Virus record (IMG/VR): IMGVR_UViG_3300023184_003237 | Span: 1-64,000 of that record | Length of the DNA stretch: 64,000 nucleotides | Source of the DNA: a virus | Direction: 5' to 3' (one strand) | In this document: positions 1-64,000 of the stretch, piece by piece | How positions within the stretch are numbered: the first letter of the stretch is position 1 | Layout: every line of letters starts with the position of its first letter | Made by a program: the position numbers and the translations under genes | Notes under the pieces: generated by a model | What the model was told of the DNA's origin: nothing | What the model saw: the letters and a program-made list of their open reading frames with translations, nothing else | The model's database searches: none

Positions 1-912
1 CAAATCACCGCGTCCCTCTTGTTCAACTTGGTCTACTTTCATTGGTATCAATGCCATCTCTCTTAGTTTATGTTCTGGGATTAATGTTTCACGTATGAAG
101 TTAGCTTCCTCATATGAAATATCAATGTCAAGATGTACTCTAACATGACTGTCAGGCAATAGCAATCCCTTTGGATTTTCTAATATATCGCTTAACTTAT
201 GAACACGATACAATGGTTGTTTAGGCCAGCTATGAAAGATTGGATCTTGCCCCCATTCCATTACCATCATACCACGTGCATCATCTTGTGCGTCAGCGTA
301 GTTATGTGGGAAAGCATTACCGATGTACCAAACATTAGCTTTGCTTTGGCGTTTATGAAAATGCCCACTAAAGACGTAATCAAAACCCTTCATATGATCG
401 GTATTAATTTCACCATGATCAGGCATCTCTACCATAGCATTCATATAGAATCGTGGCAATTCAAAATGTCCGAACATATATTTGCCACTTAGTTTCTGAA
501 CCTTTTTATAATCATCCTGTACCAGCCAGGGAGCAATTGCTACATCTCCTTCACTGAAGAAGTCGTTGATGATTTGTACGTTTGGTAGATGTTTAGCCCA
601 CTCAACACTATGAATGTCCCTGCGGTCACGATAATAAAGGTCATGATTGCCCGGTATAAAATATACCCGATCAAAATTATCATTTAGTTTCTCCAATGCT
701 TGTAATCCAAACTGTAGTGTGTGGATGTTGATACTTGCCCTGTGATGATTGTAATCACCCAAGAAAAAACAAGTTTCACACCCTTCACTTTTGGCTTTGG
801 TAATAAACCAATCTACAAAATTATTGCAGTCATGGTTATGTTGTAAACTATTTGACTTAAGACCAAAATGGATATCGGTAAATACAGCGGCTTTTTTAAA
901 AAGGTTAGTCAT
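1..912 (-). CDS. 47: gp47-like recombination endonuclease subunit (Mre11/SbcD-type metallophosphoesterase), C-terminus off the left edge
   Basis: The frame reads leftward from an ATG at 912 and stays open to base 1, giving 304 codons; T4 gp47 is about 340 residues, so only the end is missing. All metallophosphoesterase signatures are present: FTDIHFG with metal ligands D13 and H15, LGDYNHHR with D53, PGNHDLY with N89, H90 and D91, and a later SGHFHKRQ with the GHxH motif. By family knowledge the protein is the nuclease half of the gp46/gp47 (Rad50/Mre11-like) complex that resects DNA ends for recombination-dependent replication. It lies 50 bases downstream of gp55 on the same strand, the same relative order as in T4, and probably shares its transcript. 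gp46 would be expected beyond the left edge. Confidence 0.88.
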   Translation of the reverse strand, partial: MTNLFKKAAVFTDIHFGLKSNSLQHNHDCNNFVDWFITKAKSEGCETCFFLGDYNHHRASINIHTLQFGLQALEKLNDNFDRVYFIPGNHDLYYRDRRDIHSVEWAKHLPNVQIINDFFSEGDVAIAPWLVQDDYKKVQKLSGKYMFGHFELPRFYMNAMVEMPDHGEINTDHMKGFDYVFSGHFHKRQSKANVWYIGNAFPHNYADAQDDARGMMVMEWGQDPIFHSWPKQPLYRVHKLSDILENPKGLLLPDSHVRVHLDIDISYEEANFIRETLIPEHKLREMALIPMKVDQVEQEGRGDL

Positions 913-962
913 TCTTATATTGTATAATAAATGATGCCGCCGTAGCAACATCATTGGATAAA

Positions 963-1874
963 TTATTCTTCGTAAACTACCGAACTCATGCCAGCGCCCA
1001 GACCTTGACGAGTCCAGCTTGGGTTAAGTCCATTAATCTCTAAGATATCATCACGGATATTTTGATTACGTTTTTCTGTGTTTAATACACGACAGAAACT
1101 ATTTGTTATAGCTGCGGTGTAATAAGCAAATGGGTTAGCACTTTTAGCTTCATTGAATCGTAAGCCAACGTATGTAAGTTGAAGGATAGCACTATTACGC
1201 ATCTCATCGTTGTATGTATACCCACGCCAATTATATTTCATGGCATATTTTTCACACATCATAATATACATACGGGCAAGTTTGTTTGTAACCTGTCCAT
1301 GATCTTTGCTGAATTCCCCGGTTGCTAGATCACCTTTCCAATGACTTTTACCCACGCAATAGAAAGTGTTATTTTTATCAATCATATAATGTTGGAATGG
1401 GGGGAAGTTTACTTTGACATGAACCATGTCATCTACTTCAGCTTTAGTGGTTACATCTTCTAGGTCAGCAAAGATTTCATCTGGATCAGTTTCTTCAAAT
1501 TCAAAGATATCCTTTGCTGTTTTCTTTTTAACTGTTTTGCGGGGGACTTTTGGTGCTACTGGGACGTGATCCCAATTCATTACACGAAATACAAGATCGG
1601 TGATTGCTATAGATTCTGGACTAACTGCGTCTTTTGAGCCCTGTTCTAGACTAAGACGTAATGCTCTTGTTTCTTTAGCTTGTTGAATTGTTTCAGGTTT
1701 GAATGCGTATTCTAAACTTTCTTCAATAGAAGATTGGGGCATATCCACGATGAAATCATATCTATGATATTCGGGTTTAGCAAAATGACAGTATGCGGTT
1801 TTACTTTCGTGTATCTCTTTTAAGATATCTTTGTTGTTTAAATAATTGACAGGTTTTCTTGAGGGTAATGACAT
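963..1874 (-). CDS. 55: Late-transcription sigma factor, gp55-like
   Basis: The 303-residue protein matches two separated parts of T4 gp55. Residues 9-25 (NYLNNKDILKEIHESKT) resemble the T4 N-terminal NYVNNKELLQ region. Residues 194-275 contain NWRGYTYNDEM, then KSANPFAYYTAAITNSFCR, then EKRNQN, which is the gp55 sigma-region-2 core. By family knowledge gp55 replaces the host sigma factor on RNA polymerase and recognises the late element TATAAATA, helped by the sliding clamp. About 150 residues, partly basic (RKTVKKKTAK) and partly acidic (FEFEETDPDEIF), separate the two matching parts; T4 gp55 has only 185 residues in total. The tail SSVVYEE is hydrophobic and acidic and could touch the clamp, which is a guess. 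The start has an AAGGAG ribosome site 4-9 bases upstream. A sigma70-like promoter lies just upstream and gp47 follows. Confidence 0.85.
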   Translation of the reverse strand: MSLPSRKPVNYLNNKDILKEIHESKTAYCHFAKPEYHRYDFIVDMPQSSIEESLEYAFKPETIQQAKETRALRLSLEQGSKDAVSPESIAITDLVFRVMNWDHVPVAPKVPRKTVKKKTAKDIFEFEETDPDEIFADLEDVTTKAEVDDMVHVKVNFPPFQHYMIDKNNTFYCVGKSHWKGDLATGEFSKDHGQVTNKLARMYIMMCEKYAMKYNWRGYTYNDEMRNSAILQLTYVGLRFNEAKSANPFAYYTAAITNSFCRVLNTEKRNQNIRDDILEINGLNPSWTRQGLGAGMSSVVYEE

Positions 1875-1906
1875 AGGTCTCCTTGATTTATAGTTATGCT
1901 TGAGTG

Positions 1907-1935
1907 ATTATAGCATAATGGTTGCAGAAAAGCAA
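1907..1935 (-). promoter_or_regulatory. Host sigma70-like promoter for gp55/gp47
   Basis: Read on the minus strand there is TTGCTT (1930-1935), a 17-base spacer, then TATAAT (1907-1912), with the gp55 start 32 bases further on. This is a near-consensus bacterial promoter and would let the host polymerase make gp55 before late transcription begins. It was found by eye and transcription is not shown. Confidence 0.55.
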
Positions 1936-1971
1936 CAGATTTTTGTGGAAAAGGTAAAAATAAGACGCTTT

Positions 1972-2394
1972 TTATTTATCTCTTACAATCTTCTGCCCCT
2001 GTAATAGAAATTTTTCTAGTTGTAGTATCGTCATGCCTTTACACATTTCTAATATTTCGCTTGTTTTCAAATATTTTTCAGTATCATCACGATGCCACAT
2101 ATTTTCCATTACGGTTGTCCATTCTAAATTATTTACTATGTTATTCTTTTTGTTTTTGTCTTTGTGATTAACTACCAATGCTTTGTTTGTGGTTGGGATG
2201 AACACTTCTGCTACTAAACGATGTATATAGCTGGTATATCGTTTTTTGCCATCTGATAAACATACTAACTCATATCCCCAATTGTTAACGCATACTTTTA
2301 GTAATTTTACTTTTTCATTTTTTGTAGACCTAATTTTACCGTAATTACTAACTTCATATTTAGGTATTCTTTCAAGTGTTTTCCATTCTTCCAT
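1972..2394 (-). CDS. Free-standing HNH homing endonuclease with NUMOD4 domain
   Basis: The 140-residue protein begins EEWKTLERIPKYEVSNYGKI, the NUMOD4 motif of phage homing nucleases. It continues with IHRLVAEVFIP and VVNHKDKNKKNN..NLEWTT, the HNH core with its NHKD and NLEW hallmarks. The C-terminal 40 residues (SEILEMCKGMTILQLEKFL) are probably a helical DNA-binding part. Such enzymes cut DNA at intron-less or intron-containing target sites and copy their own gene into the break. It stands alone between gp55 and the tail module on the minus strand and does not interrupt a recognisable gene. A minus-strand TAAATA element lies 19 bases upstream, so late expression is plausible. Confidence 0.85.
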   Translation of the reverse strand: MEEWKTLERIPKYEVSNYGKIRSTKNEKVKLLKVCVNNWGYELVCLSDGKKRYTSYIHRLVAEVFIPTTNKALVVNHKDKNKKNNIVNNLEWTTVMENMWHRDDTEKYLKTSEILEMCKGMTILQLEKFLLQGQKIVRDK

Positions 2395-2413
2395 AATGTT
2401 TTCCTTATAGTTT

Positions 2414-2419
2414 TATTTA
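2414..2419 (-). promoter_or_regulatory. Candidate late promoter element (TAAATA) for the HNH gene
   Basis: Minus strand reads GATAAATAAAAC, with the endonuclease start codon 19 bases after the hexamer and AAGGAAAA in between. It is the same hexamer found ahead of the plus-strand late genes. The assignment rests on motif and position only. Confidence 0.35.
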
Positions 2420-2463
2420 TCTAAATATTTTATTTTATTCCAAATGCTGATGTTTTGAAACGC

Positions 2464-2469
2464 TAAATA
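2464..2469 (+). promoter_or_regulatory. Candidate gp55-dependent late promoter for the baseplate module
   Basis: GCTAAATACTAC closely follows the T4 late consensus TATAAATACTATT over the TAAATACTA part. An AAGGA ribosome site begins about 8 bases after the hexamer and the ATG at 2494 follows 24 bases after it. The element heads a run of five closely packed tail genes. Confidence 0.5.
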
Positions 2470-2493
2470 CTACAATAAGGATAAGAATAATAT

Positions 2494-4203
2494 ATGCCAC
2501 AATATAGTAGCACCCAAACTGGACCTACGCCACCGGGGGTGGTCTTAAATGCCGTATTGGATACTGATACCAACACTATCACCTATACTGCTACATTGCC
2601 AGATGGGTTTAGTGTTAGTAATACACAATCCGCAAGTGTTGGTTACCAAGCTGCTAATGGTGGATCACAGTCAACAATTATTAGGCCATTGGCTGCCCGG
2701 CTGGCCGCAACAGGGTCTCCCATTACTAATCCAAGGCCCCCATTTTCTGATGTTACTACTTTGGTACAGCAACAAGCAAGAGAGGCGCAGGCAGCAGCAA
2801 CTGTAACAAATACACCAGTAGCAGACGCACCTGCCCCTCCGCCATCAACCAACAATGCAACCGATCCTGCGGTAGCACCGGCCCCAAACAATACTCCGGC
2901 GGTAGAAAGTCCTTCCCCTCCTGCAGCAATTCCAATATCATCTGATCCGGCGCAGCAACAACAAGCAAATCGTAATATAGCAGAAACTATTAAGTATGAT
3001 GGTGGAGTGACAACAGTATCTCCGGTTAATGATCCATCCCAACGAGCGCAAGCACAACAAGATGCTATTGCTGCTGAAAAACCTGCTACTCCGTCACAGT
3101 TTGAAGATCCGGCACAAAGAGGTGCAGCATTTAGAGAAGCTATAGAGAACCCTAGCCCTGTCTCCCCTTCTAATATTGTTGATCCAGCACAAAGACAGCA
3201 GAATGAAATAATTCAAAGTGAATTTCCTGCTAAAATATCTAATGTTCAAGATCCAGCACAACGTGCCCAAGCACAACAAACAGAAATTGAATTTGCTGAT
3301 TCAGGTCCAAAAACTGCGGCAAATCCATTGGGAAAAGATCCTGCGCAAAGAGCGCAAGGATTGACCGCAGCAAAATTAAACACACAATCACAAAAGACGC
3401 AACAAGACTCTACAAACTTTAAAGCGCAAGAAGATTGGCGTGTACGATTAAGTTTAGCACCTGGTGCAGATTATTTGTATAAAGTGGCTGATGGTAAAGC
3501 GGGAATATTAAATCCATTACAAGCAACCAACGGTGTAATATTTCCGTATACTCCGTCAATTTCAGTACAATACAATTCTACATATGAGAATACAGATTTA
3601 GTTCATACTAATTATAAATTCTTATCATATAAAAACAGTGCAGTAGACCAAGTAACACTTACTTGTGATTTTACAGCACAAGATACCGCAGAGGCAAACT
3701 ATTTGTTAGCAGTTATACACTTTTTCCGTAGTGTTACTAAAATGTTTTATGGCAAAGATCAAAATCCAACCGCAGGTGTTCCTCCTCCGTTATGCTATTT
3801 GTCAGGATTAGGTGCATTTCAATTTGATTGGCATCCGTTAGTAGTTACTAATTTTAGTTATGCTCTTCCGACAGACGTAGATTATATACGTGCTGGAAGT
3901 TCAGCTTCGCCCCCTGGCGCCAATACAGGTGCAAGTGAATCTAAAGGTTCACCAGATCAAAGTAATGCAGAAACTAGAAGATTAGGTGGCAAAGTTGCAC
4001 CCGGTGCCCTTGCACCAGCGCCCGTGTTTGCAAATAATTTAAGTAAAAATCCAATAACATACATACCTACAAAAATGCAATTAACAATTCAAGCGACACC
4101 AATCGTAACACGAAATGAAGTAAGTAGTAAATTTAGTCTTAAAGAGTATGCTACTGGAGCATTACTCAGAGGGTCACAACTAAACTCAGGAGGATTCTGG
4201 TAA
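2494..4203 (+). CDS. Baseplate / tail-tube cap protein, gp48/gp54-like C-terminal domain with repeat-bearing linker
   Basis: The 569-residue protein has three parts. Residues 1-70 look beta-rich. Residues 70-310 are a Pro/Ala/Gln/Asn-rich, probably disordered linker. Residues 313-569 form a compact domain. That domain carries FPYTPSISVQYNSTYEN, LTCDFTAQDTAEANYLL, HFFRSVTKMFYG and, near the end, MQLTIQATPIVTRNEVS. The order of these elements resembles T4 gp48 and gp54, the proteins that cap the baseplate hub and start the tail tube, although identity is low. The linker carries six copies of a DPAQR motif at 23-29-residue spacing. The last base of its stop codon is the first base of the next start codon at 4203, so the two genes are probably translationally coupled. 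Calling it gp48 rather than gp54 is not possible from the sequence alone. Confidence 0.55.
   Translation: MPQYSSTQTGPTPPGVVLNAVLDTDTNTITYTATLPDGFSVSNTQSASVGYQAANGGSQSTIIRPLAARLAATGSPITNPRPPFSDVTTLVQQQAREAQAAATVTNTPVADAPAPPPSTNNATDPAVAPAPNNTPAVESPSPPAAIPISSDPAQQQQANRNIAETIKYDGGVTTVSPVNDPSQRAQAQQDAIAAEKPATPSQFEDPAQRGAAFREAIENPSPVSPSNIVDPAQRQQNEIIQSEFPAKISNVQDPAQRAQAQQTEIEFADSGPKTAANPLGKDPAQRAQGLTAAKLNTQSQKTQQDSTNFKAQEDWRVRLSLAPGADYLYKVADGKAGILNPLQATNGVIFPYTPSISVQYNSTYENTDLVHTNYKFLSYKNSAVDQVTLTCDFTAQDTAEANYLLAVIHFFRSVTKMFYGKDQNPTAGVPPPLCYLSGLGAFQFDWHPLVVTNFSYALPTDVDYIRAGSSASPPGANTGASESKGSPDQSNAETRRLGGKVAPGALAPAPVFANNLSKNPITYIPTKMQLTIQATPIVTRNEVSSKFSLKEYATGALLRGSQLNSGGFW
2944..3351 (+). repeat. 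Six DPAQR-type peptide repeats in the linker of the tube-cap protein
   Basis: DPAQQQQA (2944), DPSQRAQA (3031), DPAQRGAA (3106), DPAQRQQN (3181), DPAQRAQA (3250) and DPAQRAQG (3337) occur in one frame with spacings of 87, 75, 75, 69 and 87 bases. The DNA between them is not conserved, so the peptide motif itself appears to be selected. Confidence 0.75.
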
Positions 4204-4508
4204 TGGCAACAATATATCCGGCAGCTAGCCCATATTATAACACTGATGTATACAATAATAATTTTTTAGATGTGATGATAAATCGTCCTATCCCAATGCA
4301 ACCTTCGGATATATATTGGGAAATAGCAATTATGTATGAATATCGTCCTGATTTATTAGCGTATGACTTATATAGTGATAGTAGATTGTGGTGGGTATTT
4401 GCACAACGAAATCCAAACAGATTAAAAGATCCTTATTTTGATTTTGTAGCAGGTCTGGGAATATATTTACCTAAAATGGATTTGTTGAAACAAGTGTTAG
4501 GTATATAA
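4203..4508 (+). CDS. 53: Baseplate wedge protein, gp53-like
   Basis: The 101-residue protein carries YRPDLLAYDLYSD, then RLWWVFAQRNPNRLKDPYFDF, which parallels the T4 gp53 segment RPEELANAIYG..LYWVLLMCNDNYDPY. By family knowledge gp53 helps join baseplate wedges around the hub in the cytoplasm during tail assembly. T4 gp53 is about twice as long, so this is a minimal version containing only the conserved core. A final segment (GLGIYLPKMDLLKQVL) could correspond to the LysM-like end of related wedge proteins. It overlaps the preceding stop by one base and sits one base before the next start, in the middle of the baseplate operon, which supports the call. Confidence 0.7.
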   Translation: MATIYPAASPYYNTDVYNNNFLDVMINRPIPMQPSDIYWEIAIMYEYRPDLLAYDLYSDSRLWWVFAQRNPNRLKDPYFDFVAGLGIYLPKMDLLKQVLGI

Positions 4509-4509
4509 G

Positions 4510-7500
4510 ATGGCATCAGCGTTAGAAACTTTACAACAAAAAGCAAATGAAATAGATGCAGCTATTGCCACGTTGAGAGAGTTCATTCAGACTAATTTAC
4601 AAAAAATAGCTGCTATAGATCCAAAAGATCCAAATGCATTGACTCAAATTGAGGAGTTGCGGGCTGAGGCAATTGCTGCTGCTGCCACGTATAACGGAAC
4701 TGTACAACCAATATTTGCAGAGATGAAGGTAATAGCTAACAACACCCCAGATAATGAAAGAGTTGAAGCAGTAAAAATATATGAAGATGCGGTTACTCGC
4801 AATGCGGATCTTTTAAAAGAAGCAGGAACAGTTAAGTCAGCTAGAGATGCAAAAAAAGCTGAAGTACAAGCAGTAGTGGATGCTAAAAACAAAGAAGTAG
4901 AAACCAATGCTGCTAAAACTCCAGAACAAACGGCTGAGCAAAATAAACAATATGCTGCATCTGGTGGCGCCCAAGATGACAAGGGAGGTCCAACAACGAC
5001 TAACTCTAATGTTCCTATAGTAGATAGTTCTAAATCACAAACAACGAATGCTTCACCCGCCGCAGCGCCTGCAGTATTGGATCCGCCAGTTGTGACAATC
5101 GTTGGTAAATCGGATACTCCAGCCGCAAAACCAAATAGTAAAGCACCAAGATTAAGAAAAAACCCATTAGGTAATTTTAGTAGCTACACATATCAGATAT
5201 CATTATATATGATAACTCCTGATGCATATAATGCATTTGTTTTGTCTGGTAGAAAAGATATTAACGCATTTAGATCCGCAATAGATAAATTTAATCAAAA
5301 ACCGGCAGCTGCTGCATCTTCAACTTTTGTTCAAGCACCGGGTGAAAGAGGAAGAACTGGCTCTCCACCTGCAACATCTAGTACTCAAGCAACTAAAAGT
5401 GGTGGAGTATTTTTAATTGCACAAAGTGGCGGGGCTAACAGTAATATAAAACGAGCACCGGGATTTGAGGAAGATTTTTATATTGATGATTTAAAATTTT
5501 CACAAGCAATAAATGCCAAGGCCACTGCTGCTTCAACCAACACTACTGACATTTCATTTACAATTACTGAACCATATGGATTTTCTTTTATAACAAAATT
5601 AAGAGATGCATCTGATAAATTAAAAGAAATGTCTAATATAAAAAATGTCAAAGATTTAAAAAATCCAATAAAACAATATTTTATATTGGGTATTAGATTT
5701 TTAGGTTATGATAAGTATGGCGAGCTAATTCAATCAGCAGATATACCAGGATCAGACGGAGATCCTACTGCAAACTCATTTGGATTATATGAAAGATTTT
5801 TTGACATATATATTTCATCAATGAAATTTAAAATAGACGGAAAAGCAGTAATATATAACATAGAAGCCGCCAACGTATCAGGTCAACCATTTGGTATAAA
5901 ACGAGGTGTAATTCCTTCAAATTCCACTGCAATAGGGGGAACCGTGTATGACGCATTACTAGGAGGAAACCCAATAACTAGTAATAGTGATAGTAATCAA
6001 AGTACAGCGGAATCAAGTAGACTAGCACAAAAATCTGTACCTCCTAATTCTGGAAATAAAATAGGATTGTTGTCAAAATTAAATGCAGACCAACGTGCTA
6101 TGGTTGGTAATAGTATAGAAATAGCAAATGTGTATGATGTGTCTTTTATAGGAGGCGCAGAAAATACTATTAAAAATGCAAGACTTACAACACCAAATGA
6201 TACAAATAAATTAAGATCAGGAAGAAGCCCCGACGCAACTAAAACAACAAAATCTAATCCAGCCTCCGAATCCAAAGCCGTACCAGATTTAAATGTAAAA
6301 CAATTTGTATTTCAAAACGGGACACCTATTATGCAAGCTATTGATACTATCATAACATCAAGTTCATATATAGAAGATGGTTTAAAAATTGTAAATAAAG
6401 CAAATGAAGAATTAGAATTGGGACAAGGTGGTACTAGTGAAATTAAATGGTATAATATTAGTGCTGAAATTGAAGTATTAGGATGGGATACTAAGGTAGG
6501 AGACTTTGCTTATAAAACAACTTATATAATTCAACCATATGATACCCCAGTAGTAATGAGTACTTATGTAAATAAAACTACAAGATATTATGGCCCAAAT
6601 AAACGTTATGATTATTGGTATACTGGACAAAACACTGAAATTATTAGTTATACACAACAGATGGATAATACTTATTTTAATGTAACATTGCGAGCCGATG
6701 GTTCGGCTGCATCTCAGGGAGGGGATTTTGATATTCCAACTACTACCGGATTGCCACAAAACGCAGTAAAAACAGGGGGTGAAAGTGGTGGACAATCATT
6801 AGATGCACAAAACTCATATATTACAAACTTGTTTGATCCAAATTCAATTGCTGAAGCAAAAATAACAATTTTAGGAGATCCTGATTATCTAATGCAAACT
6901 GCATCGTCATCTATTACTCAATTATATAATCGTTTTAATGGAACAGACGGATTTACTATAAATCCTAACGGCGGACAAGTTTTTATTGAAATTAATTTTA
7001 AAGAACCCAAAGGGTATTTTAATAAGAATGGTTTATTAAAAATCAATGATAGTATTTTCTTTTGGAAATATCCTGCGTATGTAAAAAAAGATATAGATGC
7101 TCGAGGAGGCGGGGTAAGTTATATGTTAACAAAAGTAGTAAGTAAATTTGTTCGTGGGAAGTTTGAACAAGATTTATCAGCTACCATAGCTACATTTGCA
7201 GACACCGCGGCTGATACAACTCAATCTAGTGCGGAAACAAATAGACTAAATAGACAAAATAATGCAAGTATTCCTACATTAGCAGATGGGGTCAGTATAG
7301 CAGCAAATACCCCGTATATTTCATTACCGCCTTCGGGGCCAGGGTCATTAGATCCCGGTCAATTAGGTCTATCTGGTTTGCTTAATTCTGCAGGAAGTAT
7401 CAATAATGTTTTAGACCCTATGCAAAAATTAGCACAAAATACTACTATAACAATTCCTACCCCAAATGGCCCGGTTCAAGACGGAGAGGCCGGAACTCCT

Positions 7501-7521
7501 ACTATTTTTGGAAGAGGATAA
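4510..7521 (+). CDS. Probable baseplate hub protein (gp27/gpD-type)
   Basis: The 1003-residue protein starts with a ~120-residue helical, probably coiled-coil region, followed by an Ala/Pro/Thr-rich linker. A folded domain begins near residue 218 (LGNFSSYTYQISLYM) and includes DISFTITEPYGFSF. A second region from about residue 598 has FQNGTPIMQAIDTII, YNISAEIEVLGWD (about 647), YYGPNKRYDYWYTG (about 692), ILGDPDYLMQ (about 787) and GVSYMLTKVVSKFVRGKF (about 868). The last segment resembles the closing part of phage hub proteins that hold the spike. The position directly before the gp5-like spike is where a hub gene is expected. I do not recognise a firm T4 orthologue by sequence, so the hub role rests on pattern and position. 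The motif QSxAE[ST]xRL occurs twice, at 5995 and near 7219. Confidence 0.5.
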   Translation: MASALETLQQKANEIDAAIATLREFIQTNLQKIAAIDPKDPNALTQIEELRAEAIAAAATYNGTVQPIFAEMKVIANNTPDNERVEAVKIYEDAVTRNADLLKEAGTVKSARDAKKAEVQAVVDAKNKEVETNAAKTPEQTAEQNKQYAASGGAQDDKGGPTTTNSNVPIVDSSKSQTTNASPAAAPAVLDPPVVTIVGKSDTPAAKPNSKAPRLRKNPLGNFSSYTYQISLYMITPDAYNAFVLSGRKDINAFRSAIDKFNQKPAAAASSTFVQAPGERGRTGSPPATSSTQATKSGGVFLIAQSGGANSNIKRAPGFEEDFYIDDLKFSQAINAKATAASTNTTDISFTITEPYGFSFITKLRDASDKLKEMSNIKNVKDLKNPIKQYFILGIRFLGYDKYGELIQSADIPGSDGDPTANSFGLYERFFDIYISSMKFKIDGKAVIYNIEAANVSGQPFGIKRGVIPSNSTAIGGTVYDALLGGNPITSNSDSNQSTAESSRLAQKSVPPNSGNKIGLLSKLNADQRAMVGNSIEIANVYDVSFIGGAENTIKNARLTTPNDTNKLRSGRSPDATKTTKSNPASESKAVPDLNVKQFVFQNGTPIMQAIDTIITSSSYIEDGLKIVNKANEELELGQGGTSEIKWYNISAEIEVLGWDTKVGDFAYKTTYIIQPYDTPVVMSTYVNKTTRYYGPNKRYDYWYTGQNTEIISYTQQMDNTYFNVTLRADGSAASQGGDFDIPTTTGLPQNAVKTGGESGGQSLDAQNSYITNLFDPNSIAEAKITILGDPDYLMQTASSSITQLYNRFNGTDGFTINPNGGQVFIEINFKEPKGYFNKNGLLKINDSIFFWKYPAYVKKDIDARGGGVSYMLTKVVSKFVRGKFEQDLSATIATFADTAADTTQSSAETNRLNRQNNASIPTLADGVSIAANTPYISLPPSGPGSLDPGQLGLSGLLNSAGSINNVLDPMQKLAQNTTITIPTPNGPVQDGEAGTPTIFGRG

Positions 7522-7524
7522 TAA

Positions 7525-10500
7525 ATGCAAGATTATTTTAAACCAAAAGGACAAGTAAAGAATTTTAAGAACGACTCAGCCGGCGGCGTTGTTCGTAATA
7601 GTCCAATCATTGGTGTAGTAAAAAACAACATCGACCCGACTCGCGGAGGTAGAATAGAAGTTTATGTTGCTGATTTTGGATCTCCTGATCCGGATGATAG
7701 TAAAGGATGGATAACTGTAGGATACATGAGTCCATTCTTTGGCAATACAAAAGCCAGTGGTCCTAAGGGAGAAAAAGATTATGGCAGCTACACACAAAAT
7801 CCTAGTTCTTATGGAATGTGGTTTAGCCCACCTGATATTGGTAGTAAAGTAGTTTGTATTTTTATTAATGGCGATATGAATTATGGATATTACATAGGTA
7901 GTGTAATGGATCCAGAATTGCTGCAAATGGTCCCTTCTATAGGTACTTCTGGTAATGTAGTATTCAATAAGGGTGAAGCTAATAGTTATGGAGGTGCAAC
8001 TCAACTTCCCGTAACAAATATAAATACCAACAATTCATCAATTACAAATGGACCAAATTTTTTAAAAGCAGCTAAACCGGTGCATAGTTATTCAGCATCA
8101 ATTTATTTTCAACAGGGATTAATTAGAGATCCAGTCAGAGGTCCAGTAACAACTAGTGCATTACGTGAATCTCCGTCAAGAGTTGGATGGGGAGTTAGCA
8201 CACCCGGTAGACCTATATATGAAGGTGGATATACTGATGATACTATTACAACCGCGACTGATAGTTCACCTGAAAAATTGAAAGTTATAGCCCGTCGTGC
8301 AGGACATTCAATAGTTATGGATGACGGCGACTTATATGGAAATGATCAATCTATAAGACTTCGCACATCATTGGGCCATCAGATATTAATGTCTGATAAC
8401 GGACAAACGTTATTCATTATTCATAGCAATGGACAAAGCTATATCGAATTAGGCAAAGAAGGCACTATTGATTTATATTCTACTAATAGTGTAAACATTA
8501 GAACACAAGGTGATTTAAATTTACATGCTGATAATAATATAAACATCAATGCTAAAAAAGATTTAAACATTGCGGCCGATAACATTAAAATAAATTCTAC
8601 TAACAATTATGATGTAAGAGTTGGAAAAAACTATAGTGGTTACACAATGGGCAAGTATACTATTAAAGTTAATGGTTCAATGAGTATGGCTACTGCCGGC
8701 GAAGGTTCATATGCTGCCGGTCAACTAATGTATATTAATGGAGACAAGATTAATCTAAATACAGGGGCTACCTCAAATCCTCCTGCGGAAGTACCATTAA
8801 TACCGCAAGTTGCACATACAGATACATTGGGTGATAGTACTAAGGGATATGCAGCAGCGCCGGGCCTATTATTATCTATTGTTAGTCGTGCCCCTGCTCA
8901 TGCGCCATGGGCAAGTGCAGGTCAAGGAGTTGATGTTAAAGTAACAACTAGTGCTAGTGCAGCATTGCCAGCGCCCGCTTCACCTGCAACGTCAAGTGCT
9001 AATAATGCAGCAGCTCCTACTGCTGTAGCCAATCCAGCAAGTGCATCTACTTTATCAACTGTGCCGGGCGCAGGAGCTGCAAGTGGAGCATTAACAGCCG
9101 GCGCAACTGCAGGATTAGTAGGGGCAGCAGCTAGTGCAGCCGGCGGAGCGGCAGCAAGTGTAGTAGCAACTGGATCCGGAGTCATAACAGATGCTGCAGG
9201 GAAAATTAATGCTGCTGTGGGTTCACTAGCACAAACCCCGCAACAATTAGAATCTGCAGGAATATTAAAACCGGGTGCTTCTAATTTAGTTACAGGATTA
9301 GTACAAAACGGTGCCAATGTGGCATCAGCAATGACAACTAACTTGTTTACAGGAGTAGCTGGAGCAGAAAATCTTACTAAAATTTCTACTAACATTACAG
9401 CGCAAGTTGGAGCGCAAGTTGCTAACTTGCAAAAAGCACAAACTGCGTTAACCAACGTTGGTGCAATTACTGGTAGTGAATCAGCAGCAAGTGTTGCTGG
9501 ATTAGTATCAGCCGCATCATCAGTTGGAGTTGGAGCCACTGCGGACTTTATAAAAAATGCAGCAGGGACTTCAATTAATAGTGCTATTTCTGGAGTAACA
9601 GGTGGAGCAGCAGCCTTGGCAGGTGGACAAGTAGCGGCCTTGGCAGGTGGGGCAGGTGCAGCATTGGCTGGAGCAGCCGGAAATGCAGTTGCAAGTGCCA
9701 TGTCTGCTGGAAGTCTTGCTACGAATTTAGCAACAACTGCAACCGGGGGATTAAATTCTATAACTAAATCACTTGAAGGAATTGGAGGAGGCGCTGAAAG
9801 TCTGTTAGATAAAGCAAAAGGAATTGCTGGATCAGCGTTCTCAGCAATAACTTCATCATTTAAATCATTTGCCCCCGGAATTCCTCAAAATCCATTATCA
9901 ATTGTAGCAAAAAATTCAGCAGATTTTGCAGCAGGTGCAGCATCTAATCTATCAGGCATAGCAGCCAGTGCAGCCGGCGCCGCAGCTTCAGGATCTGGAT
10001 TGCCTGGCTCATTAGCAAGTGCAGTAGGTTCAGCAACAGCAGGGATAGCTAATGTGGCTTCAGGTGCGATTGGTTCAATAACCAGCGGCGCTGGTGGAAT
10101 AGCCGGAGCATTAGGCGCAGCCGCTAGTGGACTAACAAGTGCAGCAAGCAACGCAATAAGTGGAATAACAAGCGGACTTCCAAGTGCAGCATCTCTTGCT
10201 AGTGGAGTAAATAATTTGCCCGGTGGACAAGGAGCTATATCTGCAATAACTTCTGCGGCGGGTGGGTCATCAGTATTAGCAAGTATTGGCGCCGCAGCAA
10301 ATACTATATCATCAAGTGTGCAAAATGGTATAAGTAGTGCCTCTGCTCTTGCTAGTGGAACAGCCTCTCTTACAGCCAGCGGCAGTGGTGCATTAGCCGG
10401 ATTAGCTAGTGGTGCAAATAGTGCATTAGCTGGCATAACTGGCGCAGCAGGGTCAGCATTAGCTGGCATAACTGGCGGCCCAGGCGGAGCATTAGCTGGC

Positions 10501-11031
10501 ATAACTGGCGGCCCAGGCGGAGCATTAGCCGGCGCCCTGGCAGCCGGAAAAGATAAATTATCTTCTCTTGCTAGCGCAGGACTACCTGCAGGACTTGGTG
10601 CAAAATTATCAGCAAGTATTAATTCACTTAATACAGCAGGCGCAGATCCTATTAAAATGCCAAGCATTGGTTTAGGAACAGTTGATAGAACCGAAATAAC
10701 CGCATCAATTGGTGCAGTATTGGGTGATTTAAAAATTCCAGGACCAAATTTTTCGGGAGCAATTTCTGCTGCGGCTACTGGAGCCTTGCAAGCAGCTAAT
10801 GATATTAGTTCAAAATTACAGAAATATGAAGATGAACGTCAGGCCATATATGATAAACAAAAACAAATAGTTAATGCAGCTAAGGCAGCATATGAAAAGG
10901 CTGATAGTACGTTGCCTGCAGGCGACCCTGAGATTGATAAATTGGGGATGACAGCAATTGCTGAAATGCGAAAAGCCGGCGCAATACTTGATGAGACTAG
11001 TGCAGGCCGCAAAGCAATTCTTGCAGGGTAA
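7525..11031 (+). CDS. 5: gp5-like central spike with OB fold and beta-helix, no lysozyme domain, long Ala/Gly/Ser tail
   Basis: Of 1168 residues, about 25-135 form the gp5 OB fold: SPIIGVVKNNIDPTRGGRIE, WITVGYMSPFFG and MWFSPPDIGSKVVCIF. After GHSIVMDDGD (about 261), residues 300-400 show the short-period strands of a gp5/VgrG beta-helix (GTIDLYSTNSVNIR, GDLNLHADNNININAK). T4 gp5 has a lysozyme domain between the OB fold and the helix; none is visible here. Residues about 460-1080 are extremely rich in Ala, Gly and Ser. Inside lies a more complex segment at about 570-680 (TPQQLESAGILKPG, NLFTGVAGAENLTK, QVANLQKAQTALTNVG) that may be a folded domain. The end (KYEDERQAIYDKQKQI) is helical. By family the spike punctures the host envelope; wall digestion must be done by another protein or is not needed. 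Confidence 0.75.
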   Translation: MQDYFKPKGQVKNFKNDSAGGVVRNSPIIGVVKNNIDPTRGGRIEVYVADFGSPDPDDSKGWITVGYMSPFFGNTKASGPKGEKDYGSYTQNPSSYGMWFSPPDIGSKVVCIFINGDMNYGYYIGSVMDPELLQMVPSIGTSGNVVFNKGEANSYGGATQLPVTNINTNNSSITNGPNFLKAAKPVHSYSASIYFQQGLIRDPVRGPVTTSALRESPSRVGWGVSTPGRPIYEGGYTDDTITTATDSSPEKLKVIARRAGHSIVMDDGDLYGNDQSIRLRTSLGHQILMSDNGQTLFIIHSNGQSYIELGKEGTIDLYSTNSVNIRTQGDLNLHADNNININAKKDLNIAADNIKINSTNNYDVRVGKNYSGYTMGKYTIKVNGSMSMATAGEGSYAAGQLMYINGDKINLNTGATSNPPAEVPLIPQVAHTDTLGDSTKGYAAAPGLLLSIVSRAPAHAPWASAGQGVDVKVTTSASAALPAPASPATSSANNAAAPTAVANPASASTLSTVPGAGAASGALTAGATAGLVGAAASAAGGAAASVVATGSGVITDAAGKINAAVGSLAQTPQQLESAGILKPGASNLVTGLVQNGANVASAMTTNLFTGVAGAENLTKISTNITAQVGAQVANLQKAQTALTNVGAITGSESAASVAGLVSAASSVGVGATADFIKNAAGTSINSAISGVTGGAAALAGGQVAALAGGAGAALAGAAGNAVASAMSAGSLATNLATTATGGLNSITKSLEGIGGGAESLLDKAKGIAGSAFSAITSSFKSFAPGIPQNPLSIVAKNSADFAAGAASNLSGIAASAAGAAASGSGLPGSLASAVGSATAGIANVASGAIGSITSGAGGIAGALGAAASGLTSAASNAISGITSGLPSAASLASGVNNLPGGQGAISAITSAAGGSSVLASIGAAANTISSSVQNGISSASALASGTASLTASGSGALAGLASGANSALAGITGAAGSALAGITGGPGGALAGITGGPGGALAGALAAGKDKLSSLASAGLPAGLGAKLSASINSLNTAGADPIKMPSIGLGTVDRTEITASIGAVLGDLKIPGPNFSGAISAAATGALQAANDISSKLQKYEDERQAIYDKQKQIVNAAKAAYEKADSTLPAGDPEIDKLGMTAIAEMRKAGAILDETSAGRKAILAG
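10423..10536 (+). repeat. 33-bp in-frame tandem repeat in the spike gene
   Basis: Copies begin at 10423, 10456, 10489 and 10522 with an exact 33-base period, encoding ALAGITGGPGG units (the first copy reads ALAGITGAAGS). The middle copies are nearly identical in DNA, which suggests recent slippage or unequal recombination. Confidence 0.9.
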
Positions 11032-11038
11032 ATAATAA

Positions 11039-11044
11039 TAAATA
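11039..11044 (+). promoter_or_regulatory. Candidate late promoter element (TAAATA) before gp25
   Basis: AATAAATAAGAT lies 16 bases before the gp25 ATG, with AGGA in between. A second TAAATA overlaps the spike stop codon at 11029-11034. Support is by motif and position only. Confidence 0.35.
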
Positions 11045-11060
11045 AGATATAGGATAAAAT

Positions 11061-11510
11061 ATGGCAACGTATATCGGGTATAGTTCAATAAATGCAAATA
11101 AGCCTAGGTCTAGTAATCTTCCAGTGGGTACAGGCGGAGCCGTAGGGTCCACAATTAATCCTTATGTTGTTGGAAATAAATTTCAATTAGTAGATGCCCC
11201 ATTGGTTGTGCAAGATTTTATAAATGCATTGAATATACAACAAGGACAAAAAGTGGGAAATCCAGCATATGGAACCACTCTTTGGTCATTCGTTTTTGAG
11301 CCAAATACAGCAGATGTTCAATTTCAACTTCAAAATGAAATACTTAGGGTAGCTAGTCAAGATCCTAGGATGATAGTAAATTCTGTAAATGCATATCCAC
11401 ATGAAAACGGTATATTAATAGAAATTGAAATGGCTATTGCTCCTTTTAATAATGCATTTGATTTAAGCGTATTCTTTAATAATGCAACAAATCAAGCGGT
11501 TATTCAATAA
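11061..11510 (+). CDS. 25: Baseplate wedge protein gp25
   Basis: The 149-residue protein has the gp25/GPW family core: LVVQDFINALNIQQGQ near the N-terminus, then VGNPAYGTTLWSFVFEPNT, QLQNEILRVASQDPR and ILIEIEMAI. The family (T4 gp25, P2 gpW) forms part of the inner baseplate wedge and contacts the sheath; despite its lysozyme-like name it is structural. Length is close to T4 gp25 (132 residues). It follows the spike gene after 29 bases that hold TAAATA elements and an AGGA ribosome site, and precedes gp6. The gp25-gp6 adjacency is the expected inner-wedge arrangement. Confidence 0.85.
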   Translation: MATYIGYSSINANKPRSSNLPVGTGGAVGSTINPYVVGNKFQLVDAPLVVQDFINALNIQQGQKVGNPAYGTTLWSFVFEPNTADVQFQLQNEILRVASQDPRMIVNSVNAYPHENGILIEIEMAIAPFNNAFDLSVFFNNATNQAVIQ

Positions 11511-11539
11511 CCCTAAAAAACCAAGATTCTCATGTATGA

Positions 11540-11545
11540 TAAATA
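11540..11545 (+). promoter_or_regulatory. Candidate late promoter for gp6 and the giant tail gene
   Basis: TGATAAATACTTAA sits in the 53-base gap before gp6 and matches the T4 late consensus over TAAATACT. The hexamer ends 18 bases before the ATG, with AAGAG in between. No comparable element was seen in the 28 bases before the giant gene, so that gene probably depends on this or on an internal promoter. Confidence 0.5.
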
Positions 11546-11563
11546 CTTAAAAGAGAATAACCT

Positions 11564-14500
11564 ATGGCAACTAGCAGCAGACAATCAGCATTATTTGGGG
11601 TAAATGACTGGAAAGCCATTTATCAAACCTTTAACCAGGCCGACTTCAGAAGTTATGATTATGAAACATTACGCAAGACTTTTATAGATTATTTGCGTAT
11701 ATATTACCCTGAAACCTTTAATGATTATATTGAAAGTTCAGAATTTATTGCCCTACTTGATGTTATATCATTTATGGGGCAAGGTCTTGCTTTCCGTAAC
11801 GATTTAAATACCCGTGAAAATTTCATGGATACGGCTGAACGTAGAGATTCGGTTATCAAATTAGCTAACTTAGTAAGTTATACCCCTAAACGTAATTTAG
11901 AATCACAGGGTTATTTAAAAGTAACTAGTATTCAAACTACTCAAAATATTTCAGATTTAAATGGATTTAATTTAAGCAATTCTACAATATTATGGAATGA
12001 CCCTGCAAATCCCTATTGGTTAGAACAATATAATACAATCATTAATGCTGCGTTAATCAATACTCAAAGAGTGGGTGTTCCGGGGAACTCAACACAAATT
12101 CTTGGTGTAAAAACTGACGAATATACTTTACAAATCCCCGCTGGAAGTTTACCTATTGTACCATTTAATTCTAATGTTAACGGATTAAATATGAATTTTG
12201 AATTGTGTAGCGTCACAACAGTAGGAGAAAATTATGTATATGAAATACCTCCTGCACCCACAAATAAATTTAATATGCTATATCGTAATGATAAATTGGG
12301 ATACGGCAGTCCAAATACAGGATTCTTTTTTTACTTTAAACAAGGATCGTTGCAAAACTTTGACTTTACTTTACAAAATCAAATTTCTAATCAAGTAATT
12401 GATATTGATATTCAAGGTATTAATAATTCTGATACTTGGTTATATCAAATTAGTCAAGCTAATGGATCATTTGGATTATGGACACAAGTAGAAAATGTAT
12501 ATGCTAACGCCTATCTTCAAACTCAAAATAGTATTAGAAAAATCTTTTCTGTAAATAGCAGATTTAATGATCAAGTAAGTTATATATTTGGTGACGGAGT
12601 ATTCGGAGAAATCCCAGTTGGTAACTTTAGAGCATATGTTCGTTCTGGTAATGCATTAACGTATGTTGTTGATCCAACACAAATGCAAGGCATTAGCGTT
12701 AACATTAATTATATAAGTAGAGTTGGACGTCAAGAAACATTAACACTTGGTTTAGCATTACAAGTTCCTGTATCAAACGCACAAGTAAGAGAATCACTTG
12801 CTGATATTAAACAACGTGCCCCAAGTCGTTACTATACTCAAAATCGCATGGTTAATGGAGAAGATTATAATAATTTCCCCTACACCTTATATAGTTCAAT
12901 TATTAAATCAAAAGCTATCAATCGCAGTAGTGTTGGTATAAGTAAAAATTTAGATTTACTTGATCCTACAGGAAAATATTCTAGCACAAACAGTTTTGCT
13001 AATGACGGCGGTATATATTTAAATAATAACGAAGGATATAGTTTATTGAGTATTGCAAATACTAGTGACATTATAACTTTCTTAACCGGAACCTTATCAA
13101 CCATATTAGAAGATAATAGATCATTACAATATTATATTCAAAATTATACTAGATATGCAATTGGACCTTCTACTGATACTAGTTTAGTAAGTGATCCTGG
13201 AGAGAGTTTAGTATATTGGCAAACCAAAACTGTTAATGCAAATAGTCTTACTGGTTATTTTTATGATATTGTTAATGGTGAAAATAAACCAATTGCAATT
13301 GGAACATATTCCACATATAATACAAAATTTATAACCAAAGGTGCATTATTAAAATTTAATGCCCCTGCACATTATTATTTTGATACTAATAATAGATTGG
13401 TAAGTGGCATTCCAGGTCCAACTGATGCTACTTATATATGGACTACAGTATTAAATGTTATAGGTGATGGGTATAATAATGGCGTTGGGGGATTTGCCAA
13501 TGGAACAGGGCCGGTTACATTAAATGCATACGTTCCAACTGGCGCAATATTGTCTGTAGTATTGCCAGCATTTAGTAACATTTTATCAAATGCAGTAATA
13601 AATGAATGTATTACAAAATTACAATTGCAACAAGATTTTTCATTAGTATTTGATAATTCATTAACAATAGCACAACAACGATGGTCAGTGCAAACACTTA
13701 ATGCAAATAATTATTTTGTAAATTTTACTAGCACTGGATACAATAGATATAGTGTAACATATCGTTCATTGATATATTATTTTGGTAGTGTAGCAGATAC
13801 ACGATTTACCTTTGAAGCAGGAAAATTAGTATATGACCCTTTTACTGGTAAAATATTACAAGACTATGTAAACGTATTAGCAACCAATACTCAGCCAGGA
13901 TCAAATTATCCATTGGATAAATCTATTGCTGCTAGTATAATTGGACAAACAGTTAACTCTGACGGATATATAAATGATTTTGAAGTTGAAGTTGCTAGTA
14001 TAGATACTAACGATAGAAGCATTATACAAAATCCAGATTTTTTTAATCAAATTACAGGATATGTAACAGGAAGCACTAACATAGGTATATATACTTTTTT
14101 TGAACAAGTGCAAGATGCAATTAATTTAACTAGAGAACAGATGATCCCATCGTCTGACGTAATATATCAATATCCAACTAAAACTCAAATTGAAGTAGTA
14201 AAATATGAATATGCCGTTGGCCAATTATTCTATGCTTATAATGATAATGTGTTTTATATAACTGTACAAGATCCTACTATTACTACGCCATACTATACTT
14301 TAGTTCCACAACCGCAATATAGTATGAAACCGGGTCGTCAAGGATTGCAATTTCAATATAGACATAATAGCAATAATACTACACGTATTGATCCTGCAAC
14401 AACTAATATTATTGATTTGTATCTAGTCACACAATCATATTATACTTCTTATCAAAATTGGATACAAGATAGTACTGACACATTGCCTATGCCATCTAGA

Positions 14501-14959
14501 CCAACTATAAATGAATTAAGTCAAAGTTATCCTAAAATACAAGATTATAAAATGCTAAGTGATAGTGCTATATTGAATAGTGTTGTGTTTAAGCCATTAT
14601 TTGGCCCTAAGGCAGCACTTGCTTTAAGAGGCACAATTAAAGTTATTAAAAATTCTAATACAAATGCTAGCGATAGCGAAATTCGTAGTGCGGTATTATC
14701 ACAAATGGATAATTATTTTAATATTAATAACTGGAATTTTGGTGATACTTTTTATTTTAGTGAATTGAGCGCATACATACATAATCAAATTGGTGAATAC
14801 GTTAGTTCTTGTGTATTAGTACCAAATGATCCCGCTATGCATTTTGGAGATTTATATGAAATTAAATGTTTGCCATACGAAATATTTGTAAATGCAACCA
14901 CCGCAAACGATGTAATCATAATTTCAGCACTTACTCCAGCTGAATTACAGATAGCATAA
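11564..14959 (+). CDS. 6: Baseplate wedge protein gp6
   Basis: The 1131-residue protein begins with the recognisable gp6 N-terminus: VNDWKAIYQTFNQADFRSY, YLRIYYPETFNDYIESSEFI and MGQGLAFRNDLNTREN. The next part has RRDSVIKLANLVSYTPKRN. A later block at about residue 930 (GLQFQYRHNSNNTTRIDP, then NIIDLYLVTQSYY) is also typical of gp6 from T4-like phages. In the virion gp6 forms the dimeric inner ring joining baseplate wedges and drives the change from hexagon to star. T4 gp6 has 660 residues, so this version carries about 470 extra, mostly in the middle. It has its own TAAATA element. The giant gene follows 28 bases later. Confidence 0.8.
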   Translation: MATSSRQSALFGVNDWKAIYQTFNQADFRSYDYETLRKTFIDYLRIYYPETFNDYIESSEFIALLDVISFMGQGLAFRNDLNTRENFMDTAERRDSVIKLANLVSYTPKRNLESQGYLKVTSIQTTQNISDLNGFNLSNSTILWNDPANPYWLEQYNTIINAALINTQRVGVPGNSTQILGVKTDEYTLQIPAGSLPIVPFNSNVNGLNMNFELCSVTTVGENYVYEIPPAPTNKFNMLYRNDKLGYGSPNTGFFFYFKQGSLQNFDFTLQNQISNQVIDIDIQGINNSDTWLYQISQANGSFGLWTQVENVYANAYLQTQNSIRKIFSVNSRFNDQVSYIFGDGVFGEIPVGNFRAYVRSGNALTYVVDPTQMQGISVNINYISRVGRQETLTLGLALQVPVSNAQVRESLADIKQRAPSRYYTQNRMVNGEDYNNFPYTLYSSIIKSKAINRSSVGISKNLDLLDPTGKYSSTNSFANDGGIYLNNNEGYSLLSIANTSDIITFLTGTLSTILEDNRSLQYYIQNYTRYAIGPSTDTSLVSDPGESLVYWQTKTVNANSLTGYFYDIVNGENKPIAIGTYSTYNTKFITKGALLKFNAPAHYYFDTNNRLVSGIPGPTDATYIWTTVLNVIGDGYNNGVGGFANGTGPVTLNAYVPTGAILSVVLPAFSNILSNAVINECITKLQLQQDFSLVFDNSLTIAQQRWSVQTLNANNYFVNFTSTGYNRYSVTYRSLIYYFGSVADTRFTFEAGKLVYDPFTGKILQDYVNVLATNTQPGSNYPLDKSIAASIIGQTVNSDGYINDFEVEVASIDTNDRSIIQNPDFFNQITGYVTGSTNIGIYTFFEQVQDAINLTREQMIPSSDVIYQYPTKTQIEVVKYEYAVGQLFYAYNDNVFYITVQDPTITTPYYTLVPQPQYSMKPGRQGLQFQYRHNSNNTTRIDPATTNIIDLYLVTQSYYTSYQNWIQDSTDTLPMPSRPTINELSQSYPKIQDYKMLSDSAILNSVVFKPLFGPKAALALRGTIKVIKNSNTNASDSEIRSAVLSQMDNYFNINNWNFGDTFYFSELSAYIHNQIGEYVSSCVLVPNDPAMHFGDLYEIKCLPYEIFVNATTANDVIIISALTPAELQIA

Positions 14960-14987
14960 GTAATATATAACATAAAGAATTTTAAAG

Positions 14988-17900
14988 ATGGCAACAAGAA
15001 TTAGAACATTAAATTTTCTCCCAGAAATATTTAAAACTCCAACTAATAGTCAATTTTTACAGGCTACGTTAGATCAACTAACGGCAGAACCTAATACTAA
15101 AAAAATACAAGGTTACGTTGGTAGTAAATTTGGATATGGAGTTAATGCTAATGATTATTATGTAACTGAACCTACTAAGGTTAGAACAGATTATCAATTA
15201 GAACCGGGTGTTGCTTTCTTAAAAGAAAATGATACTACTGCTCAAGATTTTATTAGTTATCCAGGAATAGTTGATGCCTTAAAGGTTGAAGGTGGGTTAA
15301 CTGAAAACAATAATAGACTATTCAATAGCGAATTTTATTCATGGGATTCATTTACTAATTTAGATAAAATTATTAATTTTAATGAATATTATTGGTTGCC
15401 AACTGGACCTGAACGAGTAGTTGTTGCGACTGATATTGTGTATAATACTTCTGACTATGTAGTTCAAAGTGTATCTAATGAATATTTAATTTCATCACAA
15501 ACTTCTACAATTGCAAGTATTAATCCAACATTAACATTGTTGCGCGGTGGTACATATACATTTAGTGTAAATCAAAATAGTCAATTTTGGATACAAGGAG
15601 AACCGGGCGTTACTGGATATAGCCCAACACAAAACAATGTACAAACTAGAGATGTGTTGGGTGTTACTAATAACGGCGCAGAAACCGGTGTAGTAACATT
15701 CACAGTCCCACAACAAGATGCATACAATGAGTATAACTTCCCACTAGGCCCTACTGTTGGCGTGGTATCTAATTTACCATTTAGTGAAGTTGAAGGAGCA
15801 TTAGTAAGTTCTATTGGTGGTATAGACGGAGTAACTGCATTAGACGGATTGACTGTTATGTTTTATGACACCGGCATTCCAAATGAAGCTGGATTTGTGC
15901 AGACTTTTTTTAGTGAAACTGAATACGATACAAATCACAATGTTATTGTAGAACCACTAACTATTACCGCTACTGCTACTGCGGCTTCTGCAATTATTAC
16001 CTTTGATGGTAACACCAATACTTATTACAACGTAGTAACATGTAATTCAACACTTGACCTTATTGAAGGACAAACTATAACATTTACCGGTACTGAATTT
16101 GGTGGATTGACAGCGTATTCAACAACAACCGGTCCTTGCATTTATACAGTTACAGCGATACCTAGTCCCACACAATTTACAATAGCAATTCCGGGCTCAT
16201 CAAACACTCCTGGTGGAGTGCCGTTATTGTCATTAACTGCTGCAACCGGCACAATGATTGGAAATATAAATGAAGGTTTATATGAAGAAGGAATCTATAC
16301 TCCGGTAAACTCAACATTATACACTATTACATTATTAGGAGGTATTGATAATCCACAAATTAAATTACTTCCTTCAGGTACTATCCCTACTAATAAAAAA
16401 ATAATACCTATATATGGAACAGAATATGTAAATAAAAATTTTTATAGAAGTCCTGCAGGATACGTATCTTTAATACCCTATAATAGTGCAATCTTAGATA
16501 GATTATATTATCAAGATGGATCTAGTCCAAACAAAGTTGGTATCATTAAAATAATTGATAGTAATGTTACTAATTCATTAAACATATTAACACAAGTTTT
16601 AGGAAAAACAAATTATACTTCGCCAAATGGTGTTGTATTTACTAACGGATTAAAAGTTTTATTTCAGGGTAGCATATATCCAGAAAGTTATAACAACGTA
16701 GAATATTATGTTGAGGGTGTAGGAACTGCAATAGAATTAATACCAGTTACTACATTAGTTACTCCGGGTTTATTTTCAGAAGGTACATATATACCTTATG
16801 ATACTTTACCATATGATATTGGTAACTATGATATAACGTTAAATATTCCGGTTGAACCAGATTATATAACTATTGCTAGAAATGCAATTAATAAAAATGC
16901 TTGGTCAAGAAGCAATAGATGGTTTCATAAAGATGTAATTAATGCAACTGCATTATATAACAATACACCTGAATTGATTACTCAATTAGAAACTTTAAAC
17001 AGTAAGGCAAAACGTCCAATAATTGAATTCTATCCAAATTTAAGATTATTTAATTCTGGTGTATACGGTAAAGCACCTGTTGATTTTATTGATACTAGAA
17101 CAAAAGATGCATTTAGTCAGGTGGCAGGACAACCTAATTATTATCCTGATGTTGCAGGATGGACAACTTATAATGCAATAATAGCACCAGTGCTTGGTGC
17201 TATTACTACTAAAACAGCTACTGCTACTAGTGGATTAACAAACCAAATTACGTTAAACAATACCACTGGATTACACGTTAATGATACTATTGTGTTTGGT
17301 GGAACAGTGTTTGGTGGAATTGTTTCTGGAACCAAATATTATATTACTAGTATAATTGGTTCTGATATTACAATCTCTGCAATAAATCAAGGGACTGTGT
17401 TTTCATTAACTAGTGGTAGTGGGACAATGACCACTTCAATATATCCATACAGTACCACTATAACTATTCCCACAGCAGATATATCTGGATTATTTGAAGT
17501 AGGGCAATATATAACTGATTCTACACAATTATTGCCTTCAGTTACTTTTATCACAGACATAACCAAAGTAAGCACTGATACAATAATTACTGTATCTTGG
17601 TATGATCAATCAATTATTACTGCAACGTCAGTGGCATCAGTTGTAACCGCGGATACTTCATTAGATAACTATGCATTGTTTGATGGATCAAGAATAATTT
17701 TTGCCAATGATGATACGTTATCGGTAAGAAATAAAATATATGTTTCTCATTTCGCTACCATTACCGGTTCTTCAGTTCCAGTTATTACTCTGACAGAAGC
17801 AACCGACGGTGAAGTATTAATCGATGAACAAACTGCTGTCTATAGAGGGTATAATAATAAAGGAAAAGATTTCTATTTTGACGGCGCTATATGGATAATC

Positions 17901-20900
17901 GGACAGCAAAAAACAACAATAAATCAAGCACCTAAATTTGATATATTTGATAAAAATGATATAAGTTTGGGTAATAATGAATATTATTTCAGTACATCAT
18001 TTACAGGTTGTACCTTGTTTTCATATGGAATTGGTACTGGGTTAAATGACACTGTATTAGGATTTCCCTTGCGCTATAGTAGCGTAGATAATGTAGGAGA
18101 TATAAGTTTTGATGTTACATTGAATAGTCAAACTTTTAATTACGTGGATGGCATTACACCAAAAACACAAAAAGTTAATACTGGATATGTATACAATTAT
18201 ATTGATAGAACAACTCATGTAAGAGAATTGGGGTGGCAAACTGCGGTATCACCTAGTGTTCAATATCAAGTTTTTGATTTTACTTGGGAAACAAACCAGG
18301 ACACATTGTTTACCTGTGACATTCCTGCAATATATACCATATCTACAAAATGGCCATTAGTTCAAGTATACATTAACAATAGATATTTGAATGATACTGA
18401 ATATACAACGGTTATAACTGACACTTCAACAGTAATAAATATACCAGTAATTAACGCAGTTGAGACTGTTATACAAGTTTTGATATTAAGTGACCAAGTA
18501 AGCCAAACTGCTTATTATCAAACACCTATTAATTTAAATAACAATCCGTTAAATGAAGATATTACAACAGCTAATATTGGTGATATTCGTGGACAATATC
18601 AAAGTATTTTCTACAACAATCCTAACACAGTTGGACAAGTATTTGGATCAAACAATTATCGTGATTTAGGCAATTTAGTTCCATGGGGCAATAGAATTAT
18701 TCAAAATAGCGCCTCGTTAGTATTGCCTGGCACATTCTTACGTAAACAAAATCACAATTTGTTTAACTCATTGCTGTTTAATAATAGACAATATATTACT
18801 TTTAAAAATTTATTAGTTGATACGGTCAATAATACTGATTATAATTATTATATGACAGCTTCAGTAATGCTGGATGATGCATTAGATAAAATGAACGCCT
18901 CTCATACTGATAGCGACTCATTCTTTTGGAGTGACATGTTGCCACAAAAGGCACCATACATTAGTAATTCTTATAGTTTTGCAAATTCACTAGATGTTAG
19001 TATCTATCCATTAAGTAGAATTTATAATTATTCTACTGCAAATTACTATGGGGTATTGGTATATTTAATTCGTAATGGAGTTCAAACTCAATTAATCAAA
19101 GGGGTCGATTATACAATAAGCACAGATACACCATCATTAACAATAACTTTAGACTTGTTGCCAAATGATCAAATTATTATTAATGAATATAATCAAACAT
19201 ATGGAAGTTTTGCACCAAATACTCCTACTAAGCTAGGTTTATATCCTGCATCTATTCCGGGGGTAGTATTAGATACTGCTTATTTTATTCCTACATATTT
19301 CATTCTTGGACATGACGGTTCATATAATAAATTGTACGGAGATTACAATCCTGAAACAAATAAATTAGTTGATTTTAGAGATCAAGTATTACTTGAATAT
19401 GAAACTCGTGTTTATAATAATTTAAAATTAAGTAATGTAATACCTGTACAATTATATGAAGTATTACCGGGCTTCTTTAGAAACACTGATTACACATATA
19501 ATGAATTTTTACAAATTTATAGTGAATCTTTTTTAAATTGGATAGGCCAAAATAGAATAGATTACAAAACACAATTGTTTAATCCTGGTAATAAATTTAC
19601 ATATAATTATAAAAATAACGGAAATAAACTTAATGCTGAGCCTATACAGCAAGGATATTTTAGAGGATTATATTTATATTATTACGACACATCAACTCCA
19701 AATGCAACGCCATGGGAAATGATAGGATATGATAATCAGCCATCATGGTGGGCCGGCCGTTATGGTCCTGCACCGTATACAAGTGATAACTTAGTATTGT
19801 GGGGAGATTTAGCAGCAGGTGAAGATTGGGGAACAATTGATCCAGTCACAGGTCGGGGTATAGTTTTACCTAAATTTGTTCGTCCTGGCTTATTAGATGT
19901 GTTGCCGGTAGATAGTAGTGGTAATTTATTATCTCCGTTCTTATCAATACTTGGAGATTATGATGAAAATACTTTTAGAAGTGATTGGCAAGTAGGAGAC
20001 GTTGGCCCAGCTGAATTTAGCTATCGTAGAAGTAGTTCATGGCCATTTGATTTGATGCGTATACTTGCATTAACTAAGCCAGCAGAATTCTTTAATTTGG
20101 GTGTGGATGTAGATAATTACAAATTCAATAAAGAATTTAATCAATATTTAGTAAATGATAGAAGTCACTTAATAGTTACTGACATTCCAATATATGGTTT
20201 AGGTACCCCTGCCACTAGTTATATCAACTGGATTGTTGACTTTGAGAAACAAGTTGGGGTAGATGCAACTACAAATATAACTACATTATTAAATAACCTA
20301 GATGTTCGTTTAGTATATCGTTTGGCTGGATTCAGTGATAAAACATTATTGAAATTTTATGTTGAAAAAAGTTCAGCAAATAGCAACAACAGTTCACTAT
20401 TAATTCCTGATGAAAGCTATAGCGTATTATTATATGATAACCAACCATTTGATAGAATTGTATATAGTGGAGTAGTTATACAACTTGTAGAAAATGGTTA
20501 TAAAGTATACGGCAATAATCAAACTAATGCTTATTTTAAAATATCAGTACCTAAGGCAAACGGACAATATGAAAAAGTGCAGGTTGAAGGACAAACAGTA
20601 ACTATACCTACATCTTTTTCTACTAATACAGCAGTAGTTCCGTACGGTACTGTATTTTATAATGCACAAGAAGTCGCAATCTTTTTAATAAGTTATGGAG
20701 ATTATTTACAACAGCAGGGTGTAAAGTTTGACCAAATAGAAAATGGAATTCCAGTTAACTGGCAACAAATGATTTCAGAATTTTTATACTGGAATCAAAT
20801 TGGATGGGAGATTGGTAATATAACTACAATTAATCCAGCAGCAAATATATTTTCATTTGATAAAGATAGTTACATTATACAACCATTAACATTTAGACAA

Positions 20901-23900
20901 TTAAACTTTGTATTAAATCAAAATCTGTATCCAATACAATCAATTGATTTGTCAATTGTACGTGATGGTACTTTATTTACAGCAGCACCTGCTAACGCCG
21001 GCGACACTATTGCATACGGACAATTTAATGTTAGTAACATCGAACACGGTATAGTTTTTGATAATGTAACATTGTTTAATGATATAATTTATAATTTAGT
21101 AACTGGGTTGCGTCAAAATAGAATTTATTTACGAGGAACTAAAACAGCCGACTGGAATGGCACATTAGATGCAGCAGGATTTATACTCAACCAAGATAAT
21201 ATTCAAGAATGGAATAGAGAAATAAAATATACTAAAGGTTCAATAGTAAAATATAAAAATAAATATTGGACTGCATTAACAATCATTCAAGCAAAAGATT
21301 TGTTTGATGAGCGTGATTGGAAACAAACTGATTACAACGAAATACAAAAAGGATTGCTGCCCAACAGTCAAACACGTTCATATGAAAGTACATTATATTA
21401 TGATATAAATAATGCTAACTTGGAAAACGATGCTGACTTATTAAGTTTTGGTTTAATAGGATATCGACCAAGAGATTATATGGCATTAGCCGATCTTACC
21501 GATATAACTCAAGTTAATGTTTATCAAAATTTAATTAAAGAAAAAGGAACTCTAAATGCAGTTAGCGCCTTTAAGGGAGCAACATTAGCACAAGGCGGAA
21601 TCGAATACGATGTTTATGAAAATTGGGCTATCAAATCAGGTGAGTTTGGTGGTATATTAAATAACAACTTTGTTGAATTTAAATTAAAACAAAGTTCTCT
21701 AACAGGCAATCCATCTATTGTGGGATTAACTAATGGGACATATAACACTGATGGAGTACAACAAGAAGTACCGTTATATAGTATTACAAATTATGGTAGA
21801 CAAGTAAATAGTCCTAATATATTACCTACGATTTCACCAAGTCAACCTTCTACATTATTTCCTACTGCCGGCTATGTTAACTTTAATGATGTTAAGATGG
21901 CTAGCTATTTCTATTCTGGATTACCATTGGCAATAAATTCAGTTGGAACTGTTATACCTATTAATCAATTCTATGTGCGTGATTATGTTTGGTTGGCAAA
22001 TTATTTGTCAGAATGGCAAGTATACACTCCTGCTAGTTTGGGAACGGTAGTAAATGCTACAAATAATTTAAACAACACAGTCACTATAACTTTTAGTAAC
22101 GCACACAATTTAACAAAATATCAACTGTTTGCAATTGTTAATTTTGATGCAAACATTAACAATTATTATCTTGTAGCAGCGGTAGTAGATCCGTTTAGTG
22201 TACTTGTTAATCTTTCTTTAGACCCTAGTATCCGAAGCGTCACTGGTAACGGAATTGGGTTTAAAATGCAATCGCAACGTGTTGCAACTGCTCCGGAAAT
22301 TCAAAATCTGCCTTTATTGGATAACGAATTTAATAAATTAAAAGTATGGGTCGATACAAATAATGACGGTGGCTGGGCTGTATTTCGTAAAAGTTTAAAC
22401 TATCAATATAATAAAGAAATATTAAAAGCAAATAGTCAAACATTTGGTAGTGCGGTAGCATACACAACTGACATGGGGTATTTGATTGGAGATGCAGACG
22501 CCGGCGAGGTGTACAGATATAAATATGATACCTTTACTGATGCATATTTATTAAATCAAACTATAGCGCATGGCGCCTCATTTGGTTCTAACATTTCATA
22601 CGCAGATGATTTGTTTATAATCTCTGAGCCAACAGGTGCTAAAAATGTTTATGTATATCAATTGATAAACACATTATTAGTTAACCGTGTTGATTTGTAT
22701 CAGACAATTCCTGCGCCACTTGGGGTAACAAACTGGGGTAGTTCTACTACATTGTCAGGGGACAAGAATTGGTTATACATATCTGATATTGATAATAACA
22801 GCGTTCATGTGTGGCGCAAGTCAGTGGTTACTGATTTGTATGAAGCGTCATATATTATTGACGGAGATGTGTTGGGATTAACAACTCCGTACAATGCAAT
22901 AACATATCCACATTACGATAAGTTTGGTTATTCTATATCTACTGATTATTACGGCGACACTGTAGTTATTGGAACACCTTTTAAGAATTATGATGTAGCC
23001 ACAGAGAATTACGGTTATACTTATGTATTTGATAGGATCGTTCAAACCTTTGAAGCACAGTCTACAATTCAACAGTATATTCCATTACAATTTGGATTAA
23101 CATGGACACCTACTCCTAATGTTAAAACTGCCACTGTTATTAGTAGTAATGCAATAACATTGGATAATGTTACTGGTTTACATGACGGTGCCGCCGGCAC
23201 TCCAATGGTATTTACGGGCACAGTGTTTGGTGGTATATCATTAAATCAGGTATACTATGTTAAATCTATTGTAGATTCAACACATATTACACTTTCATTA
23301 ACCCGCGATGGTACGGTACTAGCATTAACGAACAGTTCTGGATCAATGAGTGTAGTCGCACAAACATCACCACTATATGTTTCTGTTAACGGAACATTAA
23401 TTGAAGATAATACATATGCTGTTATTGGGTCAAACTTATATGCATACAGTAACAGTAATACTCCGTTAATTAATGCAGGTGATATTATTAGTATTAGTGG
23501 TAATAATTTTGTGTTAGCACAAACATTAACTAATGGATTAACACCTAGAGTTGGAGTAGAGTTTGGTACAAGCGTAGATACTAATAAGTTTGCAAATGAA
23601 ATATTAGTTGGCGCGCCGTTTGAATTGAACAGTAAAAATTATGAAGGTGCAGTACATAGGTTTACTAATGGTGGTGAAAGCTATGGTATAATTATCGGTA
23701 CTAATGATTGTAATATCACTATGGATAGAACAATATTATTAAATGGATTTAATGTTACATTACCTGCAGGAGATGCAACTACAGCATCAAGCACAATAAA
23801 TTTAGCAAATATTACTAATATTACTTCTACCGCATTAAATGGTAAATTAATAATTCAATTAATTAACATTAACTTAAGTAATCCTAACAATAAATTAACA

Positions 23901-26900
23901 TTGGTAGCATTGGATTCTGCAACATATGAGGAAATGGGAATATCAATATTCACAGAAACACAAGTAATCAATTCACCACACTTGCAAGGTCGTACACAAT
24001 TTGGAACGACGGTTAAGTTTGATAAATCAAATTCCGGATCTTTTATAGCAAGCGCACCTGTAGGTACACGATATTCTGCTACTACCTTTGATTTTACAGA
24101 TGATGAATTAGACAACGATACTGTTTTTGATAATAACGCCACTCAGTGGGTAGATACTTTCACAAACGCGGGTGCAGTATATATGTTTGATTATTTGTCT
24201 ACATATAATGAAAATTTAACTGCTCCGGGCAAATTCGTATATGCACAAAGTACAAATGCTAAAGATTTAGATTACGGATCACAACCATATTATGGCACTG
24301 CATTAGATTTTAACAGCAATCGTGTTACCATTGGTACTCCTAATTTCTCACCAAACATTGTTGCTAATGACACCAATGGTCAAGTAGTTACTTATGTAAG
24401 CACAAGCGGTACTCCAGATTGGACAGTATATAGAAGTACAAGTGATATAGTTGATGTTAACGGAATTGGGCCAATACAGTTGTATAGTGCGTCAACCAAT
24501 GAAACACTAATTAATTTAGATTATTTTGACCCATTGCAGGGCAAATTACTAGGTGCAGTACAAGAAAACATAGATGTTATATCTAATGTTGATCCGGCTG
24601 GATATAACAGCCCAGGATATACAGAAGGAAATTTAGTATGGGGAGCCGATAAAATAGGAACATTGTGGTTCAACACTACCAATTCTCGCTTTATGAATTA
24701 TCATCAAAATGATGTTAGTTACAACAGCCAATGGTGGGGTAGAGTATTCCCGGGAAGTGATGTTTCAGTATATTCATGGGTAACAAGTAATGTTCCTCCT
24801 TATCAATATGCAGGACCCGGAATTCCATATGACATAGCCAATTATAGTGTATCAGGTGTTGTTAATGCTGAAGGATTAGTTGTCCCTGTGTATTATTTCT
24901 GGGCAAGAAATACAAATATTGTATTCACTCAACGAGATAAAACATTAGCAGATAGCACACTACAATTATATATTGCCAACCCGCTCGGTACTGGCATTAG
25001 TTATTTTTCTCCATTGTTGCCAAACGTATTTGGTTTATATAACTGTTCAGATTATATAAACGCTAACGATACTACATTACATCTTGGCTATGCAACTGGT
25101 ACTAACGATGATGTAGCACATAATCAATATAGTTTAATTAGAGCAAATTATGCAGATGATTTCTTACCGGGGTTTCCAGGATCCGGAGCTGCGTATCAAT
25201 ATCATGGAGCAGTGGGTATAACTCAGCCAGCTGGGCTATACAATAGAATGCTAGATAGTATGTGCGGGGTTGATAATTTTGGTTCTGTTGTACCTAACCC
25301 GTTGTTGCCAAAATTAGTACAAACCGGTGTTTTGGCTAGACCAAGACAAGGTTTCTTCTATAATAGATTTGGAGCATTACAGAATTACTTACAATATGCT
25401 AATACTGTATTGGCACAATTCCCTATAATTGAAATAAGAAACCCCCAATTCTTGTACAGAGTAAATCCTACAACCTATGCTACAATAAATGCAAGTAATT
25501 TTAATATAGGTAAGGTATATACAATTGAAACAATAGGAACTACGGATTTTACATCGATTGGTGCAACATCTAATACTGTAGGAGTAGTCTTTACTGCAAC
25601 TGGATTAGGAACTGGCACCGGCACCGCAACCATATTAACTTTCTTAGAAGGTACAGAGTTTGATACTACTAAGTATTGGACTTATATAAATTGGTGGGCT
25701 ACTGGATATAATAATAATACTAAATCATCATTACAAGTTCCTTTATATGCTGATTTGGCCACACTAACTGTAGCCGCTGGTACAATTGTAAAAGTAGCAT
25801 CAAATAGCGCAGGCAATGGAGAAACGTATATTTTAGAAGCCACTGGCACATGGACAAGAATCGGACTAGACAATGGAACAATTGCGTTTAGTAGTTATCT
25901 TTGGGATTATCCGGCCGCTAGAATTGGATTTGGAGACAATTTCTTTGATACCAATTTATATGATGAATACCCGAGTGAAGAAACTAGATATATTGTTCGT
26001 GCATTAAATGAAGAAATTTACACTAATGAATTGTTAATTTTTAGAAACAATAGTTTAATTTTATTATTTGAATATATACAAAGTGAAACAATTGAAAATC
26101 AAAACTACCTGCCATGGTTAAACAAAACATCATTGATGGATGTTACTCACACTATAAGAGAATTAATTCCTTTAGAAGTATTCCGGTCTGACAATCAAGA
26201 TTTCTTAGCAGGATATATTAATGAAGTTAAACCATATCACGTAGTAATTAAAGAATTCTTATTTAAGTATACTCGAACCGATATATTTGAAGGAGATATA
26301 ACAGATTTTGATTTACCTTCTGAATATCATACTGATGTCCAACAATTTATAACACCTGAATTAGTATATGCTAATCCAACCGGTGACACTGAATATTTAC
26401 CCATTAATCCAATATGGCAAACTGCACCGTACAGCCAATGGTTCAACAATTATGGATTAAGTATTGTAGGTGAAAATAATTATCCTATTACTAAATTAGC
26501 ATCCTATGCTTCATTGTCATCAAGTTCTATATATGTAGATAATGTTTCAGGATTTCCAGTAACTGGAACTATATTAATTGGAACTGAAGAAATTGAATAT
26601 AGTGATTTAAATTTAGCAACTAACCAATTGTTAGGATTGTTACGAGGTGCAAATACTACTAAGATTCAACAACATATACCCGGAGCACAAATTTTTATTA
26701 ATTTGCCACCGGTATTAGTATTGAATTCAGGTAGAGGATATTCTGAGCCTCCTCGAGTTACAGCATACATCGACACTACAATATACCCTGCACCAAGAGT
26801 AGCAGCGCAACTAGAACCAATCATGGCATTAGATTCTGTGATAGGGGTCAATGTAATTAACCCAGGTGAGGGATATGCGGTACTGCCAACAATACAAATT

Positions 26901-29900
26901 GACCCGGCATTTATTGTTACTGCCAATAGTTCACAAGTTAATATAATAAATGATACAATTGAAATCAATGCTCCTTTATTACAGACCGGTGACCTAGTAA
27001 TATATTATCCTGAAGTAGGTTCTACTGCAATCGGTGGTCTAGTTGTTGGACAAAAATATTACGTGGGTGTATTAGAAACTACTCCATCTACTATTATTGC
27101 ATTGTACGATACATATTTTACTTTATTGAATGACCATGACCGTGTTCCTCTTAGTAGCACTGGTACAGGAACTCAAACTTTACGTGCGGGCGCAGTTGCT
27201 TCTTGTATAACAAGTTCAATTCCAGTTAGAGAAAATAGTATAACATTAAAATTTGACAGAACCTCATATACTTCTCAAGTAACTGATTGGTCTCCGGGCG
27301 GGTTCTATGGTTCATTTTATGCAGGATCATATAATGATAGTATTAGAGAATCATCATCATCCATTCTATTACCACTTACGCAGGAAACCGCATCAGAACC
27401 AGTACGTTCAATGTTGGCTAGCGCACATGGTATTGGGTTTGAAATATTAGATGTTGAAAACAAACAAACATTAACTTGGTCTTCACGTACCAGAAACACT
27501 GTTCAAACATATGATAATACTACACCATACCCAGATACAGTAAGAATTAATCCAAGTCCTGGTGGGTCACCTGTTGATGGAGTATTAGGATCAACATTGG
27601 GATTCTACGTGGGGATGCCGGTGTATTTCTCTGGAAGCGGAGTTCCTTCAGGTAGTCCAATTGTTCCTAATACTACCTATTATGTTAAATCATTAGTTAG
27701 ATTGCCAAATGCAGCTATCACTTCTGCTAATTTAATAATAGGTCAACATTATATAATTGAATATTTAGGTACAACTGATTGGAACAATGTGGTCGGCACA
27801 ACTGGGGTATCTTACTCGGTGGGTAATGCAATAGTTGTTGCGAACATTACTGTGGGTACTGGCAGAGCAACTCCAGTGACAACTTCTTCTGTTTTAGAAA
27901 TTGGAAATAGTTATTTAATTGTTAGTTTAGGGACAACTAACTGGAACACTGTAGCAGGTACAACCGGGGTAAGTTATACAGTAGGAAATACAATAGTAGT
28001 TAAATCAACTGCTAGCGGCACTGGGTTGGCATCAATTATGCAAGATACTGGATTTACAATGTCATCTACTGTAAACAACGGTATACCTGGTTCTACATTG
28101 CCACTAACATCAGCTACCATTAACGCAACTGGGCTCATATTAAATGTAGGTGAATTAACTAATATAGCTTTACTAACTATTAATTATGATGGTATTAGAA
28201 CAGCAACCGCAACAGCAAAAAATACAAATGTAATTACTGCTCCGTTAATTGTAACAGGACAAGGTGGCACAAAATCTTTTTATCCTGGACTTCCTATATT
28301 CTTTACCGGCACTGTATTTGGTGGAATAGCAGAAAATCAAACATATTATGTAACCACTGTGATTGATTTGCAAAACTTTACAATATCTACTAGCAATGAT
28401 GCATTAATGTTAACTGCAATAGAAACAAGTGCTACAGGATATAAAATTACAACTTCTAGTACATCAAACTTATCAATAAATGAGCCTGTAATATTTACCG
28501 GAACTACATTTGGTGGAATTGTTGCAGGAACTACATATTATGTAAGACAAATATTCTCAAATACTACATTCTCTATTTCAACTGCAATTAATGGGTCAGC
28601 TTTCACTCTAACCAATGCTACAGGCTCATGTACTGTTACAAGTCAACTAAACACTGTGTCATTAACTACAGCAACTGGAACAATGACATTGAATGTTGGC
28701 TTACCGGTAAGTCCTGGTCAAATCAATGGTCAAGAATTTACTTTATATGACACCTCTAAGTCATATCCCGGTGTTTCTGGAACTGTTTCTAATTTAATTA
28801 ATAGAAAAATTTCAGCAACTTTGAATACTGTTAATAGAATTTGTTTAACTAATAAGAGTGGTGGAATAACCAATGTTTATAACAATATGAAATTTAATGT
28901 TGCTAGTAATATTGGTGGACTCACTACGTCAGGAGGGCCGTACATTGTACAATCAACCGGAATAACTACAATAACAGTTACTAATACTAGTACTACTGGA
29001 AATTGGTTAACATTGCCGGTAGATTCTAACCCTAATACTACTGATGTATTATACGTTGGTATGCCATTATATTTTACTGGAACAGCATTGGGTGGCATAG
29101 TATTAGATATTGTTTACTATGTACATACAATTGACAGTGGTCCTCCTGTAGGAACAGGAAGATTCACCGTCGCAGATGCAATTGATAGCAGTTCCCCCGT
29201 CACACTTACCACAGATAATGGAAGTATGACCGGTACCGGTGAACCATATATTGCAGTAAGCAATACATTATCAGATGCTACTGGTTCAGTAACGTTAACG
29301 CAGGTAGTAAATGTTACTCCTACATTTAATGTAAGTTATATATTGGGTGGATATAGTGCTACTGTATCTTCAGCAGGATCAGGATATGCAGTTAATAATA
29401 CTATTACTATATCAGGCACCGCTGTTGGTGGAACTCATCCTGCAAATGATTTAACGTTACAAATTTCAGCAATTGATTCAAGTGGCGGAGTAGTTAGTAC
29501 TATCGCAAGTGGTACTCCTGCAGGAAACAATGAACAATATTATTTCAAGGTGTATGATGTAAATCAAGTAGAAGTGTATAGTAATCCTAATTTGACCTCA
29601 GCCGTGTCAGGAGAAAATTTCCCATTCAATGGAGTAACTTCTACCACAGCAACATCAACAGAATCAGCAACTGATAGTATTACTGTAACGAGTTCTGCCG
29701 AATTTATTATTAATGATTCAGTTGTGTTTACTGGAACTGTATTTGGTAATATTGTATTAGGACAGACTTATTATATATTAGATAAACCAACGTCAACTAC
29801 AGTGACTATTTCTGCTACCCCAAATGGAAGCACATTTGCACTAGCCAATTCTTCTGGTTCAATGACCATGGCTAAATTAGGTGATTATGCATTCTTACCA

Positions 29901-32900
29901 GAACCATTCTTCTTTAGTTCAAGTATTGTAAAATACAATAAACAATTGTATCAATGTATTATAAGCAATAATGATCCTGAATTTATATTTGGCAAATGGG
30001 AATTGTTAGATTCGGGAAATAATAAATTAAATGCATTAGACAGAATAATAGGTTATTATGATCCAACTGTTAACATGCCGGGAGTAGATTTAACTCAATT
30101 GGTAACTGGGATAACTTATCCTAACGCAACATATTTGGGCAATGCATTTGCCCCAGCAGATGAATATCCACTTGATACTATATTAATAGATAAACCATTC
30201 TATGTTACAGGATTAAATCTAAAAGCAGTTGTTTGGAACGGTACAAACTATGTAAGTGCAGCAGACACTAGTGATAATTCATCAATAAACTTAAGTCCAA
30301 CTAGTAGAATTTGGGAAATTACTCAATTATCAAATAGTACACTTAATATTACTGACATGTTGTACACAGGTACAAATTATGTTATGACTTGCAACAATAG
30401 TGCAACTCCTGTACTATCAAGTACAGACGGTATAAATTGGAGTACTATTACTTCATATAACACATTAAGCGTACTTAACGATACTATACCATTATTAATG
30501 AATAGTGTTACGTATAATAATGGATTATATGTTGCTGTAGGAAATAATATCATTACTTCAGTGGGATTAGCAAGTTGGACTGAAACCTATAGATTTACAA
30601 ATCCTGAATTTACTAGCGTACTTAATGGAGTAACTCATGTAAACACGAGTGGATTTACTGGGTTTATTGCAGTCGGATTAGGACAACAAATTGTCAACGC
30701 ACTTACAGCAAATGTAGGAATAATATTTACTAGTAGAGATGGAATTGTTTGGAATCAAATATCATTTAATGATACAATATATGGATTCAACTCAATTGCA
30801 TCAAACGGTTACACTATTGTAGCAGTAGGTAACAATGGTATAATATATACTAGTTTTAATGCTACCAATTGGTCACAGGCAAGTTCAACTGGGAATGACA
30901 ATTTAAACAATATCATATGGGATAGTGTCAATAATAGATTTGTTATAGTAGGTGACAACGGAGTTATAAAAACAGGATCATCAGACGGGGTAACATGGAC
31001 TACTCAAACATCAGGGGTAACATCAAGTTTACAAAGTGTGTTATGGAATAATACAAATAGTGAATATGTAGTTGTTGGATTAGACAACACTGTGCTGCAT
31101 AGCACAAATGTGACAACCTGGACAAACTATGCTAAATTTGTAACTCCTGAAAGTATATATACTGTTCAAGGTGATACTTTCACTGCTGGGTATGGTCCTG
31201 AAGAAATGGTGCCGGGTATAGTATCTGATACTATCACAATGATTACTAATACTCGTCCGGGTACTAACTGGGATGAAACTATCTACCAACATGTTGGCTA
31301 TAACGTAGTTTCGTTAGAATTGACTCCTGCTGCAGGTGATCAAACTGATTATAGTTTTCTTAATGCAGCAATTGTTCCTGCACAAATAAGTGTATTTGTA
31401 ATTGATTATTCAACTGGGTTAAGCACCACATTGTATGTAGGTAACGATTATACTGTTAACTGGATTGATAAAATAGTAACATTGAATAATTCTATTAATT
31501 ATATTAATCCGGGCACAGATAAATTAAGAATTGATGTATATGAAGTTGGCAATGGAGATCAATTAGTAAAATCAAACACAGATGCTAATCCTATTAGATT
31601 AAATGAAACAACTGGGTTTAATGAGATTTATCTTAATGCAAATTATACCGCCGGCATATATCAAGGATCCGGCATAATTAGGCCTACTACTGTTCCACTA
31701 TATGCTATTGCTAGTTCAACTAATGCCTCATCTGACGCTATCACCTGCGATAGTGTTAAAAACTTTGTATTAAATGGTCCAATATCATTCAGTGGTACTG
31801 TGTTTGGTAATATTGTAGAAGATCAAGTGTATTATGTAAAATCTATTAGTGGAGCTACAAATAGAATCACTGTCTCACTTACAGTTAATGGTGAAACTTT
31901 TGCATTGTCAGATGCTACTGGATATATGGATGCCATTATACAAGTTGGCACTGGTATTACATGGTCGCCGCCGGCTGTATATCACAATGGTTCTTTGTTG
32001 TCATTGGGTACTACAAGTGTAGTTACTAGAACACGAGAAATCACTAATACTATAACAACTATATCAACTGGAAGTTTAGTTCTAAATCAACCAATTGTGT
32101 TTAGTGACACTATGTTTGGCGATATAATTGTACCTCAACAAGTATATTATGTAAAAACAATATATGATACAAATGAGTTTACTATATCATTAACACCCGG
32201 CGGTTCTACTTTAGAATTAACTAATGCTACCGGTGGTGCTACACTAATTACAAACGATTATTCAATTATTTTAGCAAATAACGGGATTAATGCATCAATT
32301 GTATTTGCAGCAGCATATGATGCTACAGTAGACTATCTAGCATATACTATGCTTGGAGAAACTTACCCAATACAGTATGGTTATACATTGCCTGAAATAC
32401 AAACATTTACCGGTGGCAGCGGAGCAGCATCTTTTACTCTAACAAATTATATAGGTGGAGATAATCCAACCAACGCTATTGTAGAAGTTAACGGAATAAG
32501 ACAAAATGATTCAGCATACACAATAAGTTCTATAACCAATAAAATAATATTTAATTCACCGCCGGCAGATGGAGATACTATTGCTGTAACCTCATATAAC
32601 TTAACTGAACGTCAATATTTTAATACACAATATAATATTACAGGATCAGGGGTAGGCACCGCAAGTATTACTATTAGTAATACTACTGCAACTGGTATAC
32701 CATTTGATTATGGTATACTTGCAGGAAGTTTTGTTGTTGGACAACGCTATACTATACAATCACTTAACAATAATGCATATCCAACCCCTGGTGCAAACAC
32801 AAACTTCACTTTAATTGGGGCATCTTCAAATACCGTAGGTGTATCGTTTACTGCAACTGGTGTAGGAACTGGAACTGGATCTGCTATTATAGCCGGTGAT

Positions 32901-34883
32901 GGATTTGATGCGAATGTCCAAACAGTTGGTTCATTTGTTGTAGGGCAACCATATACTATTGTTACTTTGGGCACCACTACAAATACTCAATGGAATACTA
33001 TTGCAGGAACTTCTGCAATAACATATTCTGTTGGTAGCACATTTACTTGCGCTAACATAGGAACTGGATATGGAACCGGAACAGCATACACAGTGGGATT
33101 GTTTAGTCAGTCATTGTATTACTTAACATTAGCATCAGGCACAACTAGTGGGTTAGTTGTTAATACTTCTATAGTTTTTGAAAATGTTATTGGTGGTATA
33201 GTTGCTGGACAAACTTATTACATAACACAAATATTAGACTCTACTAAATTTGTTATCTCTACTCAAGTAGGCGGTCTACCATTAGAAGTTACAACCGCTA
33301 GCGGATCAATGACCAGCGTTGTAGGCGGGCTAACTGTTTCTAATATTGTTGGAATAGATAACGCTATTAGTAATCCAGTAGCAATTAATGTATCCGGTAC
33401 TATTTCTTCTAACAACTCAATAATATGTAATTCCACTAGTGGTTTAACAATTGGGCAAGATATAATATTTAAGTCTGCTATTTTTACTGTTAATGCATCA
33501 TTGGTGAGTGGATATCAATATGAAATTATTACATTGGGCAACACTACTCAATTGCAATGGAACACTGCTGCAGGAACCACCGGAGTAGATTATGCAGTGG
33601 GTGATGTATTTACTGCATCGACCACCGGTGGAGGAGTGGGTACCGGAACAGTATTATTAGTAAACTTAGGCGGTATAAGCACACTTGGACAAGTTTATTT
33701 TGTTAGAGAAAAACTAGACTCTACTCATTTTACTATAGAAGATCAATATGGTGCATTAATTACTCTAACTAATACTTCTGGTAATGACTTGTATGCTTAT
33801 AGTGGTGGACTAGTAGCAGTTAGAGTTATCACTGGAATTGATAATAATTTATCAGAAAATGCGCTTGTTCGTATTGATGGTGTAAAGGGATCAACTCAGT
33901 TAAACAACAATACATATTACGCCAAGATAATAAGTAATACTGAATTTGATTTGTATACAGAACCATATAATCCTGCATATGGAGTAATTAATCATCCTGT
34001 TACTAATGTATCTTCATATGTGTCTGGTGGTTATGTATGGTTGGATCAATTGTTTACAATTGACTCATATTTTCAACAAGAAAATGTTGATAGATTGTGG
34101 GTAACAGTAAATGGATATAGAGTCCCATCTTCATCATTAAGAATGAATCAAGATAATAATTTAAGTATTTTAACAACTATTCAAACTGGAGATGTAGTTA
34201 TTATAACTAGTATGATACCAACGGCTACCCCAAATGAAGAAACTTATTTATTAAATGTAACAACAAGTAATCAACCGTCGGTTTATAGAGCAAACTCACA
34301 GACTAGAACCTGGTTAACAAAACCATTGGAAAATACTGATAGTATAATTTACTTAAATGATGTAACTAATATTACTCATAATGTTGTACAAAATGTCACT
34401 TGTCCTGTCGCGGTTGACGGAGTTTACAATATTGGATTAACGTCAAATAAAAAGGCACTGTGTCACGTAGTAGTTTACAATAATACCACTACAACTCTTG
34501 TAGACCCTACCAATTATTCAATAGTTATTGAAGATACTGCTCCAATCTTGCAAATTTCTGCACAAGTTTCTGCGGGAAATTCCTTGACTCTTACTTCAGT
34601 TGAAGGTAGATTGTTATATGTTAACGGTGAGCAAATTGGATTTAGAGAATGTGATTTGTCTAATAATACTGTAACTAATTTAACTCGAGGTGCAAACGGA
34701 ACCGGGGCGCAAACTTATATTCCATTGTATACTGAAGTATACGGATTGATACCTAGTAATCGTATGACTGACGTATTATATTCTCAGGGATGGAATTCTT
34801 ATGTCTACAATCCAGTTGACGGCGACCCATTACAGATTAGCGATACATTGGGAGCAGGTTTCTTGAGAACGGATATAACTTAA
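14988..34883 (+). CDS. Giant 6631-residue modular tail/baseplate structural protein
   Basis: One frame of 6631 codons stays open with no stop. The N-terminal ~150 residues (RIRTLNFLPEIFKTPTN, GYVGSKFGYGVNANDYYV, NEYYWLPTGPERV) look like a conserved virion-assembly domain; a block near 625-730 (RSNRWFHKDVINATALYN, RPIIEFYPNLRLFNSG) is also non-repetitive. The rest is a mosaic: about eleven TGTVFGGI...YYV modules, six GTTDW modules, an FG-GAP-like propeller (about residues 2485-3140), a BNR/Ycf48-like propeller (about 5070-5385) and Ser/Thr/Asn-rich beta segments. No signal peptide, membrane segment or enzyme motif was seen. It follows gp6, where T4 has gp7, so a peripheral baseplate or long tail-appendage role is likely but unproven. 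The start has a weak ribosome site (TAAAG). The whole 19.9 kb gene must be late-expressed. Confidence 0.7.
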   Translation: MATRIRTLNFLPEIFKTPTNSQFLQATLDQLTAEPNTKKIQGYVGSKFGYGVNANDYYVTEPTKVRTDYQLEPGVAFLKENDTTAQDFISYPGIVDALKVEGGLTENNNRLFNSEFYSWDSFTNLDKIINFNEYYWLPTGPERVVVATDIVYNTSDYVVQSVSNEYLISSQTSTIASINPTLTLLRGGTYTFSVNQNSQFWIQGEPGVTGYSPTQNNVQTRDVLGVTNNGAETGVVTFTVPQQDAYNEYNFPLGPTVGVVSNLPFSEVEGALVSSIGGIDGVTALDGLTVMFYDTGIPNEAGFVQTFFSETEYDTNHNVIVEPLTITATATAASAIITFDGNTNTYYNVVTCNSTLDLIEGQTITFTGTEFGGLTAYSTTTGPCIYTVTAIPSPTQFTIAIPGSSNTPGGVPLLSLTAATGTMIGNINEGLYEEGIYTPVNSTLYTITLLGGIDNPQIKLLPSGTIPTNKKIIPIYGTEYVNKNFYRSPAGYVSLIPYNSAILDRLYYQDGSSPNKVGIIKIIDSNVTNSLNILTQVLGKTNYTSPNGVVFTNGLKVLFQGSIYPESYNNVEYYVEGVGTAIELIPVTTLVTPGLFSEGTYIPYDTLPYDIGNYDITLNIPVEPDYITIARNAINKNAWSRSNRWFHKDVINATALYNNTPELITQLETLNSKAKRPIIEFYPNLRLFNSGVYGKAPVDFIDTRTKDAFSQVAGQPNYYPDVAGWTTYNAIIAPVLGAITTKTATATSGLTNQITLNNTTGLHVNDTIVFGGTVFGGIVSGTKYYITSIIGSDITISAINQGTVFSLTSGSGTMTTSIYPYSTTITIPTADISGLFEVGQYITDSTQLLPSVTFITDITKVSTDTIITVSWYDQSIITATSVASVVTADTSLDNYALFDGSRIIFANDDTLSVRNKIYVSHFATITGSSVPVITLTEATDGEVLIDEQTAVYRGYNNKGKDFYFDGAIWIIGQQKTTINQAPKFDIFDKNDISLGNNEYYFSTSFTGCTLFSYGIGTGLNDTVLGFPLRYSSVDNVGDISFDVTLNSQTFNYVDGITPKTQKVNTGYVYNYIDRTTHVRELGWQTAVSPSVQYQVFDFTWETNQDTLFTCDIPAIYTISTKWPLVQVYINNRYLNDTEYTTVITDTSTVINIPVINAVETVIQVLILSDQVSQTAYYQTPINLNNNPLNEDITTANIGDIRGQYQSIFYNNPNTVGQVFGSNNYRDLGNLVPWGNRIIQNSASLVLPGTFLRKQNHNLFNSLLFNNRQYITFKNLLVDTVNNTDYNYYMTASVMLDDALDKMNASHTDSDSFFWSDMLPQKAPYISNSYSFANSLDVSIYPLSRIYNYSTANYYGVLVYLIRNGVQTQLIKGVDYTISTDTPSLTITLDLLPNDQIIINEYNQTYGSFAPNTPTKLGLYPASIPGVVLDTAYFIPTYFILGHDGSYNKLYGDYNPETNKLVDFRDQVLLEYETRVYNNLKLSNVIPVQLYEVLPGFFRNTDYTYNEFLQIYSESFLNWIGQNRIDYKTQLFNPGNKFTYNYKNNGNKLNAEPIQQGYFRGLYLYYYDTSTPNATPWEMIGYDNQPSWWAGRYGPAPYTSDNLVLWGDLAAGEDWGTIDPVTGRGIVLPKFVRPGLLDVLPVDSSGNLLSPFLSILGDYDENTFRSDWQVGDVGPAEFSYRRSSSWPFDLMRILALTKPAEFFNLGVDVDNYKFNKEFNQYLVNDRSHLIVTDIPIYGLGTPATSYINWIVDFEKQVGVDATTNITTLLNNLDVRLVYRLAGFSDKTLLKFYVEKSSANSNNSSLLIPDESYSVLLYDNQPFDRIVYSGVVIQLVENGYKVYGNNQTNAYFKISVPKANGQYEKVQVEGQTVTIPTSFSTNTAVVPYGTVFYNAQEVAIFLISYGDYLQQQGVKFDQIENGIPVNWQQMISEFLYWNQIGWEIGNITTINPAANIFSFDKDSYIIQPLTFRQLNFVLNQNLYPIQSIDLSIVRDGTLFTAAPANAGDTIAYGQFNVSNIEHGIVFDNVTLFNDIIYNLVTGLRQNRIYLRGTKTADWNGTLDAAGFILNQDNIQEWNREIKYTKGSIVKYKNKYWTALTIIQAKDLFDERDWKQTDYNEIQKGLLPNSQTRSYESTLYYDINNANLENDADLLSFGLIGYRPRDYMALADLTDITQVNVYQNLIKEKGTLNAVSAFKGATLAQGGIEYDVYENWAIKSGEFGGILNNNFVEFKLKQSSLTGNPSIVGLTNGTYNTDGVQQEVPLYSITNYGRQVNSPNILPTISPSQPSTLFPTAGYVNFNDVKMASYFYSGLPLAINSVGTVIPINQFYVRDYVWLANYLSEWQVYTPASLGTVVNATNNLNNTVTITFSNAHNLTKYQLFAIVNFDANINNYYLVAAVVDPFSVLVNLSLDPSIRSVTGNGIGFKMQSQRVATAPEIQNLPLLDNEFNKLKVWVDTNNDGGWAVFRKSLNYQYNKEILKANSQTFGSAVAYTTDMGYLIGDADAGEVYRYKYDTFTDAYLLNQTIAHGASFGSNISYADDLFIISEPTGAKNVYVYQLINTLLVNRVDLYQTIPAPLGVTNWGSSTTLSGDKNWLYISDIDNNSVHVWRKSVVTDLYEASYIIDGDVLGLTTPYNAITYPHYDKFGYSISTDYYGDTVVIGTPFKNYDVATENYGYTYVFDRIVQTFEAQSTIQQYIPLQFGLTWTPTPNVKTATVISSNAITLDNVTGLHDGAAGTPMVFTGTVFGGISLNQVYYVKSIVDSTHITLSLTRDGTVLALTNSSGSMSVVAQTSPLYVSVNGTLIEDNTYAVIGSNLYAYSNSNTPLINAGDIISISGNNFVLAQTLTNGLTPRVGVEFGTSVDTNKFANEILVGAPFELNSKNYEGAVHRFTNGGESYGIIIGTNDCNITMDRTILLNGFNVTLPAGDATTASSTINLANITNITSTALNGKLIIQLININLSNPNNKLTLVALDSATYEEMGISIFTETQVINSPHLQGRTQFGTTVKFDKSNSGSFIASAPVGTRYSATTFDFTDDELDNDTVFDNNATQWVDTFTNAGAVYMFDYLSTYNENLTAPGKFVYAQSTNAKDLDYGSQPYYGTALDFNSNRVTIGTPNFSPNIVANDTNGQVVTYVSTSGTPDWTVYRSTSDIVDVNGIGPIQLYSASTNETLINLDYFDPLQGKLLGAVQENIDVISNVDPAGYNSPGYTEGNLVWGADKIGTLWFNTTNSRFMNYHQNDVSYNSQWWGRVFPGSDVSVYSWVTSNVPPYQYAGPGIPYDIANYSVSGVVNAEGLVVPVYYFWARNTNIVFTQRDKTLADSTLQLYIANPLGTGISYFSPLLPNVFGLYNCSDYINANDTTLHLGYATGTNDDVAHNQYSLIRANYADDFLPGFPGSGAAYQYHGAVGITQPAGLYNRMLDSMCGVDNFGSVVPNPLLPKLVQTGVLARPRQGFFYNRFGALQNYLQYANTVLAQFPIIEIRNPQFLYRVNPTTYATINASNFNIGKVYTIETIGTTDFTSIGATSNTVGVVFTATGLGTGTGTATILTFLEGTEFDTTKYWTYINWWATGYNNNTKSSLQVPLYADLATLTVAAGTIVKVASNSAGNGETYILEATGTWTRIGLDNGTIAFSSYLWDYPAARIGFGDNFFDTNLYDEYPSEETRYIVRALNEEIYTNELLIFRNNSLILLFEYIQSETIENQNYLPWLNKTSLMDVTHTIRELIPLEVFRSDNQDFLAGYINEVKPYHVVIKEFLFKYTRTDIFEGDITDFDLPSEYHTDVQQFITPELVYANPTGDTEYLPINPIWQTAPYSQWFNNYGLSIVGENNYPITKLASYASLSSSSIYVDNVSGFPVTGTILIGTEEIEYSDLNLATNQLLGLLRGANTTKIQQHIPGAQIFINLPPVLVLNSGRGYSEPPRVTAYIDTTIYPAPRVAAQLEPIMALDSVIGVNVINPGEGYAVLPTIQIDPAFIVTANSSQVNIINDTIEINAPLLQTGDLVIYYPEVGSTAIGGLVVGQKYYVGVLETTPSTIIALYDTYFTLLNDHDRVPLSSTGTGTQTLRAGAVASCITSSIPVRENSITLKFDRTSYTSQVTDWSPGGFYGSFYAGSYNDSIRESSSSILLPLTQETASEPVRSMLASAHGIGFEILDVENKQTLTWSSRTRNTVQTYDNTTPYPDTVRINPSPGGSPVDGVLGSTLGFYVGMPVYFSGSGVPSGSPIVPNTTYYVKSLVRLPNAAITSANLIIGQHYIIEYLGTTDWNNVVGTTGVSYSVGNAIVVANITVGTGRATPVTTSSVLEIGNSYLIVSLGTTNWNTVAGTTGVSYTVGNTIVVKSTASGTGLASIMQDTGFTMSSTVNNGIPGSTLPLTSATINATGLILNVGELTNIALLTINYDGIRTATATAKNTNVITAPLIVTGQGGTKSFYPGLPIFFTGTVFGGIAENQTYYVTTVIDLQNFTISTSNDALMLTAIETSATGYKITTSSTSNLSINEPVIFTGTTFGGIVAGTTYYVRQIFSNTTFSISTAINGSAFTLTNATGSCTVTSQLNTVSLTTATGTMTLNVGLPVSPGQINGQEFTLYDTSKSYPGVSGTVSNLINRKISATLNTVNRICLTNKSGGITNVYNNMKFNVASNIGGLTTSGGPYIVQSTGITTITVTNTSTTGNWLTLPVDSNPNTTDVLYVGMPLYFTGTALGGIVLDIVYYVHTIDSGPPVGTGRFTVADAIDSSSPVTLTTDNGSMTGTGEPYIAVSNTLSDATGSVTLTQVVNVTPTFNVSYILGGYSATVSSAGSGYAVNNTITISGTAVGGTHPANDLTLQISAIDSSGGVVSTIASGTPAGNNEQYYFKVYDVNQVEVYSNPNLTSAVSGENFPFNGVTSTTATSTESATDSITVTSSAEFIINDSVVFTGTVFGNIVLGQTYYILDKPTSTTVTISATPNGSTFALANSSGSMTMAKLGDYAFLPEPFFFSSSIVKYNKQLYQCIISNNDPEFIFGKWELLDSGNNKLNALDRIIGYYDPTVNMPGVDLTQLVTGITYPNATYLGNAFAPADEYPLDTILIDKPFYVTGLNLKAVVWNGTNYVSAADTSDNSSINLSPTSRIWEITQLSNSTLNITDMLYTGTNYVMTCNNSATPVLSSTDGINWSTITSYNTLSVLNDTIPLLMNSVTYNNGLYVAVGNNIITSVGLASWTETYRFTNPEFTSVLNGVTHVNTSGFTGFIAVGLGQQIVNALTANVGIIFTSRDGIVWNQISFNDTIYGFNSIASNGYTIVAVGNNGIIYTSFNATNWSQASSTGNDNLNNIIWDSVNNRFVIVGDNGVIKTGSSDGVTWTTQTSGVTSSLQSVLWNNTNSEYVVVGLDNTVLHSTNVTTWTNYAKFVTPESIYTVQGDTFTAGYGPEEMVPGIVSDTITMITNTRPGTNWDETIYQHVGYNVVSLELTPAAGDQTDYSFLNAAIVPAQISVFVIDYSTGLSTTLYVGNDYTVNWIDKIVTLNNSINYINPGTDKLRIDVYEVGNGDQLVKSNTDANPIRLNETTGFNEIYLNANYTAGIYQGSGIIRPTTVPLYAIASSTNASSDAITCDSVKNFVLNGPISFSGTVFGNIVEDQVYYVKSISGATNRITVSLTVNGETFALSDATGYMDAIIQVGTGITWSPPAVYHNGSLLSLGTTSVVTRTREITNTITTISTGSLVLNQPIVFSDTMFGDIIVPQQVYYVKTIYDTNEFTISLTPGGSTLELTNATGGATLITNDYSIILANNGINASIVFAAAYDATVDYLAYTMLGETYPIQYGYTLPEIQTFTGGSGAASFTLTNYIGGDNPTNAIVEVNGIRQNDSAYTISSITNKIIFNSPPADGDTIAVTSYNLTERQYFNTQYNITGSGVGTASITISNTTATGIPFDYGILAGSFVVGQRYTIQSLNNNAYPTPGANTNFTLIGASSNTVGVSFTATGVGTGTGSAIIAGDGFDANVQTVGSFVVGQPYTIVTLGTTTNTQWNTIAGTSAITYSVGSTFTCANIGTGYGTGTAYTVGLFSQSLYYLTLASGTTSGLVVNTSIVFENVIGGIVAGQTYYITQILDSTKFVISTQVGGLPLEVTTASGSMTSVVGGLTVSNIVGIDNAISNPVAINVSGTISSNNSIICNSTSGLTIGQDIIFKSAIFTVNASLVSGYQYEIITLGNTTQLQWNTAAGTTGVDYAVGDVFTASTTGGGVGTGTVLLVNLGGISTLGQVYFVREKLDSTHFTIEDQYGALITLTNTSGNDLYAYSGGLVAVRVITGIDNNLSENALVRIDGVKGSTQLNNNTYYAKIISNTEFDLYTEPYNPAYGVINHPVTNVSSYVSGGYVWLDQLFTIDSYFQQENVDRLWVTVNGYRVPSSSLRMNQDNNLSILTTIQTGDVVIITSMIPTATPNEETYLLNVTTSNQPSVYRANSQTRTWLTKPLENTDSIIYLNDVTNITHNVVQNVTCPVAVDGVYNIGLTSNKKALCHVVVYNNTTTTLVDPTNYSIVIEDTAPILQISAQVSAGNSLTLTSVEGRLLYVNGEQIGFRECDLSNNTVTNLTRGANGTGAQTYIPLYTEVYGLIPSNRMTDVLYSQGWNSYVYNPVDGDPLQISDTLGAGFLRTDIT
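22440..24400 (+). other. FG-GAP-like beta-propeller region of the giant protein
   Basis: Repeated blades read FGSAVAY...YLIGDADAGEVYRY, FGYSISTDYYGDTVVIGTP, FGTSVD...ILVGAP, FGTTVKF...FIASAP and YGTALDF...RVTIGTP, each with an 'FG..v.....iGaP' pattern and a V/Y-rich strand after it. This is the blade pattern of FG-GAP/hyalin propellers, which often bind ligands or metal. A TGTVFGGI module is inserted between blades at about 23.2 kb. Confidence 0.55.
25503..33660 (+). repeat. Six 'G..Y.I..LGTT(D/N)W' modules in the giant protein
   Basis: Copies near 25510, 27740, 27900, 32740, 32940 and 33510 follow the pattern: IGxxYxIxxLGTTDW, then GTTGVxYxVGxxF, then a GTGTA ending. Two pairs are adjacent (27.7-28.0 and 32.7-33.1 kb). 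A similar unit recurs in tail proteins of aquatic phages in my recollection; its role is unknown. Confidence 0.65.
30200..31140 (+). other. BNR/Ycf48-like beta-propeller region of the giant protein
   Basis: Several blades follow the pattern 'aVGnnG.I.tS.dg..W': STDGINWSTITS, YVAVGNNIITS..LASWTE, VAVGNNGIIYTSFNATNWS, FVIVGDNGVIKTGSSDGVTW and YVVVGLDNTVLHSTNVTTW. This is the Asp-box-like pattern of sialidase/Ycf48-type propellers. No catalytic sialidase residues were identified. Confidence 0.6.
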
Positions 34884-34886
34884 AGA

Positions 34887-34896
34887 TAAATAAATA
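34887..34896 (+). promoter_or_regulatory. Overlapping TAAATA elements after the giant gene
   Basis: GATAAATAAATA contains two overlapping hexamers (34887-34892 and 34891-34896) just after the giant gene's stop. The nearest ATG is only 2-6 bases further on, so a transcript from here would be nearly leaderless for the mini-gene, or would serve the gene at 35048. Confidence 0.35.
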
Positions 34897-34897
34897 T

Positions 34898-35047
34898 ATG
34901 AACGAAAAACTGGAAGAAAATAAGGAACAACCTACTGCTCAGGAGAAAAAACCTAACGAACACGGGGGTTTTTATTTTTCTTCCGGCATAAAGATAACAG
35001 ACCCAAATACTAAGGAAATCTTAGTACATAAAAGAGGCGATAATTAA
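34898..35047 (+). CDS. 49-residue small protein sharing a motif with its neighbour
   Basis: ATG at 34898 to TAA at 35047 encodes 49 residues. The first half is hydrophilic (EKLEENKEQPTAQEKK). The second half reads GGFYFSSGIKITDPNTKEIL followed by VHKRGDN. The C-terminal part resembles the start of the next protein (GFIKIHDPNNGEVFVDKKNA), suggesting a split or partial duplication. No clear ribosome site lies ahead of it. Its stop abuts the next ATG directly, so even if the product is minor, translation of this frame could couple to the next gene. Function unknown. Confidence 0.55.
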   Translation: MNEKLEENKEQPTAQEKKPNEHGGFYFSSGIKITDPNTKEILVHKRGDN

Positions 35048-35668
35048 ATGTCAGTAATAACACTATCATACAAAGTAGAAGGATTTATTAAAATCCATGA
35101 CCCTAACAACGGGGAAGTATTTGTAGACAAGAAAAATGCTATAAATTACGAAACCATGTCTGAGGCCATTGCTGATACATTAAGTAGTCGCGGATACGGT
35201 GAAATCTATGAAATGGCGTTTGGTAACGGTGGTGCTAGTGTGTCAGATACTGGAGTTATCACCTATTTGCCGCCAAACGTAACTGGACAAAATGCAGCAT
35301 TATATAATCAAACTTACGCTAAAATTGTTGATGATACTAGCGTGTTTAACTTAGATCCTACACGTAATAAGATGACGGTTACTCATACTACAGGAAAGTA
35401 TTATACTGACATTTTGGTTCAATGTTTGCTAGATTATGGAGAACCATCTGGCCAGGCAGCATTTGATAATAGTACACAAACTGATTCTAGTTATATTTTT
35501 GATGAGTTGGGTTTACTTGCTAATTATGGAACAGATAGTTCAGGACAAATAATAACAAGATTATTGACCCATGTGATTTTTCACCCGGTCCAAAAGAGTT
35601 TAAATAGACAGATACAAATAGATTACACGGTTAGGATTCAAAGTCTGACTAACTTAGTAACAATTTAA
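35048..35668 (+). CDS. Conserved-type virion structural protein (206 residues), function unknown
   Basis: The protein begins VITLSYKVEGFIKIHDPNNG and continues NAINYETMSEAIADTLSSRG, YGEIYEMAFGNGGASVSDTG and, near the end, RLLTHVIFHPVQKSLNRQIQIDYT. The closing basic/hydrophobic segment followed by YTVRIQSL looks like an assembly interface. I recall similar proteins next to tail fibre genes in uncultured aquatic T4-like phages, where they are called structural, but I know no defined role. It follows the mini-gene without a gap, using the weak AAGAGG as ribosome site. It lies between the giant tail gene and two further tail genes, so a baseplate or fibre-attachment role is reasonable. No enzyme motif, signal peptide or membrane segment was seen. 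Confidence 0.6.
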   Translation: MSVITLSYKVEGFIKIHDPNNGEVFVDKKNAINYETMSEAIADTLSSRGYGEIYEMAFGNGGASVSDTGVITYLPPNVTGQNAALYNQTYAKIVDDTSVFNLDPTRNKMTVTHTTGKYYTDILVQCLLDYGEPSGQAAFDNSTQTDSSYIFDELGLLANYGTDSSGQIITRLLTHVIFHPVQKSLNRQIQIDYTVRIQSLTNLVTI

Positions 35669-35670
35669 GA

Positions 35671-35676
35671 TAAATA
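35671..35676 (+). promoter_or_regulatory. Candidate late promoter before the tail fibre-like gene
   Basis: AGATAAATAACAG lies directly after the preceding stop. A CGGAG ribosome site (35685-35689) and the ATG at 35700 follow, 23 bases after the hexamer. Confidence 0.45.
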
Positions 35677-35699
35677 ACAGATATCGGAGTAATTTTAAA

Positions 35700-36950
35700 A
35701 TGGCATATCAAATTCTAAAAAGCAATGGTCAATTATTGACGACCATTGCTGACGGCACACTCAATGTAAGTGCAACCACACTACAGCTTCCGGGTAGGAA
35801 TTACGCCGGCTACGGATTATATTTGGACACTAACTTTGTTCATATGATAGAAAATTTTGCGTACAGTAGCCCTCCAGCAAATCCTCTTCAGGGTCAGTTA
35901 TGGTTTGATACTAACACTAGCACATTAAAAGTTTGCCCTAGTGATGGTGCTGTGGCATCATCATGGTTGTCGCTAACTTCTACTTCAAGCGGAGGAACAA
36001 CATCATTTGGTGCGGTAACTGTTACCGGTAACATAACAGCTGGAAACATTGGCAGTACGGGAACTATAAGTGGAGTTACTGGCGCGTTTACTAATGTTAC
36101 CGCTACTCTTGCTAACATAACAACTGCCAATATTGGCACAGCTAATATTGGAACAACCAATACTCAACTTATTTCTACAGGTGCAAACGCAACCGAAGGC
36201 ACAATACAAGGTACATGGACATTAAACGGTGGCGGAACTGCTGGTAGTGTAGCAGGAACCGGTTTATTAATTCAAAATGGTAATCTTGTTATCCCTCCTG
36301 GTCCGGGTACTTCAAATTTAGGTATCAGAACAGATTTCTATTACTATTCAAATGGAAATCCTGTAAGTTTTGCAGGTACATATAACAACAGCAATGTATC
36401 AGAATACTTATCCAATGCTAATGTCTCTGGTGGACGCTTTGCAGGGGCAATTTCCCCATCTAGTGTTACTACAACAACAATTACAGCCGGTAGTTCAGGT
36501 ACAGCAGGACAAATTACAGGTAACTGGACGTTGGGTGCTAGCAGTAGATTAAATGCAACATACGCTGACTTGGCAGAACGATTTGAAGCAGATGCTTATT
36601 ACGATGCAGGTACTGTTGTTGAATTGGGTGGCGATAAAGAAATCACTAGTGTAAGATACGAATTGAGTGAAGATATATTTGGTGTTATTTCAGATACTGC
36701 TGCGTACTTAATGAATTCAGGTGCAGGAGATAATAGGACTCACCCTCCAGTTGCTATGACCGGTCGTGTACAAGTTAAAGTTACTGGTATAGTTAAGAAA
36801 GGTGATCGTCTAGTTAGTGCAGGAAACGGAATGGCTCGTGCCGCTCAAACCGGTGAAGCAACTGCATTTAATGTTATTGGTCGTGCATTAGAAAATAAAA
36901 CATCAAATAGTATTGGAACAGTTTTAGCAATTGTTACTGTATCTAAATAA
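35700..36950 (+). CDS. Tail fibre-like protein with conserved C-terminal maturation-type domain
   Basis: The 416-residue protein has an N-terminal domain (YQILKSNGQLLTTIADGTLN, NPLQGQLWFDTNTSTLKV) seen in phage fibre proteins. A middle of short G/N/T repeats (GNITAGNIGSTGTISG, NIGTANIGTTN) is probably a trimeric beta-spiral shaft. Residues ~288-416 read YADLAERFEADAYYDAGTVV, FGVISDTAAYLMN, VAMTGRVQVKVTGIVKKGDR and IGRALENKTSN. This end resembles the closing domain of many phage fibres and, more loosely, the autoproteolytic chaperone domain Peptidase_G2 of phi29-type appendages. If so, it may help trimerise the fibre and then be cut off, but no cleavage residue can be assigned. It has its own TAAATA element and ribosome site. 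Confidence 0.65.
   Translation: MAYQILKSNGQLLTTIADGTLNVSATTLQLPGRNYAGYGLYLDTNFVHMIENFAYSSPPANPLQGQLWFDTNTSTLKVCPSDGAVASSWLSLTSTSSGGTTSFGAVTVTGNITAGNIGSTGTISGVTGAFTNVTATLANITTANIGTANIGTTNTQLISTGANATEGTIQGTWTLNGGGTAGSVAGTGLLIQNGNLVIPPGPGTSNLGIRTDFYYYSNGNPVSFAGTYNNSNVSEYLSNANVSGGRFAGAISPSSVTTTTITAGSSGTAGQITGNWTLGASSRLNATYADLAERFEADAYYDAGTVVELGGDKEITSVRYELSEDIFGVISDTAAYLMNSGAGDNRTHPPVAMTGRVQVKVTGIVKKGDRLVSAGNGMARAAQTGEATAFNVIGRALENKTSNSIGTVLAIVTVSK
36944..36949 (+). promoter_or_regulatory. TAAATA element overlapping the fibre gene's end
   Basis: TCTAAATAAGGA overlaps the last codons of the preceding gene. The hexamer ends 12 bases before the next ATG, with AAGGA in between. It may be chance because the hexamer includes the stop codon. 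Confidence 0.25.
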
Positions 36951-36961
36951 GGATTAAAAAA

Positions 36962-37933
36962 ATGTCATACGCACAATTTGGAACAATAGCAGCAACGGAT
37001 TTTAACGCATTGGTAGGAGGTAACCCCACTACATCCTCAACTACACTTAATGCTACATGGGCAACAGGTGGAGGACAAGCAGGATATGGGCAAACTGCTG
37101 TAGCTAACGTGGCGCCCGGCACTAGTATTGCCGCGGTAGGGCAGTGGGCAAATTTAGTAAGTGCTACTGCATGTGCAGCATCACATCAAGGATCTACACT
37201 TAGTTCAGTAATTACCCCAATTGCTGGAGGGACCATTATCTATCAGGCTAATATTCCTACTAATATAAGTACAATATTCACTAATAAATTAAATGCTTTA
37301 ACACAAGGCACATCTACTATTGCTTATGCTAACAGAACAACAACTTGGGCAAGTAATATTACTGCAACATTTACTGCCAGTTTTGCTAATGGTGATGCCG
37401 CAAGGTATTTCTTTAATTCAGGTGGACAACTTAAACTAAGTTTTAGTCATCCCACTGGAACAGCAATTAATAACTCCTTAAACGCACTTGCAAGTGCCAT
37501 TGGTACTGTTGTTGTTTCTGCTCCTTCTTCCGGAACAATTACAGTCGCTACAGTTTCATACAATGGTGTTACTAAAATAGGTGGAAGTGGAACAGTAAAT
37601 TCAATTTCAACTAATTCAGGGTATTGGGGATTGCTTACATCCAATACTACAGTTTTTAAACAATTAATTGCATCAGCAGGAGCACCAACTGGATATGCCA
37701 ATACTAATATAAATATTGTTGCAACAACTACTGCTACTGTAGGAAGTAATAGCGATAACGGTAATATTATTACTATATATTGTAATTGGGCAGAACTTAA
37801 CTCCACTGGTCTGACAGCAGCAGCGGGTTCAAATTCAGTTTTAACTGTAGTTTATCCTGAACAAGCTAATATTGCAAATAGTTGGGGATTAGTCACACTT
37901 TCTGCCAATACATCATCTGTCCCGGGTTCATAA
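36962..37933 (+). CDS. Tail/virion structural protein, Gly/Ser/Thr-rich
   Basis: The 323-residue protein starts YAQFGTIAATDFNALVGG, followed by NATWATGGGQAGYGQTAV and IAAVGQWANLVSATACAASH. I recall such an opening in a family of virion proteins of aquatic tailed phages. The centre has RTTTWASNITATFTASFANG and AARYFFNSGGQLKLSFSHPT, a pattern of beta strands with a repeated aromatic-Gly motif. Composition is rich in Thr, Ser, Ala and Gly with almost no Cys, usual for fibre or decoration proteins. No catalytic motif, signal peptide or membrane segment was seen. It is the last clear structural gene before the accessory island. A receptor-binding or fibre-tip role is possible from position only. 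Confidence 0.6.
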   Translation: MSYAQFGTIAATDFNALVGGNPTTSSTTLNATWATGGGQAGYGQTAVANVAPGTSIAAVGQWANLVSATACAASHQGSTLSSVITPIAGGTIIYQANIPTNISTIFTNKLNALTQGTSTIAYANRTTTWASNITATFTASFANGDAARYFFNSGGQLKLSFSHPTGTAINNSLNALASAIGTVVVSAPSSGTITVATVSYNGVTKIGGSGTVNSISTNSGYWGLLTSNTTVFKQLIASAGAPTGYANTNINIVATTTATVGSNSDNGNIITIYCNWAELNSTGLTAAAGSNSVLTVVYPEQANIANSWGLVTLSANTSSVPGS

Positions 37934-37949
37934 TTTTTTATGGCAACAT

Positions 37950-37990
37950 GATATCCATCTAAATACTCTTAGGAGAGTACGATGGATATC
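37950..37990 (+). promoter_or_regulatory. Inverted repeat enclosing late promoter, ribosome site and start codon of the first island gene
   Basis: GATATCCATC (37950-37959) is perfectly complementary to GATGGATATC (37981-37990), which contains the ATG at 37982. Between them an inner 6-bp stem (37964-37969 with 37974-37979) closes a TAGG loop that overlaps the AGGAG ribosome site (37971-37975). An mRNA coming from upstream would fold the ribosome site and start codon into this structure. A transcript started from the TAAATA inside it would lack the left arms. Confidence 0.6.
37960..37965 (+). promoter_or_regulatory. Candidate late promoter for the accessory island
   Basis: TCTAAATACTCTT matches the T4 late consensus over TAAATACT. 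Transcription would start some 5-8 bases later, leaving a leader of about 10 bases with AGGAG and then the ATG at 37982. No further TAAATA was noticed at gene junctions until 53468, so it may drive much of the island. Confidence 0.5.
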
Positions 37991-38287
37991 AAAAACTTAC
38001 TTGCTGAATCAAAAGCAAGATTCAATCATAATTCGGCTAAAGCATATCTAGCAGAAAAATATAAATCAAAACTAATCGTTGCCGAACAAGGTGGTTTATG
38101 GAAAGCGGATGCCGAAACAATCTCATTGCTCAATAGCTTTTCATCAGCTACGCTAGTTCTTATGGACACCTTTAATAGCCCAGTTAAGGTAGATCGCCAA
38201 CAACTACTAGAAAAACTTCAACAAATCTACGAAACTACCATGGAACAATGGTATAATGAATGGCAACTACTTGAAAGCAAGAGATGA
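37982..38287 (+). CDS. Small conserved-type phage protein (101 residues), function unknown
   Basis: The protein starts DIKNLLAESKARFNHNSAKA, then YLAEKYKSKLIVAEQGGLWK, and has PVKVDRQQLLEKLQQIYETT, ending with WYNEWQLLESKR. It is mostly helical with no Cys, signal peptide or membrane segment. Similar short proteins sit near tail genes in uncultured T4-like phages in my recollection, without a known role. It is the first gene after a late promoter and its start codon is inside an inverted repeat, so its expression may be timed. Its stop codon overlaps the next gene's ATG (ATGA), indicating translational coupling to the glycosyltransferase-like protein. A chaperone or assembly role for the fibre genes just upstream would fit, but nothing in the sequence shows it. 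Confidence 0.6.
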   Translation: MDIKNLLAESKARFNHNSAKAYLAEKYKSKLIVAEQGGLWKADAETISLLNSFSSATLVLMDTFNSPVKVDRQQLLEKLQQIYETTMEQWYNEWQLLESKR

Positions 38288-39096
38288 CCCGAGGCGCAAT
38301 TTTATTTGCTTTTAATACTGAGAAATTTAATTATTATGATATGGCAGAATATGCTGCTAAACGCATAAATCATTTTCTCAATCTTCCGGTAACAATTGTT
38401 ACTGATGAAGATTCATTTCCAAAAAATACTAGCTATGTTTGGGATAAAGTAATTAAAATTGTTCCTGACAAAAATAATACACGAGTATGGGGCACATGGA
38501 TTAATAAGGGCAGATGGCAAGCATACGAATTTACACCCTACGATGAAACATTGTTATTGGATGTTGATTATGTAGTAAACTCATCAAAATTGTTAAAAAT
38601 ATTTGACTTGTATGATGATTTCTGCTGCCATAATACGATTGACTGCTTAATGCAGCCTAACTCTGGACAAGAAAAATTAAGTCATTATGGATATAACTCT
38701 CTTTGGGCCACAGTGGTTGCATTTAAAAAAACTACCAAAGTTAATAATATCTTTAACTGCATGAAAATGATACAGAATAATTATGAATTCTATATGAATT
38801 TGCACTCATTCAGTACAGGTATATATAGAAATGATTATTCATTGACTATTGCATTGAGTATTATTAATGGACATTTAACTGATAACCGTGATTTTATCCC
38901 ATGGAATTTGTTACACATAGCTAACAATACACAAATATATAAATCTAATAAAGATGAATTAGATTCAGAATTCACCGTAACATTTGATAATTGGCAAAGA
39001 GGTAAAATTCGCAAAGAATATGTAACAATTAATGATTTAGATTTTCACATAATGGATAAAGAACTGTATGTAGGGATCATTGAAAATGCAAAATAA
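38284..39096 (+). CDS. Glycosyltransferase-like protein (GT-A type, DVD motif)
   Basis: The 270-residue protein begins with a strand and helix (RGAILFAFNTEKFNYYDMAE, YAAKRINHFLNLPVTIVTDE) and then has DETLLLDVDYVV with D93-V-D95. A DxD after a hydrophobic strand is the metal/nucleotide-sugar site of GT-A glycosyltransferases. The following FDLYDDFCCHNTIDCLMQPN and YGYNSLWATVVAFKKT fit the acceptor side of the fold. The likely reaction is sugar transfer from a nucleotide sugar in the cytoplasm; donor and acceptor are unknown. It overlaps both neighbours by a few bases, so it belongs to one transcript. Another GT-A-like gene follows. The family cannot be named from sequence alone. Confidence 0.55.
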   Translation: MTRGAILFAFNTEKFNYYDMAEYAAKRINHFLNLPVTIVTDEDSFPKNTSYVWDKVIKIVPDKNNTRVWGTWINKGRWQAYEFTPYDETLLLDVDYVVNSSKLLKIFDLYDDFCCHNTIDCLMQPNSGQEKLSHYGYNSLWATVVAFKKTTKVNNIFNCMKMIQNNYEFYMNLHSFSTGIYRNDYSLTIALSIINGHLTDNRDFIPWNLLHIANNTQIYKSNKDELDSEFTVTFDNWQRGKIRKEYVTINDLDFHIMDKELYVGIIENAK

Positions 39097-39847
39097 TAAA
39101 GGTTTTGTAATAATGGCGCAAGGAGACGATTATGAAAAATGCGCCCGGGCTTTGGAACTTAGCATTAAACGTGCTATGCCCGATGCTAATGTTACTATTA
39201 TAACAACCAAAATGTTGCCGTACGGAGATCAATGTCCCGACACATTTTGGAAATTGCAAAATGATTGGCAAGTTTATGAAGCTAGTCCATATGAATACAC
39301 AATCAAATTAGAAGCAGATATGTATATTCCCCAATCAATTGAATATTGGTTTGATTCATTGAAAGATAGAGATGTTGTTATTTGTACTAATATAAAAAAT
39401 TTTATGCAAGAAGATTCTGATGTAACATTTTATAGAAGATTCATTATTGATAATAAATTACCTAATACTTACAACGGGATTACATATTTTAAGAAATCAC
39501 CATTGGCTCAGCAATTCTTTGAAACTACAAGAACTATTTGGGAAAATTGGAAAGATGTTCGCAGCACACTACAATGTAATGTAAATGAACTAGCATCAAC
39601 TGATTGGGTTTATGCAATCGCATCTCATATTATAGGGGTTGAAAAAACTACACTGCCACAGTTTGAAGCAATGTCAATGATTCATATGAAACAATATATT
39701 AATAATACCCCGTCTGAAGATTGGACAGATATATTTACATCTGAAATTTTACCTCATTCTATCCGAATAAATACAATTCCTCAATTATACCCGTTTCACT
39801 ATCATGTTAAGCACTTTGCAAATACTATACTGGAGAACTTAAAATGA
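39086..39847 (+). CDS. Second glycosyltransferase-like protein (GT8-like fold)
   Basis: I use the ATG at 39086 (253 residues) rather than a TTG two codons upstream, since AGGG lies at a suitable distance before it. The protein starts NNKGFVIMAQGDDYEKCARA, then LELSIKRAMPDANVTIITTK, a Rossmann-like opening. KLEADMYIP places E76-A-D78 where GT-A enzymes have DxD. NGITYFKKSPLAQQFFETTR and NELASTDWVYAIASH follow, typical of the acceptor half. It probably transfers a sugar in the cytoplasm. The lead acid is Glu instead of Asp, so activity should not be taken for granted. It overlaps the upstream gene by 11 bases and the downstream gene by 4. Confidence 0.55.
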   Translation: MQNNKGFVIMAQGDDYEKCARALELSIKRAMPDANVTIITTKMLPYGDQCPDTFWKLQNDWQVYEASPYEYTIKLEADMYIPQSIEYWFDSLKDRDVVICTNIKNFMQEDSDVTFYRRFIIDNKLPNTYNGITYFKKSPLAQQFFETTRTIWENWKDVRSTLQCNVNELASTDWVYAIASHIIGVEKTTLPQFEAMSMIHMKQYINNTPSEDWTDIFTSEILPHSIRINTIPQLYPFHYHVKHFANTILENLK

Positions 39848-40191
39848 TAGAAAATAATGATGAGTCTATGTTTGTTTGGAATGCACCTACTATCGAAAAG
39901 CCCGAATTTAGGTTGTATTATGATGATTTAGGTAGTATAATATGTTATTCAGGTGATAAACTACAAGAAGGTAACTTTATAGTTATAGATGCTCAAACTT
40001 TTGCTGAAGCTAGATATGATTTAAGAATTATCGATGGTAGAATCATTAAAAATTCTAGTCACGCAACTATAGTTAGACTAACACCTAGTGACAACGGAAC
40101 GTTGTGTGCTAGCGAAGACCTAAGTGTTATTGTATCTGAGGAAGATGAAGTTGAAAAACAATATTGGAAGTTAACTGTTTATGAATTTTGA
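39844..40191 (+). CDS. Small acidic protein (115 residues), function unknown
   Basis: The protein contains FVWNAPTIEKPEFRLYYDDL, then GSIICYSGDKLQEGNFIVID and AEARYDLRIIDGRII, ending in an acidic stretch (VSEEDEVEKQYWKLTVYEF). The pattern 'lYYDd.G.Ii.Ys.....G.fivid....e.r.Dl.iidG.i' is one I recall from other phage genomes next to glycosyltransferase genes, without a known function. It is beta-rich, has two Cys, and lacks signal or membrane segments. It overlaps the GT-like gene upstream by four bases and the following gene by eleven bases, so it is part of the island's coupled translation chain. A partner or regulator of the neighbouring transferases is possible but unproven. Confidence 0.55.
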   Translation: MIENNDESMFVWNAPTIEKPEFRLYYDDLGSIICYSGDKLQEGNFIVIDAQTFAEARYDLRIIDGRIIKNSSHATIVRLTPSDNGTLCASEDLSVIVSEEDEVEKQYWKLTVYEF

Positions 40192-41134
40192 AAATATTGT
40201 GGATGTTGCTGATTTAGATTGTATCTATCTAAGTTATGATGAGCCACAAAAAGAAGAATTTTGGCTTAAAATTAAAAATATGATACCCTGGGCTAAACGA
40301 GTAGACGGAGTTAAAGGCTCTGATGCTGCTCATAAAGCAGCAGGTGAAGAAAGTGATACAGAACGATTTATTTTAATTGACGGTGATAACATGCCGGACG
40401 AAAGTTTTTTCAATATGCAATTAAATTTTACTGATAAAGATCCTAAATATAAATTAGCACAATATCGTTGGAAAGCAATTAATAGTATTAACGGATTGCG
40501 CTATGGTAATGGTGGCATGAGTAGCTGGACAAAGACGTATGTTGCTAATATGCAAACACATGAAAATCAAACAGAAGGTGACATTAGCCGTATTGCTGAT
40601 TTCTGTTTAGACAGCAAAGATAATTTATACTGGGCAATGCATGATTGTTATTCTACTACTTATCCCAATTATACTCCGTTTCAAGCATGGCGCGCAGGAT
40701 TTCGTGAAGGCGTAAAGATGGTTCTTGATAAAGGAGCTAAGCCTGATATCAATACATTTAGAGAAACAGTTTCTAATCGTAATGTCAATAACTTAACAAT
40801 ATGGCACAACGTGGGAATGGACGTAGATAACGGAGAGTGGGCAATTATGGGCGCACGTATGGGAACTCACATGACTATGTTAACAGATTGGGAACATACT
40901 AATGTTCAGTGGTTTGATAACTATACAACCATGTGGGAACAAGTTAAGAATGAAGATCCTTTGATATTAGCAGAAACATACGGCATTGAATTAAGTGCAA
41001 AATTAGGGTTACCTATGTGTGCTTTAGACAAAGTTCAAAGTAAATTTTTTAAACGTCACTACAACGCTGACAAATACAATGTAGGTCCACTTGTAACTGA
41101 GATGGATGTTATTCGTAGAATCGAAGGATGGTAA
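40181..41134 (+). CDS. GT-A-like phage protein with IDGDN motif
   Basis: The 317-residue protein opens with LDCIYLSYDEPQKEEFW, then PWAKRVDGVKGSDAAHKAAG and ERFILIDGDNMPDESFF. The D67-G-D69 pair follows a hydrophobic strand as in GT-A glycosyltransferases, and the 'SYDEP...RVdGVkGsdAAHkaA...TerFilIDGDN' pattern is one I recall from aquatic phage genomes. The C-terminal half is helical with several Trp and His (TIWHNVGMDVDNGEWAIMGA). It is likely to act on a sugar or nucleotide sugar in the cytoplasm, but donor and acceptor are not known. It overlaps the gene upstream by eleven bases and its stop overlaps the start region of the first radical SAM gene. Part of its N-terminal pattern is echoed in the repeat protein at 60493. 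Confidence 0.5.
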   Translation: MNFENIVDVADLDCIYLSYDEPQKEEFWLKIKNMIPWAKRVDGVKGSDAAHKAAGEESDTERFILIDGDNMPDESFFNMQLNFTDKDPKYKLAQYRWKAINSINGLRYGNGGMSSWTKTYVANMQTHENQTEGDISRIADFCLDSKDNLYWAMHDCYSTTYPNYTPFQAWRAGFREGVKMVLDKGAKPDINTFRETVSNRNVNNLTIWHNVGMDVDNGEWAIMGARMGTHMTMLTDWEHTNVQWFDNYTTMWEQVKNEDPLILAETYGIELSAKLGLPMCALDKVQSKFFKRHYNADKYNVGPLVTEMDVIRRIEGW

Positions 41135-42528
41135 TGAGTAGTGAACACCAACGCATACAAGACATTAAAATAAAGATTGAGAATGAAGTAGGTCCTACTT
41201 TTTGCCTTGCTAAATTTCATCATGTAACTATGTATCTACAATCAGGTGAGACACATAGTTGTTATCACCCACAGCCGCACAAAATTCCTCTAATAGAATT
41301 AAAAGATAATCCATCTGCATTGCATAATACAATTCAGAAAAAAGAAGAACGTAAACTAATGCTTGAAGGTGGTAAACCTTCTGGCTGTCAATATTGCTGG
41401 AACATTGAAGCAATGGGTCCAGAATATATCAGTGACCGTCATATTCGTAATGCATCTATCTTTACAGAAGAACGATATGAACAAACAGTCAAGGGTCCTT
41501 GGGATCAAAACATCAATCCAGAATACTTAGAGATTAACTTTGGTAACGAATGTAATTTTAAATGTGGCTATTGTCATCCCAAGTATTCTACTAGTTTCTA
41601 TAATGAAATTAAAGTTAATGGCCCTGTAACAACAGTAAAGAACCATCGCTGCGATGTTGATTGGATGAAACTATATCAGCGTGAAGAAGAAAATCCCTAC
41701 GTTGATGCATTCTGGAAGTGGTGGCCTGAATTACGCAAGACATTAAATATTATGCGGGTAACAGGTGGCGAACCAACTATGCATACAAGTACTTGGAAAT
41801 TGCTTAAAGAAATTGATAAAGATCCTATGCCATGGTTAGAGTTAAATATTAATAGTAACTTAGGCACTAAAACGGCTCTTGTTGAAAAGTTAAGTGATAG
41901 TGTAAAACAATTATGTGATGATGGGAAAATAAAGTCATTCAAATTATTTACTAGCCTAGACACATGGGGACCCAAAGCTGAATATATTCGTACTGGATTA
42001 AATTTGGAATTATGGGAAAAGAATTTTCACACATATCTTACTAGAACTGATAGCCCCATAACGTTTATGATTACGTTTAACATCTTTAGTGTAACTACAT
42101 TTAAAGAATTTTTAGCTAAGTTTTTAGAATGGCGTGAGCAGTATGGGTGGTATGATGATATTAAGGATCACCGAGTTCGCTTTGATACTCCATACTTACG
42201 TGACCCAATACAGTATGATATGAACATTCTTCCTAAAGAAGAATTCATGCCCTATATGCATGATGCATTAAAGTTTATGGAAGAAAATGTAGATGACAAT
42301 GCTAGTAATAAGTTTACTACAGTTGAATATGAAAAGTTCAAACGTGTAGTAGATTACATGGCAGAGACAGTTTATTCCGAAGATAAATTAACTGAAGGGC
42401 GTAGAGATTTTTATAATTGGTTCAATGAATTAGACGAACGTAGAGATACTGATATGTTATCTATTTTTCCTGAGTATATGAATTTTTATAAATTGTGCCA
42501 AGAAACTAACCAATTAAATCCATTATGA
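41128..42528 (+). CDS. Radical SAM protein 1, with N-terminal twitch-like Cys domain
   Basis: The 466-residue protein has the radical SAM motif ECNFKCGYC with C142, C146 and C149 (CX3CX2C) that would hold the 4Fe-4S cluster binding S-adenosylmethionine, followed by VTGGEPTMH (GGEP). Before it are GETHSCYHPQPHKI and GCQYCWNIEAMG, a Cys pattern like the N-terminal twitch domain of phage radical SAM proteins, which may hold a second cluster. The C-terminal 150 residues are helical and charged. The reaction is unknown; related families modify peptides or small molecules by radical chemistry. Two start codons are possible, 41128 or 41134 (the latter overlaps the previous stop as TAATG). The stop overlaps the next start by four bases. 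It heads five consecutive radical SAM genes. Confidence 0.75.
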   Translation: MVMSSEHQRIQDIKIKIENEVGPTFCLAKFHHVTMYLQSGETHSCYHPQPHKIPLIELKDNPSALHNTIQKKEERKLMLEGGKPSGCQYCWNIEAMGPEYISDRHIRNASIFTEERYEQTVKGPWDQNINPEYLEINFGNECNFKCGYCHPKYSTSFYNEIKVNGPVTTVKNHRCDVDWMKLYQREEENPYVDAFWKWWPELRKTLNIMRVTGGEPTMHTSTWKLLKEIDKDPMPWLELNINSNLGTKTALVEKLSDSVKQLCDDGKIKSFKLFTSLDTWGPKAEYIRTGLNLELWEKNFHTYLTRTDSPITFMITFNIFSVTTFKEFLAKFLEWREQYGWYDDIKDHRVRFDTPYLRDPIQYDMNILPKEEFMPYMHDALKFMEENVDDNASNKFTTVEYEKFKRVVDYMAETVYSEDKLTEGRRDFYNWFNELDERRDTDMLSIFPEYMNFYKLCQETNQLNPL

Positions 42529-43754
42529 ATAAAGAATATCACTTAACAGAAAGCAAAACGTTTTGTATGTTGCCATGGGTACATTTATATACTACTCCAA
42601 TTGGAGTAGCAGCGCCCTGTTGTATTTCTGCATCGATTTCAACTGAAAAAGGCATGGGAGATTCTACTAAACAACCATTAATGGAACTTGTAAATTCTGA
42701 AAAAATGAAAGAATTACGTATGGATATGTTAGCTGGTGTTAAAAATCCAGAATGTAATTCTTGTCATGTTGGGGAATTACACGGCGGGAATAGCTTTAGA
42801 CAATCAGCAAATAAAGACTATGGAAAGTTTTTTGATGAAGCTATAAACAATACATTACCAGATGGGTCAATAACAAAATTTGAAATGAGATATTTTGATA
42901 TTAGATTCAATAATATATGTAACTTTAAATGCAGAACGTGTGTTAGTGAATTTAGTAGCCAATGGGAACAAGAGAACTTAAAAAATAAAGTAACATACGC
43001 AAAAATTCATCCAAAAAATGATAGTCCAAAATTCTTGCAAGAAGTAATAGACCAAATTCAATTTATGCAAACTGCATATTTTGCAGGCGGAGAACCGTTA
43101 ATTACTGAAGAACATTATGTGTTATTAGAAGAAATGATAAAACAAGGTCGAACTGACATAAAATTAAGATATAACACAAATTTGAGTAATTTAAAATTTA
43201 AAAATAAAGACTTACTAGGGTTATGGAAACATTTTGATAAAAATATTGAATTAAGTGCCAGCATAGACCATTATGGAAGTCGTGCGGAATATATAAGAAA
43301 TGGAACTGTATGGCCAACAATAGAAGAAAATTTTCTTAATATTAAAAAATTGCCATATGTTAATATGCAAATTAATACAGTATTAAGCATTTTTAATTTA
43401 TTGACATTCGATAAATTTTATGAATATTTAATTAATAATAAAATGTATTCCCCTATTGATCCGACATATGGATTATATAGAATGACAGGACCAATCTATT
43501 TGTCATGTCACATTTTACCTGAAGAATACAAAATACAAGGTAAAGAAAGTATAGAAAAATCTATATCCTTGTTAAAACAACATAACTTTACAAAACATCA
43601 AATAGCTTCATTAGAGCAAGTATTACCCTGGTTATTTTCTGAAAATATATGGGAACAAAATAAAAATGAATTTAAAAATGAAGTCCAACGATTAGATAAA
43701 ATTAGAGGGGAAGATTTTAGTAAAACTTTTCCTGAACTAGCAGGATTATTATGA
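42525..43754 (+). CDS. Twitch-domain radical SAM protein 2
   Basis: The 409-residue protein starts with an N-terminal twitch domain: TFCMLPWVHLYTTPIG, AAPCC, then ECNSCHVGELHGGNSFR. The radical SAM core follows with ICNFKCRTC (C132, C136, C139) and YFAGGEPLITEEHY. This matches what I recall of a named family of N-twitch radical SAM proteins common in phages. Substrates are unknown. The opening residues (MNKEYHLTESKTFCML) closely match those of the next gene, so the two are paralogues. The DNA differs at most synonymous sites, so the duplication is old. It overlaps both neighbours by four bases. Confidence 0.8.
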   Translation: MNKEYHLTESKTFCMLPWVHLYTTPIGVAAPCCISASISTEKGMGDSTKQPLMELVNSEKMKELRMDMLAGVKNPECNSCHVGELHGGNSFRQSANKDYGKFFDEAINNTLPDGSITKFEMRYFDIRFNNICNFKCRTCVSEFSSQWEQENLKNKVTYAKIHPKNDSPKFLQEVIDQIQFMQTAYFAGGEPLITEEHYVLLEEMIKQGRTDIKLRYNTNLSNLKFKNKDLLGLWKHFDKNIELSASIDHYGSRAEYIRNGTVWPTIEENFLNIKKLPYVNMQINTVLSIFNLLTFDKFYEYLINNKMYSPIDPTYGLYRMTGPIYLSCHILPEEYKIQGKESIEKSISLLKQHNFTKHQIASLEQVLPWLFSENIWEQNKNEFKNEVQRLDKIRGEDFSKTFPELAGLL

Positions 43755-44977
43755 ACAAAGAATATTTATTAAACGAAAGTAAAACTTTTTGCATGTTCCC
43801 ATGGGTACACTTAAATGTAACTCCCAAGGGAGATATCTACCCCTGCTGTAGCAATGACTATACTGTACCTTTTGGAAATACTAAACAAACTAGTCTCAAA
43901 GATGCCTTCAACAACGAACAGATGAAGCAATTGCGTTTGGATATGCTAGCTGATAAGCCAAACAAAATATGTAACTTTTGCTACAAACACGAAGAAGCAG
44001 GTCCTCATAGCTTTAGAAATTATAGCAAAGAACACTTTGGTAAACACTTTGATTCAGTTGTGCCAACTACAACTGAAGACGGTACCGTACCTGAATTCAA
44101 AATGCATTACTTTGATATACGATTCAGTAACATATGCAATTTCAAATGCAGAACATGTGGAAGTGAATTTAGTAGTCAATGGGGAGCAGAAATGCGAGCC
44201 AATCATGATCCAAAACATCCTATCGTAATTCATGCTGATGAAAAAGGTAATCTACTACGTGAAGTATTAGAACAAGTAGAACATATTGACTTAGCTTATT
44301 TTGCAGGCGGTGAACCCACATTAACTGAAGAACATTATATAATGCTAGAGGAGATGATACGCAAAGGCCGTACTGACATAACATTACGATATAACACAAA
44401 CGCTAGCAACATTAAATTTAAAGATTATGATTTACTAGACATGTGGAAACACTTTAAGAAGATTGAATTGTCGTGTTCAGTTGATCATTATGGTGAACGT
44501 GCTGAATGGTTGCGTCATGGAACAGATTGGGGTTTAGTAGAAAGCAATTTACTAAAGTTTAGAGAATTAGATTATGTTTCGTTTCAATTGAATACTGTTT
44601 TTTCAATATTTAATTACGCAACAATTGGCGAATTCTATTCGTATTTAAAGAGCAAGGGTATTGTTCGTGCTGAAGATTGGTATCATAGTTTATATCTAGC
44701 AGTACATCCTAGCTATTATGGTGCTAAAAGTTTACCCAAAGAATTAAAAGTTGAAGCAGCTAATAAGGCATTAATATGGGTAGAGAATAATAAAAATGAT
44801 CATACTTCATTATCCCGTCTAGTTAATGATGGAATAAACTTTGCTAAAGACAATGACACTTGGGCTGATAACAAAGAAACTTTTATGTTACATACTGGAT
44901 CAGGTGATAGGATACGCGGTGAAAGTTTCTGGAAAACTTTCCCTGAATTAAATAAATTACAAGACTTGATGGAGTAA
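43751..44977 (+). CDS. Twitch-domain radical SAM protein 3
   Basis: The 408-residue protein has the same layout as its upstream neighbour: TFCMFPWVHLNVTPKG, YPCC, ICNFCYKHEEAG in the N-terminal twitch domain, then the SAM motif ICNFKCRTC with C129, C133 and C136 and YFAGGEPTLTEEHY. A GERAEWLRHGTDW segment sits where its neighbours have GSRAEYIRNGT and GDVAEAIRKGT. The likely chemistry is 5'-deoxyadenosyl radical formation on an unknown substrate. It overlaps the preceding gene by four bases and stops two bases before the next start, so the three paralogues must be made together. Having several near-equal paralogues suggests different positions or substrates for the same kind of reaction. Confidence 0.8.
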   Translation: MNKEYLLNESKTFCMFPWVHLNVTPKGDIYPCCSNDYTVPFGNTKQTSLKDAFNNEQMKQLRLDMLADKPNKICNFCYKHEEAGPHSFRNYSKEHFGKHFDSVVPTTTEDGTVPEFKMHYFDIRFSNICNFKCRTCGSEFSSQWGAEMRANHDPKHPIVIHADEKGNLLREVLEQVEHIDLAYFAGGEPTLTEEHYIMLEEMIRKGRTDITLRYNTNASNIKFKDYDLLDMWKHFKKIELSCSVDHYGERAEWLRHGTDWGLVESNLLKFRELDYVSFQLNTVFSIFNYATIGEFYSYLKSKGIVRAEDWYHSLYLAVHPSYYGAKSLPKELKVEAANKALIWVENNKNDHTSLSRLVNDGINFAKDNDTWADNKETFMLHTGSGDRIRGESFWKTFPELNKLQDLME

Positions 44978-44979
44978 AA

Positions 44980-46257
44980 ATGCAAGATACACTCGTAGTA
45001 GAAAATTTAGTTAAACACGGTAAACATTTTTGTGTATTACCCTGGGTGCATTTTCATTCATGGCCCGACGGAAGAGTAATGCCCTGTTGTATAGCAGATA
45101 GCAATATGCCAGTGGCAGATATTAAAAACGATGAGTCTATTATTCAAATGATGAATAGTGAAGATTACAAGAAAATGCGTACAGCAATGCTTAGTGATGA
45201 GCCAGTAGAAGCCTGCAAACGTTGCTATGACTTAGAGTTAATGGGTACATGGACAATGCGTCAAAGTCATAACAAACGTAGAGGACTTGAATATGTTGAT
45301 ATGATTGCAAAGAACACATCAGATGATGGAACTCTTTCTGAATTTCAAATGAAGTATATGGATTTGCGTTTTAGTAATATGTGTAACATGAAATGTCGCA
45401 GTTGCGGACCAGGGTGTAGTAGTCTTTGGGCACAAGAGTTTGTGGATGAACGCGGCGTTGATACATATGAAAAATATTTCAATACCAAAAAGGTTGTAAT
45501 TAATTCAGCAGAAGAAATGGGGTTTATGAACAAACTTAAACCTTATTTAAAAGATGTATTAGAAGTTTATTTTGCAGGTGGAGAAATTATTATTACTCCG
45601 GAACATTATGAATGTTTAGATTATTGGATTGAAAATGGTTTAACAGATCAAGTTGAATTAACTTACACAACAAACTTTAGTTCATTAAAATACAAAGATA
45701 AAGATTTAATTGGTTACTGGAAAAAGTTCCCACAATTAAAAATATGGGCTAGTTTAGATGCTGAAGGCGATGTAGCAGAAGCAATCAGAAAAGGAACAGA
45801 CTGGAAACGAATTGTTAAAAATATCAAATCCTTAAAGGAGCAAGTTCCACATGCACAATTTCAAATAACGCCAACTATTAGTATTTGGAATGTATTTGAT
45901 TTTCCTGATTTCTTTGATTATATGGTTAAAGAAGGATTCATTGATGACAAAACATCTAGTCCTAGATTCAATTTAGCAACCAACCCATGGTATGCAAATA
46001 TTATGATTTTACCTAAGCATGTCAAACGCAGATTGGTTGAATTATATCGTGTATATGCCAATAGGTATGAGAATGTAAATGATGAGATATATCATGGTTT
46101 TAAAATGATTATTTACAATTTACATGTTGGAGAAGAAAACAAAGGTGGGATAATAGAATTTAAACAATTTAATGATGAATTAGATGAATTTAGAAATGAA
46201 AAATTAGTTGATATTATACCAGAATTAAAAGAGGTTTATGAATGGGCAGAAAGTTAA
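44980..46257 (+). CDS. Twitch-domain radical SAM protein 4
   Basis: The 425-residue protein shows HFCVLPWVHFHSWPDGRVMP, then CC, and ACKRCYDLELMG in the twitch domain. The SAM motif MCNMKCRSC has C135, C139 and C142. The glycine motif is YFAGGEIIITPEHY, so GGEP reads GGEI, a departure from the other copies in a loop that normally contacts SAM. The middle motif MCNMKC also differs from the usual CNFKC. A further Cys follows (GPGCSSLW). It overlaps the next gene by 16 bases. It is a third paralogue of the same phage family; its altered motif might mean a different reaction or weakened activity. The substrate is unknown. Confidence 0.78.
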   Translation: MQDTLVVENLVKHGKHFCVLPWVHFHSWPDGRVMPCCIADSNMPVADIKNDESIIQMMNSEDYKKMRTAMLSDEPVEACKRCYDLELMGTWTMRQSHNKRRGLEYVDMIAKNTSDDGTLSEFQMKYMDLRFSNMCNMKCRSCGPGCSSLWAQEFVDERGVDTYEKYFNTKKVVINSAEEMGFMNKLKPYLKDVLEVYFAGGEIIITPEHYECLDYWIENGLTDQVELTYTTNFSSLKYKDKDLIGYWKKFPQLKIWASLDAEGDVAEAIRKGTDWKRIVKNIKSLKEQVPHAQFQITPTISIWNVFDFPDFFDYMVKEGFIDDKTSSPRFNLATNPWYANIMILPKHVKRRLVELYRVYANRYENVNDEIYHGFKMIIYNLHVGEENKGGIIEFKQFNDELDEFRNEKLVDIIPELKEVYEWAES

Positions 46258-47216
46258 TAGCAATCGAGGCCCCTGAGCCTTATCTTGCCATTACATGGCA
46301 GGTTAACAATTATTGCAATTTCAAATGCAGTTATTGTAATCCGGGTAATTGGGGAGGAACTGATATTAATGATGGGAATACAGATTTATATATTCGTAAC
46401 TTAGAAACAATTATTAATCGTTATAAAGCAGTTGGATATAAGAACTTTAAGTTTTTCTTTAGCGGCGGCGAACCCACCGCATGGCGTAATTTTATCCCAA
46501 TCTGTGAATGGTTATATAAAGAATTACCACAAGCTACACTAGCTGTTAATACAAATTTAAGTCGTCCATTAAAATGGTGGGAAAAGAATCATTATCTATT
46601 TGATGATATAGTGGCTAGCTTCCATGTTGAGTTTGCAGACAAACAACGCTATGAAGAAAACAGTATATTCTTATGTGATAAAGTAAATTATTTAGCCACT
46701 AAGATGCTATTACATGAAGAAAGATTCTGGGAAGTAGTAGAGTACGGAAAGCATTTAAAAACAGTAATGCCCAATTACTTTTTAGAGTGGACACCGTTGT
46801 TCGATGAGATGAGTGTAAATGCAGGGCCCTGGACATACAAAGACCCTGCAAAGACTCAATTTATTAATGAATGTACAAGTGAACATCAGCAAACTAAAAC
46901 AAAACCAGATAAAAGAACTAACTACACCGTTAGCTATAATAAATATAACGATGGTCACAGTGAAGTATGTAACAGTAATGAAATAATTGTTGCTGGAAAC
47001 AACTTCTTTAAAGGATGGAATTGTAATGTAGGTGATGCTATTTTTATTAATCCTGTTGGTGACATGAGTTTAGCAAGCTGTGGCATGGGAGGATATGTTG
47101 GTCATATATTAAAAGATATTTCTCGTGCCGGCCCAAAACAGATAGTATGTAAAAAAGAACATTGCCATTGTGGCACAGATATTATAATCCCTAAATTTAT
47201 AGAAGAAAAAATTTAA
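46242..47216 (+). CDS. Radical SAM protein 5, with C-terminal SPASM-like Cys region
   Basis: The 324-residue protein has the SAM motif YCNFKCSYC (C25, C29, C32) almost at its start, so it lacks the N-terminal twitch domain of its neighbours. FFSGGEPTAWRNF carries GGEP. The Cys-rich end (GWNCNVGDAIFINPVGDMSL, ASCGMGG, CKKEHCHCGTD) is spaced like a SPASM/twitch domain for an auxiliary iron-sulphur cluster. SPASM proteins often modify peptides, but no precursor peptide gene was recognised next to it. It overlaps the preceding gene by 16 bases and stops two bases before the next one. Its different domain order suggests it performs a separate step from the four upstream. Confidence 0.78.
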   Translation: MGRKLIAIEAPEPYLAITWQVNNYCNFKCSYCNPGNWGGTDINDGNTDLYIRNLETIINRYKAVGYKNFKFFFSGGEPTAWRNFIPICEWLYKELPQATLAVNTNLSRPLKWWEKNHYLFDDIVASFHVEFADKQRYEENSIFLCDKVNYLATKMLLHEERFWEVVEYGKHLKTVMPNYFLEWTPLFDEMSVNAGPWTYKDPAKTQFINECTSEHQQTKTKPDKRTNYTVSYNKYNDGHSEVCNSNEIIVAGNNFFKGWNCNVGDAIFINPVGDMSLASCGMGGYVGHILKDISRAGPKQIVCKKEHCHCGTDIIIPKFIEEKI

Positions 47217-47218
47217 TT

Positions 47219-48538
47219 ATGTCACTACTTATTAACCCCCCTATTAAAGTTGTATATAGTTGGATAGGGCCGCGAGGCCCCATAGTTAATACAGAATTGC
47301 CAAATGTGTTATCTTTTGCATGTGTAGCTGAAGGTGCACAAACCACTTCACATAATTTTTGGTCTGATGATTTGTGGTGGAGAGTATTTCATAAAAATAA
47401 AGATTACACGCTTGCTCCTACATGGGATATTAGTCCAGATGAATACTTTATATATCCATATACATTGACTTGGCGAATAGATTTTAAAAATTATTTTTAT
47501 GGTAATTCCGGACTTTTTGAATTTTCTCATACCCCTCCTTCAGTTATACACAGTGTTCGGTTTGGTAAAGGATATTTTTTAATAGATTGCACTGCTGAAG
47601 CCTGGGTTAAACCAAATCAGATACATGCAATGCATTCATATTTTTCTCATTTTAATAAAATACCAATGGGAAAAATTATATATTTAAATGGGTGTATGAA
47701 TTCAGAAAAGTTGTACAATGATTGGTGTGATAATAATGAAATACCAAATGACAGTAAATATAGAATGATTATGATTTCGTTGCCTATATCACAATCAACA
47801 GTAGCTTCACACATATTTACAGTTCCAAATCCTGAATATAATACTGAAGTTGTTCCAGAAAAGTTATTTTTATGTTGGAATAGAAGATTCCGATTACATA
47901 GAAGTATACTTGCATTGGGATTAGAAAAGGAAAATTTAATAAATAGAAGTTATTATAGCATGGGAAAAGTGGATCCAGAATCGCTTTTGCCATTTGCTGA
48001 TACAATAGATCCAAACTGGATACAGGGAACGTCCATTGACCCACTAGATATTTTTAAATTTACACAAAAATTACCATTAATTCTTGATGACGAAACAGAT
48101 ATTAGAAGAATGTGCGGAGATCATGATGCGGCTGCAAGACCATTTTATCAAAATAGTTTGGTAAGTATAATAACTGAAACTAATTTTGATATGGATGAAT
48201 TAACATTAACTGAAAAATCATTTAAACCGTTTAAAGAAAAACATCCATTTATTATAGTAGGGGTTAATGGAGCATTAAAGTCTATGCGTGAATTTGAATT
48301 TATGACATTTGGTGAATTTTGGGATGAAAGTTATGATGAAGAACCAGATCCAATTACCAGAATGAGAAAAATTATTAAAGTTTGCAAATATATAGGTTCC
48401 TGGGATAATGAAAAGATACTTGATTTTAAACGTAAAGTAAAACCAATATTGGAACATAATTATAATATGGTGAAAATAGATTTGGCTAAAAAAACCGCTG
48501 ACATCATTAAAAACAAAATTAAAAGGATAGCGCAATGA
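47219..48538 (+). CDS. Glycosyltransferase-like protein, copy 1 of a three-copy domain
   Basis: The 439-residue protein ends with a domain of about 250 residues found twice more in this island (52329 and 53479 genes). Landmarks: KLFLCWNRRFRLHRSILALG, NSLVSIITETNFDMDELTLT, EKSFKPFKEKHPFIIVG, then DESYDEEPDPITRMR and KPILEHNYNMVKIDL. The 'tEKtfKpi..khPFI..G' block resembles the sugar-nucleotide loop of exostosin/fucosyltransferase-type GT-B enzymes, which is why I call it glycosyltransferase-like; the class is uncertain. The first 200 residues (VYSWIGPRGPIVNTELPNVL, DDLWWRVFHKNKDY) are unique to this copy. No signal peptide or membrane segment was seen. It overlaps the epimerase gene by four bases. 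Confidence 0.5.
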   Translation: MSLLINPPIKVVYSWIGPRGPIVNTELPNVLSFACVAEGAQTTSHNFWSDDLWWRVFHKNKDYTLAPTWDISPDEYFIYPYTLTWRIDFKNYFYGNSGLFEFSHTPPSVIHSVRFGKGYFLIDCTAEAWVKPNQIHAMHSYFSHFNKIPMGKIIYLNGCMNSEKLYNDWCDNNEIPNDSKYRMIMISLPISQSTVASHIFTVPNPEYNTEVVPEKLFLCWNRRFRLHRSILALGLEKENLINRSYYSMGKVDPESLLPFADTIDPNWIQGTSIDPLDIFKFTQKLPLILDDETDIRRMCGDHDAAARPFYQNSLVSIITETNFDMDELTLTEKSFKPFKEKHPFIIVGVNGALKSMREFEFMTFGEFWDESYDEEPDPITRMRKIIKVCKYIGSWDNEKILDFKRKVKPILEHNYNMVKIDLAKKTADIIKNKIKRIAQ

Positions 48539-49509
48539 AGAAAATATTAGTATGCGGAGCCGGCGGTTTTATTGGGTCGCACTTAATTGAAAGTTTAAAA
48601 AAACAAGGTCATTATATAATTGGAGCAGATTTAAAACATCCATTATATGATAACAATATTGCAGATGAGTTTTACATTATGGATTTACGTAATCAACTTA
48701 ATGTAGAAAAACTAATAACAAGTGATATTGATGAAATATATCAACTTGCGGCTGACATGGGCGGCGCCGGGTATATTTTTACCGGGGAGCATGATGCAGA
48801 TATAATGCATAATTCCGCAATGATTAATTTAAACATATTGCATGAAATGCAAAAGAAAAACGTAAAGAATATTTTCTATTCCAGTAGCGCATGTATGTAC
48901 CCTGAACACAATCAAACAGATCCTAGTAATCCGTTACTAAGTGAAGAAAGTGCATATCCAGCTGCACCTGATAGTGAGTACGGTTGGGAAAAATTATTTA
49001 GCGAAAGATTATATATGTCTTACGCACGTAATTACGGTATGCGAGTACGTATTGCACGTTTTCATAATATATTTGGACCTAAAGGTAGCTGGAACAATGG
49101 CAAAGAAAAATCTCCAGCAGCATTATGTCGGAAGATAGCGATGTGTAAAGATCACGGTGTAATAGATGTATGGGGTCCGGGTAATCAGACACGTAGTTTT
49201 TTATATATTGATGAATGTATAGAGGGTATGCAACGTATTATGGCTAGCGAATGTGAAGTACCCTTAAATTTAGGTAGTGAACGCATGATAAGTATTAACA
49301 ACCTTGTTTTTTTAATTGCTAAATTAGTAAACAAGAGTATAGCAATAAACAATGTAGATGGTCCAATGGGCGTCAGAGGCAGGACCAGCCATAATAAATT
49401 AATTAAAGAAATGATTAATTGGACGCCGGGCGAGAATTTAGAATATGGATTATTACAAACATATAACTGGATTGTTACGCAAATCGAATCAAACAAAAAG
49501 GATTATTAA
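48535..49509 (+). CDS. GDP-mannose 3,5-epimerase-like NAD-dependent sugar epimerase
   Basis: The 324-residue short-chain dehydrogenase/epimerase begins KILVCGAGGFIGSHL (NAD-binding GxxGxxG). The family-specific features of GDP-mannose 3,5-epimerase are all here: ADMGGAGYIFTGEHDADIMH, SSSACMYPE with C120, YGWEKLFSERLY with Y149 and K153, RFHNIFGPKG and SPAALCRKIA. The enzyme converts GDP-D-mannose to GDP-L-galactose or GDP-L-gulose in the cytoplasm by two epimerisations using bound NAD. Length matches bacterial members. It overlaps the transferase-like gene upstream by four bases and the SGNH-like gene downstream by one base. In context it should supply an L-sugar donor to the transferase-like proteins around it. 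Related 4,6-dehydratases lack the Cys motif, so this call is fairly secure. Confidence 0.82.
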   Translation: MKKILVCGAGGFIGSHLIESLKKQGHYIIGADLKHPLYDNNIADEFYIMDLRNQLNVEKLITSDIDEIYQLAADMGGAGYIFTGEHDADIMHNSAMINLNILHEMQKKNVKNIFYSSSACMYPEHNQTDPSNPLLSEESAYPAAPDSEYGWEKLFSERLYMSYARNYGMRVRIARFHNIFGPKGSWNNGKEKSPAALCRKIAMCKDHGVIDVWGPGNQTRSFLYIDECIEGMQRIMASECEVPLNLGSERMISINNLVFLIAKLVNKSIAINNVDGPMGVRGRTSHNKLIKEMINWTPGENLEYGLLQTYNWIVTQIESNKKDY

Positions 49510-50411
49510 TGACAAAATACATAATAGGGTTAGGTTGCAGCTGGACACAAGGCGAGGGAGGATACCCTGAACAAGTTTGGAAAGATCATGGTGGAAGAGT
49601 TCAAGTAAGGGGACGGGATGATTACTATTTACGTGCAATTGAACATGAAAACAGTTGGGTAAATGTCTTATGCCGTGATCATTTTACTGATCATATTCCT
49701 ATAAATTTGGGTGCTAGAGGAATAGGTAATAGAGGTGCAGTACATCAATTGCACTTCTGTGATAAGGTAGATTTTAATAATAGTACTGGTATTATTGTTT
49801 TAATGATGAGCGGATTTGAACGTTTTGATTTCTTTGCTCAACGACTAAGACGAACATCAATGGCAGGACAAGCACTTGCACCCGATGATTTTTATTCTAC
49901 TGGGGAGTATACGCATTACAAATGGAGAACAATGTGGCCGTCAGTGGGACATGGCGGTGGTGAACAAGAACTATGGAAAATATATGCTACACAGTTGTGG
50001 AGCGAACAATTTGTTGCAAGTGAACAAATGATGGCATTATTAGATTTACAAACATTTGCCAAGGCATATGGATATAAAGTAGTAGTAGCTAATGCATTTA
50101 ATCAACATGACAGGTCACAAAAATCAAATGATTATCTTAAGGAACATGCTGGCTACCTTGCAGATAAATTTGATTGGGAAAATTCTTATTTACATAATAC
50201 TACATCATATACAGCATTTATGCAGAAACTTGTAGAATTAGATGGATTAATGAAACCAGACGAATGGGGAGGATACTATTCGTTTTATAGTAAAAGAGAT
50301 TGGCCCGCTAAATACTTGACAAATTGTGAGGGCGCACACCCAACCATAGAAGGATACAAAGTGATCGGTAAAGAACTTGCCGATTTTATAAAATTACGTA
50401 ACTATGCCTAA
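49509..50411 (+). CDS. SGNH/GDSL-hydrolase-like protein A
   Basis: The 300-residue protein begins KYIIGLGCSWTQGEG, with S11 in the position of the SGNH nucleophile. NLGARGIGNRGAVHQL supplies a block-II-like Gly and an Asn. The final block reads NCEGAHPTIEGYKVIG, with E274-x-x-H277 in place of the usual DxxH. Members of this fold remove or transfer acetyl and other acyl groups on sugars and lipids; the sequence suggests a sugar O-acyl esterase or transferase here, which is inference. It overlaps the epimerase by one base and the B12-type radical SAM gene by eight. No signal peptide was seen, so it acts in the cytoplasm or in the virion. Confidence 0.6.
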   Translation: MTKYIIGLGCSWTQGEGGYPEQVWKDHGGRVQVRGRDDYYLRAIEHENSWVNVLCRDHFTDHIPINLGARGIGNRGAVHQLHFCDKVDFNNSTGIIVLMMSGFERFDFFAQRLRRTSMAGQALAPDDFYSTGEYTHYKWRTMWPSVGHGGGEQELWKIYATQLWSEQFVASEQMMALLDLQTFAKAYGYKVVVANAFNQHDRSQKSNDYLKEHAGYLADKFDWENSYLHNTTSYTAFMQKLVELDGLMKPDEWGGYYSFYSKRDWPAKYLTNCEGAHPTIEGYKVIGKELADFIKLRNYA

Positions 50412-52332
50412 AAAAATAATTAGTTTTGTTAACCCAAATTTTCAGCAAGGTCCCAAGGAGTTTAATGCTTATTACTTACCTTATACTCCTGCTATAATTT
50501 GGTGTTATGCTAATCAATTCACAGAAATATCCAATGCTTATGAGTTAGGAGAATTCATATGGCGCCGGGATAATATTGAGGAAATAGTAGAAATTCTACG
50601 ACATAGTGATATAGTTGGGTTTAGTACATACATATGGAATCGTAGTTATAATGCAGTACTAGCCAGAGAACTTAAAAAAGCCAATCCAAACATTTTTATT
50701 GTTGGAGGCGGGCCTGAATATCCAATAGAAAAACTTAATTTTTTTGTTAATCATCCCTTTTTAGATATATGTGTTAAATCAGAGGGCGAAATATCATTTA
50801 AGAATATATTAGTAGAACATTTAAAAGACAACCCTGACTATGCTTCTATTAAAGGATTATTAATAAACAACGATAGTAAGACAATAGACACTGGGGATAG
50901 CGTTCGCATTGATGATTTAGATGTTATTCCTAGTCCATACTTAACAGGGGTGTTTGATAAATTAATGAGTAAACACCCTGAAATAAGATGGAATGCAACG
51001 TTAGAAACTAATCGAGGATGTCCCTATGCTTGCACCTTCTGTGACTGGGGAAGTCTTACATATAATAAAGTTAAAAAGTTTGACCTAAATAGAGTATTCC
51101 ATGAATTAGAATGGATAGGAAAAAACAAATGTGATTTTGTAAGTATAACTGATGCAAACTTTGGTATTTTCCCAGAACGTGATAATATCATTGCGGATAA
51201 ATTGATTGCAGTACAAAAAGAATATGATAACCCTAAAGCATATACTATTAGTTGGGCAAAAAATCAAAAACGTGAAATTGTAGACATTGTTAAAAAACTT
51301 ATATATGAGGGTGGGGCTAAGATAGGATTAAACTTATCTGTTCAAACAATGGATGAGAATGTGCTTGATATAATTAAACGTAAAAATTTAGGCACAAATG
51401 CAATTGAAGAAGTATTTGCTATGTGTGAAGAAAATAATATTCCACTTTATACTGAATTAATTCTGGGCCTGCCGGGAGAATCGTTAGCATCATGGAAAGA
51501 TAACTTTTATCAATTATATAAAGCAGGTAATCACACTGGCATAACTATCTATCAAGCACAATTGCTTGAAAATGCTGAAATGAATTTATTACAACGTAAG
51601 CTATACAAACTTGAAGGCAGGATAGTATATGATTATCTTGTGGGTACTTATAATGAGCATGAACTTCAAGAAGGGGTAGAAGTAGTTGTATCTACTAAAG
51701 ATTTACCTGCGGATAAAATGATAGATGCTCAAATATTCAGTTGGTTTCAAAACACCTTTCATATTAATGGTATGACAAACTATATTAGTAGATTTTTGCG
51801 TAAGTATAAAAATATAGAATATGAAGTTTTTTATGAACAGTTATTAGAACATATTGAGCGTGATCCATGGTTTAATAGTGAAATGGAACGTATTAGAGAA
51901 CATTATAGCAATTGGAGCAAGCATGGTAGAATTGATCATATACCTATTCAAGGTATGGAAATACATGGATGGAATTTAATTCATAGCACATTGATTAATA
52001 TACATAGTGAGGGTAAACATAATCATGTATTTGAAATGATTGATGAATTTCTTAAAGAAAATTTTGAAATTCCAAAAGATATACACAATGAACTTATGTT
52101 GTTTCAAAAAAAGTTTTTGGTAGATTACACTGGAATTAGTCTATACCCGCAAACAATAAATTTTAAATATGACCTATTAGGCTATATTCAAAATGGAACA
52201 GAATTAGTTAAAGATAGTACATATTATTTTGATTTTCCTGAGGATAAAGATATGAGTTTAGCAAGATTTTGTGAACAAATATTCTTTGCTAGAAGAAGAA
52301 ATTTTGGTAAGGCGTGGATTACTAAATTATGA
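50404..52332 (+). CDS. B12-binding-type radical SAM protein A
   Basis: The 642-residue protein has an N-terminal Rossmann-like region (DIVGFSTYIWNRSYN, IFIVGGGPEYPIEK, FLDICVKSEGEISFKNI) with the order of a cobalamin-binding domain. RGCPYACTFCDWG follows, with C206, C210 and C213 of the radical SAM site. Later are ELILGLPGESLASWKDNF and a long C-terminal region (residues ~400-642) of unknown fold. B12-dependent radical SAM enzymes typically methylate unreactive carbons or rearrange rings; the substrate is unknown. The DxHxxG base that grips cobalamin is not obvious, so some members of this class work without B12 and this may be one. Overlaps its neighbours by eight and four bases. Confidence 0.75.
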   Translation: MPKKIISFVNPNFQQGPKEFNAYYLPYTPAIIWCYANQFTEISNAYELGEFIWRRDNIEEIVEILRHSDIVGFSTYIWNRSYNAVLARELKKANPNIFIVGGGPEYPIEKLNFFVNHPFLDICVKSEGEISFKNILVEHLKDNPDYASIKGLLINNDSKTIDTGDSVRIDDLDVIPSPYLTGVFDKLMSKHPEIRWNATLETNRGCPYACTFCDWGSLTYNKVKKFDLNRVFHELEWIGKNKCDFVSITDANFGIFPERDNIIADKLIAVQKEYDNPKAYTISWAKNQKREIVDIVKKLIYEGGAKIGLNLSVQTMDENVLDIIKRKNLGTNAIEEVFAMCEENNIPLYTELILGLPGESLASWKDNFYQLYKAGNHTGITIYQAQLLENAEMNLLQRKLYKLEGRIVYDYLVGTYNEHELQEGVEVVVSTKDLPADKMIDAQIFSWFQNTFHINGMTNYISRFLRKYKNIEYEVFYEQLLEHIERDPWFNSEMERIREHYSNWSKHGRIDHIPIQGMEIHGWNLIHSTLINIHSEGKHNHVFEMIDEFLKENFEIPKDIHNELMLFQKKFLVDYTGISLYPQTINFKYDLLGYIQNGTELVKDSTYYFDFPEDKDMSLARFCEQIFFARRRNFGKAWITKL

Positions 52333-53462
52333 ATTTAAGTCAAATCGTACAACACGATACGAATAATAAAAAAATTATTGTTGCTACTAGATACTTAGAT
52401 AATTTTATTTTAACCGATGAAAATTATAGTACTATTGCAGATTGTATAAACTCAATCTATTCTATTAATAATAATCTATCAATACAATTTGATTGTGCAG
52501 GAGAAGGGTTACCATTACGTGGATTGCTATCAACAGATCAAATTGTTAGACTATTAGTAAAAAATTTTGATATCAATTTAGATAATATTACCTTTTTATC
52601 CGGAAGCATCGAATGTGAAGAAAATCATAGATATTATTTAAAACATTGTGCTACTTTTAATTTAATTCCGTTACAAGTGATATTTAATAATGCTTATGAA
52701 TATCATGCTAGAGATAAAATACAACAAAATTTAGATTTTTATACAAACATTTTGATAAGAAATGTGTCTATAAAAAAGAAAAAATTTCTTTGTTTTAATA
52801 GAAGACCTGCATATCATAGATTATATATAATTGCTGAAGCAATAAAACGCAATTTGTTAGATGATGCTTATTTTTCAATGTATCTCAATGCAAATGAATC
52901 AGATAATATAACAGCAGAGGCTGATGCCAAAATGCCACCAATATCTCACATGCATATGTTGATGCCAATGTTAGCAGCAGACGTTGAAAAAACAATATTG
53001 TCTAATATAGATAAATTTCCAATGAGATTATCATTAAGTATAAGTGACCCGCACGGTCTTATACATGATTCACATTTGTATAATAATTCATATTTTGGTA
53101 TAGTAACTGAAACAAAGTTTTTTGCTGACACGAAAGATATGGACATATTAAAAAATGATATGCAATTAGATTGCATATTTTTTAGTGAAAAAACATTTAA
53201 ATTTATTTCCGGAAAATTGCCCTTTGTATTAGTTGGATTCCCTAATTCTCTTAAGGTACTCAGAGAAAGAGGATACAAAACGTTCCATCCTTTTATAAAT
53301 GAAAGTTATGATTCTATTGAAAATGATGAAGAACGATTAAAAGCTATTATGAATGAAATTGAAAGACTGTATAATTATACAGATGATGAATTTTTAGAAT
53401 TTGAAAATAATGTATTACCAATGGTTGAATATAATTTTAAAAAATTAATGATGTTAAGATAA
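52329..53462 (+). CDS. Glycosyltransferase-like protein, copy 2 of a three-copy domain
   Basis: The 377-residue protein consists almost wholly of the repeated domain: ITFLSGSIECEENHRYYLKH, KKKFLCFNRRPAYHRLYIIA, SYFGIVTETKFFADTKD, SEKTFKFISGKLPFVLVG, YKTFHPFINESYDSIENDEE and VLPMVEYNFKKLM. It is thus the stand-alone form of the domain fused in the next gene. The putative donor loop is 'EKTfKfi..k.PFvlvG', as in copy 1. Proposed role: sugar transfer, unproven. It overlaps the radical SAM gene before it by four bases and ends 16 bases before the fused dehydrogenase gene, where a TAAATA occurs. Confidence 0.5.
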   Translation: MNLSQIVQHDTNNKKIIVATRYLDNFILTDENYSTIADCINSIYSINNNLSIQFDCAGEGLPLRGLLSTDQIVRLLVKNFDINLDNITFLSGSIECEENHRYYLKHCATFNLIPLQVIFNNAYEYHARDKIQQNLDFYTNILIRNVSIKKKKFLCFNRRPAYHRLYIIAEAIKRNLLDDAYFSMYLNANESDNITAEADAKMPPISHMHMLMPMLAADVEKTILSNIDKFPMRLSLSISDPHGLIHDSHLYNNSYFGIVTETKFFADTKDMDILKNDMQLDCIFFSEKTFKFISGKLPFVLVGFPNSLKVLRERGYKTFHPFINESYDSIENDEERLKAIMNEIERLYNYTDDEFLEFENNVLPMVEYNFKKLMMLR

Positions 53463-53467
53463 AAGCG

Positions 53468-53473
53468 TAAATA
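53468..53473 (+). promoter_or_regulatory. TAAATA element just before the dehydrogenase-fusion gene
   Basis: GCGTAAATAATC ends five bases before the ATG at 53479, and no ribosome site is visible. Transcription from it would start at or inside the start codon, so it is either a chance hit or would give a leaderless mRNA. Confidence 0.25.
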
Positions 53474-53478
53474 ATCAT

Positions 53479-55878
53479 ATGAACAAAAAAGTAGCAATGA
53501 TAGGGGTTGGAAAATTGGGTGAACCAGTAGCAGAAGTAATGGCAAACTATTATGATGTTGTTGGATATGATGTAGATACAAAAACACCTACGTTTCCAAT
53601 GTTAAACACCATAGAAGAAACGGTGAAGGATAAAGATTTTATTTTTATTGCCGCACCTACCCCACACGATCCAATATACGGGGGTGAAACACCATCTAGT
53701 CATTTACCAAATAAAGATTTTGATTATACTATTGCAAAAGATTTATTAAATGAAATTAACAAATATGTTAATTCTTCACAGTTAGTTATATTAATTTCAA
53801 CCGTTCTTCCGGGAACCGTTAGGAATGAATTAAGTACTTGTATTACTAATGCTAGATTTATTTATAACCCTTATTTAATTGCAATGGGAACGGTATCATG
53901 GGATTTTGTTAATCCAGAAATGGTTATTATTGGGACTGAAAACGGTGATCTAACCGGTGATGCAAAAGAACTAATTGACTTTTATAAGCCCATGATGAAA
54001 AATGACCCTAGATATGAAGTAGGAACATGGGATGAAGCAGAATCAATTAAGATTTTTTATAATACATTTATTAGCACAAAACTAGCATTAGTAAACATGA
54101 TACAAGATGTTGCAGAAACAAATGGTAATATAAATGTTGATGTTGTAACTAATGCATTAGCAAAATCAACACATAGAATTATGGGCCCGTCATACATGAA
54201 AGCAGGACTAGGCGACGCCGGAGCATGTCATCCTAGAGACAATATAGCATTGAGATATCTTGCCGATAGATTAGATTTAGGTTACGATTTGTTTGATGCT
54301 ATTATGAGAGCCAGAGAAGTTCAAGCAGAACGTATGGCATTGCGTTGTTTAAAAAATGGTAAGAATATTACCATAATTGGCAAGGCATATAAACCAAATG
54401 TCCCTTACACCAATGGTAGTGCTAGTATGTTAATAGGACATTATATTGAAAAACACGGAGGTAATGTACATTATTATGATGAAAATACTAACGATACCAA
54501 TTTAAATTTAGAATGGACTGAAGTATATTTAATTGGTTACTGGGAATCCTGGGTTGAAAATGTAATACGTAAAATCAAACCAGAGTCTGTATTAATTGAT
54601 CCATGGCGAAATAATCTTTCTTTAAAGCACCGAGGAGAAGTAATACATTATGGAAATACTAAAAAAAAAATAGAAAGTTTGGAACCTCCTAATTACGGTA
54701 TTGTTAAAATAGCACGTATGCAGGAATTGTTGATAACAGTGTGGCCTGAATTAAAAGAGCATATCAATAAAATTCATTTGATAGACAGTGGCATTATGAC
54801 AACAAATGAACCTGTGTTTCATTTAAGATCCACTGAAACTATTATCAAAGATATATTAAATGCAAAAAAGAACGGTGCAACCAAATTCTTTCTTTATAAC
54901 GTATCAGAAGGAGTTCTTCCTCATATGGTTTCTAAAATTCATAGAATTGCCAATTTATTAGAGGGTGTTATTGATTCTAAAGATTTCTTTTATGTGTCTG
55001 GATCTCCTGATTGTCAAGAAGTATACGATAAAATGTATAACAGAAAAATATCAGGTAATACATATTGGAAATCAAAAATATCAATTTTGTCCGGACATTT
55101 CTTTCAGTTGCTTTCACAATCGATGTATGCTGAATATAATAACAAAATAGAATATATAGTTGAAGAAAAAAATAAGAAATTTTTGTGTTTTAATAATATG
55201 GCTAGAGAACACAGAGCCAGATTGCTTGAATTTATGTTGGCTAATAATTATGTTAAAGATGGATATTATTCATTTGAAGGAGCTACTCCTGGCAACAGTG
55301 ACTGGAAACACATTATGAATATTTTAAATGATGATTTTAAACATATAAAACGCAATAGTCATATATTTCCTATGAAATTAAATTTAAAATTAAAAGAAAC
55401 AGTTAATTTAAATCCATATTGCTACAATTGTAACATAACAGAAGATGACCTAAAATATTTTAACAATAGTTATTTTAGTATAGTTACTGAAACCATGTTT
55501 TATGATGAAAGTAAAGGAAGATTCCAACGACATGCTACAGAAGATTGTATTTTTATCACAGAAAAAACATTTAAATGTATAGTTACAAAACATCCTTTTA
55601 TCTTATTGGCCCGGCCCGGGATGTTAGCTGAATTAAAGAAAATGGGATATAAAACTTTTTCTCCCATTATTGATGAAACATATGATACAGTTCAAAATGA
55701 TGATGATAGGTTAAAGTTAATTCTAACCGAAATTGACAAACTAATGAAAAAACCAACAAAAGAATGGGCCGAGTGGCAATCGCAAATCAAAGACATTGTA
55801 GAATACAATCATACTCATTTTTATTCTACTAGAGATTATGCAGTAACTGAAAATATTGAGAAATATTTTATTGAATAA
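53479..55878 (+). CDS. UDP-glucose/GDP-mannose dehydrogenase-like protein fused to a glycosyltransferase-like domain (copy 3)
   Basis: Of 799 residues, about 1-390 form a UDP-glucose/GDP-mannose dehydrogenase: AMIGVGKLGEPVAEV (NAD site), FIAAPTPHD, LVILISTVLPGTVRNE, and GDAGACHPRDNIALRYLA with the catalytic C250. GKAYKPNVPYTNGSAS follows as the usual GxAyKp block. Such enzymes oxidise the C6 hydroxyl of a nucleotide sugar twice to an acid. Residues ~420-799 are the repeated domain: FFYVSGSPDCQEVYDK, KKFLCFNNMAREHRARLLEF, SYFSIVTETMFYDES, TEKTFKCIVTKHPFIL, YKTFSPIIDETYDTVQNDDD, VEYNHTHFY. The fusion would pass an acidic sugar from one active site to the next if both halves are active. The usual C-terminal NAD domain is shortened. 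Ends 49 bases before the next gene. Confidence 0.7.
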   Translation: MNKKVAMIGVGKLGEPVAEVMANYYDVVGYDVDTKTPTFPMLNTIEETVKDKDFIFIAAPTPHDPIYGGETPSSHLPNKDFDYTIAKDLLNEINKYVNSSQLVILISTVLPGTVRNELSTCITNARFIYNPYLIAMGTVSWDFVNPEMVIIGTENGDLTGDAKELIDFYKPMMKNDPRYEVGTWDEAESIKIFYNTFISTKLALVNMIQDVAETNGNINVDVVTNALAKSTHRIMGPSYMKAGLGDAGACHPRDNIALRYLADRLDLGYDLFDAIMRAREVQAERMALRCLKNGKNITIIGKAYKPNVPYTNGSASMLIGHYIEKHGGNVHYYDENTNDTNLNLEWTEVYLIGYWESWVENVIRKIKPESVLIDPWRNNLSLKHRGEVIHYGNTKKKIESLEPPNYGIVKIARMQELLITVWPELKEHINKIHLIDSGIMTTNEPVFHLRSTETIIKDILNAKKNGATKFFLYNVSEGVLPHMVSKIHRIANLLEGVIDSKDFFYVSGSPDCQEVYDKMYNRKISGNTYWKSKISILSGHFFQLLSQSMYAEYNNKIEYIVEEKNKKFLCFNNMAREHRARLLEFMLANNYVKDGYYSFEGATPGNSDWKHIMNILNDDFKHIKRNSHIFPMKLNLKLKETVNLNPYCYNCNITEDDLKYFNNSYFSIVTETMFYDESKGRFQRHATEDCIFITEKTFKCIVTKHPFILLARPGMLAELKKMGYKTFSPIIDETYDTVQNDDDRLKLILTEIDKLMKKPTKEWAEWQSQIKDIVEYNHTHFYSTRDYAVTENIEKYFIE

Positions 55879-55902
55879 TAAATCCACTGCAACAAAAAGA
55901 CT

Positions 55903-55908
55903 TAAATA
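55903..55908 (+). promoter_or_regulatory. Candidate late promoter before the second B12-type radical SAM gene
   Basis: ACTTAAATAGTCTA lies in the 49-base gap; an AGGAG ribosome site (55917-55921) follows and the TTG start is at 55928, 19 bases after the hexamer. Confidence 0.4.
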
Positions 55909-55927
55909 GTCTATATAGGAGATTAGT

Positions 55928-58171
55928 TTGGATTACACCTTAAAAGACTTTGCAGTTGATAAATTAGAAGCCAAAGAAAGACCCACGGAAGATATTGCAG
56001 ATGCCCGTCATCGTAGCATGATGGAAGCTATCGCACCGTACGCAAAACAAACGGTACAAAAAAACTTAACTCCAGTGTATGTAGACTACAAAACAAGAAA
56101 AACTAAATTAGTTTTGGTCTTGTGTCCAGAATGGAGTCCCTTTATGCCACCGTTTAGTTTAGCTAGATTGAGTGGCATATCTAAAAGTTCAGGATATGAA
56201 ACTCATGTTATGGATTTAAATGTCAAGGCATACAATGAATATCGAACCGATTGGAAACCCAATAACAAACTTCCATTTAGATTATGGGATCCAACAGGAA
56301 GTTGGCATTGGTTAGGTGATACTTACATGAAAGATATTCATCCAGTATTAGAGCCTTTGCTCAGTAAAGCTGTAGATGATATTGTAGCACTTAACCCAGA
56401 TGTAGTTGGGTTTAGTATCTATTATATTAGTGAAGCACCTAGCAAATGGATGTGTAAAGAATTAAAACGTAGATTGCCCAATGTAAAAATTGCAGTAGGT
56501 GGCCCTAACGTTCATAACAGTTGGTTTAAAATTGAACCATACTATGATTATGTTGTTATAGGAGAAGGTGAAGCAAACTTATTGTATCTGTTAGATGAAG
56601 TTGAAGATGGTATTGTACATAATGAAACTAAAATATTAAATCAACCCGAAGATCAACGCATTAACATTAATGGTCTTCCTATGCCAGATTATGAATCTAT
56701 TGATTTCAGTCAATATGAATTGCCTAATGGCGTTAATTCAGAAATAAGTAGAGGATGTACTGCAAAGTGTACTTTTTGCGAAGAAACACATTTTTGGAAA
56801 TATCGTCAACGACAAGCAGTTGATTTAATTACTGAACTTGAATGGCTTTATTATAATAAGGGAACTGATGTTGTTTGGTTTATTGATAGTTTGGTTAATG
56901 GTAATTTAAAAGAACTTAGAGCATTTGTTAAAGGTGTGGTTGCAAAAGACCTTAAAATTAAATGGACAGGATATGCCCGTTGTGATGGTCGTATGGATTT
57001 AGAATATATGCAAGACTTAGCAGCAGGTGGGTGTGTTATGTTTAACTATGGAATCGAATCCGGAAGTCAAAAAGTTTTAGATGATATGTCTAAAGGTGTT
57101 ACTATCGCTGAGATGGAACAAAACTTTATTGATGGAAAGAAAGTTGGTATATGGGCATCAACAAATTGGATAGTGGGGTTTCCCACTGAAGATTTTCAAG
57201 ACTACGCTGATAGTATGACATTGTTATGGCGTATGAGAAATAACAATATTAATAACGCAGGGTTAGGTGTAGGATTCTCACAGGGTCCAGAAACTATAGT
57301 TGGACAAAACCCACATAGATATAATTTAAGCTGGCACAAGTATCAAGGACATTGGATTACAAATGACTTTACTATGGGTGGTACTCATGTAATGACTAGA
57401 GTAAAAACATTTCATATGTTTGCTGATTTTTTAAAGGGATGCACTGATATTCCAATTGGGTATCCGGTAAGAACTAGTTTAGCTAGAGATCATTATAAAA
57501 TAACATTAAATAACAACAATTGTATTAGAGAGATTGAATATGAAAAATTTGATTATAATATAATTAAACCAAATATTAATTCATTTGCAGATACATTAGT
57601 AAATGAGATGTGGCCATTCTTTAGAATGTTATGGAAAACTAGGGGGGGATATACTGCTGAAGTTAAATTTAATCCTGATATTGATTTGATAGAGTTTGGT
57701 AGTCAGTTTGGCCCAGGCATGTATAACGCTGTTTATAAGTTTACTATTAGTGATGAAGGCAAGTGGGATGCTGATTTTGATATTAAGTTTGATCAAATAG
57801 ACAATAACTTTGATGACAGATTGCCACCACCTGAAGGAAGAAAGGGTCCGTTCTATGCACAAGATTATAGCAGAATTCAAGCTAATACTGCTAAACGTGC
57901 TAGAAAATTAGCAAAGCCAGATTGGGACCTTGAATTAGGTAGAAACACACAAGACTTTACTGACTTATTAAATGAAGAACAATTATTCAACGACACGATA
58001 GATTTCTCATTTAAATTACATTGGGTAGACTCGGGTGATTGGAGCAACTATACTGATTATGAAGTAAAAGTATCAGATACTACCAGTGTAGTAATTCCTG
58101 AAAAAGAAGCAATGACTCAAGCAGAATTTGTATCTATTGATATATCAACTATTAAAATTAAAACAACATGA
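55928..58171 (+). CDS. B12-binding-type radical SAM protein B (TTG start)
   Basis: The 747-residue protein starts at a TTG six bases after AGGAG; no ATG in frame is nearby. The N-terminal region (KLVLVLCPEWSPFMPPFSLA, DVVGFSIYYISEAPSKWM, KIAVGGPNVHNSW, YDYVVIGEGEANLLYLLDEV) is cobalamin-binding-like, ending with GLPMPDYESIDFSQY. The SAM motif is RGCTAKCTFCEETHFWKYR with C277, C281 and C284. A TIM-barrel part follows (FIDSLVNGNLKELRAF, YARCDGRMDLEYMQDLAAGG, NYGIESGSQKVLDDMSKG, NWIVGFPTEDFQDY). The last 250 residues look like a separate, beta-rich substrate domain. As in B12-type families generally, the reaction is likely methylation or a carbon rearrangement; substrate unknown. Overlaps the SGNH-like gene by four bases. 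Confidence 0.77.
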   Translation: MDYTLKDFAVDKLEAKERPTEDIADARHRSMMEAIAPYAKQTVQKNLTPVYVDYKTRKTKLVLVLCPEWSPFMPPFSLARLSGISKSSGYETHVMDLNVKAYNEYRTDWKPNNKLPFRLWDPTGSWHWLGDTYMKDIHPVLEPLLSKAVDDIVALNPDVVGFSIYYISEAPSKWMCKELKRRLPNVKIAVGGPNVHNSWFKIEPYYDYVVIGEGEANLLYLLDEVEDGIVHNETKILNQPEDQRININGLPMPDYESIDFSQYELPNGVNSEISRGCTAKCTFCEETHFWKYRQRQAVDLITELEWLYYNKGTDVVWFIDSLVNGNLKELRAFVKGVVAKDLKIKWTGYARCDGRMDLEYMQDLAAGGCVMFNYGIESGSQKVLDDMSKGVTIAEMEQNFIDGKKVGIWASTNWIVGFPTEDFQDYADSMTLLWRMRNNNINNAGLGVGFSQGPETIVGQNPHRYNLSWHKYQGHWITNDFTMGGTHVMTRVKTFHMFADFLKGCTDIPIGYPVRTSLARDHYKITLNNNNCIREIEYEKFDYNIIKPNINSFADTLVNEMWPFFRMLWKTRGGYTAEVKFNPDIDLIEFGSQFGPGMYNAVYKFTISDEGKWDADFDIKFDQIDNNFDDRLPPPEGRKGPFYAQDYSRIQANTAKRARKLAKPDWDLELGRNTQDFTDLLNEEQLFNDTIDFSFKLHWVDSGDWSNYTDYEVKVSDTTSVVIPEKEAMTQAEFVSIDISTIKIKTT

Positions 58172-58917
58172 AACAAAAAATAATGTTAATTGCCGGTTGT
58201 AGCCATTCATCCGGGTCAGAAATAGATGGAACACAGGATTCTTATTATAATAGACAACATTCATATGGAAATTTGCTAGCAGGTAAAATTGGATATACTC
58301 CAATTAATACAGCAGACCCGGGTGCCACAAATTCAACCATTGCTAGAAGTGTTTTACAATGGGTTAGTGAAAAATATGATCCTGAAACTATGGAAGTATT
58401 TGTATTAGTTAGCTGGACAGACTGCATTAGAATGGAAGTTCCGTGGGAACGAATGTCTTGGTACGGTGAGCATAGTCCATATATGGATTATCATGCTAAT
58501 AGTGGAGATAAATATTTAAGGGTGAGTATAGGATGGCCTGGCGGAGATCCTGAAGAAAAACTTTTAATTCCAGATTATCATGACTTTATATCAAAAAATG
58601 AAAAATATTTGGAAATATTGAGTGCTAATTTAATACTCCAAGTTCAGTATTTTTTGAAATCAAAAAACATAAATTATATAATGTGCAACACAATGTGTAT
58701 GTTTGATAAAAAAACGTCACACAATGATTTTTACCTATCACTAATTGATCACACTAAATATTACAACATAACGGATAACTCTCAATCATTTTATATAAAA
58801 TATAAAGATTTGGGGTATACTAATCCTAAAGCAAAATATTGGCATCACAATGAAACTCCTCATGCATTATATGCCGATGAGTTGTATAATTTTATAGAGG
58901 CAAACAAATGTTTATAG
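58168..58917 (+). CDS. SGNH/GDSL-hydrolase-like protein B
   Basis: The 249-residue protein starts IMLIAGCSHSSGSEIDG with S12 in the nucleophile position, has DPGATNSTIARSVLQW with the block-III-like Asn, and ends HHNETPHALYADELYNFI with E229-x-x-H232. The final pair is again ExxH rather than DxxH, as in protein A. EVFVLVSWTDCIRMEVP and MDYHANSGDKYLRV surround the middle. A carbohydrate acyl esterase or transferase role is likely from the fold. The overlap with the B12-type radical SAM gene (four bases) and with the microprotein that follows (ten bases) places it in one transcript with the carbamoyltransferase. Confidence 0.6.
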   Translation: MKQKIMLIAGCSHSSGSEIDGTQDSYYNRQHSYGNLLAGKIGYTPINTADPGATNSTIARSVLQWVSEKYDPETMEVFVLVSWTDCIRMEVPWERMSWYGEHSPYMDYHANSGDKYLRVSIGWPGGDPEEKLLIPDYHDFISKNEKYLEILSANLILQVQYFLKSKNINYIMCNTMCMFDKKTSHNDFYLSLIDHTKYYNITDNSQSFYIKYKDLGYTNPKAKYWHHNETPHALYADELYNFIEANKCL

Positions 58918-59006
58918 TAAGATGGTTTAAAAATTTGATTAGAGAATATAAATATCGCAAGCGATTAAAAGAACTACGTAAGCGTGATCCGTTTATTTAC
59001 AAATGA
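58908..59006 (+). CDS. 32-residue basic microprotein
   Basis: ATG at 58908 to TGA at 59006 encodes 32 residues: a start MFIVRWFKNLIREYKYRKRL, then KELRKRDPFIYK. The first half is hydrophobic-basic and helix-forming, and the end is the motif RDPFIYK. It overlaps the SGNH-like gene by ten bases and its stop overlaps the carbamoyltransferase ATG (ATGA), so it may exist partly for translational coupling. I recall similar short Arg/Lys-rich frames ending in DPFIY(K/R) in aquatic phages and bacteria but know no function. The amphipathic basic helix could touch a membrane or RNA. It falls below usual gene-calling limits, hence moderate confidence. Confidence 0.6.
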   Translation: MFIVRWFKNLIREYKYRKRLKELRKRDPFIYK

Positions 59007-60484
59007 ACTATATAGGCATATCAGCTGGCTTCCATGATGCAGCCGTTAGCGTAGTAGATAAACATGGCAATATATTGTTTGCTGGTCACAGCGAACGTTA
59101 TAGTAAAAAAAAGCACGACAAGGATGTGTGTGAAAGATTGATGTACGATGCATTCCAACACACCAATTCTGCATATTTACAATATCATTACTACGAACGG
59201 CCGTGGTTAAAATCATTGCGTCAACTGCGTAGTGGTGAAGGCTTTACTTGGCCGTCATGGGAAAAGATATTGGGTGTTACTTATTACCAAATTGGCTCCC
59301 CCAAAATTCATACACATGGTCATCATCTATGCCATGCAGCCGCCGGATTTCAAACAAGTCCCTTTAATGATGCTACCGTTGTAGTAATTGACGCTATTGG
59401 GGAATTTGATACCATCACTATTTGGGATGCACATTATGATTCCTCAACTGGTAAAGCAAAATACAAAAAACTATGGAGCATGAAGTATCCAAACAGCATT
59501 GGTTTATTTTATTCAGCAATGACTAAAAGAGTTGGGCTACGCCCGCTAGATGAAGAATACATTCTAATGGGTATGGCAGCATATGGAAAACCTATACATC
59601 TAAAGGATATGATAAGTGAGTTAGTGGATAATAAAGATATATTCACTTTTAAGCAAAATCTACATATAGGTGTTAGTAAAGATTTCTTAAAAGATGCTGA
59701 TAATTACAACATTGCTAGTACGTCCCAAGAGTTAGTAGAACATATGATTACTAGAGTAATAGCTAAAGCTAGAATGATAGGCTCTAGTAAGAATCTAGTA
59801 TACGGAGGCGGCGTAGCATTGAATTGTTTAGCAAACAGATTACTGGGGAACTTTTATGAAAATATTTGGATTATGCCTAACCCCGGCGATGCTGGCAATA
59901 GTTTGGGTGCAGCATGCCTTGGGCATGGTACTAAAGTTAATTGGACTGATGCTTTTCTTGGTCATAACATCCCTGGCAAGTATCCTGTTAATAACATACT
60001 TGATGTGTTACTTACTGATCGGATTGTTGGTGTCGCATCAGGACGAGCAGAGTTCGGCCCGAGAGCATTGGGTAACAGAAGTTTACTTGCAGACCCAAGA
60101 GGACATTCAATTAAAAACAAAGTAAATGAGATTAAACGCAGACAACAGTTTAGACCATTTGCCCCTGTCATATTAGAAGAATATGCTCACCAATACTTTG
60201 ATATGCCTAAGCACTGGAATGATAGTAGATATATGCAAGTGATTAGCAAGTGTAAGTATCCTGAAAAATTCCCTGCTATTGTACATCATGACGGGACTAG
60301 CCGTGTACAAACTGTGCCAAAAGATGGATCTGGCATCAGAGAGTTATTAGAAAAATGGTATGTAATGACAGAATGCCCCATGTTGTTGAATACAAGTTTA
60401 AATATACGCGGTGAGCCAATGGTCAACGACCGTAGTGATGCTGATAGATTTGAAAAACTATACGGGGTTAAAGTTTTATCATAA
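59003..60484 (+). CDS. NodU/CmcH-family carbamoyltransferase
   Basis: The 493-residue protein has the two parts of this family. The N-terminal Kae1-like part has YIGISAGFHDAAVSVVD, ERYSKKKHDKD, HTHGHHLCHAAAGFQTSP and VYGGGVALNCLANRLL. The C-terminal part has MPNPGDAGNSLGAA, EFGPRALGNRSLLADPR and RRQQFRPFAPVI. His residues in HHLCHAAA are of the kind that bind metal and carbamoyl-adenylate. By family knowledge it transfers a carbamoyl group from carbamoyl phosphate, through carbamoyl-AMP, to a hydroxyl of a sugar or natural product in the cytoplasm. It is shorter than the usual ~570 residues, mainly between the domains. Its start overlaps the microprotein stop. With the epimerase it recalls carbamoylated-sugar pathways. 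Confidence 0.83.
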   Translation: MNYIGISAGFHDAAVSVVDKHGNILFAGHSERYSKKKHDKDVCERLMYDAFQHTNSAYLQYHYYERPWLKSLRQLRSGEGFTWPSWEKILGVTYYQIGSPKIHTHGHHLCHAAAGFQTSPFNDATVVVIDAIGEFDTITIWDAHYDSSTGKAKYKKLWSMKYPNSIGLFYSAMTKRVGLRPLDEEYILMGMAAYGKPIHLKDMISELVDNKDIFTFKQNLHIGVSKDFLKDADNYNIASTSQELVEHMITRVIAKARMIGSSKNLVYGGGVALNCLANRLLGNFYENIWIMPNPGDAGNSLGAACLGHGTKVNWTDAFLGHNIPGKYPVNNILDVLLTDRIVGVASGRAEFGPRALGNRSLLADPRGHSIKNKVNEIKRRQQFRPFAPVILEEYAHQYFDMPKHWNDSRYMQVISKCKYPEKFPAIVHHDGTSRVQTVPKDGSGIRELLEKWYVMTECPMLLNTSLNIRGEPMVNDRSDADRFEKLYGVKVLS

Positions 60485-60492
60485 GTAATTAA

Positions 60493-63400
60493 ATGCTAAG
60501 AGATGTATTTTATTACGGTAATAAACCCAATGTTCACCCAAGAGAAAAATTTGCAACTTCAATAGAAGATGCTAGACAACAATGTACCACTGAACATTTT
60601 TGGATAATCAACGAATACTGTGATTATCAGAATTTTGATTGGGACTTTGATTTTGAATTCTTACCCAATGAAGATGTATGGGCGGAAGAACACAACAACG
60701 TATGGCCTAGTCAGCATCAAAAAGATAGCGGAACCTGGCTATGCTCATCTCAACCAAGTCAAGTAATTATTTATAGAAATGATGTTAATCCGGTAATTCG
60801 TAAAAATATAAAAAATGATAATTGGGTATTGGTATATCCAGTTGACGAAACTAAATTTGATTTTAGTTGGCACCCAGATCCAACAGATCCTCCCTATATA
60901 CATTCATGGGGATGTAAATTTTTCCCAGTAGAATTGCAAGCCTGTGTAGAATATCATGCACCAGGTGCCAGTACTATAAAGTATATGAGAGGTGTTGTAG
61001 AATTATTACCCCAGCCTGATAAATTTGACCATTTTGAAAATAGTTATGATATAGATTATTCTTGGGTACCTGATCCAACAAGCCCTCCCTACATTTATGT
61101 ATGGGGAAATCAGTGGAACAAACCTGAAGATAAAATTAGTATTCAGTATGTTGTAGAAGGTGCAACAGAATATAAGTTTATGAAAGAACGGGCTACACGT
61201 AAACCATGTTTAGAAAATTGGGCTATTCCTGAAAATATTGATTATAAAAATTTTGATTATTCATGGGAACCTAGTCCAGCCGAACCACCTTTCATTTATC
61301 AATTTGGAACACAATGGCAAAAAACAGGTGGGCCTCGATATGAGGTTGAGGGTGCAACAGAAATCAAGTATATAGATATTTTTAAAGCTAAAAGATTAGT
61401 TAATATGACTAATTGGACCTTACCTAAAAATATTGATATTAAAGATTTTGATTTTAGTTGGCACCCAGACGATACCAGTCCTCCATACATATATAGATTT
61501 CCAACTCAATGGGCTATGAGTGGTGGACCAGTATATGTTGTACCTGAGGCAACTGAAATAAAATATATTGACACATTGGTAGCAAAAGCTACAGCGTCAA
61601 TGGATAATTGGGAGATACCTGATTATATTGATGTTGATAATTTTGATTATAGTTGGCATCCATATATAGAAGATGAACCTTACATATATCAATTTGGTAC
61701 TCAATGGCAAAAGACCGGGGGCCCAAAATATATAACTCCCGGGACAAATAAAAATAGTCCTGTGAAATATATTGATACACGTATTATTAAAGCAAAACGA
61801 CTACCTAATAAAAAAGCATTTACTACATTAGATAATATTGTAATTAAAGATTTTGATTATTCATGGCATCCAGATACTACAGAAGAATCTTTTATTTATG
61901 TGTTTGGAAATACGCAGTATCCAGCAGAAATAATGCCTACAATTGAGTATGTGATGCCAGGGGCAACTCAAATAAAATATATAAATGATATAGTTGTTAA
62001 ATTAGGAGAAAATAGAAATAACTGGATAATTACACAACCTATTGCTGAGGATAACTTTGACTTTAGTTGGGTGCCTAATCCCAAAGATCCTCCTTACATA
62101 TATACATGGGGTAATAAATATATTTCTAATTTATATAAGCCGACGATTCAATATAAAGTAGAAGGCGCAATTGAAATAAAATATATGGATGATCTTGTTA
62201 AAGTATTACCTGAATTAGATAAATGGGTGATACCGGCTAATATTGATGATAGTTTTTTTGATTATACATGGAGACCTGATCCATTAGAACCAGATTTAAT
62301 TTGGCAGTTCGGAACACAATGGCAAAAGACAGGTGGACCAAGATATATAGTACCGGGCGCTACTGAAATAAAATATGTTGACACTCAAAAAGTAAAAGTA
62401 TTACCAAACAATGTTTATTGGAAAATAATAGATAATCTTAAAATAAAAGAATTTGATTATTCATGGCATCCGGATGAAACCGAAGAATCTTTTATTTATG
62501 TGTTTGGAAATACGCAGTATCCAGCAGAAATAATGCCTACAATTGAGTATGTGATGCCAGGGGCAACTCAAATAAAATATATAGGAGAAGTTATTGCTCT
62601 ACTTGATGTAGATATGAATGGATGGATAGTACCTGACAATATTGATATTGGTGAGTTTGATTTTAGCTGGAAGCCTAATCCCAAAGACCCAGCCTACATA
62701 TATGAGTTTGGCACTCAATGGCAAAAGACAGGTGGACCACGATATATAATACCGGGTGCTACTGAAATAAAATATGTTGACACTCAAAAAGTTAAAATAT
62801 TAACAAATAAATTAAATTGGATTATACCTAAAAAGATTGATATTACAGATTTTGATTTTAGCTGGCATCCAGATGACTCCAGTCCTCCATACATATATAG
62901 ATTTCCAACTCAATGGGCTACTAGTGGCGGACCAGAATACATTGTATCAGGTGCAACTGAAATAAAATATATTGACATATTGATGGCAAAAGCAGTACCT
63001 GACAAAACAAATTGGGAATTTGATCCTACAACGATTGATGTTAATAATTTTGATTTTAGTTGGCATCCATATATAGAAGATGAGCCGTACATATATCAAT
63101 TTGGTACTCAATGGCAAAAGACAGGTGGCCCGCGCTATGTAACTCCTGGAGCGCATAAAAATAGCCCTGTGAAATATATTGATACACGTATTATTAAATC
63201 AAAACGTTTATCTAATAAAAAATATTGGAGAACAGTCAACAATTATGTAATTGCTGATTTTGATTATAGTTGGCATCCTGATGAAACCGAAGAATCTTTT
63301 ATATATGTTTTTGGCAATACGCAGTATCCAGCAGAGATAATGCCTACTATTGAATATTATATTCCTGGAGCTGATCAATACAAATATATAAATGATATAG

Positions 63401-64000
63401 TTGTAAAGCTAGGGGAAAATAAATTAAATTGGATCATTCCTAATAACGTAGATACTACTGACTTTGATTTCAGTTGGGTGCCTAATCCCAAAGACCCAGC
63501 CTACATATATGAGTTTGGTACTCAATGGCAAAAGACAGGTGGACCAAGATATATAGTACCGGGCGCTACTGAAATAAAATACGTTGACACTCAAAAAGTA
63601 CTGGCACTGCCTAATAAAAATAATTGGGTAATGCCGATCGGGTTAAAAATTGCTAGTTTTGATTATTCATGGCATCCAGATGCAACGGAAGAAGATTATA
63701 TTTATCAATTTGGCACTCAATGGGTAATGACCGGCGGACCCAAGTATGTAATGCCCGGGGCTACACAAGTTAAATATATTGACAATAATAATGCTATAAT
63801 TGGTCCTAATAAAGCAAATTGGGTAATACCTAAAAATATTGCAGTAGACCAATTTGATTTTAGTTGGCATCCACATCCCGATGATCCTATGTTCATCTAT
63901 CATTTTGGTACACAATGGCAAAAGACCGGCGGTCCAAAATATTTAACGCCCGGCGTTAATAAAGATAGTCCAGTAAAATATATTGATACACGTATTATTA
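60493..64000 (+). CDS. Repeat protein with N-terminal GT-A-like remnant, runs off right edge
   Basis: The frame opens with ATG at 60493 and is open to base 64000 (1169 full codons) without a stop. The first ~95 residues (DVFYYGNKPNVHPREKFATS, EHFWIINEYCDYQNFDWDFD, EHNNVWPSQHQKDSGTWL) look like an altered form of the domain in the 40181 gene, with the acidic motif replaced. From residue ~120 there are sixteen ~66-residue units of the form F-D-[FY]-S-W-H-P-D, then PPYIYxFGTQWQKTGGP, then YxVPGATEIKYID. I do not know a defined function; it could be a large adhesin or a multi-repeat transferase whose catalytic end is outside the window. It starts 8 bases after the carbamoyltransferase stop and has no visible ribosome site. 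No signal peptide is seen. Confidence 0.75.
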   Translation, partial: MLRDVFYYGNKPNVHPREKFATSIEDARQQCTTEHFWIINEYCDYQNFDWDFDFEFLPNEDVWAEEHNNVWPSQHQKDSGTWLCSSQPSQVIIYRNDVNPVIRKNIKNDNWVLVYPVDETKFDFSWHPDPTDPPYIHSWGCKFFPVELQACVEYHAPGASTIKYMRGVVELLPQPDKFDHFENSYDIDYSWVPDPTSPPYIYVWGNQWNKPEDKISIQYVVEGATEYKFMKERATRKPCLENWAIPENIDYKNFDYSWEPSPAEPPFIYQFGTQWQKTGGPRYEVEGATEIKYIDIFKAKRLVNMTNWTLPKNIDIKDFDFSWHPDDTSPPYIYRFPTQWAMSGGPVYVVPEATEIKYIDTLVAKATASMDNWEIPDYIDVDNFDYSWHPYIEDEPYIYQFGTQWQKTGGPKYITPGTNKNSPVKYIDTRIIKAKRLPNKKAFTTLDNIVIKDFDYSWHPDTTEESFIYVFGNTQYPAEIMPTIEYVMPGATQIKYINDIVVKLGENRNNWIITQPIAEDNFDFSWVPNPKDPPYIYTWGNKYISNLYKPTIQYKVEGAIEIKYMDDLVKVLPELDKWVIPANIDDSFFDYTWRPDPLEPDLIWQFGTQWQKTGGPRYIVPGATEIKYVDTQKVKVLPNNVYWKIIDNLKIKEFDYSWHPDETEESFIYVFGNTQYPAEIMPTIEYVMPGATQIKYIGEVIALLDVDMNGWIVPDNIDIGEFDFSWKPNPKDPAYIYEFGTQWQKTGGPRYIIPGATEIKYVDTQKVKILTNKLNWIIPKKIDITDFDFSWHPDDSSPPYIYRFPTQWATSGGPEYIVSGATEIKYIDILMAKAVPDKTNWEFDPTTIDVNNFDFSWHPYIEDEPYIYQFGTQWQKTGGPRYVTPGAHKNSPVKYIDTRIIKSKRLSNKKYWRTVNNYVIADFDYSWHPDETEESFIYVFGNTQYPAEIMPTIEYYIPGADQYKYINDIVVKLGENKLNWIIPNNVDTTDFDFSWVPNPKDPAYIYEFGTQWQKTGGPRYIVPGATEIKYVDTQKVLALPNKNNWVMPIGLKIASFDYSWHPDATEEDYIYQFGTQWVMTGGPKYVMPGATQVKYIDNNNAIIGPNKANWVIPKNIAVDQFDFSWHPHPDDPMFIYHFGTQWQKTGGPKYLTPGVNKDSPVKYIDTRII
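61882..61983 (+). repeat. Exact 102-bp duplicate, first copy
   Basis: Bases 61882-61983 are identical to 62482-62583, exactly 600 bases (three units) downstream, while flanking unit sequence differs. This points to a recent copying event inside the array. Confidence 0.9.
62482..62583 (+). repeat. Exact 102-bp duplicate, second copy
   Basis: This is identical over 102 bases to 61882-61983. A diverged third version of the same unit lies near 63289-63392. Confidence 0.9.

Follow-up and report, generated by a model that had tools for sequence, protein, structure and literature searches.

A 6,631-codon viral gene in the gp7 position is predicted to encode an outsized, module-rich member of a giant baseplate protein family of jumbo phages

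The window analysed here, a 64,000-nucleotide stretch that is part of a 68,745-base IMG/VR viral fragment, raises the question of whether a single open frame of 6,631 codons is a genuine gene and, if so, what kind of virion protein it encodes. The frame runs from ATG to stop with zero internal stops, as the original prediction had stated, and its product has a predicted mass of 721 kDa. The remaining five frames of the same interval contain 307 to 824 stops. At the gene's base composition the per-codon stop probability is 0.076, which places the chance of such openness at ~10^-229. Furthermore, in comparisons with five relatives, changes at the three codon positions follow the order 3 > 1 > 2 in each 500-codon block of the gene, and thus the entire 6,631-codon frame is coding. 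Judged from these aligned sequences, purifying selection acts along its full length.

Because the gene sits on a metagenomic fragment, its assembly needed testing. One narrow scan of IMG/VR with aa 1005-2233 as the query recovered 105 relatives, and a broader profile search of the same collection gave at least 584 matching stretches. In 30 longer IMG/VR records the homologous place is stop-free each time, with open frames of 4,618-6,911 aa, and the 23 non-redundant relatives that were retrieved have frames closed at 4,714-6,902 aa. A single intact frame in the same place in 23 separately assembled contigs makes an assembly error or frame break, the hazard named in the original prediction, very unlikely. 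On this sequence evidence the giant gene is real, single and selected along its whole length. It is long by viral standards, yet many uncultivated relatives equal or exceed its length, among them G029 (6,902 aa), G028 (6,796 aa) and G006 (6,731 aa). The expectation that very few viral genes are so long holds among isolates but not within the uncultivated clade, where 6.2-6.9 thousand amino acids (kaa) is usual.

Table 1. Features of the giant gene and its neighbours (nucleotide positions are those of the window)
Feature	Residues	Position	Strand	Basis or remark
gp5-type hub ORF, 1,168 aa		7525-11031
gp25-like baseplate wedge protein, 149 aa		11061-11510	+	Translation by eye; placed like PA5oct gp353 and P-SSM2 gp25
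gp6-type baseplate wedge protein, 1,131 aa		11564-14959	+	phrog_10646 E 3e-255; phrog_219 E 1e-18
Giant baseplate-region virion protein gene, 6,631 aa		14988-34883	+	phrog_10938
N-terminal conserved block	1-300	14988-15887	+	35% identity to PA5oct, aa 1-193
R1 cassette	741-817	17208-17438	+	In close relatives G001, G002, G028, G006
Main conserved core	~900-2,240	17685-21704	+	Common to RaK2, PA5oct, Atu_ph07, SCTP-2 etc.
CBM5/12-like small module	2070-2116	21195-21335	+	VIA; weak Pfam CBM_5_12
Region with conserved xYxGxIxxKGT motif	2140-2240	21405-21707	+	Candidate counterpart of gp7 KG motif region
FCCH-like beta-barrel	2347-2430	22026-22277	+	VIA vs E1 FCCH domains, phi92/K1F endosialidases
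FG-GAP-type repeats, probable propeller	2644-2893	22917-23666	+	Pfam FG-GAP_2
R1 cassette	2714-2788	23127-23351	+	Interrupts FG-GAP-type repeats
Second conserved core	~3100-3820	24285-26447	+	20-28% identity to isolates
R3 module	3848-3902	26529-26693	+	Second copy aa 6542-6579
Variable C-terminal beta-module array	~4100-6631	27285-34880	+	10 of 14 R1 and 5 of 6 R2 modules
Seven-bladed YCF48/BNR-like propeller	~5071-5383	30198-31136	+	Foldseek, VIA, six R4 copies
206-aa neighbour		35048-35668	+	phrog_11259; 67-93% identity, just downstream in 23 of 23 relatives
ORF with Peptidase_G2-type chaperone end		35700-36950		Downstream of 206-aa gene

The family to which the protein belongs is well defined. 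Over the conserved core, two overlapping pieces match the profile phrog_10938 (virion structural protein; 3,324 positions), with E 6.1e-167 and 1.8e-121. Relatives were found by tblastn in 57 phage records, all at less than 60% identity, and these include PA5oct-like phages, Atu_ph07, Phosso, SCTP-2, Vibrio 2.275.O, RaK2, CBB and 121Q. In the regions examined, the isolate homologues are 3,323-4,555 aa long and lie directly 3′ of a large gene in the gp6 position, mostly annotated as baseplate wedge. Matches to eight isolates form collinear blocks (approximately aa 1-190, 520-720, 900-2,300 and 3,120-3,800) at 21-39% identity. A predicted model of aa 1390-2430 finds other predicted members of the family in BFVD, with a best E of 1e-98 and an E of 3e-46 for an Atu_ph07 structural protein. 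A DNA search of known phages with window positions 1-25000 gave zero matches, a sequence search of solved structures with the giant protein gave nothing useful, and our literature search found no paper discussing this protein's length.

Members of phrog_10938 from isolates (RaK2 ORF070, CBB_236, 121Q gp582, phAPEC6 gp245, PA5oct gp355 and Atu_ph07 gp180) share with the window protein both the slot after gp6 and conserved blocks in equal order. They differ from it at the identity given above in being far shorter than 6,631 aa, and in carrying neither of two repeat modules, R1 and R2, by the profiles used, whereas the window protein has both. Three of these relatives are supported as virion proteins by mass spectrometry. 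For phAPEC6 gp245, a 381.9-kDa protein adjoining wedge protein gp244, 17 peptides were reported from virion mass spectrometry (PMC7247149), and for CBB_236 the number is 21 (PMC5259590). The record of PA5oct gp355 carries the note ESI-MS/MS. We infer the family membership of gp245 from its mass and from its place beside the wedge gene, phAPEC6 being closely related to 121Q. The protein kind is thus already known, and its members are known virion proteins; what is new is a clade with chains of up to 6.9 kaa and R1/R2 cassettes almost confined to one gene. By sequence, the window protein is this clade's outsized, module-rich version of the giant baseplate protein phrog_10938 of jumbo phages.

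The surrounding genes place this protein within the baseplate region. The gp6-type gene, whose second profile match (phrog_219) is the family of T4 gp6, is the direct neighbour of the giant gene, as in the isolates, and a chaperone end of the Peptidase_G2 type, as in the ORF beyond the 206-aa gene, is typical of fibres. These matches agree with the earlier placement of the frame between gp6 and fibre genes. The gene order is gp5-gp25-gp6-X in PA5oct, 25-6-7-8 in P-SSM2 and likewise in S-SM2, and 6-7-8 in T4. Because the gp25-gp6-X order is that of the wedge genes of T4-like cyanophages, where X is gp7, the giant gene occupies the gp7 slot.

Several other features of the window were observed. 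The C-terminal half of the gp5-type hub ORF is long, low-complexity and rich in Ala, Gly and Ser. Further downstream is a run of radical-SAM-type genes (41128-47216, 50404-52332 and 55928-58171), with a SPASM domain in one; the ORFs at 50404 and 55928 pair a B12-binding domain with radical SAM. Next to them are genes for a nucleotide-sugar epimerase (48535-49509), a UDP-glucose dehydrogenase (53479-55878) and a carbamoyltransferase (59003-60484), and together these genes resemble a cluster for modifying surface sugars or peptides. In Atu_ph07 and Phosso, too, the giant gene is followed by radical SAM genes. Another large ORF, of 2,132 aa (60493-66891; L010:5493-11891), extends past the window, and its first 1,169 residues match nothing in Pfam.

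Comparison across the 23 relatives divides the giant protein into conserved and variable parts. The core totals ~3,000 residues (approximately aa 1-300, 500-700, 900-2,700, 2,800-3,500 and 3,600-4,100), and its N-terminal block is 49-78% identical among IMG/VR relatives. Variable stretches lie at approximately aa 300-450, 700-900, 2,700-2,800, 3,500-3,600, 4,100-4,400 and 5,900-6,250. A BLAST self-comparison gave no off-diagonal matches, and it was profile searches that revealed repeats: 14 copies of R1 (~77 aa), six of R2 (~48 aa) and six of a propeller-blade repeat, R4. R2 resembles the second half of R1 (profile 86%, E 5e-6). Accordingly, the original description of the protein as a mosaic of repeated beta modules and propellers captures its repeats, its beta modules and at least one propeller, but it misses a conserved and largely non-repetitive core.

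The repeats also trace how the chain may have grown. Across all fetched loci, R1 and R2 are almost exclusive to the giant gene. The R1 copies at aa 741-817 and 2714-2788 are sharp-edged insertions that most close relatives have, and at the first of these sites four relatives (G007, G008, G010 and G029) carry R2-type sequence while distant relatives have neither module. On the core tree, isolates without R1 or R2 have chains of 3.3-4.6 kaa, related uncultivated lineages mostly have 4.7-5.4 kaa and few R1, and members of the window's clade have 6.2-6.9 kaa and 8-16 R1. One relative (G016) reaches 6,306 aa without R1, and therefore length grew by other modules also. A single R1 occurs in the neighbouring upstream 1,241-aa ORF, probably gp6, at two loci (L084:3579 and L085:3579), which suggests that other wedge genes, too, can acquire the cassette.

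Structure prediction was applied to two segments. The AlphaFold2 model of aa 1390-2430 (61 sequences, pLDDT 80.7, pTM 0.65) has mixed helix and strand, and its convincing matches to solved structures are single modules only, namely the barrel and the CBM5/12-like module. The latter superimposes on the Milano baseplate chain 8fqc_P1 (VIA Z 7.6, rmsd 1.0 over 45 residues) and on chitooligosaccharide deacetylases (VIA Z 6.4). The barrel gives VIA Z 8.6-10.8, with rmsd mostly 2.0-3.0 over 75-80 residues. A profile of R1 against this barrel gave E 0.015, which is insufficient to identify R1 as an FCCH barrel by sequence. The second model, of aa 4380-5560, rests on 22 sequences and is nearly all beta; its modules are credible but their arrangement is not, given a pLDDT of 73.5 but a pTM of 0.41. 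Its propeller matches YCF48 by Foldseek (E 1e-7) and seven-bladed propellers by VIA (Z ~26-28). In addition, Pfam FG-GAP_2 scores 28.5 bits, above the cut-off, at approximately aa 2643-2681. Beta modules and propellers were thus correctly foreseen for the modelled aa 4380-5560 and for the FG-GAP_2 region. In these models, the protein resembles the phi92/K1F endosialidase and E1 FCCH barrels, YCF48/BNR propellers and CBM5/12 in single-module folds.

T4 gp7 is the baseplate wedge initiator. It and the giant protein are alike in the gene slot after gp6 and in having a helical region with a KG(T/I) motif, but T4 gp7 (1,032 aa) is six times shorter, and profile comparison detected no sequence homology. 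Local profile alignment by hhalign against a set of 26 T4 gp7 sequences gave a probability of at most 0.4% for every segment of the window protein, whereas the positive control, cyanophage gp7 against T4 gp7 731-814, reached 87.6% (E 3.5e-6). The candidate motif region at aa 2140-2240 has a weak profile match (11.8%, E 0.0025) to the region of cyanophage gp7 in which a similar motif, FYQSKGIE, lies. Foldseek and VIA searches of the PDB with the aa 1390-2430 model had no gp7 among the matches listed; one barrel filled the list. The window protein is therefore identified with gp7 by gene position only, and the link to T4 gp7 that had been proposed stands on the (25-)6-7 order, while sequence homology is not demonstrable by hhalign. 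T4 gp8, gp9, gp10, gp11 and gp12 and two cyanophage gp8s were also tried as matches and gave a best E of 0.016, which is not credible. Single sequences are weak probes here, because the gp6 positive control reached only E 0.013.

Cyanophage gp7 proteins were compared as well. They are annotated at 5,195 aa in P-SSM2 and 4,156 aa in S-SM2, and gene lengths indicate ~4.2-4.9 kaa in Sf-CH5, ACG-2014f and P-HM1; a giant protein in the gp7 slot is thus not new. Common to these proteins and the window protein are the gp25-gp6-X order, one giant modular chain and the R3 module, whose copy at aa 3848-3902 matches a module near the P-SSM2 gp7 N-terminus (hhalign 97.5%, E 8e-12). This match proves no orthology, because small modules may move between tail proteins. 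BLAST of P-SSM2 gp7 against the window protein gave short matches around small modules only, and the conserved core of the window protein is without convincing homology to cyanophage gp7. Moreover, a match to T4 gp7 is found near the N-terminus of cyanophage gp7 but not in the window protein. In P-SSM2 gp7 (L237:9006-24593) this N-terminal region pairs with the C-terminal third of T4 gp7 and is the only part to match it. From these alignments, the N-terminal part of T4 gp7 seems to be absent or replaced in cyanophage gp7.

In contractile tails, the gp7-slot protein links to the gp6 ring and bears the periphery of the baseplate. We consider it probable that the giant protein is a scaffold of the baseplate wedge, with putative host- or fibre-contact modules in its surface loops and at its C-terminus. 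Each giant chain would form one baseplate-wedge arm, probably in six copies, and the conserved core would pack against gp6 and neighbouring wedge proteins to frame the baseplate rim. Pointing outward would be the R1/R2 modules inserted in loops, the CBM5/12-like module and the propeller-bearing C-terminal array, and these might bind host surface glycans or dock fibres. Perhaps gain and loss of cassettes retunes these contacts and leaves the wedge undisturbed.

The most serious competitor, although we regard it as unlikely, is that the protein is a baseplate-attached appendage, a fibre or whisker-like arm coded beside the wedge genes, and not a gp7-equivalent wedge subunit. Its mostly beta modules, propeller and lectin-like folds would suit such an arm, homology to gp7 is not demonstrable, and RaK2-like virions have unexplained whiskers. 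However, very different phages all retain the gene directly downstream of gp6, as T4-like phages do gp7, and share its core in conserved blocks. Furthermore, the interval from gp6 to the fibre genes showed no other gp7 candidate.

It is less probable still that the single translated chain is a polyprotein from which a phage protease releases a wedge protein and separate receptor-binding proteins. In favour of this, the conserved core gives way clearly to the variable array near aa 4,100, and the bottom-up proteomics of relatives cannot distinguish single from multiple chains. Against this, phrog and Pfam profile searches found no protease domain in the chain, and the purified-virion protein of phAPEC6 was assigned 382 kDa, a value that is the predicted mass and not a band size. 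The original proposal of a single structural chain in the tail or baseplate agrees with this analysis.

A tail tape-measure protein, suggested by great length and nearby tail genes, is highly improbable. The composition is beta-rich (25% AELKQRM, 65% VIYFWTSGN), and the modelled parts (aa 1390-2430 and 4380-5560) contain no long helix or coiled coil. Tape measures scale at ~0.15 nm per residue, and the 3,323-3,857 aa chains of relatives would require tails of ~500-580 nm. The tails of 121Q, RaK2 and PA5oct measure 115, 128 and 136 nm, respectively (PMC3936114). Composition and these tail lengths together exclude a tape measure, in accord with the initial judgement that there is neither a tape measure nor a long coiled coil. 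Finally, an assembly chimera or artefactual read-through across several genes is scarcely conceivable, for although the source is a metagenomic fragment and repeats might mislead an assembler, the 23 separately assembled contigs have the same architecture and purifying selection extends over the whole frame.

Beyond the wedge-scaffold reading, it is possible, though less likely than not, that in this uncultivated jumbo-phage clade the wedge gene itself has turned into a host-recognition platform. R1 and R2 would have spread within the gene, both into core loops and through the C-terminal array, doubling the chain until it was among the longest single-chain virion proteins, and cassette turnover would change host contacts. 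More broadly, an odd single ORF becomes a well-sampled family, represented by the matching stretches from IMG/VR, its members ranging from 3.3 to 6.9 kaa. Because the family spans this range, its tree allows one to follow how a baseplate protein grew as cassettes were inserted. Isolates with short members, such as PA5oct, RaK2 and phAPEC6, allow the structure of the conserved core to be approached. The variable modules, in turn, offer specific candidates for contact with a receptor or fibre in a phage group about whose adsorption apparatus little is known.
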